From Crocinitomicaceae bacterium (GTDB lineage: Bacteria > Bacteroidota > Bacteroidia > Flavobacteriales_D > Crocinitomicaceae), in NCBI GenBank assembly GCA_014762645.1, contig JABURP010000043.1, positions 1 through 35,502 of the forward strand: a DNA stretch of 35,502 nt, in the 5' to 3' direction. The notes under the pieces are model-generated. The model ran no database searches. It worked only from the letters and a program-made list of their open reading frames with translations, and was not told the DNA's origin. How positions within the stretch are numbered: position 1 is the first letter of the stretch; every line of letters starts with the position of its first letter. Position numbers and translations under genes: made by a program. This document shows positions 1 through 35,502 of the stretch, in pieces.

Positions 1-136
1 TTTGAGATTTGATGACAAATATTCTATTCATATATTCCAATAAAAAAGGCTTCTAATTAAAACTGCTTATTTATTAAAAATCAAATTATTACTATATTGT
101 AAGGTCCGAACCGAACCAAAACTTTAGCCTGTTATT

Positions 137-787
137 ATGGATCAACTTTTAGCCGATTACAAAGCATATTATAAATCGCGAATGGACCGCTGGGAAGGAA
201 ACCCTATGTATCCAAACAGCTACCAATCCGAAAAAGCGCTTTTCCTGGCCATGGATTCCTGTAATGAACTACTGGAATTCAAGGATAAAATGGGAGATCT
301 CAACATCAAGAATGCCATTGCCCTTGTAAAAGATAAAGAAACGGCACGTTTAAAGCATTATGAGGAGTTAAAGGAGACAGTTAGGGCAAAGGGTCCACAA
401 TTTATTCTGGAAAGAATTGACCAGGCCAATTCAGATATGGACGTTGTAGAAATCAGTACAAAAGCGGACCACGAAGCTTTAATATTGATATCTGTTGATT
501 TACTTACCGATCATTTTTACGGAGATATTATCCCGCGCCTGGAAACCCTTGATATGCTGAGAAACGCTGAGGTTCCGGATAAATACAGCTCTAATATTCA
601 GGAGAGCATTGGAGAGCAGATCCAAAAAATAAAGGAGGGAGTAGCTGATTTGGAAAAAAATGCACAAAGTTGGCAACAGGGCTGGCAGTTTAACCCGGAT
701 TTGATCTGGGAACACCGCCACCGAAAAAAGATGCCATTGCCGGATGCTGTTCTTGAAAAGAGGTTGAACGAATACAAAAACTTATAA
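137..787 (+). CDS. Unrecognised helical protein, first gene of a two-gene operon
   Basis: I do not recognise this 216-residue protein. It is hydrophilic and probably all-helical, with no signal peptide and no membrane segment, so it is probably cytosolic. The first 60 residues are rich in Tyr and Trp (KAYYKSRMDRWEGNPMYP region), and residues about 150-180 look like an amphipathic or coiled-coil helix. The C-terminus is basic (EHRHRKKMPL). The stop codon is followed after only 3 nt by the ATG of the next gene, which points to translational coupling and a joint function. The ATG is the first in the frame and lies about 130 nt into A+T-rich DNA. Nothing in the sequence points to an enzymatic role. 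Confidence 0.85.
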   Translation: MDQLLADYKAYYKSRMDRWEGNPMYPNSYQSEKALFLAMDSCNELLEFKDKMGDLNIKNAIALVKDKETARLKHYEELKETVRAKGPQFILERIDQANSDMDVVEISTKADHEALILISVDLLTDHFYGDIIPRLETLDMLRNAEVPDKYSSNIQESIGEQIQKIKEGVADLEKNAQSWQQGWQFNPDLIWEHRHRKKMPLPDAVLEKRLNEYKNL

Positions 788-790
788 GCC

Positions 791-2083
791 ATGCCAATAG
801 ATGATATGATGCTCAACCCCATGTTGGATCCATTTAGAAGTATGGCTAATGAATGCAAAGAAAAGGGGCACTCCGGTGAGGATATGGACCGCATGATGGC
901 TGCTCTCAACAGAATGGAGCAACTCGGCCAGGAAATGGATGATATTGGTGCATATTCAGGAAAAATTACATCCGAAGGTTTGCAACTGGAATTCAGTAAT
1001 GCCTATAGTGAGGTATTGGCTTCTGCCGCTAAGTCAGAACAATCTTCACCTGAAGATTATGATGATGCGGCACTACTCAAAACAAGTGTAGATGCATTGA
1101 AAGATGCTATTCAGAGAATTCGAGAGGCAAAAGAACAGGCCATTACAGAATCTGAAAAACATGCCAAAAACAAAACGGAAAAAGAAGTAGCCGCTAATGA
1201 AATTGAAGTACTTTATAAGACTGACCTTCTGGCAAAACCCATTGAAGATCTCATTGAACTGGGAGAATCTGGTGTGAATTTACCCACCTTTTTGCGCGTA
1301 CAGATGGAGAAAGGATTGGATAAGGCTGCAGAAGGATCAGTTGTTCTCAAAGAAGGTCTTGAATATGCCAAAGGGTGGTCGGAAGCTTCGCGTGTCAATC
1401 CATTTGATATAAAAAAGGCCAATGAAAAACTGGAGGTTTTTAATGATTTGGCTTCAAAGGCAAAGTTTGGTGTGCCGGATTCCTTGCAAGTAACACTGGC
1501 GCATGACAAAATTGATCATACCTATATTCCAGATATCGCAAAGTGGGATGGTATAACAGATGCCTGGGAACGTATCATGAATTTGATGATGTCTTGGACG
1601 TATGCGCATTTGAGCTTTGCGGACAAAATTTTTCCATGGGATATGATGGACAACCCCTGGCCATCAATCCAACAAACAAAAGACTGTAATCCCGGAGAAA
1701 TAAAAGAACGAATACGCATATTCAAAGAGAATTTCGGCTTGGAATTTTACGATATTTTTTCGCATGAAACGTTTGTGTGGCAAGTAGAAAACCACCAAAT
1801 TGACGAATCGCAAATTTGGTATGAGACCCTTGTCAATACAGTGTATCCTCAGTGTAAGCCAGGCAATTATTTAGATCAGGACACCATCAACGAAGTAGAG
1901 CGTCAGTGGAACGAAAACCTTATGTCCAATCCTGAACGACACAAAGATGCGGATCGTTTTATAGCATTTTTTAATTCAGTATTTGGAGAAGGGGCCTACT
2001 ACAAGAAGGTTGGAAAAAAGCACGAATGGGGTGTTCGAAATGCTCAACCATGGAACTTGAGTACTTTTAAAATAGAAAAGTAA
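791..2083 (+). CDS. Unrecognised Met/Trp-rich helical protein, second gene of the operon
   Basis: This 430-residue protein has no signal peptide and no family that I can name. The N-terminus is Met-rich and acidic (MPIDDMMLNPMLDP). Residues about 85-140 are highly charged and probably form a coiled coil (EAKEQAITESEKHAKNKTEKE). The middle (about 245-295) is Trp-rich with motifs such as WDGITDAWERIMNLMMSW and FPWDMMDNPW. The C-terminal third is globular with several Trp and Tyr residues. It starts 3 nt after the upstream stop codon, so the two proteins are probably co-translated and may act together. A scaffold or a structural part of a larger machine would fit, but that is inference from composition only. 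Confidence 0.85.
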   Translation: MPIDDMMLNPMLDPFRSMANECKEKGHSGEDMDRMMAALNRMEQLGQEMDDIGAYSGKITSEGLQLEFSNAYSEVLASAAKSEQSSPEDYDDAALLKTSVDALKDAIQRIREAKEQAITESEKHAKNKTEKEVAANEIEVLYKTDLLAKPIEDLIELGESGVNLPTFLRVQMEKGLDKAAEGSVVLKEGLEYAKGWSEASRVNPFDIKKANEKLEVFNDLASKAKFGVPDSLQVTLAHDKIDHTYIPDIAKWDGITDAWERIMNLMMSWTYAHLSFADKIFPWDMMDNPWPSIQQTKDCNPGEIKERIRIFKENFGLEFYDIFSHETFVWQVENHQIDESQIWYETLVNTVYPQCKPGNYLDQDTINEVERQWNENLMSNPERHKDADRFIAFFNSVFGEGAYYKKVGKKHEWGVRNAQPWNLSTFKIEK

Positions 2084-2128
2084 AAAGGGATTAGTTCCAG
2101 CAATCTACATGGAACAATGTCAGATCAT

Positions 2129-2425
2129 TTATCCGTTTTCTGAAACGTATAAAAACACCACGGTAAAAATCAGTAACATTGATCCTGCAATAATAATGGC
2201 AATTGTTTTCGTGCGGTTTCGTCTCTGAATTTTAGCCGCTATTTCAGCCTTCACTTTTTCAATTTCGTAAGCAGATTTTTTAGTATCCTTAATGGCTTCA
2301 CCCTCTTTTCCAAGTGCAGAATTGCTGCTGTCATACATACCACCTGAACTATTCAAAGGTTTTGAATAATTGCTCGACTTTGCCACAAATTTGGCAGCCC
2401 TGTTTGAACGACCGAAATAGGACAT
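2129..2425 (-). CDS. Small C-terminally anchored membrane protein, unknown function
   Basis: This is a 98-residue protein with a Ser/Asn-rich, basic N-terminus (SYFGRSNRAAKFVAKSSNYSK). A charged helix at about residues 45-72 (KKSAYEIEKVKAEIAAKIQRRNRTK) may form a coiled coil. A single hydrophobic segment follows at residues 74-94, and four polar residues end the chain. The basic residues just before the segment suggest that the bulk of the protein faces the cytoplasm. It is convergent with the upstream two-gene operon and is transcribed alone. No family was recognised. Confidence 0.7.
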   Translation of the reverse strand: MSYFGRSNRAAKFVAKSSNYSKPLNSSGGMYDSSNSALGKEGEAIKDTKKSAYEIEKVKAEIAAKIQRRNRTKTIAIIIAGSMLLIFTVVFLYVSENG

Positions 2426-2504
2426 AAGGAATTAGTTTCTACTAAATTTATGAATTTCCAGTTGTAACAGATGCCCATGATAAGAGGTGGATAGAACGAA
2501 AAAG

Positions 2505-2532
2505 AAAAGCACAACCACGACGTTGTGCTTTT
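2505..2532 (-). terminator. Rho-independent terminator, usable in both directions
   Basis: A perfect 11-bp stem, AAAAGCACAAC (2505-2515) pairing with GTTGTGCTTTT (2522-2532), encloses a 6-nt loop. On the minus strand it lies 32 nt after the stop codon of the T9SS protein gene that ends at 2564, and it continues into U-rich sequence. The plus strand also has a T-run. Its assignment to the 2564-3772 gene follows from position. Confidence 0.8.
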
Positions 2533-2563
2533 TCAAATTTACCCATGACAAAAACGATTATCG

Positions 2564-3772
2564 TTAATTCCGGATTAATTTCCTGCTTATATGAAAATCG
2601 TCATTATTCATAATTCGAATCAGGTACATTCCTTTTGGCTTGTCTGATAGATCAATGAATACCTGGGTACCATTGATATCACCACTTTTTACAAGCTGTC
2701 CTGAGCTATTATAAATCTGATACGTCAAATAATCTTCAGATGGATTTTGGATGTAAAACTCACCATTTGTTGGATTTGGATATACTTCTACATCAAACCG
2801 CTCAGCTTCAAGTTCATTCGTATTGGCCGTCACCGATTCACAGGCAAGGCATACATTGTAAAGGAAATTCGTTTGAGATATCAGGTGAACGACATCAAAA
2901 TCTCCAATGATGTGATAATTGTCAGGTGCAGTGTAATTGAGTTCCCAGCTTCCTCCATTGTAATAAGTGGGCGGATTTATTGCACTAAATACGGTATCTC
3001 CGTCAACTACCAATCCTTCTGTATATACGGAAGAAAATGTCAATGATTTACTGGTACAAGGAGCGGTCGAAACATCTATGCTAATGTCACCTATGTATAT
3101 GAGTGAATCTCCCATAATGTATTGGTACATGTTTCCTGAAGATGGCTTTACGTAATGAATATATCCGTGTACAATGAATGGATCTCCAACCGGATAAGTG
3201 ACATCATCAAGTGATACTTCATACAGGTAATTGTCGTGATACGAGCTTAAAGACATGCAGTGTGAATCCCCGGTATTGTCAAGGCTCAGGCATTCCAGGC
3301 AAACGTCAAATAAATAATTTGTAGAGGAGATAATGTGGACCACATCAAAGTCTCCGGTTACTTTAATAGTTGTAAAACTGATCATTTGGAATTCCCATGT
3401 ACCACTATTGTAGTACGCATTGGGATTCATCTGAGTCATTACCGTGTCACCGTCTATAACAATTCCGAGCGTATAAGAAGATCTGAATGTTAGTGACTTG
3501 TTGGTGCAGTTGGAAGCGGAAACATCAATGTCAATGTCACCAACATAAAGTAGCGAATCACCATTGATGAACTGATAGAAATTTCCACTTGAAGGTTTCA
3601 CGTAGCTGATGTCACCGGTAGTGATAAAAGGATCACCAATTGGATAGGTTACATCATCAGAAGAAACATCATTCAGGTAGAGTTCGTCGTAAGGGTCCAG
3701 ATCAATGCAGTTTTGTGAAAAAGTGATCATTGGGCAGACCAAAAGAGTGAGGATCAAAAGGGAATTTTTCAT
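2564..3772 (-). CDS. T9SS-secreted protein made of two 150-residue repeats
   Basis: This 402-residue protein has a signal peptide (residues 1-20, ending TFSQ) and a C-terminal type IX sorting domain at about 325-402. The sorting domain contains VEVYPNPTNGEFYIQNP and ends in KGMYLIRI...SRKLIRN. Such domains direct export across the outer membrane in Bacteroidota. The mature region is an internal duplication: residues 22-162 and 172-312 align with an exact 150-residue period and no gaps. Shared blocks include DDVTYP, GDPFI, YVKPSSGN, GDSL, DGDTV and GDFDVVH. Each unit carries paired Cys residues, for example C22/C172, C89/C239 and CLEC/CLAC. The function of the unit is unknown; a beta-rich extracellular domain is likely. 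The gene is monocistronic with a terminator downstream. Confidence 0.92.
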   Translation of the reverse strand: MKNSLLILTLLVCPMITFSQNCIDLDPYDELYLNDVSSDDVTYPIGDPFITTGDISYVKPSSGNFYQFINGDSLLYVGDIDIDVSASNCTNKSLTFRSSYTLGIVIDGDTVMTQMNPNAYYNSGTWEFQMISFTTIKVTGDFDVVHIISSTNYLFDVCLECLSLDNTGDSHCMSLSSYHDNYLYEVSLDDVTYPVGDPFIVHGYIHYVKPSSGNMYQYIMGDSLIYIGDISIDVSTAPCTSKSLTFSSVYTEGLVVDGDTVFSAINPPTYYNGGSWELNYTAPDNYHIIGDFDVVHLISQTNFLYNVCLACESVTANTNELEAERFDVEVYPNPTNGEFYIQNPSEDYLTYQIYNSSGQLVKSGDINGTQVFIDLSDKPKGMYLIRIMNNDDFHISRKLIRN

Positions 3773-3840
3773 TTCAATTAATTTTTTCTCAAGACGATTG
3801 CAACTTTTTATGAGTTGCTTAAAACTTTTAAATTCAACCC

Positions 3841-3890
3841 TTTACCGTAGGTAAAAAATTTTCAGGAGTTTGGTCAGGCCAATTCTGACC
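3841..3890. promoter_or_regulatory. Two short inverted repeats in a divergent intergenic region
   Basis: The 170-bp gap between two divergent genes holds a perfect palindrome TTTACC-GTA-GGTAAA (3841-3855). Seventeen bases later comes a second inverted repeat, GGTCAG-gccaatt-CTGACC (3872-3890). A TATCTTGA element at 3919-3926 resembles the Bacteroidota -7 box (TAnnTTTG) for the plus-strand gene starting at 3943. This arrangement fits operators for a regulator acting on one or both genes. The site function is inference. Confidence 0.35.
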
Positions 3891-3942
3891 TGGATTTTTC
3901 GACTGAAATAAAAATTATTATCTTGAGTTCACAAATCAAATT

Positions 3943-4341
3943 ATGGATCCCATTCAGAATAAAAATTCAACAGTCAAAATTGACGAAAACGGCGTATTTG
4001 TTATTGAGTGGAAACCCAATGTGACGCTCGAAAAAGAGGACTTTGAAGTAGTGGTGAATAACTATGATGACCTCAGTCAGGGAGCGCTATGGAAAGTGCT
4101 TCACATTTTTCCTAAAAATACAACAGCATCAAGTGAGGCCCGACATTTTGCTGCAAACCGTGAAAAACCGGCTGGAGCAGAAGCTTTTGTCATTCACGGA
4201 ATGATCCAGCGAAACCTCTTTCGTTTTTATAGAAAATTTAGGACGGTGCGTTATCCTATGAGAGAATTTTCAAAAACCCCGGATGCTATGAAATGGTTAG
4301 GTGAGATAGAAATTGTGCAACCCACCGAACAAGAAGCTTAA
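3943..4341 (+). CDS. Small cytosolic STAS/SpoIIAA-like protein
   Basis: This 132-residue protein has no signal peptide. Its layout (a short beta strand with KIDENGVFVIEWKPNVTLEKEDFEVVVNNYDDLS, then alternating strands and helices, and a C-terminal helix containing FSKTPDAMKWLGE) resembles the small SpoIIAA/STAS-like proteins that are common in Bacteroidota. The ending 'A..WL' is typical of these proteins. STAS-like proteins usually serve as protein-interaction or anti-anti-sigma-type modules. No conserved phosphorylatable Ser could be assigned, so the role is not settled. It is transcribed alone and convergent with the next lipoprotein gene. Confidence 0.8.
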   Translation: MDPIQNKNSTVKIDENGVFVIEWKPNVTLEKEDFEVVVNNYDDLSQGALWKVLHIFPKNTTASSEARHFAANREKPAGAEAFVIHGMIQRNLFRFYRKFRTVRYPMREFSKTPDAMKWLGEIEIVQPTEQEA

Positions 4342-4374
4342 CGGCGGATAATTAAATGATCAGAAATCCATTTA

Positions 4375-4824
4375 TTATTGCTGTGCCACCATTCTGAAAT
4401 GGTGCGTTTTTCCATTCGAATCAAAGCTGTACCACAGTTCTTTTTTGGTTAAGCGAATGATGGTATAGGACGAGGTTGCCACACCAGATGATTCAGTAGT
4501 TAGATCATAGGCACCAGCTCCCGAAAAATTGACTGTTGATTTATCTTCTGAAAAACTCCAACTTCCGGTTTCACTCACTTCCTCACTTGAATTGTTGGTG
4601 TAAAAACGAGCATAAGTTCCATTATCTGCAAACGTTTCATTGAAGTTTGAAATCAGCAAATCAGAGGTTTGGTTTACACCGTCCAGAAAGTAGGCATCAA
4701 TCTCCCAAACATTAGTCAGGTTTTGTTCTGCTTTTTTCTTTGCACCACCTTCATCAAACTTATCACAAGAAACTTGACTAAAAAGGATAAAGGCACAACT
4801 TAAAAATAGGACGGACTTTTTCAT
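4375..4824 (-). CDS. Lipoprotein with a lipocalin-like body
   Basis: This 149-residue protein begins with a typical SPII signal (MKKSVLFLSCAFILFSQVSC), with the lipobox Cys at residue 20, followed by DKFDEGG. The rest is beta-rich, with features seen in Bacteroidota lipocalin-like lipoproteins: an N-terminal helix with NLTNVWEID, then GTYARFYT, GSWSFSEDKSTVNF, and late strands IIRLTKKELWYSF. These proteins typically sit in the outer membrane or periplasm, and ligands are mostly unknown. The gene is monocistronic. Confidence 0.85.
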   Translation of the reverse strand: MKKSVLFLSCAFILFSQVSCDKFDEGGAKKKAEQNLTNVWEIDAYFLDGVNQTSDLLISNFNETFADNGTYARFYTNNSSEEVSETGSWSFSEDKSTVNFSGAGAYDLTTESSGVATSSYTIIRLTKKELWYSFDSNGKTHHFRMVAQQ

Positions 4825-4976
4825 GGTTGATCAATTATTTCAATTCCTAACTAATGTAATAAAAAATGACCGAACTGGGCCTGAAGCGAGTAAATGAAGT
4901 CATTATGAATACCCTGTTGAAACCATATTCTTTCAGAGATAAAAAAATCTGGTATAAAATCTGTTACTTTAATATC

Positions 4977-4995
4977 ACTGGTGAATTAAACCAGT
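4977..4995. promoter_or_regulatory. Inverted repeat just upstream of the DUF1287 gene
   Basis: ACTGGT (4977-4982) and ACCAGT (4990-4995) are a perfect 6-bp inverted repeat with a 7-nt A/T spacer, ending 18 nt before the ATG at 5014. It could be an operator or a small leader hairpin that covers the ribosome binding region. Neither use can be shown from sequence. Confidence 0.3.
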
Positions 4996-5013
4996 AGGAC
5001 ACAATATCATTTT

Positions 5014-5628
5014 ATGAAAAAAATTATCCAACGACCAGCCGTGAAGATTTCGTTTGTCTTGTTATTAGGGTTTGTGTGGTTATCCTATTCTTTTCCACTG
5101 AATACCTTATCCGCAAAAAAGCAGAAAGTCATTGATCATGCCAAATGGCAAACCACCCAGGATGTGACTTATGATGGATCCTACCGAAAAATAGACTATC
5201 CCAATGGTGATGTACCGGCAGATGTTGGTGTATGTACAGATGTAATTATTCGCGCGTACAGGGCCATAGATGTTGATCTGCAGGTACTCATTCACGAAGA
5301 CATGGTCAAAAACAGGGCAGCCTACCAAAAGCGGAAGAAAACCAAGGTTTTGGATACGAATATTGACCACAGAAGATGTCCCAACATGATCACGTTTTTT
5401 GAACGTCAGGGGGCGCGACAGCCTATCACCAAAAATGGTGCAGACTATTTGCCCGGAGATATTGTTTTTTGGGACGTTGCAGCCGGACATGTCGGAATTG
5501 TTGTCGACGATAAAGTAAAGGGAACCAACCGCTACCAGGTAGTACACAACATTGGCTTAGGCCCCATGCAAAACGACTTTTTGTTTCAGGCCAAAATTGT
5601 TGATCATTTTCGGTGGGGGTTGGATTAA
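5014..5628 (+). CDS. DUF1287 family exported NlpC/P60-like protein
   Basis: This 204-residue protein has an N-terminal hydrophobic signal or anchor (residues 11-28), so it is exported. The body matches the DUF1287 family, which includes E. coli YijF, and has an NlpC/P60-type cysteine peptidase-like arrangement. Cys74 sits in DVGVCTDVIIRAYR, His159 in AGHVGIVVDD, and His178 in VVHNIG. The blocks YPNGDVPADVGVCTDV, DHRRCPNM and LPGDIVFWD are hallmark segments. A role in cell-wall peptide or amide hydrolysis is plausible, but DUF1287 proteins have no firmly established substrate. It has its own leader and no operon partner. Confidence 0.88.
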   Translation: MKKIIQRPAVKISFVLLLGFVWLSYSFPLNTLSAKKQKVIDHAKWQTTQDVTYDGSYRKIDYPNGDVPADVGVCTDVIIRAYRAIDVDLQVLIHEDMVKNRAAYQKRKKTKVLDTNIDHRRCPNMITFFERQGARQPITKNGADYLPGDIVFWDVAAGHVGIVVDDKVKGTNRYQVVHNIGLGPMQNDFLFQAKIVDHFRWGLD

Positions 5629-5724
5629 AATGAAGTAGAAATCGATTCATTGAGTATCTCCACAAGTTGACAGATAAATTACACCTGTTCGTTGGATAGA
5701 ATTCCTATTTACAATTTACTAACG

Positions 5725-5732
5725 TATTTTTG
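5725..5732 (+). promoter_or_regulatory. Bacteroidota -7 promoter box for the lipoprotein gene
   Basis: TATTTTTG matches the Bacteroidota -7 consensus TAnnTTTG exactly. It sits 26 nt before the ATG at 5758, giving a predicted leader of about 20 nt. No convincing -33 TTG at normal spacing was found. Confidence 0.4.
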
Positions 5733-5757
5733 AGAACAGAATGTAAATACCAGACCA

Positions 5758-6210
5758 ATGAAGACTTATTATATCCTCCTTTCTTTACTGTTTTTTGTAG
5801 CTTGTTCAACAGATCCAAACAAAGAAGATACAACAGAGGAATCAACAACAACCCAATCCCTGACTGAGGATGAAGTTGCAGCAGACCTGGAAGGTCTAAC
5901 GCTTAACAATGGCCAAAAATGGCTTGCAGACCGTTCAACGGATGAAGGAATGAGAACGGTACAACAAATGTTAGATAACTTTGACGGAGAAGACACCCGG
6001 AAACTTGGCAGTGACATTAAAGAGAAACTTAATGAGGTTATCAATGCATGTGATTTCAAAGGGGAGGACCATAACCAATACCACATTATTCTCCACGCCA
6101 TGTTGAAAGAAACCAAGAAACTCAAAAGTGGAGCATCAGCTGATCTCACTAAAATGAAAGCCTACATTAATGCTTATTATGAGCATTTTGAAGTAGGGGA
6201 GTTGGAGTAA
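5758..6210 (+). CDS. Acidic lipoprotein, helical, unknown function
   Basis: This 150-residue protein begins with an SPII signal (MKTYYILLSLLFFVAC), with the lipid Cys at residue 16, followed by STDPNKED. An acidic Ser/Thr/Glu linker comes next, then a helical domain with NNGQKWLADRSTDEGMRTVQQMLDNF and a HNQYHIILHAMLKETKKL helix. This pattern resembles small helical-bundle proteins, and the HxxxxH spacing could bind a ligand or metal, although that is speculative. Expression probably starts from the -7 box at 5725. Confidence 0.85.
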   Translation: MKTYYILLSLLFFVACSTDPNKEDTTEESTTTQSLTEDEVAADLEGLTLNNGQKWLADRSTDEGMRTVQQMLDNFDGEDTRKLGSDIKEKLNEVINACDFKGEDHNQYHIILHAMLKETKKLKSGASADLTKMKAYINAYYEHFEVGELE

Positions 6211-6221
6211 AGGGATTGTCT

Positions 6222-6737
6222 TTATTTATCTTCTTTTTTGTTAGAGGGTAAATTTTCTTTGTTGAATTTTTTAATGGCTCCAGTCATTGACTGAACATTG
6301 TCCACCTTCGAAATATTGGTTTTAGCACTGGTACTTGTCAATTTTGAATTGTGAACATGTCCTTTGAGCTTAACGCGGTTAAACTGACTTTGACTATCAT
6401 TTTCAAATTTCAGCACTACTACCAGAATTATCCAGGGCCCCACAAACAGAAGCACTTCAATCAACCAGAAGATAACGCCATCCATAACCGCAAACACCAG
6501 ATAGCCAAGTCCTAAAATGACGGATAACGCACCAAAAATGATAAGTAAATTTCGGTTGTAAACATAGTTTCTGACGGCGGTAAAATCATCAACGTGATAG
6601 GAGTGATCTGCACCACATTCTGTACAGGTGGTGGTAAATTCTTCACCCATCTTTCGAACAAGATCAAAGCGATCAGCTACCATATAGGTTTGATCTATAG
6701 AAGAATTACACGATTTACATTTTGTAGATAAGAGCAT
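6222..6737 (-). CDS. Zinc-ribbon membrane protein with two TM helices
   Basis: This 171-residue protein starts with a zinc-ribbon-type module: CKSC (Cys7/Cys10) and CTEC (Cys38/Cys41), followed by the HSYHVDDF segment. Two strong hydrophobic helices follow (about 64-84 and 88-108), then a polar, Lys-rich C-terminal tail. The domain order predicts an inner-membrane protein with both ends in the cytoplasm. The stop codon is 12 nt from that of the convergent lipoprotein gene. No specific function is known to me. Confidence 0.8.
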   Translation of the reverse strand: MLLSTKCKSCNSSIDQTYMVADRFDLVRKMGEEFTTTCTECGADHSYHVDDFTAVRNYVYNRNLLIIFGALSVILGLGYLVFAVMDGVIFWLIEVLLFVGPWIILVVVLKFENDSQSQFNRVKLKGHVHNSKLTSTSAKTNISKVDNVQSMTGAIKKFNKENLPSNKKEDK

Positions 6738-6828
6738 GGGTTAAATTTGAAACTAAGCTACTATTTTTCGTCCGGGATTACAATTTCTATTGAAGTAGAA
6801 CACCATTTTTGCACACGGTATAAAAAGT

Positions 6829-6854
6829 AAAGAGCAGCCTCGAGACTGCTCTTT
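6829..6854 (-). terminator. Hairpin terminator downstream of the LytTR regulator
   Basis: AAAGAGCAG (6829-6837) pairs perfectly with CTGCTCTTT (6846-6854) around an 8-nt loop containing CTCGAG. The minus strand continues as ACTTTTTAT, a U-rich tail. It lies about 165 nt past the stop codon at 7018, with nothing coding between. A plus-strand tail (TTTT) is also present, but no plus-strand gene needs it. Confidence 0.65.
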
Positions 6855-7017
6855 TAGGTTAATGAAAATCTACCTGATTAGATCTAATAAAAATTTATTG
6901 AGGGTTAAAATCTCGTTGGCAAACATAGTTTACTAACCATCCTAAAAAGCAATGAAAAAGAAGCTTTGTGACGAAATGATTGCTGGGAGTGACGAAATTA
7001 ACAACTGAATTTAACGG

Positions 7018-9612
7018 CTATAGAACTATTTTATCCAGTTCTTTCAGGTATGTATTGCCAACATCAATTTTTAGATCGTTGACAATCACGTACTTCTTGC
7101 CTTTTTCCTGGATTTTATCTATGCGAATGATGAAAGAACGCTTTACACGAATAAATTCCAGTGGATCAGGAACCAGATCCAGAAAATTGCCAATTTTTTC
7201 TCTGACAATATGCTTTTGATCCGTGGTAACAATTTCTATATAGTTTCCATCTGCTTTGACGTAACAAATAGTGGACGTATCAATTTTAATTTCTTTCCCG
7301 GCTTCAGATATGGTTAGGTATTGTTTATCATTTCGTAGCCTTTTCATGATCTGCCTTAGAATTTCCCGGAGAATGTCAGCATTATAAATTAACACACGGT
7401 ATCTAAAGAAGAGGTAAATTATGAGAGCTACGGAAATCACAATAAGTGTAATAAACCACCACGTACTCCAGTAAGGTGAATAAATAGTAAACGCAAACCT
7501 TTGTTCGCCAGAAGTCCAGGAGTCATTCTCCCCTTTAACTTGCATGATAAACTCATAGTTTCCCGGGCTAAGTTCTGTGTAAACGACATCATTATTGAAC
7601 GTGTAATTCCATCTATCTTCAAGCCCCTTTAACCTGTATCTAAATTTCAATTCTTGTGCTTCTAAAAATGAAACAGCTGAAAATTCAAACGACAAGCGAT
7701 TTTGATCGTATGCTAATTCCCTGGCATCTTTCCAGTCAAACTGTGCATCATTTACTTCAATCTTATCAATTTTCGGGAAGTAATTGATCTGCTTTTGTTC
7801 ACGTTCAAAAGCAGATTTGAAGATGCGACATACGCCGTCCCGGGTTCCGACCCAAATTTTATCTCCGACAATTTCAATATCGGTTATTTCATTGCTTTTT
7901 AAACCGTCATCCACGCTTAAAGACTGTACCTTGAATTTATTTTGACTGAACAATAGTCGGTCAAGTCCTGCATTGGTGCATACCCACAACGTTGAATCAT
8001 TTTCTACATAAAAGTTGGAAATAAAATTACTGGATAGGCCATTTGACGTGGTCAGTTGAAGTACATCCTTTTCATTATAACAAAAAATGCCCTTTCCTCT
8101 GGAGCCTGCTACCAGGTAATCTTTAAAAACAGTAAGCGCATCTATCCTATTATTTAATTCATTGTGTTTTTTATCGGCTGGAACCAAATCACCATTCTGT
8201 ACTTTGCTTAACCCGGCAATGGTTCCAAAATAACTTGTGCCATGATAGTTTGCATTACACGTAACGCGCATATTATTAGAAATTCGCGATTTCTTCCCAT
8301 CTGGCGGAAGGCATAGATATATGCCACTTTGATACCAGTTAACAATTGAATCGCCATTTACGGTTTCATAAACGCGAAACCCTAAGCTGGTTCCCAGATC
8401 AACCTTATCTTTTGTTTCGGTATTGAACAAATATTCTTCTGAACAGTAATACATTCTGTCTCGGTTGTCATCATAATAAAAGTAGGCTGATAGGTATGAC
8501 CGCTCCTTTACTTCAGTAAAAGTTGTGTCTTTCGAAATTCTCTTTATCCGGCCATCTTCATAACCAATCCAAAGAGAGTTTCCATCCCACGATAGGTCAG
8601 ATACACTGACAAAATTATTGTCTTTATCTACGTTTTGAACGTTGAGGTTATTGAGATGATAAACACCATCTGATTGTGTAGCTACCCAGTAATTCTTCTC
8701 GTGATCAATAAATACATCTGTCACTTCATGCCTTGGAAATGCTCTGAATTGAATGTTACCCAGTTTATCAAAGAAATAGGTTCCATGTGTCCGTGTTGAC
8801 ACCCAAAATTGTTCTTCATTTAACTTTCTAAGTTTTGAGGTTTTGGCGTCAAGCGGTATAGTTGTTATGCTTCCGGTTTCATGGTTAAATGCAGTAATAT
8901 TTTTGTGGTAGGAAATGTAAGTTGTTTGAATATCCTGATAAGTGATAGCTTCAGTTAAACCATACTTTCCCCAGCTTTCCTGTAGTATTGGGACAGATAT
9001 ATATTTTAAACCAGGAGGGATTTTAATAAGCGAATCTTTCACACAGCTATAGGTCAGGGCATATTCAGGGGATTGACTCCAGCACCGGATTATCTCCGTT
9101 TGTTGCTCATGCATGCGGTGAATTTGTTTATCTACATGGCCCTGCTTATCTATTTTAATGTACCCATGCTTGTGAACAAATGTGAAATAGAAATTTTCCT
9201 GATCATCTACGAACATATTACTCATAATCCACTTTGCAGGTAAAGCACGTAAGCTATCGTTCCACTTAAAAGGAGTAAACTGGTGTTCGTTCGGATCTAA
9301 TCTGAAAATGGAATTATTAAAAGTCGTACACCATATACGGCCTTGCTGATCTTCATGAAACCTGAAAATGGTGTTATCTGTTAAGCCATCCTTTGTACTG
9401 TAGTGGTAGAATTTGTCACCATCATATTCATTGATTCCATAATCAGTGGCCAGCCATAAGTGTCCGTTTTTATCCTGAAAGACATCATAGACTTCTGAGC
9501 TTGAAAGTCCGTTGGAGGTACCATATTTATGGTGATGAGAAAGCTGAGCGGAACATACAACCGTTGAGAAGAATAGGATGCTGCACAGATATTTTAGCAA
9601 GACTTGTCTCAA
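7018..9612 (-). CDS. Membrane one-component regulator: beta-propeller, Y_Y_Y, TM and LytTR
   Basis: This 864-residue protein has a signal peptide (about residues 1-22). A long periplasmic region follows, made of two-component-regulator-type propeller blades (SSSEVYDVFQDKNGHLWLATDYGINEYDG and many NLWIG-, WVGT- or WVCT-like repeats). Then come a Y_Y_Y domain (about 620-710, containing LEDRWNYT and LSPGNYEF), one TM helix (about 718-738), a short basic coiled linker, and a C-terminal LytTR DNA-binding domain (about 766-864, with CYVKADGNYIEIVTTD, FIRVKRSFIIRIDKI and GNTYLKEL). There is no histidine kinase or receiver domain, so sensing outside is joined directly to DNA binding inside. The ligand and target genes are unknown. 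The gene is monocistronic. Confidence 0.93.
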   Translation of the reverse strand: MRQVLLKYLCSILFFSTVVCSAQLSHHHKYGTSNGLSSSEVYDVFQDKNGHLWLATDYGINEYDGDKFYHYSTKDGLTDNTIFRFHEDQQGRIWCTTFNNSIFRLDPNEHQFTPFKWNDSLRALPAKWIMSNMFVDDQENFYFTFVHKHGYIKIDKQGHVDKQIHRMHEQQTEIIRCWSQSPEYALTYSCVKDSLIKIPPGLKYISVPILQESWGKYGLTEAITYQDIQTTYISYHKNITAFNHETGSITTIPLDAKTSKLRKLNEEQFWVSTRTHGTYFFDKLGNIQFRAFPRHEVTDVFIDHEKNYWVATQSDGVYHLNNLNVQNVDKDNNFVSVSDLSWDGNSLWIGYEDGRIKRISKDTTFTEVKERSYLSAYFYYDDNRDRMYYCSEEYLFNTETKDKVDLGTSLGFRVYETVNGDSIVNWYQSGIYLCLPPDGKKSRISNNMRVTCNANYHGTSYFGTIAGLSKVQNGDLVPADKKHNELNNRIDALTVFKDYLVAGSRGKGIFCYNEKDVLQLTTSNGLSSNFISNFYVENDSTLWVCTNAGLDRLLFSQNKFKVQSLSVDDGLKSNEITDIEIVGDKIWVGTRDGVCRIFKSAFEREQKQINYFPKIDKIEVNDAQFDWKDARELAYDQNRLSFEFSAVSFLEAQELKFRYRLKGLEDRWNYTFNNDVVYTELSPGNYEFIMQVKGENDSWTSGEQRFAFTIYSPYWSTWWFITLIVISVALIIYLFFRYRVLIYNADILREILRQIMKRLRNDKQYLTISEAGKEIKIDTSTICYVKADGNYIEIVTTDQKHIVREKIGNFLDLVPDPLEFIRVKRSFIIRIDKIQEKGKKYVIVNDLKIDVGNTYLKELDKIVL

Positions 9613-9643
9613 GTTTTAATCTCAATAAGCAGTTTAGTAGGTG

Positions 9644-9674
9644 TGAATATAAGGGAAATCTGAGATTGACAAAA
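9644..9674 (-). promoter_or_regulatory. Candidate promoter of the LytTR regulator gene
   Basis: Read on the minus strand, TTTTG (9670-9674) is followed after 18 nt by TATATTCA (9644-9651). This matches the Bacteroidota TTG/TAnnTTTG arrangement except for the last two -7 bases. It lies 32-62 nt before the ATG at 9612. Confidence 0.45.
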
Positions 9675-9738
9675 GGTAAATAAATCCCATATTGATAGAG
9701 GCTGAATATTTTTGAGTAATAAAATGTTCTTTGTTTGG

Positions 9739-9773
9739 GATCTCGACTCTGCTCAGTGTCCGGCTCGATCACC
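9739..9773. repeat. Dispersed short repeat related to the array at the window end
   Basis: GATCTCGACTCTGCTC (9739-9754) differs by one base from GATCTCGACTCCGCTC at 35387-35402, and is followed by a further GGCTCGATCA segment. It lies between two minus-strand genes and does not code. It is probably one copy of a genome-wide intergenic repeat; its function is unknown. Confidence 0.45.
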
Positions 9774-9777
9774 TAAC

Positions 9778-9810
9778 AAAAAAAGCCGCCTCAATTAAAT
9801 TGAGACGGCT
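9778..9810 (-). terminator. Rho-independent terminator of the cold-shock gene
   Basis: Arms at 9784-9796 and 9798-9810 (AGCCGCCTCAATT and AATTGAGACGGCT) form a 13-bp stem. The single mismatched position reads as a U-G wobble only on the minus strand, where the stem also runs into a seven-U tail (9778-9784). Both points identify the minus strand as the functional one. It lies 84 nt after the csp stop codon. Confidence 0.9.
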
Positions 9811-9893
9811 CGTAAGGCAATGAATAAACTTATATCTAATTGGTCAAATTGACCATTTAATTTTCTGTTTTGTTAATGCCTGACATTAAATGC

Positions 9894-10085
9894 TTATGCA
9901 ACGCGTACGTTGATTGCATTAACGCCTTTTTTTCCTTGACCTTCTTCATAAGTCACATTGTCACCTTCGTTGATTTCATCAATCAAACCTGTGTTGTGTA
10001 CAAAAATGTCCTCAGAAGAGTCTGATGGCGTAATAAAACCAAATCCTTTTTGGTTGTTGAAGAATTTTACTGTTCCTTCTTTCAT
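9894..10085 (-). CDS. cspA-like: Cold-shock domain protein
   Basis: This 63-residue single cold-shock domain has both nucleic-acid-binding motifs: RNP1 as KGFGFI (residues 13-18) and RNP2 as DIFVH (26-30). The opening EGTVKFFNNQKGFGFI and the ending KGVNAINVRV are typical of the CspA family. These proteins bind single-stranded RNA or DNA and melt structures in mRNA. The length (63 residues against the usual 65-70) is normal. A strong terminator follows and a long leader precedes the gene, as expected for a cold-inducible csp gene. Confidence 0.97.
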   Translation of the reverse strand: MKEGTVKFFNNQKGFGFITPSDSSEDIFVHNTGLIDEINEGDNVTYEEGQGKKGVNAINVRVA

Positions 10086-10496
10086 AATAAATAAAATAAT
10101 AGTTTATGCTACACCTTTTCTTGTGTGCTAAAAGGGCCCTTTTTAAACTTTGTTTAAGCATGACCTAAAAAAGCATGTACTTATCTTTGTGTACTTGCTA
10201 GACATTAATTCAGAAAATGTTGGTGAAGTTTAAAAAGAATGAGCAGAAAGCCCTACCTAAAAAATTTCTCAAACAAAACGAGAATGTAATAATCTGATAC
10301 GAAGGTAGACTAATTAATTGGATAAACCTAAAAAGAAATTTTTTAGATCTTTTTATTTTTAATTTATTGCCAATAACCGGACATGTTAAAAAGTATTTTA
10401 ACAGATCTGTTTAGACTATTGCATTATATCTAATTCTTATCGTATCTTTCTTTAAATGAAACAATTGATTGGTAACCAATCATTAATCTAAAACTA
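10086..10496. other. 411-bp divergent intergenic region with a probable csp leader
   Basis: No credible coding frame was found. On the minus strand, TACCTTCG (10300-10307) resembles a -7 box and would give csp a leader of about 200 nt. Long structured leaders are known for cold-shock mRNAs. The plus-strand side holds the promoter and palindrome of the gene at 10497, listed separately. The leader extent is inference. Confidence 0.4.
10443..10482 (+). promoter_or_regulatory. -7 box followed by a 17-bp palindrome
   Basis: TATCTTTC (10443-10450) matches TAnnTTT of the Bacteroidota -7 box, with a TTG about 21 nt upstream. Sixteen bases later lies the perfect palindrome TGATTGGT-A-ACCAATCA (10466-10482), which ends 14 nt before the ATG at 10497. 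Its position just downstream of the predicted transcription start suits either a repressor operator or a small hairpin that masks translation. No regulator can be named. Confidence 0.45.
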
Positions 10497-10862
10497 ATGA
10501 AAAACACATTATTAATTCTGATACTATGTATCACCACCACAGCATTGGCACAGGAATCTACTACAAAAGGTCAGGTGGTTGGAAAAACAGAAGTAGTTAG
10601 TAATAATCCGGATTTAAAAGATTTGGCGATTGACGTAAATGCTAAATATACAGCTTATCAAAGCTCTATTACCGGCAGCAGAAGTGGATCTGTAGAAACC
10701 GTTCAGGACGATTATTTAAAATCTCTGGAGGCTTATATTTCAGCTTTAGAAACCGAAATCTCCGAAGCTAACGATCAGGACGCGCTTGTTTTGAAGGAGG
10801 AGCTTGCTCAGGCAAAAGCCCTAAGAGATAGAGTTCAAATGTCAGGCAGTAAATCAAAGTAA
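10497..10862 (+). CDS. Small secreted helical protein
   Basis: This 121-residue protein has a clear SPI signal peptide (MKNTLLILILCITTTALAQ, cleaved near residue 19). The mature part is polar and mostly helical. The segment DYLKSLEAYISALETEISEANDQDALVLKEELAQAKALRDR (about 74-114) probably forms a helical hairpin or coiled coil. It has no T9SS domain, so it is probably periplasmic. The T9SS gene downstream starts 30 nt after its stop codon, suggesting a two-gene transcript. No family was recognised. Confidence 0.82.
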   Translation: MKNTLLILILCITTTALAQESTTKGQVVGKTEVVSNNPDLKDLAIDVNAKYTAYQSSITGSRSGSVETVQDDYLKSLEAYISALETEISEANDQDALVLKEELAQAKALRDRVQMSGSKSK

Positions 10863-10892
10863 GAATCCCTTAACGAATAAAATTCCAAAATC

Positions 10893-12512
10893 ATGAATTT
10901 GAAATTATACATAAATAGTAAGCTTTTTCTTTTGATAGGTGCGTTTTTACTTTCTTCCAAGGCAAATGCCCAAATCACTGAAAATTTTGATGACATAGCA
11001 ACGCTCGCCGGTTCAGGTTGGGTGATGCAAAACAACAGTTCTCCTTTAGGTTTAACGGATTGGTTTCAGGGCAATGCAACAGCTTTTGCAGCATATAACG
11101 GAGCAGGAGATTCGTACATTGGCGCAAATTTCAACAACACTTCAGGTGTAGGGACGATTAGTAACTGGCTACTCACGCCCAATTTGACACTTAAAAATGG
11201 AGATGTGATAACATTCTATACCCGTACTACCATTGATAATATGTGGGCAGATAATTTGCAGGTGCGTATGAGTACCAATGGTGCCAGTACCAATGTAGGA
11301 ACCGGAGCAACAACCGTAGGTGATTTTTCTACCTTATTGTTAGAGATCAACCCAACCTTGGCGCTCAGTACCTATCCCATGACATGGACCCAATACTCCG
11401 TTACCATTAGTGGACTTACGGCTCCTACTTCAGGGCGATTGGCTTTTAGATATTTTGTTACCAATGGAGGTCCTTCAGGGGCCAATTCCGACTATATTGG
11501 AATAGATGCATTTGTCTACACACCTTATGTTTGTCCTCCATTGACGGTAACCCCCGGATCACTTGTAAATGGCACCGCAGGATCAGCTTATAACGAAGTG
11601 CTGGGTCAAACAGGAGCGTTAGGAACGGCTTCCTATACAGTGATTTCAGGAACATTACCTCCAGGTGTAACACTTGGAACAAATGGAACTTTTTCAGGCA
11701 CTCCAACCGCAACGGGATCCTACACATTTACGGTAGAAGTAACTGACCAAAGTGGATGCACAGGAACACAGGTTTATACCTTAACTGTTGATTGTCCTAC
11801 AAATGGAGCATCTTTAGCACCCTTCCCTGATATGTGTGAGACTGACGCGCCGTTAGTGCTGACACAAGGTTCACCTTCAGGAGGAACTTATAGTGGAACA
11901 GGTGTTACCGGTAGCCAGTTTGATCCATCCGTCGGAACTTCTGTTATTACGTATTCCTTAACAGATGTATATGGATGCACGCAAACTGCTACAGGCACAG
12001 TTACAGTAAATCCATCACCTACTGTTACGTTAACTCCCTTTTCAATAGTTTGTGAAGGAAGTGCACCATTTGCATTAAACGGTGGTTCTCCTGCAGGAGG
12101 CAGCTATAGCGGGACATCTGTGTCAGGCGGGACGTTTACACCAGGTACAGTTGGCACCTATCCGATAACATACACTTATACAGACGGGAATGGATGTACC
12201 AATACCGCTAGTGAAGATATTGTCGTGTCAGACTGTCTCGGATTAACAGAATCTAAGGGATTGAGTAACTTTAGTTGTTACCCAAATCCGACGAATGGGG
12301 AAGTATTTATACAGTTCAGTGAAGCCACCACGGTAGACGTTACCATTCGTATTATTAGTGCTAACGGACAAGTAGTGGCTACCGAAATAATAAGTGACGT
12401 TAAAGGGCAATTCCAGTATGCTTTAGATCTCTCATCTTACGATAAAGGTATTTACGTTATTGAAGTGAATACTACTTCGGGCACAGCAACTCAACGAATT
12501 GTTTTACAGTAA
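10893..12512 (+). CDS. Large T9SS-secreted adhesin-like protein with Ig-type domains
   Basis: This 539-residue protein has a signal peptide (residues 1-27, ending ANAQ). It has a jelly-roll-type N-terminal domain of the kind often annotated choice-of-anchor J (ITENFDDIATLAGSGWVMQNN, SNWLLTPNLTLKNGDVITFYT). A putative Ig domain (about 215-300; GTLPPGVTLGTNGTFSGTPTATGSYTF is a He_PIG signature) follows, then two PKD/Ig-like repeats with SGGTYSGTGV and AGGSYSGTSV motifs. The C-terminus is a type IX sorting domain (CYPNPTNGEVFIQF to the C-terminus). It is probably displayed on or released from the cell surface and may bind polymers or surfaces, but no catalytic motif is visible. It is followed by a strong terminator. 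Confidence 0.92.
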   Translation: MNLKLYINSKLFLLIGAFLLSSKANAQITENFDDIATLAGSGWVMQNNSSPLGLTDWFQGNATAFAAYNGAGDSYIGANFNNTSGVGTISNWLLTPNLTLKNGDVITFYTRTTIDNMWADNLQVRMSTNGASTNVGTGATTVGDFSTLLLEINPTLALSTYPMTWTQYSVTISGLTAPTSGRLAFRYFVTNGGPSGANSDYIGIDAFVYTPYVCPPLTVTPGSLVNGTAGSAYNEVLGQTGALGTASYTVISGTLPPGVTLGTNGTFSGTPTATGSYTFTVEVTDQSGCTGTQVYTLTVDCPTNGASLAPFPDMCETDAPLVLTQGSPSGGTYSGTGVTGSQFDPSVGTSVITYSLTDVYGCTQTATGTVTVNPSPTVTLTPFSIVCEGSAPFALNGGSPAGGSYSGTSVSGGTFTPGTVGTYPITYTYTDGNGCTNTASEDIVVSDCLGLTESKGLSNFSCYPNPTNGEVFIQFSEATTVDVTIRIISANGQVVATEIISDVKGQFQYALDLSSYDKGIYVIEVNTTSGTATQRIVLQ

Positions 12513-12536
12513 ATTGAACTAGCATATATTTTAAAT

Positions 12537-12566
12537 GGGGCTCGAATTTTTCGGCCCCTTTTTTTT
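12537..12566 (+). terminator. Rho-independent terminator after the Ig-like T9SS gene
   Basis: GGGGC (12537-12541) pairs with GCCCC and, past one bulged T, CGAA pairs with TTCG, closing a short T loop. Eight T residues follow (12559-12566). It lies 25 nt past the stop codon at 12512. Confidence 0.85.
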
Positions 12567-12685
12567 GAAATTTGATGACATGTAAAAGCATGGAACCCTG
12601 CTGTATCCATCAGTTTCATAGGTCCTACCCCAAAATTTAAGCACATTTTGTTTATCTTAGAGGCTTAATCTAAAACTTATGAAAT

Positions 12686-13390
12686 ATGAAAGATCGAAAG
12701 ACCTTTAAAAAATCTATTGTACTATTTAGTTTGACTTTTGCATTGGGAGTGCTAATCGCTTCGTGTAATAATGAAAGTTGTACAGATGGTGTGAAGAATC
12801 AGGATGAAACGGGTATTGACTGCGGTGGCGTGTGTCCAGCATGTGAAACCTGCTCGGATGGTATCCAAAATCAAAATGAAACAGGTGTAGATTGCGGAGG
12901 AGTATGTAATGCATGCCCTACTTGCTCAGATGGTATCCAAAACCAGGGAGAAACGGGTATTGATTGCGGCGGGCCTTGCTCACCATGTTCAACACCGCTT
13001 TGCAGCAATGACCAATTTGGCGCAACCGTTAATGGTACTGCTTATACCGCATCATATATACAAACCAATTACCAATTGGGTAATTTGGTAATTTCTGGTT
13101 CAAATTTATCAACGCACAGCATCAACTTACAGGTTGATACCGCCTGGGTAGCTGGTAGCTACAATATCTCAGGAAGCTTTGGAACATCCACAACTGCTGG
13201 TGGTCAATATTCTTACTTGCCTGGTGGACCGGACCTGTATGAAGCAACCACAGGAACTTTAGTAATACTTGAAAATGACAAAACCGGAGGAGCTATGTCA
13301 GCAACTTTTTCATTTGATGGGAATTTGATTTCCGGAGGTGGATCAGGTACTGCCAGCGTAACAAACGGATCATTTTGTGTGAGTTACTAA
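12686..13390 (+). CDS. Lipoprotein with three Cys-rich 24-residue repeats
   Basis: This 234-residue protein has an SPII signal; the hydrophobic stretch ends at IASC, with Cys27 as the lipidated residue. Three tandem 24-residue repeats follow (nucleotides 12779-12850, 12851-12922 and 12923-12994), each reading close to CSDGIQNQNETGVDCGGVC. Each unit has four Cys in a C..DCGG.C..C pattern, so they are probably disulphide-stabilised. The same repeat is found in other Bacteroidota and myxobacterial surface proteins, often as a spacer or stalk. The C-terminal half is a beta-rich domain of about 130 residues (FGATVNGTAYTASYIQ to SVTNGSFCVSY) similar in style to DUF6252-type lipoproteins; that match is tentative. 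Confidence 0.88.
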   Translation: MKDRKTFKKSIVLFSLTFALGVLIASCNNESCTDGVKNQDETGIDCGGVCPACETCSDGIQNQNETGVDCGGVCNACPTCSDGIQNQGETGIDCGGPCSPCSTPLCSNDQFGATVNGTAYTASYIQTNYQLGNLVISGSNLSTHSINLQVDTAWVAGSYNISGSFGTSTTAGGQYSYLPGGPDLYEATTGTLVILENDKTGGAMSATFSFDGNLISGGGSGTASVTNGSFCVSY

Positions 13391-13416
13391 GTAGCTATTA
13401 AATTAAATTATTGAGA

Positions 13417-13447
13417 AACCAGTTGAACATTCAACTGGTTTTTTTTT
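13417..13447 (+). terminator. Rho-independent terminator after the Cys-repeat lipoprotein gene
   Basis: AACCAGTTGAA (13417-13427) and TTCAACTGGTT (13430-13440) form a perfect 11-bp stem, followed by seven more T residues on the plus strand. It lies 26 nt past the stop codon. The minus-strand tail is a weaker U run, so it may also serve the convergent gene partly. Confidence 0.9.
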
Positions 13448-13454
13448 GTAATAC

Positions 13455-13937
13455 CTACTCCGAAAGACTCACTTCCCGAACTTCATCATTGATTTTAATG
13501 ATTGCTTTATCTGTATTGGGTTTTGGCAAAACAAAGTGCAAATGAAAGATGCAATAGGTGTCAATATCCTCCCATGATCCGCCGGTATCCCAAACGAATA
13601 GGGTGTCGTTTTCAACTTTGTAATGACCATCAAAGAAGTTGTAGCCGCCAGCAGCATAATGGTAACGGACATGAATAGAGTCTGAAACATCAACGGATAA
13701 ATTCAGCATTTCTCCCGCTAAAGACATTTCTTCCAACTGGCTGTTAGTAAGGGTGTCACAGGTCGACTTTTCTTTAAAAACAAAATCTTTAGGTGTACGA
13801 TTCGGATCAAGTTCTTCAAACGGAACATCCGTCTCTGCCTGAGTTTCTAAGTCATTTGATTCTTTCTCAGAAACTTTACACGAATAACAGTAGGACAGGA
13901 GGGTAGCAGCAAGGCAGGGGGCAATTAGATTTTTCAA
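13455..13937 (-). CDS. Lipoprotein, unknown function
   Basis: This 160-residue protein has a signal peptide ending in a lipobox-like YSC (Cys20), followed by an acidic linker (KVSEKESNDLETQAETDVPFEEL). The C-terminal part is beta-rich (DSIHVRYHYAAGGYNFFDGHYKVENDTLFVWDTGGSW). A pattern of short strands with IHLHF-type endings (YCIFHLHFVL) is seen. No family was recognised. The gene is convergent with the Cys-repeat lipoprotein gene. Confidence 0.8.
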   Translation of the reverse strand: MKNLIAPCLAATLLSYCYSCKVSEKESNDLETQAETDVPFEELDPNRTPKDFVFKEKSTCDTLTNSQLEEMSLAGEMLNLSVDVSDSIHVRYHYAAGGYNFFDGHYKVENDTLFVWDTGGSWEDIDTYCIFHLHFVLPKPNTDKAIIKINDEVREVSLSE

Positions 13938-14038
13938 AAGGATAAGATTTATGCACGGTGTAAGGTGCGGTTAGACATGATATTTTGTGGATACATATAT
14001 CGTGTCATTACAAAGATTGTGCCCTGGTTAATCAGGAA

Positions 14039-14800
14039 TTAAAACGGATAATTGATGTCTGCCACAATATTGTACGTTGAACTAAAAGGACTCCATCCAA
14101 CATCACATAATTGAATGTTCCATTCATTCGTACCCAACTGATTAACATATACCGAATAGCCTGAAAGTGCATATTCGGTTATGCTATTCACAGCAACTGT
14201 TATACGCACATCATCTGACCCCGGCGTATTTGTAGTTGTTGTATAGATTTTGGTGGTAGGTGTTGAGGAAAATTCAAATGTTAAGGCTCTGCTGTTATTC
14301 GCTTCAGCGTAGCAAGTCCCACCACTGGGAGAAGTCACCGTATACATATTAAATTCACCAAAGCCATCTCCCATATCAATGGTGTTAGTGGTTGGCGTAC
14401 ACGGAGCTGTTACGTCAGGAATTATGAGGTTGTCAACTTTAAGTATTTCGCCATAAGCGTACGAGTTTTTATTAGTGGCCCAAACCCTGCAGTATACAGT
14501 AGAAGAACTCGGGAAATCTGTATATTTTACCGTAAAGTCATCTCCGGAGATACTGTAATAAGCCATTTGATTATCCAGCATAGTCGGATTACCGTCAGAA
14601 TCATAACATCCTCCTAAGTGATTCAAATCTGATGTACCTGTAGAAATGATGGTACCTGTAATGGTGAACAATCCATCAGTACCCACAAATGCATCTGTAG
14701 TTTCTACATTTGGTAAAATATCCTCCGGATTCGTAACAGCCTTACGGCAACTCGTGAATATTAGTGCTCCAATCAATACAAATAAACTTATTCTCCTCAT
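14039..14800 (-). CDS. Lipoprotein, second gene of a barrel/lipoprotein pair
   Basis: This 253-residue protein has an SPII signal (MRRISLFVLIGALIFTSC, Cys18). The next part (TVTNPEDILPNVETTDAFVGTDGLFTITGTIISTGTSDLNHLG region) resembles a fibronectin-like domain of the type seen in Bacteroidota lipoproteins that describe 'Y..WATN....YGE' (here YCRVWATNKNSYAYGEIL). The C-terminal half is beta-rich (TPTTNTIDMGDGFGEFNMYTV). Its ATG overlaps the stop codon of the upstream barrel gene by 4 bp (ATGA), so the two are co-translated and may form an envelope complex. Confidence 0.85.
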   Translation of the reverse strand: MRRISLFVLIGALIFTSCRKAVTNPEDILPNVETTDAFVGTDGLFTITGTIISTGTSDLNHLGGCYDSDGNPTMLDNQMAYYSISGDDFTVKYTDFPSSSTVYCRVWATNKNSYAYGEILKVDNLIIPDVTAPCTPTTNTIDMGDGFGEFNMYTVTSPSGGTCYAEANNSRALTFEFSSTPTTKIYTTTTNTPGSDDVRITVAVNSITEYALSGYSVYVNQLGTNEWNIQLCDVGWSPFSSTYNIVADINYPF

Positions 14801-15399
14801 ATAATATATCTTAATCCAAGTCCATAACTATTATACCCCTGACCACCAACATACCGCACCATGTACCAGTTTCTTGCAACCTGTGTAAAAACTGCAATGT
14901 TATCCGTTATATGGTACTCAAAACCTATACGCGGTCTAATTCCGTAATGCACAAGATTGCCCATATCGGTACCAAATGAAGTCGCGGAAGAATAGGTATA
15001 CCTAAACCGGATATAGCCGAAAGTCGCATCCAATCCAATGTAAGGATTGATCTTATCATGCTTAAAAAACCGAAAATCCGCACCAACTGCAATCGTATTC
15101 ACCCGATAGGTTTCAAAGTATTGAAAGCCGGGAACAACAGTAGTCTGTCCGTCATATACAGTGCTGTAAATAGGAAGTGTATCCAGCCGGGTTTTTAAGG
15201 ACGCTATATGAACACCCGCTCTTGCCCTTACGAAGCCATTAAAATCATTGCAGTAGCTTAACTCAAAAGCAACCGTCGGCTTCATGATATCTCCAATTTC
15301 TCCAGTTGGCCTATAATGCTGTGCTTCAAGCGTTATTTGACCTGAAGACATATTGGCCTGTAGCAATAGGAATACAATACAAGGAATGAGCTTTTTCAT
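14797..15399 (-). CDS. Outer-membrane beta-barrel protein
   Basis: The open frame extends upstream to 15453, but I chose the ATG at 15399 because it begins a clean signal peptide (MKKLIPCIVFLLLQANMSSGQ), giving about 200 residues. The mature chain alternates short aromatic strands with turns (AFELSYCNDFNGFVRARAGVHIA, VGADFRFFKHDKINPYIGLDATFGYIRFRY, GIRPRIGFEYHITDNIAVF). It ends in GLGLRYII, the typical last strand of a small 8-stranded barrel. The specific substrate or partner is unknown, although the overlapping lipoprotein gene downstream suggests a joint envelope role. Confidence 0.85.
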   Translation of the reverse strand: MKKLIPCIVFLLLQANMSSGQITLEAQHYRPTGEIGDIMKPTVAFELSYCNDFNGFVRARAGVHIASLKTRLDTLPIYSTVYDGQTTVVPGFQYFETYRVNTIAVGADFRFFKHDKINPYIGLDATFGYIRFRYTYSSATSFGTDMGNLVHYGIRPRIGFEYHITDNIAVFTQVARNWYMVRYVGGQGYNSYGLGLRYII

Positions 15400-15541
15400 A
15401 CGTTGGGTTAAATATGTTGCTATTAAAGATAGGCAAATGAAACTAAAACACACATACCTGCGATTTACCGTTCATAAAAAAATAACCATAAATCAACCAA
15501 TTCTGAATCTGAAATGATACCTTAATCGTCATATTTAATCT

Positions 15542-16762
15542 ATGACAAGGCTATTATTTATAAGTGCACTATTTCCCTTAATGGGCATTGCGCAGGGTTA
15601 TCAGGTGAATTTGCAAGGGCAATTCCAGCAAGGTATGGGTGGCGCCGGTACTGCTTTAATGTATGATGCCTCTGCCTTATTCTTTAATCCTGCAGGAGCT
15701 TCATTTGTCAATAGAAGTGAGGTGACAGTGGGCATGACGCCAACTTTTGCCAGCGGAGAATTCACGGAAGACAATACCAATGCTACCGCGAACACAACAT
15801 CTCCGGTAGGCACACCATTTTCTGCCTATGGTTTGTTTCAACTAAAAGATAGCAGTCGTCTTAAATTGGGTTTAGCCGTTTATACACCATTCGGAAGTAC
15901 CGTTGAATTGGAAGAAGGTTGGGTTGGTCGATTTGCGTTAACGCGATTGCAACTAAGAGCCATATTTTTTCAACCAACCGTTAGTTTCAGGATTACGGAT
16001 AAAATTGGAATCGGAGCTGGCTTTGTGTACAGTTATGGTGCCGTCAACCTTCAAAAAGATTTGCCATTACAATTTCAGGATGGGACCTATGCTTCTGCTG
16101 AATTAGCCGGTACCGGACACGGTTTTGGTTACAATGTAGGACTGTATTTTGAACCGATAAAATCCCTCAGCTTTGGATTGACGTATCGTTCACAAGTGAA
16201 TATGGCTATCTCTGATGGAACAGCAACGTTTACAGTTCCCAGCTCATTGGAAGAAAAATTTCCGTCAGGAACCTTTGCGTCTTCTTTACCCTTACCGCAG
16301 GTCTTGACATTTGGCGTTGGTTTTAAACCTACGGATCAACTCGGTATTGCATTAGATGTGAACTATGTGGGTTGGAACGCCTACGACACCCTGGCGTTTG
16401 ATTATGCAACTAATACGGAATCGTTAGAAGATACCAAATCAGCCAGAAAGTATGAAAATGCGCTTGCATTTAGATTAGGCGGATACTATAATGTCACAAC
16501 AGATCTTTCAATTCGGCTGGGACTGGCCTATGCCATGACACCCGTTCAAGATGGTTATGTGACACCTGAAACGCCTGATGCCAACCGCATCAACTATACA
16601 GCCGGACTGGGATACACCTTGGGTGAGAAATTTCAATTGGACTTTTCCATACTCTATACACAAGTAAAACGTGAAGACAGCAATTTAGAAACAGGATTGA
16701 GCGGGAAATTTAAAACACAAGTGATAGCCCCGGGATTATCCGTAACTTACAATCTCTATTAA
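15542..16762 (+). CDS. fadL-like: OmpP1/FadL/TodX-family outer-membrane transporter
   Basis: This 406-residue protein has a signal peptide (about residues 1-18, ending GIAQG). The start of the mature chain is the FadL hallmark (QGMGGAGTALMYDASALFFNPAGASF), and a 14-strand barrel follows (for example GIGAGFVYSYGAVNL, VGLYFEPIKSLSFGLTYRSQVNM, LGIALDVNYVGWNAYD and the final APGLSVTYNLY). FadL-type porins admit long-chain fatty acids or other hydrophobic compounds through the barrel wall. The next gene begins 1 nt after the stop codon, so this is the first gene of a three-gene operon. The substrate is unknown, and hydrophobic compounds are only a family-based guess. Confidence 0.95.
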   Translation: MTRLLFISALFPLMGIAQGYQVNLQGQFQQGMGGAGTALMYDASALFFNPAGASFVNRSEVTVGMTPTFASGEFTEDNTNATANTTSPVGTPFSAYGLFQLKDSSRLKLGLAVYTPFGSTVELEEGWVGRFALTRLQLRAIFFQPTVSFRITDKIGIGAGFVYSYGAVNLQKDLPLQFQDGTYASAELAGTGHGFGYNVGLYFEPIKSLSFGLTYRSQVNMAISDGTATFTVPSSLEEKFPSGTFASSLPLPQVLTFGVGFKPTDQLGIALDVNYVGWNAYDTLAFDYATNTESLEDTKSARKYENALAFRLGGYYNVTTDLSIRLGLAYAMTPVQDGYVTPETPDANRINYTAGLGYTLGEKFQLDFSILYTQVKREDSNLETGLSGKFKTQVIAPGLSVTYNLY

Positions 16763-16763
16763 A

Positions 16764-18098
16764 ATGAAAAGCGCAGTTACATATCTCTTTTTGATTGGGT
16801 TGGTGCTCGTTGCTTGCAAAAAAGAACCCGTTGAATTAGACCTAGGGACAGTTGACGCCAGTCGCTATGTGGCAATTGGTACAGACGCAACTGCAGGTTA
16901 TTCAGATGATGCACTGCATTATGACGGACAAATCAGCAGCTATGCAAATATTTTGGCCACGCAATTGAGCGCAACGGACGAGGTCGATTTTAATCAGCCT
17001 TTGTTGAGTGAAAATTCTGTGGGAATCAACCTGAACAATGACGCTAAACTCGTTTTGGATCACAAAACAGATTGCAAAGACACCGTTTCTCTCTCACCAG
17101 TGAGAATTGCTTCACAGGGTGATATAGCCGCTTTTTCACAAAACACGTATTCTTCAGCACCCTTTGATAATTTAGGAGTGCCCGGTTTAAGCTTTCTGGA
17201 TGTGGCAACAGTGGGATATGGCAATTCTTCATTAGGAGCAGGAAACTACAATCCGTATTTCACGCGCATGACTTCTTCTGAAACCAACGGATCAATTTTA
17301 GGTGATGCTTTAGCACGCAATCCAACATTTTTCACTGTGATGTTAGGAGATGCAGACATTATGGATTACGCAACATCCGGCGGAACTTCAGGTCCAATTC
17401 CTCCATCTTCAGGGGCGGATGGTGTTGGTTTTGACGGAACGCTTAATGCCATGTTGCTGGCACTCACCGGAGCAGGGGCAAAGGGCGCCATTGCTACCAT
17501 TCCAGACGTAACAGACTTTCCATATTTCACTACTATTCCCTATAATGGGCTCACTTTAGATGCAGATAAGGCACAAACAATGAATGATGTCTTTAATCCC
17601 ATTGGCTTGTCATTTGTTGAAGGCGACAATCCCTTTACCATGGAATGTGATTGCAATCAACCTTATAATGTAAGAAAGATGGTGGAGGGTGAATTAATCT
17701 TATTAAGTATTCCGTTGGATTCTGTAAAGTGCAATGGAATGGGGTCTATTGTTCCAATTCCTGATAAATATGTTTTGACCCTGGCGGAAATCAATGAGCT
17801 TCAAACCAAAATAGATGAATACAATGCTGTCATTGTTCAACTGGCACAAACGTATGACCTGGCGGTTGTAGAAAGGGCTGAGCTGATCAGTGAACTGAAA
17901 GAAGGCATCATCTACAATGGCGTGGCTATGAGTACAGAATTTGTCAGTGGTGGTGCTTTTTCATTAGATGGGAGAAATCTCAATCCTAAAGGACAGGCAC
18001 TGTTGGCGAATAAGTTTATCGCAGCTATAAATGCAAAATTTAATGCTGCTATTCCCTATGCGGATGTAACTAAATACGACGGGATTTTATTCCCTTAA
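16764..18098 (+). CDS. SGNH/GDSL-family lipoprotein lacking its catalytic residues
   Basis: This 444-residue lipoprotein (Cys18 in VLVACKKEP) clearly belongs to the Bacteroidota SGNH/GDSL group that accompanies FadL porins. It has YVAIGTDATAGYSDDALHYDG where the family reads GNSLTAGY..., then NPTFFTVMLGDADIMDYATSGG and DGRNLNPKGQALLANKFI. The catalytic positions are changed. The block I Ser is Asp41 (GTDA), the block III Asn is Ala197 (GDAD for GxND), and the block V His is Asn405 (DGRN for DxxH). Only the Gly of block II (NLGVPG) is kept. It therefore looks like a pseudoenzyme, perhaps one that binds or hands over lipid ligands to the porin. The residue comparison is made from memory of the family. 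Confidence 0.9.
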   Translation: MKSAVTYLFLIGLVLVACKKEPVELDLGTVDASRYVAIGTDATAGYSDDALHYDGQISSYANILATQLSATDEVDFNQPLLSENSVGINLNNDAKLVLDHKTDCKDTVSLSPVRIASQGDIAAFSQNTYSSAPFDNLGVPGLSFLDVATVGYGNSSLGAGNYNPYFTRMTSSETNGSILGDALARNPTFFTVMLGDADIMDYATSGGTSGPIPPSSGADGVGFDGTLNAMLLALTGAGAKGAIATIPDVTDFPYFTTIPYNGLTLDADKAQTMNDVFNPIGLSFVEGDNPFTMECDCNQPYNVRKMVEGELILLSIPLDSVKCNGMGSIVPIPDKYVLTLAEINELQTKIDEYNAVIVQLAQTYDLAVVERAELISELKEGIIYNGVAMSTEFVSGGAFSLDGRNLNPKGQALLANKFIAAINAKFNAAIPYADVTKYDGILFP

Positions 18099-18115
18099 AG
18101 AACTTTATTATATTA

Positions 18116-19414
18116 ATGAAAAATCAAATTATGAAGAAGATTTACTTGATTACACTGTCATTACTGAGCTTTAGCATGATGGTGTACGGACAAGGATGTA
18201 CTGGTGGTCGCTATGCATCTGATATTTTTACAACAGTGAATATAACTTCTGATGTGAATTTTGGTCAGAACACCAGCTTTACCGGAGGAAATACTGTCCT
18301 GGACATGGATATCTACGAACCGGATGGAGACACAGAAACAGCACGTCCGTTAATTATATGGGCGCATGGTGGAAGCTTCATTGGCGGAACAAAAACTGAC
18401 CCGGATGTTACAGAACTTGCCGACAGATTTGCAAAAAAGGGCTTCGTTTGTGCTTCTATTGATTACCGAACCGGAATGTGGCCGATAGATTCTGTCAATG
18501 CCATTAAAGCTGTTATCAGAGCTGTTCAGGATTTGAGAGCCGCAGTGCGTTTCTTCTACGCAGATGCCGCCAATGCGGATGCGTATAAAATTGACACGAC
18601 GCGCATTTTTATCGGAGGAAGCTCAGCTGGTGCCATTACTGCCTTGCACATGGCTTATCTTGATCAGGAATGTGAAATAGAAGAATTCATATCGCTAAAT
18701 GACTTAAACGCATTGGGTGGATTAGAAGGAACAAGTGGAAACCCCGGATATTCTTCAGATGTTGCCGGAGTTATCAATTTATGTGGCGCACTTGCCAGGT
18801 ATGGATACATTGAAGCGGGTGATCCGCCAGTGGTTTCGTTGCACGGAGATGATGACGGAACCGTTCCTTATGCCAGGGGCGTTGCCAGTGTTTCCGGATT
18901 TGCTGTCATCCATTTAGATGGTAGCCGATTGATAGATGAACAAGCTAATTCAGTGGGTGTTTCAAGCAATTTCTATACACACTACGGAGGAGGCCACGCG
19001 GTTTATTTGAGTTCCTCTGCCTACATGGATACAACCGTAAATTTCGTAAGAGATTTTTTAATTGATCAGTTTGGCTGCACAGAAACACCTTTGCAAGCAC
19101 CCAACACCCCAACCGGAAATGGTAATTTGTATCAACTGTACTACTGCAGTCTGGGAATGGAAGATCAGGCACAGGTAATGGTCAAATCCATTTATCCAAA
19201 TCCTTCCAATGATCAGGTGACAGTAGTTTTTGAAAGTGGAATAGCGTTAAACGAAGTTGCGTTAATTGATCTTTCAGGTAGAACCATTGCCACGTACACA
19301 GTAAATGCATCAACATTAGTTATTCAAAAAAATGATTTAAATGCAGGTGTGTATATACTCAAAACAACAAACGATAAAGGTGAGGTGAGTACCTCTAAAA
19401 TTATATTTCAATAA
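18116..19414 (+). CDS. T9SS-secreted alpha/beta-hydrolase (esterase)
   Basis: This 432-residue protein has a signal peptide (the ATG at 18131 would give a cleaner one: MKKIYLITLSLLSFSMMVYGQ). The esterase core resembles the carboxylesterase/BD-FAE group: oxyanion motif WAHGGSFIGG (82-91), nucleophile elbow IGGSSAGA with Ser170, an acid region HGDDDGTVPYA, and a late His in YGGGHAVY. The C-terminus is a type IX sorting domain (IYPNPSNDQVTVVFESG, ending STSKIIFQ), so it is exported to the cell surface or medium. It follows the porin and SGNH genes by 17 nt, completing a probable ester-handling operon. Its substrate is unknown; polymeric esters or lipids would fit the porin context. Confidence 0.93.
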   Translation: MKNQIMKKIYLITLSLLSFSMMVYGQGCTGGRYASDIFTTVNITSDVNFGQNTSFTGGNTVLDMDIYEPDGDTETARPLIIWAHGGSFIGGTKTDPDVTELADRFAKKGFVCASIDYRTGMWPIDSVNAIKAVIRAVQDLRAAVRFFYADAANADAYKIDTTRIFIGGSSAGAITALHMAYLDQECEIEEFISLNDLNALGGLEGTSGNPGYSSDVAGVINLCGALARYGYIEAGDPPVVSLHGDDDGTVPYARGVASVSGFAVIHLDGSRLIDEQANSVGVSSNFYTHYGGGHAVYLSSSAYMDTTVNFVRDFLIDQFGCTETPLQAPNTPTGNGNLYQLYYCSLGMEDQAQVMVKSIYPNPSNDQVTVVFESGIALNEVALIDLSGRTIATYTVNASTLVIQKNDLNAGVYILKTTNDKGEVSTSKIIFQ

Positions 19415-19437
19415 GGAATAAAATTCTGTTTGATAAG

Positions 19438-19463
19438 GCGCTCAGTTTTCTGGGCGCTTTTTT
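19438..19463 (+). terminator. Rho-independent terminator of the FadL/esterase operon
   Basis: GCGCTCAG (19438-19445) pairs with CTGGGCGC (19450-19457) around TTTT, with one U-G wobble that favours the plus strand. Six T residues follow. It lies 23 nt past the stop codon at 19414. Confidence 0.88.
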
Positions 19464-19484
19464 GTTGACAAGCTTTCACTAACT

Positions 19485-19517
19485 AAAAAACACCCCACAG
19501 ATTTCATCCATGGGGTG
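19485..19517 (-). terminator. Rho-independent terminator of the small unknown gene
   Basis: CACCCCA (19491-19497) pairs with TGGGGTG (19511-19517). On the minus strand the stem is followed by six U residues (19485-19490), and it lies 24 nt past the stop codon at 19541. Confidence 0.8.
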
Positions 19518-19540
19518 CTAGACTATTTCATTTTCCATAC

Positions 19541-19918
19541 TTATTCTTCTTCATCATTATTAGAATCATCAGTACTAGATTTTGGCCCTCGTTTGATATC
19601 ACTAACACGCGTACCGCCAACCATTTCGTACTCGTTACTATCGTAGCCAAATGCGGCGCCAACAGCTGCCAGTATTCTACGATTAAACTCACTCAAGGCC
19701 TTTAAGGCGGCATTGATGTCGTTGGTTTGCTGATCCAGGCCACTCATAGCGGTATTAAATACCGTAATTTGTGTTTTGATCGCTGCCAGGATGGTTTCAA
19801 ACTCCGTGACACTTAAGCCATTTCCTAAATCTAATTGCGGGTCAATGGCTTTTAAACCCGACAATCGTTTTTCTGCTTTCGCTACTGCGTTTGTAAACGC
19901 TCTCTTTCTTCGTCCCAT
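19541..19918 (-). CDS. Small conserved protein with YEMVGGTR motif, unknown function
   Basis: This 125-residue protein has no signal peptide. The first 100 residues form a helical part with an NGLSVTEFETILAAIKTQI segment. Then comes the motif AAFGYDSNEYEMVGGTRVSDIKRG (about 87-110), which I recognise from a widespread group of small uncharacterised proteins in Bacteroidota and cyanobacteria that share 'SxEYEMxGGTRxS'. The tail is acidic (DDSNNDEEE). It has its own leader with two hairpins and its own terminator. Its function has not been established. Confidence 0.82.
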   Translation of the reverse strand: MGRRKRAFTNAVAKAEKRLSGLKAIDPQLDLGNGLSVTEFETILAAIKTQITVFNTAMSGLDQQTNDINAALKALSEFNRRILAAVGAAFGYDSNEYEMVGGTRVSDIKRGPKSSTDDSNNDEEE

Positions 19919-20377
19919 AACAGAAATTTTAATGAATAATACTGCAAGGCTCCAGGCCTTACCGGCAGACTTTCTGCCTTTTACCGTTTAATACAACCCC
20001 GGTGCCATTGGTTCACCCAAAATTGTTAAGCTCTGTTAATTTGGTATAGCCGTTGAGTGTACGGTATCACTGGGCTTGTGAATGGTTGTTGCCAGAGAGG
20101 TAAAATTTGTGGTCAAACTCCTTTTGAAGGTGCGTGAGGAGGTAAAATTGGTTGAAAAGTAGTGTGCGAAGCTTGAAAAGGAGCGCCTGAAGGTTGCTGA
20201 GGAGTTCGAATTGGTTTGTGAGGAGTTCGTGAATGTTACCGAGGATTTTGGGTAGGTTGGGGAGCAGGTGATGGATGTTAATAAGAAGACTTTGGAGATT
20301 CCGCTGCGGGTTGACCTACCGCTAGTTGCTTAATTTTTCTTTTTCAGGAGCTGTCGTTGGTAGTGGGGCAGGGATTT
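19919..20377. other. 459-bp gap with leader hairpins and a broken frame
   Basis: No intact gene was found. The left part holds two small hairpins in the leader of the gene at 19541-19918: AAGGC-tccag-GCCTT (19946-19960) and GGCAGA-ctt-TCTGCC (19964-19978). The right part holds the degenerate frame at 20082-20333, listed separately. No clear terminator was seen for the defence operon, which ends at 20378. Confidence 0.5.
20082..20333 (+). pseudogene. Degenerate coiled-coil frame with two in-frame stops
   Basis: From the ATG at 20082 the frame reads MVVAREVKFVVKLLLKVREE... through to a TAA at 20331-20333. It is interrupted by TAG codons at 20160-20162 and 20253-20255. The 83-codon product would be rich in Lys/Glu/Val with heptad-like spacing (CAKLEKERLKVAEEFELVCEEF). 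The strand is unusually G-rich and coding-like compared with the surrounding intergenic DNA. It may be the decayed remains of a small coiled-coil gene; a chance low-complexity stretch cannot be excluded. Confidence 0.4.
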
Positions 20378-21541
20378 TTAGGAATCTAAATTAGTAGTAT
20401 CAATTAATTGAGGTGGTTTTAGATCCTTAACTCTTTTACCTACATTTTTAACAAATTGCTTGAATGCTTTTTCCAGATCTACCATAGCATCAGTAATTCT
20501 CACAATACTCTCCGGCCAAGTTTCTTCCTCAAAAATGTTGAATTCTTGATCCTCATATTTTATTCTACATGCTCTTTTATTTTCTAGTCTTTCCCATTCT
20601 AGCGACCTGCCGAAAATTTGTTCAATTTCTTTCTTTTTACTCAATAAAAATTCAAATATGAATTCATTTTCATATTGTTCACCGCGATCAATGTAAACTT
20701 CAGCCCTGAAATATTTTTTGGTGGCAGCAAAATTATATCCAACTCCTCTTACTCCAGATCCAGCACCAATCCAGTTGTATTTACCTGCACTAATATTTTG
20801 ATACAAATTTGATTTCTTGTTCATCTCATTGATCACCTTTTGCCAAAATTTAATTCGGACAACGTGGCGATTCTTCATTTCTTCTTTTGAGGCGATATCT
20901 TCTTGAGTTTTTTCAGCCATGCTTATTGAGAATTCCTGAGCCTCTTTTACTGGAAGAATTTGTTCAACATTCAAGAATAATTGATCTTGAAGCGAATAAG
21001 GTGTAACTTGAAAACATTGTACTCTTACACCATAGTTTAGCAACCACATAACCGTAGAAGTAACTTCTTTTCTGAAATTACCTGAAACTAAAATCAACCT
21101 TTGTGTCATTCCTGAATTCAATACTAATTCTTCAACCTCAACACCATCATAAAATTCAGAAATTAAATCTTCTGCTTTCTCATCTGAACCAAACTTTAGA
21201 AGATAGTCTTGAAATATTTTAATGATTTGAGACTTTTTCAAACTCGAGCAATACGAAGCATATTTTAAGCACTGCCAAGTAACATCTTTTCCACTATCGT
21301 CCAATTTGTTCTCAATTATAACTAGATTTCCTTCCTTGTCAAGAGCAAGTAAATCAAGTCTTTCATTCGTGTCATTAAAACCACTAAACTCTTTTTGAAT
21401 AATTAAGAATTCATCACCTAAAGCTGCTGGGTTATCTGCAAGCCATTCTTGTAGATTTTCACGTTCTTTAAATCCAAGATCTGAGAAAGTACGCTTAGCA
21501 ATTTCAATAATTTTATTCTCGTTTTGATTTATTAGGTACAT
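20378..21541 (-). CDS. PD-(D/E)XK nuclease-like protein with DUF4268 domain
   Basis: This is a 387-residue cytosolic protein. The N-terminal part (about 1-160) resembles the NucS/DUF91-type PD-(D/E)XK fold: LQEWLADNPAAL, then Asp63 (ERLDLLALD), the E-x-K motif as Glu77-Asn-Lys79 (VIIENK), and a following VTWQCLKYA helix with Gln90. The C-terminal part (about 228-375; FWQKVINEMNKKSNLYQNIS and YIDRGEQYENEFIFEFLLSKK) fits DUF4268, a domain often found beside type I restriction genes. It is the last gene of the defence operon, starting 18 nt after hsdR. An auxiliary nuclease or regulator of restriction is likely, but unproven. Confidence 0.88.
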   Translation of the reverse strand: MYLINQNENKIIEIAKRTFSDLGFKERENLQEWLADNPAALGDEFLIIQKEFSGFNDTNERLDLLALDKEGNLVIIENKLDDSGKDVTWQCLKYASYCSSLKKSQIIKIFQDYLLKFGSDEKAEDLISEFYDGVEVEELVLNSGMTQRLILVSGNFRKEVTSTVMWLLNYGVRVQCFQVTPYSLQDQLFLNVEQILPVKEAQEFSISMAEKTQEDIASKEEMKNRHVVRIKFWQKVINEMNKKSNLYQNISAGKYNWIGAGSGVRGVGYNFAATKKYFRAEVYIDRGEQYENEFIFEFLLSKKKEIEQIFGRSLEWERLENKRACRIKYEDQEFNIFEEETWPESIVRITDAMVDLEKAFKQFVKNVGKRVKDLKPPQLIDTTNLDS

Positions 21542-21559
21542 ACTATTTTAAATTTTTTA

Positions 21560-24500
21560 TTACCCAACCTCCGCATTTTCATTAATCCTTTTAACTATTT
21601 CAATCACCAACTGTGCTTTAGCATCTTCACCTTTAAATACGCCGAGCAATCCGCCGTCATGTTGTTCATCAAAAGGGGATTTGAAAAGGAGCTTTGGATC
21701 AATGGTTCCATTCTGCGTAAGGAAGTCAATAATCTGCTGAATAAAGGTCATTTGGTCAGCGCTTAATTCACCAGATTGGATGAATTTTGAAAATGCTTCA
21801 TTGGCTGCTTGAACATCTAAACCAATAATACTTCTAACAAAAGCACCTAATGGTTGATCACCATATTCAGCTTTAAAGTCATCACGAGTACCGCGATCTT
21901 CACCGTCAAATAATATCTTTTCTAATTGTTCTAATTCTTGTTCGGTAATTGGTTCATTGGCGAACAGTTTGTGAATGATCAATTGATCTTTATGCTCACG
22001 TATGAATTTCTCCACTCTTTCTCTATAAATACCACCTGTTGGAGGAATGAATGTTGGTTCGTTGACCGTAATTTCAACTTCAGAGTCTTCAATATTGGTG
22101 TAAACAGGCTCAGATGACTCCGCTTCAATAAACTTCATTAATTGCCCAATATCATTCCTGATTTGCTCCATTTTTCTTTGCGACAACTGCTTGTAGAAAT
22201 CAGGATTTTTCATTTGCTCAATCAATTTCTTGTTTTGAACAACTTGTGGAATGGTATATTTTTTAGATAGGATGTTCGCAATTGTTAGCAAACGATCCTG
22301 GTATCCTTTTTTAGAATCTAATTCCAACAAAGAAGCGATTTGCAATTTAGTCATCAATAAATTGAAGCGTCTTTGTTTTTCTTCAGATTGAAAAGGAGGT
22401 GGTAACTTACTCAAATGTTCTTCAATGATGTGGATGTCTGAAGTTGATAGATCATTCCATTTTGATCGTTCCTTAAACTGATCGACATATTCTCTGGCCA
22501 TTTTTACCTGGAATCGTTCCATATCTAAGTTAACAATAGCCCCGTGTAAAATATCCCTAATTTCTTGAGCCAAGATGATATTGTCATTCAAGCCACTTTC
22601 AACTAACAATTTGCTCAATTGTAATCTTGAGTCAAAAAGCTGCTGTGACAATGGTTTGATAGCATGCCCTTCATAGCCTTTTTCGTGTTCATCAAAAAAA
22701 TCAAAGTTTTGACAAACATCAAATATTAAGAATAATTCTTTGGGTCTGCCTGGACCGTAAACATCCGGACATTGACGTGTTCCTCTACCAATCATTTGCC
22801 AGAATTTGGCATAAGATCGAACCACTTTAAAAAAAACCAAATTCAATACTCTATGCGCATCTATACCTGTATCCATCATATCAACAGAGACAGCTATTTG
22901 TGGAAGTAGTTCTCTATGCTCATCACAAAATGCGTCTATTATGCTTTGTGCATGTGAAACTTTGTTGTGTACAGTTTTGATGAAACCAGAAGGTTGCTCT
23001 GGGTACCTTTTTTCAAAACGCTCAACAATAAATTCAGCATGGTCTTGATTTACCGCAAAAATGATGGTTCGCCCTAGTTTATCACCACCTTCAATCTTCA
23101 GACCATTTTGCATTAATGCGTCCAATACTTTGTCAACAGTATCTGAATTGAAGAGCTTTTTGTTCATGGCAGAAGAATGAATTTCTTCCGGAAACAAACC
23201 AGTGGCTTTATCTTTGAAGGTTTCTTCGTATTTCTTTTTATCTACTTCTGAAAGTTCGGCATACTTAATCCCTTCCCGAATAAACTTCGTTTTGACATCA
23301 ATGTTTTTGTAGGGAACCAAATATTTTGGAACCGCTTCTTCTAAAGGATAAAAGAAGGTTGGGTCATCATTTTCACAATCAAATATTTCGTAGGTGTTAT
23401 GATCAATGGCACTTTTAGGTGTGGCTGTGAGACCCACTTGAATAGCATCAAAGTATTCAAAGATGGCTTGATACTTATTGTAAATAGAACGGTGTGCTTC
23501 ATCCAGAATGATCAAATCGAAATGACCAACGCCAAAATAACGACCCTTTTCATCTTTTACTTTATCTATTTTATTGATCATGGTTTGATAAGTGCTAAAA
23601 ACCACTCTTGCTTCAGCATCTTCTTTTTCTTCAACCAAATTGACAGAGGTTAAACTGCTTAAATTATCATTGAAGCTTCTTTTTGCCTGACGGACCAAGG
23701 GCGTTCTATCTGCTAAAAAAAGAACACGTTTTACCCAACTGTTTTTGAAGAGTAAATCAACCAAAGCAGCAGCTGTTCTGGTTTTTCCTGAACCGGTTGC
23801 CATTACAACCAACATTTTACGTTTGTTTCCTCTTAAACCATCTTTACCATCTACCACCAAATCTTCCATGATTCGTTGAATGGCTTCATGCTGATAAGGA
23901 CGGTTGACGATTTCATTTTTGGGTTTGGTTAATCGCACATCTTGACGTGAGCCTCTTTGCTGAATTAACCATCTCAATTCATCTTTGCTATAAAAACCAT
24001 ATACCCTTCTTGGTGCGGCATAAAAAGTATCATCCCAAATATTGGTGGTATAACCATTGCTGTAAAATATGATAGGACGTTGGTCAAATTCCTTTTCTAG
24101 ACAATCTGCATACAAACTGGCTTGATGTTTCCCTTGTTCAGGGCTCACGGCTGTTTTTTTGGCTTCAACTAAACCAAGTGGTTTACCATTATCATCCCAC
24201 AACACATAATCTACAAAACCATTGCCGTTTGGATTATCAGCCGTAACCGGCATACCTTTTACCGGGCGTTCCAAATCCCTACCTTCAACAAAACTTGTCC
24301 ACCCTGCTTCTTTAAGGTCAACATCTATCAGGTGAACGCGCGTTTCAGCTTCAGAATATTCTCTTTCTTTAGGTAATGCTCTATTAAGTCGTTTTTCTTT
24401 GTTAGCGGTTTTAGCCTTGGTTTCTTTTTCTTTGAATGCTTTAAACGCAGCCTCACTTTTTTGTGCTTTTTCAGCTGTGGCTTTTTGTTCAGCTTTAAGT

Positions 24501-25006
24501 GACGCTAACTCTTTGAGTAATTGTTCTCGTTCTTGATCAAACTCTTGCTGCAGTTTTTGCTTTTCAGCCCTTTCTGCTCCTACTTTCGGGATGAAGGATT
24601 TGTCAAATGCACCGGGTAAATTGATATCTTCTTGACTATAAGCTTTGGCAAACCATTTTAAAAAATCATAGGTATAACGAATAGCCGTCTCCGCATCATT
24701 CTTGTTGAATTTTTTATCTGAATAATGTACCGCATTGTTACCTGCCTTGCGCACATAGTGCATAGCGGTTTCCATATCTGCCGGAATAATGGCCCTGATT
24801 TCTTCTTGCTTCATCAGGTTGAGCAGTTCCGTATTGTATGGGAGGCTGATGTACTCTACTTCATAAATGGTGTGAATGCACTCTTCAATACACATCCTAC
24901 AATACGTAGCCGTTGACTGCGGCTCACTGTATACTCGTTGCTCTGCAAGCTTCATTTTGCTGAACAAGGAGGACCATTCGGTATGTAGGAAGGAGAAGTT
25001 GGACAT
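21560..25006 (-). CDS. hsdR: Type I restriction endonuclease subunit R (HsdR, EcoEI-like)
   Basis: This 1148-residue motor and nuclease subunit translocates DNA towards the complex and cleaves unmodified DNA. It has an N-terminal DUF4145 helical domain (about 1-125) and a Lys/Glu-rich coiled coil (145-205). The PD-(D/E)XK nuclease follows, with Asp266 (FVDYVLWDDNG) and Glu281-Ala-Lys283 (GLVEAKKT). The SF2 helicase has Walker A ATGSGKT (403-409), DEAH (502-505), GLTATPK, and the motif VI region MIGRGTRQCPD. The C-terminal EcoEI-type domain comes last. Domain order and length fit a complete type IB HsdR. It starts 6 nt after the accessory helicase gene, in the same transcript as hsdM and hsdS. 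Confidence 0.97.
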   Translation of the reverse strand: MSNFSFLHTEWSSLFSKMKLAEQRVYSEPQSTATYCRMCIEECIHTIYEVEYISLPYNTELLNLMKQEEIRAIIPADMETAMHYVRKAGNNAVHYSDKKFNKNDAETAIRYTYDFLKWFAKAYSQEDINLPGAFDKSFIPKVGAERAEKQKLQQEFDQEREQLLKELASLKAEQKATAEKAQKSEAAFKAFKEKETKAKTANKEKRLNRALPKEREYSEAETRVHLIDVDLKEAGWTSFVEGRDLERPVKGMPVTADNPNGNGFVDYVLWDDNGKPLGLVEAKKTAVSPEQGKHQASLYADCLEKEFDQRPIIFYSNGYTTNIWDDTFYAAPRRVYGFYSKDELRWLIQQRGSRQDVRLTKPKNEIVNRPYQHEAIQRIMEDLVVDGKDGLRGNKRKMLVVMATGSGKTRTAAALVDLLFKNSWVKRVLFLADRTPLVRQAKRSFNDNLSSLTSVNLVEEKEDAEARVVFSTYQTMINKIDKVKDEKGRYFGVGHFDLIILDEAHRSIYNKYQAIFEYFDAIQVGLTATPKSAIDHNTYEIFDCENDDPTFFYPLEEAVPKYLVPYKNIDVKTKFIREGIKYAELSEVDKKKYEETFKDKATGLFPEEIHSSAMNKKLFNSDTVDKVLDALMQNGLKIEGGDKLGRTIIFAVNQDHAEFIVERFEKRYPEQPSGFIKTVHNKVSHAQSIIDAFCDEHRELLPQIAVSVDMMDTGIDAHRVLNLVFFKVVRSYAKFWQMIGRGTRQCPDVYGPGRPKELFLIFDVCQNFDFFDEHEKGYEGHAIKPLSQQLFDSRLQLSKLLVESGLNDNIILAQEIRDILHGAIVNLDMERFQVKMAREYVDQFKERSKWNDLSTSDIHIIEEHLSKLPPPFQSEEKQRRFNLLMTKLQIASLLELDSKKGYQDRLLTIANILSKKYTIPQVVQNKKLIEQMKNPDFYKQLSQRKMEQIRNDIGQLMKFIEAESSEPVYTNIEDSEVEITVNEPTFIPPTGGIYRERVEKFIREHKDQLIIHKLFANEPITEQELEQLEKILFDGEDRGTRDDFKAEYGDQPLGAFVRSIIGLDVQAANEAFSKFIQSGELSADQMTFIQQIIDFLTQNGTIDPKLLFKSPFDEQHDGGLLGVFKGEDAKAQLVIEIVKRINENAEVG

Positions 25007-25012
25007 AAGTAG

Positions 25013-28000
25013 TTAACACAATATAGTCATTTTGGCTCCAAACTTAGCGGCTTGACTCCATGTAGAATTCAGTAAATATAGCAGTTGAATCGCTCTGGTA
25101 TCCGAGATATTATCTTTATTGATTTTGGTAGAAAAAAGATCTTTATTTAATGCTTGTCCAACCATTATTATGAGTTCTTTAGAAGTATTAGGGTCTCTCA
25201 AGAGTTCATCAATTTCAGTCCAAATTGCAGTGCTGTTTTTTGTGGTCCCATGGATATTATTTGCATCACCAATGTCTTGTATGCTCCATTTACTGTCCCA
25301 GTTTGAAATATTTTTTTCAGGTTTCTTGTCATAAAAAGGTGAGAAAAAACCTAAATTTTTGATGGCTTGTGAACAAACTACATGAAATGTTGAAGCGGAA
25401 ACTTGACGTGGTTGGTGAGCCGCTTTTGCGTGTATTAAACATATCTTTTTTGTTGATTTGTTAATACCAATAAAGTCAGCAATTTCAGCTCCATTGTCAT
25501 CACATACAAAATAGTCATATTGATCCAGAATAGGATTTAGAATAGCATCTCCCAACCCTTTACGAGTGATTTTTCCGAATAAAGAATTGGGATGCCAATT
25601 ATTACCATCAGTTATCAAGGTCTCACTTCCTTTTTCGGAAGTGCACGTGTATAAAGTGTCAGTTTTTGTTATCGTTGTTAAAATATTTAAATATTGACTT
25701 GATTTTCTCCTTGGCTTAATCCAAGCCCCATGAGCGTAAATAATATTTTGACTAGTTGGTACAATTCTGAATCTTTGAAGCTTGTTAATCGTACCTAATA
25801 ATGAGTCTGTCTTCTTTCCATCCTTGATATAATCAAAACTTTGTTCAAATTCTTTGCACGACAGTTTGTATGCACCTTCTTCATACTGTATCTTAATTTC
25901 ATATTCTCTTTCTCCAATTCCCCATTTAAATTTGTTGTCTCTTATCGCAATGCAGAGCTCATTCAAATCTATTTTATTTAAACTAAAGCCACTTTTTGCT
26001 GGATCGAAATGTATGGTGGCTTTAACTTCTCCCAAAATTTCTTGAATATCAATTAGAATATTTCTTGGTTTGGTGTTTCCTGGCTCATCTACAAATTGAG
26101 CATATCTCAAAAAGAAATCAGATTTCATTTTTTCTTCAATATCATCTGAAATTTTCTTTATCCACTTGATGTAAGAATTGTGCGTGAATTTTGGAGCAAC
26201 TTCATCAGTTATTCTACCTCTGGTAAATCCAATATATCTTCGTTGAGTTTGATCTTGAGTAGATTCAATGTACCCAAGGGCATTGGACAATAGATATGCA
26301 TAATCAGTTAAATCTCCTGCAATATTGTTTAAATCAAACGCAGAAATTGTTCTCGTTCTAATACTGTAATCTCCGGTATCAGTATTTTTCAATGATATGG
26401 ATGAAAATCTTTTTGCTGTGTTAAGAAGAGCTTGGAGCTGCAATGGATTTACGAATCTGGTATTAAGTCTAATGGCTTCAAAGGAACTGTTATCTGAAGA
26501 ATAATAAAATACATGTTCCGAAAAAGTTCTTACATGCACAAATGCCAAGGAAAATTCTAAAAAAAGGTCATTTTTTAGGATCGGACTATTTTGAAATTTA
26601 ACGTAAACAATACATAATTCTTTCAACGAATAATGAGCAGCTAAAATTTTATTTTCTTTAATTTCATTTAATTCAAACTGTATTCCTTGAAAGGCTTTAT
26701 GCAAATTGAAATCAGATTTTTTTACTAAGAATTGACAACTGTGTTTAAAGGATAGTTTTGCAAGCAATTCATCTTTATCTAAAGTAGCCCAGTTCTTTAT
26801 TAGCTCTCGAAACTGTTTTTCATAGTAAACTGGAGTCTCAGGCAAATTATCAACATATCTTTCATAAATCCGATTTGGTGAAAATATTTCTTGTTGTTCA
26901 TCAGAAGATAAGTAATCTTCCCATGATTTGCTTGCTTCTGAATCTTTCCTCACAATTACGAAAGCGTCCTGCAATACAGACAAATCAGTGGTTCTAATTA
27001 TTCTGCCTATTTGTTGAATTAAAGACCTAGTATTTCCAAATTCATCATATATGATCAATGCGCAGCAATTTGGTTCGTCAATGCCCTCTACCAGTTTCCA
27101 CTGATGCACTAAAATTTCAATTGCACTCAAGTCTTCAGGAACATTTTTACTCAAATAGTCAATTTGGCTGTTAAAATTTTGGTGAATGCCCAGCACATCC
27201 TCTCCATCATTATTGAGCGTTGTTGCTACCTTACGGACTGTCTGTTCAGTTTCACACCTAATTATGAGCTTTGGGTGCTGAATGTTTTTTGACCGAAAAG
27301 CGCTCCTTTTCGACTTGAAGAAATCAATCCCCTTTTTTAGAAAATCTTGTTTGTTTGAATTAATAACTTTAAAACTGACATTTCGAATAATTTTATCTGA
27401 AAGTGCTGTTTCGTGCTTTAACCAAAAAGTTCTATCATTATCTCTTTCATCAATTACAAATGATTTTAGATCATTTCTATAAGGTGTAGCGGAAAAAAGA
27501 ACTGTAGGTTTAGATAAATTTCGCACCGCATTTCGCCAACTGATTGATGGCTCTCTATGTCCTTCATCAAATATTACAAGTTCGGCTAATTCTTTTATCT
27601 TGTCAAATTCTCTCTTTCTTCTTGGATCATTATAGATCTCATAAATTGAATGAATAGTTGTAACAAATACTACTTTATCTTCAGTTCCTAACTGAGCAAG
27701 GGCTGATTTAATTTTACTAGGATAAACATCAATTATTTTTCTTGTTAAAGTATTTGGATTCACATCTATAACTTGCCAAAATTTCCCTTTAAAATTTTTA
27801 ATCACTTGTTTTCTGAGCGCTTTGGATGGAACAATAACAAGTGTTGATTTAATGTTCTTTCTACTAAAGGCACAGACAGTCATAACACCTGTTTTACCTG
27901 TTCCTGTAGGCATTTTAACTAAGAAAACAGAATCCGTTGTACCTTGATTATACGCTTTATAATAGCTATAAATTTTATTGCAGGCTTCAACTTGATATCC

Positions 28001-28057
28001 AAATAATTTCTGAGAGAATTTATTGTAATGGGCCATATCATATAATACAGCACTCAT
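25013..28057 (-). CDS. SF2 helicase with nuclease-like C-terminal domain, embedded in the hsd operon
   Basis: This 1014-residue protein is not HsdR. The N-terminal SF2 helicase core has GYQVEAC (20-26), Walker A PTGTGKTG (50-57), motif II DEGH (164-167, in place of DEAH), SAT (189-191), motif V VEGIDEPNC (323-331) and QQIGRIIR (348-355). A long middle region (about 400-830) is unrecognised and contains RRYIGFTRGRI. Near the C-terminus, IADFIGI (Asp861), then LIHAKA (His876-Ala-Lys878) and VVCSQAIKNL (Gln897), look like a PD-(D/E)XK-type fold with His in place of the acidic residue. The ATG overlaps the stop codon of the membrane-protein gene by 4 bp, and hsdR follows after 6 nt. I infer an ATP-driven anti-phage effector or sensor working with the membrane protein. 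Confidence 0.93.
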   Translation of the reverse strand: MSAVLYDMAHYNKFSQKLFGYQVEACNKIYSYYKAYNQGTTDSVFLVKMPTGTGKTGVMTVCAFSRKNIKSTLVIVPSKALRKQVIKNFKGKFWQVIDVNPNTLTRKIIDVYPSKIKSALAQLGTEDKVVFVTTIHSIYEIYNDPRRKREFDKIKELAELVIFDEGHREPSISWRNAVRNLSKPTVLFSATPYRNDLKSFVIDERDNDRTFWLKHETALSDKIIRNVSFKVINSNKQDFLKKGIDFFKSKRSAFRSKNIQHPKLIIRCETEQTVRKVATTLNNDGEDVLGIHQNFNSQIDYLSKNVPEDLSAIEILVHQWKLVEGIDEPNCCALIIYDEFGNTRSLIQQIGRIIRTTDLSVLQDAFVIVRKDSEASKSWEDYLSSDEQQEIFSPNRIYERYVDNLPETPVYYEKQFRELIKNWATLDKDELLAKLSFKHSCQFLVKKSDFNLHKAFQGIQFELNEIKENKILAAHYSLKELCIVYVKFQNSPILKNDLFLEFSLAFVHVRTFSEHVFYYSSDNSSFEAIRLNTRFVNPLQLQALLNTAKRFSSISLKNTDTGDYSIRTRTISAFDLNNIAGDLTDYAYLLSNALGYIESTQDQTQRRYIGFTRGRITDEVAPKFTHNSYIKWIKKISDDIEEKMKSDFFLRYAQFVDEPGNTKPRNILIDIQEILGEVKATIHFDPAKSGFSLNKIDLNELCIAIRDNKFKWGIGEREYEIKIQYEEGAYKLSCKEFEQSFDYIKDGKKTDSLLGTINKLQRFRIVPTSQNIIYAHGAWIKPRRKSSQYLNILTTITKTDTLYTCTSEKGSETLITDGNNWHPNSLFGKITRKGLGDAILNPILDQYDYFVCDDNGAEIADFIGINKSTKKICLIHAKAAHQPRQVSASTFHVVCSQAIKNLGFFSPFYDKKPEKNISNWDSKWSIQDIGDANNIHGTTKNSTAIWTEIDELLRDPNTSKELIIMVGQALNKDLFSTKINKDNISDTRAIQLLYLLNSTWSQAAKFGAKMTILC

Positions 28058-28593
28058 TTTTTATCGTTTTTTAAATCATTGATTTTCTGAATAAGCTCAA
28101 CTCTTCTCCGTTTCAATCTCTTCAACTCTTCCCAAATATGAATGTGTTTTCTTCGGAGATAATTAATTACACTTGATTTAATGCTTTCTGTAAATTTTCC
28201 AATACTACCATATAAAATATAAGCTGTAAATCCATACAGTAGCAGTGCCGCAGAATTGATATTAAGTTGATTTCCAAGATTGAATTTCCAATCGTAATAG
28301 CACAGGTAGAATATATTTCCGCATATAAACATTAATCCAACTAAAATTCGTGCACCCAAAAAAAACTTCTTTTCTCTTCCTTCAAGTTTTTCACGTTGTG
28401 GTTCAAGTTCATTTATTTGAGAATTCACTTCCTCAAGTTCTTTTTCCAAATCCGCTAAAGGATCTATCTCAGGTTCTTCTATCTCATCTTTCTTCTTGTA
28501 TTCTGAGTATAGGATCCCAACCGTAATTATGATTAATAGAATCGCAACAACGATAATGATAAAGTTTACAATATCTCGCGACTTTTTACTCAC
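28054..28593 (-). CDS. Three-TM coiled-coil membrane protein between hsdS and the helicase
   Basis: This 179-residue protein starts with GTG (28591-28593), overlapping the hsdS stop codon by 4 bp, and its own stop overlaps the helicase start by 4 bp. TM1 is at about 10-29. A Glu/Lys-rich coiled coil follows at 37-75 (DPLADLEKELEEVNSQINELEPQREKL), then TM2 (77-99), TM3 (112-131) and a strongly basic C-terminal helix (148-176). The double overlap implies tight stoichiometric co-expression. The basic C-terminal helix could bind nucleic acid or the helicase. A membrane-associated effector or anchor for the helicase is the most natural guess. No family was recognised. Confidence 0.88.
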   Translation of the reverse strand: MSKKSRDIVNFIIIVVAILLIIITVGILYSEYKKKDEIEEPEIDPLADLEKELEEVNSQINELEPQREKLEGREKKFFLGARILVGLMFICGNIFYLCYYDWKFNLGNQLNINSAALLLYGFTAYILYGSIGKFTESIKSSVINYLRRKHIHIWEELKRLKRRRVELIQKINDLKNDKK

Positions 28594-29771
28594 ACCAACT
28601 CCCCCTTAAACGCCCTTTGCAAAAGGCTATTAAACAATTCTTCTGCTTTATTTAAACTGGCTTGTGCCTGTCCTTTTTGTGCTTCAATGGCTTGTAATCT
28701 TTCTGCAAATTGATTTTGGAGCTCTAAAGGAGGCAAAGGAACTTTTATTCCTTTCATAATACCTACATTAACGATATCCATTGTTCCTCCTCTGGATTGA
28801 TTTTTCATTTGAACTGCAACACCAGAACTCTGCAGTAGTTTTTTTAAAAAATCAGGGCGTATTATTTCTTTATTTGGGGATATTTTCATCAACCGTGGAT
28901 TAATTATCCCGGGCTCAAATCTTTCTGGTACTACTGAAATTTTACCATACGTACCGACAAGAGAAATTAAAATATCACCTGATCCGATTTTACAAGATTC
29001 AAGCTCCTCAAATTTTTTCTGATCAATATAGTAATCACCATATTGCAGATCATCTCTTATTACCTGTTCTTGACCGTAAATTTTATAACCTGACTCAACG
29101 TAAAATTCTTTTTTCAATGAAGAACCAAAAGGACCAGCTTTAATACCATGTTTTTCCTTCACTGCCAAGTCTTCAATCTTATATACCTTCCATCCTTTCG
29201 GATTAATCCAAGTATCCCCAAACATATCCAAAAACAAACTCTGCGTGAGCTCATCATATTTATCAATGAGTGCTTTTGTTTTTTGGCGGTAAGCATCTGC
29301 TGTATCTAAAATGGCGGCTATCTTTTTTTGTTGATTGAGTGGGGGAAGAGCAAACTCAAACCCTTCTAAATCATCTTTGTTAAATCCAGCTTGTGCGGCT
29401 CTACTTCCTACATTTAAAATGAAATTTTGAAAAGTGCTACCTCTTAGAAGATGAAGCAAATATTCTCTACTTATTTTAGAAGTATTCGGAATTGTCTTTA
29501 TTAATGCTACATTAAAAGCTCCAGATAATCCAGTACATATCTTCCCGACAGAAGCACCATATCTACCAATTAAAATATCCTTTTCCTGGCAAGTTTTTAA
29601 AGTTTTTTTTATTGGCACATATTCTACATTGTCCTTCTCTGGTTGGGTAAAATCTCTAATTTGCAACATCCGAATATATCCATCCTGAAAATCCTTTTTC
29701 CAAACACTTTTAGGTGGTTGAGTGCCTCCTTGAAAGTCACAAACATCAGTTATTTTAACTTGCTCTGTCAT
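28590..29771 (-). CDS. hsdS: Type I restriction-modification specificity subunit S
   Basis: This 393-residue subunit has the two-half organisation typical of HsdS. Target recognition domain 1 lies at about 1-140. A central conserved helix begins with LPPLNQQKKIAAILDTADAYRQ (about 142-165), where PPLxxQxxIAxxLD is the family signature. Target recognition domain 2 covers about 185-345. A second conserved helix, LPPLELQNQFAERLQAIE, runs into KAEELFNSLLQRAFKGEL, and the product ends at the expected length. HsdS chooses the two-part DNA target for both methylation and cleavage; the target sequence cannot be read from the protein. The ATG directly abuts the hsdM stop codon. Confidence 0.97.
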   Translation of the reverse strand: MTEQVKITDVCDFQGGTQPPKSVWKKDFQDGYIRMLQIRDFTQPEKDNVEYVPIKKTLKTCQEKDILIGRYGASVGKICTGLSGAFNVALIKTIPNTSKISREYLLHLLRGSTFQNFILNVGSRAAQAGFNKDDLEGFEFALPPLNQQKKIAAILDTADAYRQKTKALIDKYDELTQSLFLDMFGDTWINPKGWKVYKIEDLAVKEKHGIKAGPFGSSLKKEFYVESGYKIYGQEQVIRDDLQYGDYYIDQKKFEELESCKIGSGDILISLVGTYGKISVVPERFEPGIINPRLMKISPNKEIIRPDFLKKLLQSSGVAVQMKNQSRGGTMDIVNVGIMKGIKVPLPPLELQNQFAERLQAIEAQKGQAQASLNKAEELFNSLLQRAFKGELV

Positions 29772-31244
29772 TTAATCCAACATCTCTTTTAACATATCTA
29801 ACGCTTCTATTCTTTCCTTATCTATGTTTTCTATCTCTTTGATAATCTCTTTTGGAGCTGCATACTCAATTTCTTCGTATTCAATCTCCTTGTATCGGTT
29901 AATAGATAAATCCCAATCATTGGCTTTGATCTCTTCAAAAGGCACTAAAAAAGATTGATCGGTACGTTTTCTTTTATCCTCAGCTTTTAAATTGTGAAAG
30001 CGTTTGAGGATATCCGGGATGTCGTTTTCTTTTACTTCAGAACGTTTATCATCCAAGCTAAATCCATCTGCCTGCATGTCATAAAACCACACATTATCTG
30101 TTCCTCCGGCTCCTGTTTTGGTAAAGACCAACACTGCGGTACTCACCCCTGCATAAGGTTTGAATACACCAGATGGCATAGAGATCACCGCCTCCAGTTT
30201 ATTGCCTTCAACAATTTCTTGTCGTATGGTTTTGTGCGCCTTTGAGCTTCCAAATAAAACACCATCTGGTATAATTACAGCTGCGCGTCCTCCCATTTTA
30301 AGCATCCGCAACATTAACCCTAAAAAGAGTAATTCTGTCTTTTTAGTTTTTACCGTTTTCAGTAGTGATGATTCTACAGAGTCATAATCCAAACTTCCCT
30401 TAAAAGGAGGGTTGGCCATAATTAAGGTAAATTCTTCACGTATTTCATTTTTGTCAGATAATGCATCTACGCCTATCAATTTTGGATGATCAATACCATG
30501 CAATTGCAAGTTCATGGCTCCAATACGCAACATGGTGGAGTCAAACTCTATACCCGTAAACATATCATTATGAAAATGCTCTCTAAAGTCTTTGTCTTTG
30601 AACCAATCCTTTTTTTCGTGTCTTAAATATTCACTGGCCGCTACCAAGAAACCAGCCGTTCCTGATGATGGGTCACAAATGGTGTCCGTCTTTTTCGGTT
30701 CCATCATTTCCACCATCATTTTGATAATATGACGTGGTGTTCTGAACTGTCCATTTCTACCTGCCGTTGCAATTTTTGAAAGCAAATATTCGTACAAATC
30801 ACCTTTGGTATCACGGTCATCCATTTTGATTTTATCAATCATTTGAATCACCTGATCTAATAAACGAGGAGTTGGAATCATGAAACTCGCTCCTTTCATC
30901 TGCTCAGCAAATACGCCTCCTTTAGCACCAACGGCTTTCATGTGTTCAAAGACATTCAGTTCACCTTCTTTAATCGTAGCGAACAAATCAAAAATCACTT
31001 CAGGATCTTTGTTTTTAAAGTTTTGCCAGCGTAAATGTTGCTGGTCTTTGGTGTAAATAGGGTTATCAACTGATTCACCCAGTAGGTTAGCTTGTTTCTC
31101 TGCATTGGTCTCGCGCTCATCTAACCGCTTGATAAAGATGAGGTAAGTGAATTGCTCAATAACGGTAAGCGGGTTAGAAACGCCTCCTGTCCAAAATGAT
31201 TCCCAAATTTTGTCAACTTGTGATTTGAGTTCTCCTGTGATCAT
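29772..31244 (-). CDS. hsdM: Type I restriction-modification DNA methyltransferase subunit M
   Basis: This 490-residue N6-adenine methyltransferase protects host DNA at the sites selected by HsdS. It has an HsdM N-terminal helical domain (about 1-125; LTVIEQFTYLIFIKRLDE), then the catalytic domain. Its SAM-binding motif I is ICDPSSGTAGFL (about 189-200), and catalytic motif IV is NPPF (278-281, in IMANPPFKGSLDY). The length is normal for the family. It is the first gene of the operon, and its stop codon touches the hsdS start. The 134-bp region upstream carries the first copy of the 45-bp direct repeat. Confidence 0.98.
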   Translation of the reverse strand: MITGELKSQVDKIWESFWTGGVSNPLTVIEQFTYLIFIKRLDERETNAEKQANLLGESVDNPIYTKDQQHLRWQNFKNKDPEVIFDLFATIKEGELNVFEHMKAVGAKGGVFAEQMKGASFMIPTPRLLDQVIQMIDKIKMDDRDTKGDLYEYLLSKIATAGRNGQFRTPRHIIKMMVEMMEPKKTDTICDPSSGTAGFLVAASEYLRHEKKDWFKDKDFREHFHNDMFTGIEFDSTMLRIGAMNLQLHGIDHPKLIGVDALSDKNEIREEFTLIMANPPFKGSLDYDSVESSLLKTVKTKKTELLFLGLMLRMLKMGGRAAVIIPDGVLFGSSKAHKTIRQEIVEGNKLEAVISMPSGVFKPYAGVSTAVLVFTKTGAGGTDNVWFYDMQADGFSLDDKRSEVKENDIPDILKRFHNLKAEDKRKRTDQSFLVPFEEIKANDWDLSINRYKEIEYEEIEYAAPKEIIKEIENIDKERIEALDMLKEMLD

Positions 31245-31328
31245 GAATTTTTCTTTAAATATAGGTATTGAGCAACAGAAGGAACCTCCAATATAAAAAT
31301 CCCTCCTCTAAAAACCTGAGAATCACCA

Positions 31329-31373
31329 AAAATACCGTAATTCCCGCAATGGACCGTATTTTCTGCAATGGAG
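31329..31373 (-). repeat. 45-bp direct repeat, copy 1, upstream of hsdM
   Basis: This copy is identical over 45 bp to 34968-35012. It consists of two adjacent 19-mers, ACCGTAATTCCCGCAATGG (31334-31352) and ACCGTATTTTCTGCAATGG (31353-31371), which match at 16 of 19 positions. It begins 85 bp upstream of the hsdM ATG and 6 bp after the stop codon of the Ig-like lipoprotein gene (read in the minus direction). It is a candidate operator, with recombination scar as the alternative. Confidence 0.75.
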
Positions 31374-31378
31374 ATTGG

Positions 31379-32698
31379 TTATTGTCCGTTAACATAAAGC
31401 GAGAGGGTATCTGCTAACGTGCCAGATACACCCTGAGCGGCAAAGACAATGTATAAAGTAGAGTCCGGATACATGCCGGTAGAACCGTAATAACTTGTTG
31501 TTACTGATTCATTAGTGTCTGTGCTCAATGGTATCCCAGTAAAGGTTCCAAAACTTGTTTTAACGCCACCCAGCATTTGAAAAGCTTCTGCATTTACATT
31601 TAAGCCGGAAGAAACATTGCCGGTGACTTTATCAAAATATGCGTGGAGCGCAATTGCTTGACTTTGGCTTGTAGCTGAAGAATCAATGGACCAGGCTTCA
31701 GGAACCAGACTCATGGTTTCTGGTAAAGAGGCAGATGGTGTAAACGTAACGGTTTGGGAGTAGGCAGGGTTATTCAACTGTGCTGTTACCGAATGTGCTG
31801 TCACTTCCTGCGAAACAATTACATCTGTCGAAATTATACCTCCTGAAATAGGAAGACTGATGGTTGTTTGGTTGTTGCTGAACGTTCCCTTTGTGGTGGT
31901 AAATGTTATTTGGCTTGCATTGTGGTTGCTAACTTGTGCTTCAACATTAAATGTGCTTATGCCGTCAGCAAAAACAGTTCCGGTTGTTGTTACAGATAGA
32001 CTTAGTACGTTAGCAATATCTTCCTTATATAACCAGAAATTCGTTTGATGGGTATATAGATTATTGCCAACCGTAATCACCAATGGATAATACCCTTCAG
32101 ATTTTGTGCTATCCGTTTTAATAATACCGTTCCATATCCCATCCGCAGCATTAATTTCAATGTTTGCTGCAACAGGTCCATTCGCGTCATGAATGCTACC
32201 GCCATTAAACGTAAATGAAATGCTCCGTTCAGCAAATTCAGGGTTGAGATAAAGCTGGAAATTCATTTGTTCAGCTTGGTTAATACTGAGACTGGTGGCA
32301 GGGTATGTAGCTGAAATAACAGATGGTGGTGCAGGGTTAACTTTTACAATTTCTACAACATCTGAGATATCAGACCCCATAATACTTACAGTAATATACG
32401 CTTTACCAACATTTGAGTCAGGGGTGAAAATCTTTTTTAAAACTGTATCTGATGGGGTGAGCGCTACTTCAGTTTTACCATCAATTGTCCCTCCGGTTAT
32501 TTCGAATTTAACTTTGGTGGTAGGACTATAACTTTTTAAGTTTACTGTAATCTCAGCTGTGCTATTTAGGTTCAGGTTCAAACTGTCCTCAGACGTAGAA
32601 ATTTGTATAAAATCCTGATCTACCCGCTCAGGTTCTTTTTGACATGTTGCTATTGTTAAACCCAATAAAACCCAAATGGCTATTTTAAATGCTTTCAT
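31379..32698 (-). CDS. Ig-like repeat lipoprotein
   Basis: This 439-residue lipoprotein has an SPII signal ending IATC (Cys19). The mature part appears to be three or four Ig-like beta-sandwich domains resembling invasin/bacterial Ig (Big_1-type) repeats. Examples are NSTAEITVNLKSYSPTTKVKFEITGGTI, MNFQLYLNPEFAERSISFTFNGGSI, and ISTFNVEAQVSNHNASQITFTTTKGTF. These proteins usually sit on the cell surface and act as structural or adhesive stalks. It starts 2 nt after the stop codon of the upstream OM protein gene, so it is the second gene of a two-gene operon. No catalytic motif is visible. Confidence 0.85.
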   Translation of the reverse strand: MKAFKIAIWVLLGLTIATCQKEPERVDQDFIQISTSEDSLNLNLNSTAEITVNLKSYSPTTKVKFEITGGTIDGKTEVALTPSDTVLKKIFTPDSNVGKAYITVSIMGSDISDVVEIVKVNPAPPSVISATYPATSLSINQAEQMNFQLYLNPEFAERSISFTFNGGSIHDANGPVAANIEINAADGIWNGIIKTDSTKSEGYYPLVITVGNNLYTHQTNFWLYKEDIANVLSLSVTTTGTVFADGISTFNVEAQVSNHNASQITFTTTKGTFSNNQTTISLPISGGIISTDVIVSQEVTAHSVTAQLNNPAYSQTVTFTPSASLPETMSLVPEAWSIDSSATSQSQAIALHAYFDKVTGNVSSGLNVNAEAFQMLGGVKTSFGTFTGIPLSTDTNESVTTSYYGSTGMYPDSTLYIVFAAQGVSGTLADTLSLYVNGQ

Positions 32699-32700
32699 AT

Positions 32701-34875
32701 TTAGCCTCCTATACCATTTACTCCCTTAAATAATTGTCCTGTGATGTTACTGACAAATGAGCGTACATCCCAATCCAACGACAAGGAGAAATAAAAACTA
32801 GTTCCCAATTTCCATTGTTCGTTTGAAACCGGGTTGTAGCTGGCTCGATATCTAAACCAACTCGTGCCAACTGTGAGCCTTATATAATCACTTAAGCGAA
32901 GGCCATATCCGGTTAGCAACATTATTTTAGGGGCATTCCATAAGCCTTTAATATGAGTGCTTGTTGAGTCAAAAATATCAACACCGACATCTCTTTGAGT
33001 AATTCCTATAACAATTGAGCTTCCTCTAAAAACATTTTGGCACCAGGTTCTTCCATGAATCGGTTTGGACAACATAGAATAATGTGCTTGCCGATTAATT
33101 GGAAATAAATTGAAATTAACACCTAAATAAGGTTGAATTGTTTTTACTCCAAAATTCTGCGCATTCATATCTTTAAAAGTCATGGCAGCAATACCTAAAT
33201 CAGCTGAAATATAGTATTCAGCTCTGGTCATAAAATCATTCGTTGTGTTTCTGTTAAAAGCGTCTTGGATATTAGATATATGGTCAATGCTTGTATAAAT
33301 TTGCGTTGCAATCACATTCCACGATTCTTGTGACGCAATAACCAGGTATTGCAGGTTCTGCAGTTCAGACTTGATATTCTTCAATCCTTCAATATAGTGA
33401 TCATAACCTTTAAGTAATTTATCCAGGTTTTGCTGTTCTTTTTGCCAAGTTTTTTTGAACTCCTGTTTTAATTTAGCAAGCGCTTCAGGCTTATCCTTTA
33501 ACTCATCTTTCTTCTTTTGAAAATCTTCGTACTCCTCAGGATGAAACCCTCTCATTATTTTTTCTGTTTTAAAAGCGAGCTTAATTTTATCTTTGGTACT
33601 GGAAACAAGTTGACAGGTATAAGATAAATTAGCCTGTAAGGTATCCAGGCTTTTTGGGTTGCTAATGTATTCTAAATCTGGAAAGGACCTGAACTCTTTA
33701 AATCCTTCACGTCCTATGTTATAGAGATCATGACCTGGATTATAAGCTGTTAGTACTTCTAAATTAGTAACATCATTGATTAGTTCGGTTTGTTCAAGCT
33801 TATAAAGTGCGTCTAAGACGTCGGATGATTGTTTTAAATAAAGCGTTTCTGCATATTTCTTAATTTTAATCATCTTAAGTTTTTGATCTTCATATTTTTT
33901 AGAATATTCACTGAAGCTATTTATATTAATATTCACTTTTAAAGATTCTTTTACTTCTTCTTGAGTAATTTTAGTGAACTGGTACTTTTTCTTGAAGAAT
34001 AATATGGCGTGATCAGCTAAATCGTCATATATTTTTTCCGAAAAGAATTCCGTAAGTTGTTTATCCCCCTCAGTTAAGGTTAACTCATTGAATTTTAAGA
34101 AATAATCTAAATCTAATTCTGAACTATCGGAAGTATCAGGTTTTTCCAATATTGTATTATTTGCAATATGATTTTTAATGATTCTCAGAAAAGACGCATC
34201 AAGAGCATTATCCTGAATTTGGTAAGTCTTTCTAATGAAAAAGTAATATTCCGTATTTGATTTCAAGGGTTCGATATAGACATAAAAGGAATCTACATTC
34301 GTATCACTATTTATTCGCAATAGTTCATTGCCTCTTTGCCATGATGAAGATTTTATCTTCTTAATATCTTCCTGGAGTGATTTAATCTGGTTTTCATAAC
34401 CTTTGATAAGGTTTCGATTAAACTCATTATTCTTTTTAGCCGCCTGTAGGATAGAATCTGCTTTAGTTAGCTGTTTGTTTTCTAGATAGAATGAAATATT
34501 TTCGAGTTGGCTTCTTTGATCAGGCCGATTAACGGATTCTGCTGTTTGTTGTACCACAGAGTTTGGTTTGCTCCTTTCAAGATAATCAATCAGTAATTCT
34601 AATTTAGCACGAATATCAGCTTTTGTATCATGTCTGCTTTCTCTCAGGTCTCCTTCTGAAATGTAAAAAAATTCTATTTCCTGAACTTCTTTGGGCACCT
34701 GACCCGCTAGAATAAATTGAACGTCAAAAGGTAAATATTCATTCACCATATTATTGAAAAGATCGTATCCTACAATTGAATATTCCTTATGTCCAATTTT
34801 TTTATTGTTTTCTTGTCCAAGTGACCATGTAGATATTAATAGTACTGCGACTATTAAGGCAAGAATTTTTTTCAT
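32701..34875 (-). CDS. Exported coiled-coil protein with a barrel-like C-terminus
   Basis: This 724-residue protein has a signal peptide (MKKILALIVAVLLISTWSLGQ). The long N-terminal and central part (to about 550) is charged and largely helical, with several coiled-coil stretches, such as ENKQLTKADSILQAAKKNNEF and YEDFQKKKDELKDKPEALAKL. The last 170 residues alternate aromatic strands in barrel style (YISADLGIAAMTF, IQPYLGVNFNLFPINRQ, MLLTGYGLRLSDYIRLTVGTSWFRYRA, FYFSLSLDWDVRS). This suggests an outer-membrane barrel-like end carrying a large periplasmic helical part. It is the first gene of the operon with the Ig-like lipoprotein. No family was recognised. Confidence 0.82.
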   Translation of the reverse strand: MKKILALIVAVLLISTWSLGQENNKKIGHKEYSIVGYDLFNNMVNEYLPFDVQFILAGQVPKEVQEIEFFYISEGDLRESRHDTKADIRAKLELLIDYLERSKPNSVVQQTAESVNRPDQRSQLENISFYLENKQLTKADSILQAAKKNNEFNRNLIKGYENQIKSLQEDIKKIKSSSWQRGNELLRINSDTNVDSFYVYIEPLKSNTEYYFFIRKTYQIQDNALDASFLRIIKNHIANNTILEKPDTSDSSELDLDYFLKFNELTLTEGDKQLTEFFSEKIYDDLADHAILFFKKKYQFTKITQEEVKESLKVNININSFSEYSKKYEDQKLKMIKIKKYAETLYLKQSSDVLDALYKLEQTELINDVTNLEVLTAYNPGHDLYNIGREGFKEFRSFPDLEYISNPKSLDTLQANLSYTCQLVSSTKDKIKLAFKTEKIMRGFHPEEYEDFQKKKDELKDKPEALAKLKQEFKKTWQKEQQNLDKLLKGYDHYIEGLKNIKSELQNLQYLVIASQESWNVIATQIYTSIDHISNIQDAFNRNTTNDFMTRAEYYISADLGIAAMTFKDMNAQNFGVKTIQPYLGVNFNLFPINRQAHYSMLSKPIHGRTWCQNVFRGSSIVIGITQRDVGVDIFDSTSTHIKGLWNAPKIMLLTGYGLRLSDYIRLTVGTSWFRYRASYNPVSNEQWKLGTSFYFSLSLDWDVRSFVSNITGQLFKGVNGIGG

Positions 34876-34927
34876 TTATTCAGACTTTTGGGTAAAACGA
34901 GATCATTGTAAAATTCACTAAGGGCTT

Positions 34928-34964
34928 CAAATATAATGTATTATCCTATTGATATTCAAACAAT
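34928..34964 (-). promoter_or_regulatory. Candidate promoter of the OM coiled-coil gene
   Basis: On the minus strand, TATATTTG (34928-34935) matches TAnnTTTG exactly, with a TTTG 21 nt upstream. It lies 53-60 nt before the ATG at 34875, and the 45-bp repeat sits immediately upstream, in the usual place for an activator site. The promoter is a consensus match only. Confidence 0.5.
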
Positions 34965-34967
34965 GAT

Positions 34968-35012
34968 AAAATACCGTAATTCCCGCAATGGACCGTATTT
35001 TCTGCAATGGAG
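34968..35012 (-). repeat. 45-bp direct repeat, copy 2, upstream of the OM coiled-coil gene
   Basis: This is the second perfect copy of the repeat at 31329-31373, with 19-mers at 34973-34991 and 34992-35010. It begins 93 bp upstream of the ATG at 34875 and lies just upstream of the predicted promoter. It is also 59 bp upstream of the plus-strand gene at 35072, so an effect on that gene is possible. Confidence 0.75.
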
Positions 35013-35071
35013 TTTGGAGCTGTTGTTATTAAATCCCTAACTTCAACGAACTAACATAAATTCAGCAAAGC

Positions 35072-35311
35072 ATGTCCACCTATATATTTACGTATCGCAA
35101 TAAATTACCCAAGGGTAAAACCGGTTCCATCAATCAGCTCAACGTGGAGAAATTCATTTTTGATGAGGTGAAGAAAGAGTTTCCGGGCATTAAAAAATCA
35201 GATGTTAAGATTGATGTTCTCGGGCATCATCATTCAACCGAGGCAGATGGCGGCAAGACGTGGATGACGTTGTCGGTAATGGCAAGGGTTAAGTTGAGGA
35301 AGGGGAAATAA
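35072..35311 (+). CDS. Small conserved protein, unknown function
   Basis: This is a 79-residue cytosolic protein with no signal peptide. The pattern is beta-rich at the start (STYIFTYRNKL), then a helix (NQLNVEKFIFDEVKKEFPGIK), followed by a strand with GHHHSTEADGGKTWMTLSVMARVKLRKGK. The run of three His and the acidic pair nearby could bind metal, but that is speculative. Its frame is intact and starts with a good ATG after the 45-bp repeat. No family was recognised. Confidence 0.6.
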   Translation: MSTYIFTYRNKLPKGKTGSINQLNVEKFIFDEVKKEFPGIKKSDVKIDVLGHHHSTEADGGKTWMTLSVMARVKLRKGK

Positions 35312-35391
35312 CGTTGTTATTGTCCTTTTTTTTCCTTCGTTATCTCCCAAAGCGAAAGAATCTGCTACTTGCGTTAAGCTTGCCTTGATCT

Positions 35392-35502
35392 CGACTCCGC
35401 TCGATCAGCGGCACAAAATTCGACTCCGCTCGATCGGCGGCACAAAATTCGACTCCGCTCGATCAGCGGCACAAAATTCTATTCCGCTCGATCAGCGGCA
35501 CA
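35392..35502 (+). repeat. 29-bp tandem repeat array, at least 3.8 units, cut by the window end
   Basis: Units run 35392-35420, 35421-35449, 35450-35478 and 35479-35502 (partial), without unique spacers. Each contains the inverted repeat CCGCT-CGATC-AGCGG, a 5-bp stem. In unit 2 the second arm reads GGCGG, which still pairs through a U-G wobble. The last unit begins with CTATT in place of CGACT. It is intergenic, downstream of the small gene at 35072. Its full length lies outside the window. Confidence 0.85.

Follow-up and report, generated by a model that had tools for sequence, protein, structure and literature searches.

The gene at 16764-18098 on the forward strand of the window (the whole stretch of 35,502 nucleotides analysed here) encodes a lipoprotein of 444 amino acids that has the fold of SGNH/GDSL esterases but lacks their catalytic Ser, Asn, and His. 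It lies in an operon-like unit between the genes for a FadL-type outer-membrane channel and an exported alpha/beta-hydrolase. The lipoprotein probably serves the channel as a subunit that binds ligand or plays some other accessory part, with ester cleavage carried out by the hydrolase.

Gene organization

The genome, of 4.23 Mb and 98.99% complete, contains the window as contig C68. Three genes follow one another on its forward strand: a FadL-type channel (15542-16762, 406 amino acids), the SGNH-like lipoprotein, and an alpha/beta-hydrolase of the BD-FAE family with a type IX secretion system (T9SS) type A sorting tail (18116-19414). A single base separates the stop codon of the FadL gene from the SGNH open reading frame, and 17 bases lie between the SGNH and hydrolase genes. 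A terminator-like hairpin is located 20 bases 3' of the hydrolase gene (19435-19460, forward strand); the region contains three hairpins compared with a mean of 3.6 in shuffled sequences, which is not an excess, and it is location that speaks for this one. A promoter scan of the region gave no signal above shuffles. The three genes form a single operon-like unit.

The upstream protein matches the FadL family PF03349 (E 8.3e-52; 176.5 bits against a cut-off of 29.7), and its AF2 model (pLDDT 87.0) matches Escherichia coli FadL with Z scores of 47.0-47.3 over 379 aligned residues at 2.2 A. Chains of the BAM complex taken to be BamG match the same model at Z 33.1-34.5. In NCBIfam, the E. coli-type FadL equivalog ranks first (62.5 bits, below its cut-off of 585) and BamG second (61.6 bits, below its cut-off of 250). 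There is no N-terminal extension beyond FadL, as residue 20 of the model aligns with residue 3 of mature FadL; the signal peptide, judged by eye, ends at about residue 18-19. On the model, the protein resembles FadL of the transporter type rather than BamG. Identity of the gene pair with BamG/BamH was considered and is rejected because of score, fold distance, and the missing N-terminal extension.

The third gene has matches to PF20434 (E 3.6e-26), to PF18962 (E 6.2e-12; 46.1 bits, cut-off 27), and to the T9SS type A sorting model TIGR04183 (48.4 bits, cut-off 23). Its product contains HGG at residues 84-86 and the triad Ser170-Asp247-His294. These residues are nearly universal among 88 hydrolase sequences (Ser in 86/87, Asp in 87/87, and His in 87/87 aligned letters, one row being gapped; His of HGG in 88/88), and a simple C-terminal tail motif is present in 84 of the 88. 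Its sequence relatives in the PDB comprise esterases and lipases whose specificities vary widely. The original prediction had this gene supplying the true esterase, with which the intact triad is consistent.

Loss of catalytic residues in the SGNH-fold lipoprotein

The lipobox of the second gene product (LVLVA-C-KKEPVE) places the lipidated residue at Cys18 (codon 16815-16817, forward strand), in a column that is invariant among 53 aligned rows including the window. Where intact relatives have GNSLT, GxND, and DGxH, the window protein has G39-T-D-A-T in block I (16878-16892), G195-D-A-D in block III (17346-17357), and D402-G-R-N in block V (17967-17978), all on the forward strand. The replacement of these blocks by GTDA, GDAD, and DGRN, first read from the sequence alone, is confirmed by the alignment as Ser41 to Asp, the oxyanion Asn197 to Ala, and His405 to Asn. 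Asp198 of block III and Asp402 of block V are retained, and the conserved Gly at 138/141 presumably represents block II of the SGNH/GDSL esterases.

The AF2 model of the protein (pLDDT 93.7, pTM 0.90) matches SGNH structures in the PDB with Z scores of up to 18.6. SGNH proteins are also ranked highest by Foldseek, with a best E value of 1.6e-3 (probability 1.00) and none under 0.001. With a profile of 53 sequences, the window included, PDB chains of SGNH/GDSL proteins are found at a best E value of 8.8e-6; a search of Pfam and NCBIfam with the window protein alone returned no GDSL match up to an E value of 1. Because profile and fold both lead to SGNH proteins, the replaced residues are not an alignment slip. 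Profile and fold support the block assignment, and careful alignment did not place the catalytic residues elsewhere in the protein.

Among four genomes of the genus that were examined, three have the gene (G000, G002, and G003), with DAN, DAN, and NSN at positions 41/197/405, respectively. The losses are therefore common to both congeners that have the gene (DAN, NSN), and this sharing, together with the rise in entropy at the three positions described below, indicates that the loss is not noise. The fourth genome, G001, has no SGNH match, no FadL at an E value of 1e-50, and no hydrolase at 1e-75; weaker relatives of the hydrolase are present (best E 3.6e-60), with no FadL beside the one locus fetched. 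The suggested search for a second, intact SGNH paralogue in the genome had a divided outcome. A close one was not found, as the window protein matches only itself below an E value of 0.01 and the family profile gives a single match at 1e-10. A distant SGNH lipoprotein with motifs GDSY, GVNN, and DGLH does exist (contig C22, 51075-51608), the only match in the genome to PF13472, the one of the two large GDSL families (PF13472 and PF00657) that this search covered.

In the SGNH lipase described in PMC10779480, Ala substitutions at Ser, Asn, and His each abolished activity. The window protein contains just two His residues (52 and 100), neither of them invariant in the clade of 11 rows to which the window belongs, which argues that the Ser-His pair has not relocated. 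From these residues we infer that the protein is a pseudoenzyme, as had been proposed; the loss of Ser, Asn, and His, the variability of their sites, and the absence of any His conserved throughout the 11 rows of the window clade all support that proposal.

Distribution and linkage to FadL and the hydrolase

At an E value of 1e-20, the family profile matches 113 of the 296 genomes sampled from the Bacteroidota; at 1e-10, it matches 86 of the 200 genomes from the window's own family. The table of loci comprises 189 distinct sequences after removal of 25 duplicate rows. Its 80 contig loci are those with the highest similarity among at least 567 confirmed, and proportions among them are not population estimates; from the phylum sample, 80 of the 112 non-self genomes with a match were fetched, mostly the better-scoring ones. 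The sample is thus weighted toward relatives of the window, and its counts are not population frequencies. FadL lies directly upstream of the SGNH gene in 41 of 84 rows at the 80 phylum-sample loci, and intact FadL-SGNH pairs are found across the Bacteroidota, which bears out the expectation that these genes adjoin in many members of the phylum. At four loci (L136, L157, L166, and L183), FadL-linked and FadL-free SGNH lipoprotein genes occur a few kilobases apart, both with Ser, Asn, and His.

Counting only FadL-linked rows with at least 1000 bases downstream (rows lacking a 1000-base flank were set apart), 69 have a degenerate SGNH gene and the hydrolase, one is degenerate without the hydrolase (L012), five are intact with it, and 53 are intact without it. 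The SGNH gene is hence degenerate in 69/74 operons with the hydrolase versus 1/54 pairs without, a difference that lies largely within one clade. Four FadL-linked rows have too little downstream sequence for the hydrolase to be called. Since five hydrolase-bearing operons have an intact SGNH gene, presence of the hydrolase is not sufficient for the loss. Another 17 degenerate rows have no recognised FadL (12 with upstream room and five at contig edges), and nine of these belong to a second degenerate clade, group 2, described below. L088 is classed as lacking FadL solely because its frame overlap with FadL exceeds the set limit. Degenerate rows with no adjoining hydrolase are L012, L160, L172, L176, and part of group 2.

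Co-occurrence was assessed in the 200 family genomes at thresholds that differ among the genes (E values of 1e-10 for SGNH, 1e-50 for FadL, and 1e-75 for the hydrolase). FadL was found in 83 genomes, SGNH in 86, and both in 81, i.e., in 81 of the 88 genomes that have either. The seven mismatches are five genomes with SGNH only (G005, G023, G025, G033, and G120) and two with FadL only (G018 and G167). Three of them are incomplete (G023, 59%; G033, 84%; G018, 79%); G167 has a FadL fragment located at a contig edge, the hydrolase of G005 likewise lies at a contig edge, and the SGNH match in G120 is partial. The hydrolase is present in 104 of the 200 genomes, 24 of which lack the SGNH gene and 23 both SGNH and FadL. 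Twenty of these 24 loci were fetched, and none (0/20) has FadL or SGNH in the stretch, although at L252 and L257 the contig ends within 1.6 kb upstream. By these counts, FadL and SGNH are gained and lost together, and the hydrolase can occur without them. Loci L247-L266 (in G024, G076, G087, G114, and others) have the hydrolase without an adjoining FadL or SGNH gene, and several of the genomes concerned are 2.0-2.8 Mb in size.

Recurrent losses within one clade

A phylogenetic tree was constructed, leaving out the block columns, from 132 rows linked to FadL or to the hydrolase, after three rows without block I and two near-identical rows had been dropped. All hydrolase-bearing rows fall within one clade of 76 rows (SH-aLRT 82), including two that are cut by contig ends. 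The five intact rows with a hydrolase form a nested clade (98), and seven intact rows branch just outside the hydrolase clade, five of which have room downstream and no hydrolase. The minimum number of losses over the whole tree is 11 (Fitch) or 19 (Dollo) for Ser, 5 or 6 for Asn, and 9 by either count for His, on a quick tree in which 37 of 129 inner branches are drawn open; one Ser loss and one His loss, both in L012, lie outside the clade. An independent-pairs test of hydrolase presence against loss found three pairs only (p = 1) and had no power. Phylogenetically, the association between hydrolase and loss amounts to about one event, with recurrent losses inside a single clade.

Group 2 (L218, L220, L222, and L227; L213-L215, L217, L219, and L221) is a second clade of degenerate SGNH proteins, with motifs such as GMED and DGLHPNQKG. 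Its SGNH gene is not located between FadL and hydrolase genes. In L218, L220, L222, and L227, a FadL-hydrolase pair on the opposite strand adjoins the SGNH gene or lies one gene off; in G014, G045, and G060 the pair is elsewhere in the genome, G005 has the hydrolase at a contig edge, and G033 and G054 have no hydrolase at an E value of 1e-20. In all, 7 of 10 group 2 genomes examined have the FadL-hydrolase pair; the hydrolase may have come to lie beside FadL a single time, ahead of the two clades, or on two occasions.

Fate of the catalytic sites across relatives

To follow the catalytic positions, column entropies over 400 columns were compared between 60 intact FadL-linked rows and 73 degenerate rows (71 hydrolase-linked and two cut by contig ends). 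Entropy rises from 0 to 2.38 bits at column 41, from 0 to 2.30 at column 197, and from 0 to 1.91 at column 405, ranking 1, 2, and 4 among the 400; the intact set has zero entropy at these columns by definition, and the weight of the comparison rests on the degenerate set. Other large rises are found at column 42 (0.81 to 3.05 bits) and column 40 (0 to 1.77 bits). Within the 43 columns that have less than 0.6 bits in the intact set, entropy in the degenerate set is highest at 41 and 197, followed by 370 (1.98) and then 405. The degenerate set is less diverse overall (mean entropy of 1.53 versus 2.12 bits in the intact set), and it has many fixed columns away from the active site that vary in the more diverse intact set.

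Residues at column 41 of the degenerate set include G, S, A, N, I, D, and T, and those at column 197 include E, D, N, S, Q, H, and A. Given this free variation across relatives, the catalytic site looks released rather than re-tooled. Gly41 is present in 28/73 and Glu197 in 35/73 degenerate rows, and the lineages that share these residues may have put the site to some new use of their own. Ser41 persists in 20/73 and His405 in 31/73, so that some of these proteins may not be fully dead. Asp402 is retained in every row (73/73 degenerate, 60/60 intact) and Asp198 in 62/73 of the degenerate ones. The window clade has lost all three catalytic residues in 9 of its 11 rows, L027 and L028 having retained Ser; other lineages have lost one, two, or all three, with only Asn missing in SQH and SEH rows and only His in SNN rows. 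L036, the operon of the cultured strain Fluviicola chungangensis MAH-3, encodes an SEH protein. Cys104 and Cys323 are invariant in 73/73 degenerate rows and could form a disulphide.

The SGNH gene is constrained, yet it is evolving faster than both of its neighbours, and it is not obviously dying. Between the window and four relatives, dN is 0.29-0.39 for the SGNH gene and 0.18-0.33 for the FadL and hydrolase genes. The dS of the SGNH gene is saturated or, where computable, 1.8-3.0, with dN well below it; dS (NG86) is saturated or uncomputable for most pairs, which makes any dN/dS rough only. Within the window clade, 99 columns are invariant. The only internal stop among the matches listed is in G025, in a remnant of 47 residues.

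Membrane side of the lipoprotein

Lipoproteins exposed on the surface of Bacteroidota have an acidic export signal after the lipidated Cys, given as C-X-K-(D/E)2 in PMC5080379; such a signal is also described in PMC12578637. In the window sequence, C-KKEPVE, two of the six residues after Cys are acidic, although the stretch does not conform to this pattern. At least two acidic residues in the six after Cys occur in 6 of the 71 degenerate, hydrolase-linked rows in which a lipobox can be recognised, in none of the five intact rows with a hydrolase, and in 34 of 55 intact FadL-linked rows without one; the corresponding counts are 39 of 40 for intact rows without FadL and 12 of 15 for other degenerate rows, group 2 included. 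To our knowledge, the acidic export rule has not been tested within the window's family. In the same genome, SusD proteins begin with C-EEYLET and C-ENMLDE.

Because most of the clade lacks the acidic signal, a surface lid or gate is doubtful, and an acceptor facing the periplasm appears at least as likely. The original prediction of a binding or gating partner of the porin thus holds in part: the partnership agrees with the co-occurrence of FadL and SGNH in genomes (81/88), and the gate on the outside is weakened by the scarcity of the acidic signal (6/71). The stretch after Cys goes from acidic in FadL-free intact proteins (39/40) to C-KPK in the hydrolase-linked clade (48/71 degenerate rows), a shift that may reflect a change of membrane side.

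Possible roles of the lipoprotein

Genome comparison points to a partnership between FadL and the lipoprotein, and the role that we consider probable is that of a non-catalytic ligand-binding or accessory subunit. The lipoprotein, most likely in the outer membrane, retains the SGNH fold and its large inserted region but would be unable to perform serine hydrolysis. Extracellular esters would be cleaved by the exported type IX alpha/beta-hydrolase, and the hydrophobic product would pass via FadL. At the channel, the SGNH-fold lipoprotein would bind the acyl product and either present it on the outer side or take it over on the inner side, so that an acyl compound is handed to or from the channel. 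In evolutionary terms, a FadL-linked active SGNH esterase may have become dispensable once the exported hydrolase was present, with its residues then lost repeatedly and piecemeal. A bolder version, which we put forward tentatively, is that FadL here is a two-component importer in which a dead SGNH esterase became a dedicated ligand-binding lipoprotein, possibly a periplasmic acceptor, after the hydrolase took over catalysis, and that this conversion was repeated many times, residue by residue, within one clade.

Alternatively, the lipoprotein could be a partner of the exported hydrolase rather than of FadL, serving it as anchor, chaperone, or substrate presenter. Catalytic loss does track the hydrolase gene, and the three genes form an operon-like unit; in group 2, where the FadL-hydrolase pair is retained and the SGNH gene lies elsewhere, a three-way relation is conceivable. 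However, the hydrolase occurs without the other two genes in 23 of 200 genomes while FadL and SGNH go together in 81 of 88, and outside the clade SGNH pairs with FadL in the absence of the hydrolase (53 of 58 intact FadL-linked rows with room), which makes this alternative unlikely. Somewhat more doubtful is a protein that is still an enzyme, its chemistry rebuilt on other residues such as a cluster of Asp41, Asp196, Asp198, and Asp402, or on a metal. The retention of Asp402 (73/73) and Asp198 (62/73) would fit such a site, as would the Gly41 and Glu197 common to some sub-lineages. A new active site would be expected to be conserved, however, and columns 41 and 197 hold many residues in the degenerate set; in the 11-row window clade, positions 41, 197, and 405 all vary and no His is invariant.

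It is less probable still that the gene is decaying because the enzyme is superfluous, and is retained for now by its position in the operon. Such decay is consistent with the 23 of 200 family genomes that have the hydrolase without FadL and SGNH, with the remnant in G025, and with the faster change of the SGNH gene relative to its neighbours. Against it, that remnant contains the one internal stop among the matches listed, dN is well under dS where computable, and the 99 invariant columns of the window clade, like the many columns outside the active site that are fixed in the degenerate and variable in the intact set, point to continued constraint. Moreover, FadL without SGNH is limited to G018, which is 79% complete, and G167, with its FadL fragment at a contig edge.

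Relation to known systems

The window protein shares with SGNH/GDSL esterases such as LAE5 (5jd3), Axe2 (3w7v), the thermolabile haemolysin of Vibrio (8h09), and the lipase of Streptomyces rimosus (5mal) a common fold over residues 27-431, the order of the blocks, and the Asp of block V. It differs from them in lacking Ser, the oxyanion Asn, and His, in being twice the length of the small members, and in being a lipoprotein encoded in a FadL operon. The intact FadL-linked SGNH lipoproteins of other Bacteroidota belong to the same family by profile, have a lipobox, and are encoded directly 3' of FadL. These retain Ser, Asn, and His (60 rows) and, unlike the window gene, are mostly without a downstream hydrolase (53 of 58 with room).

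In SusC-SusD and similar importers, a barrel works with a substrate-binding lipoprotein. The folds and substrates of these systems are different from those of the window pair, and it is doubtful that the window lipoprotein lies at the surface. Importers of this SusC-SusD type are also named in PMC12611786 and PMC12578637, which describe the BamG-BamH pair, likewise a FadL homologue with a lipoprotein and a precedent for the FadL barrel as a docking platform. BamG sends an N-terminal extension through its lateral opening, as described there, whereas the window FadL has no extension and begins where FadL does. In the descriptions of BamH in PMC12611786 and PMC12578637, it is a crescent-shaped scaffold and no SGNH fold is mentioned, and no BamH chain appears among the top structure matches listed for the SGNH model. 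The top-ranked results from open-licence PMC literature yielded no description of an SGNH pseudoenzyme beside FadL. BamG-BamH already provides a case of a FadL homologue that has a lipoprotein as partner, and what appears to be new is a putative SGNH-fold pseudoenzyme in such a barrel-lipoprotein pair.

How FadL-type channels acquire hydrophobic substrates, and whether accessory proteins are required for this, has become a timely question since BamG was found to carry a lipoprotein. Across the window's family, the FadL gene is nearly inseparable from what appears to be a catalytically dead esterase, and the catalytic loss tracks a secreted enzyme of the same operon. The conversion of an enzyme to a binding protein could be tested here, as intact forms, such as those of L033 and L098, exist in related species alongside partly lost and fully lost ones; if the proposed role is true, they would make up a natural series leading from active enzymes to proteins that only bind.

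Other features of the window

A locus resembling type I restriction-modification systems occupies 20378-31244 on the reverse strand, with HsdM (29772-31244), HsdS (28590-29771), and HsdR (21560-25006). An extra DEAD/ResIII helicase (25013-28057) is located between HsdS and HsdR, and a DUF4268 protein is encoded at the end of the locus. The reverse-strand gene at 7018-9612 encodes a propeller protein (Reg_prop, Y_Y_Y) with a terminal LytTR DNA-binding domain, which would seem to combine sensor and regulator in one protein. In the translation of 12686-13390 on the forward strand, a putative lipoprotein contains three near-identical cysteine-rich repeats, CSDGIQNQxETGxDCGG.
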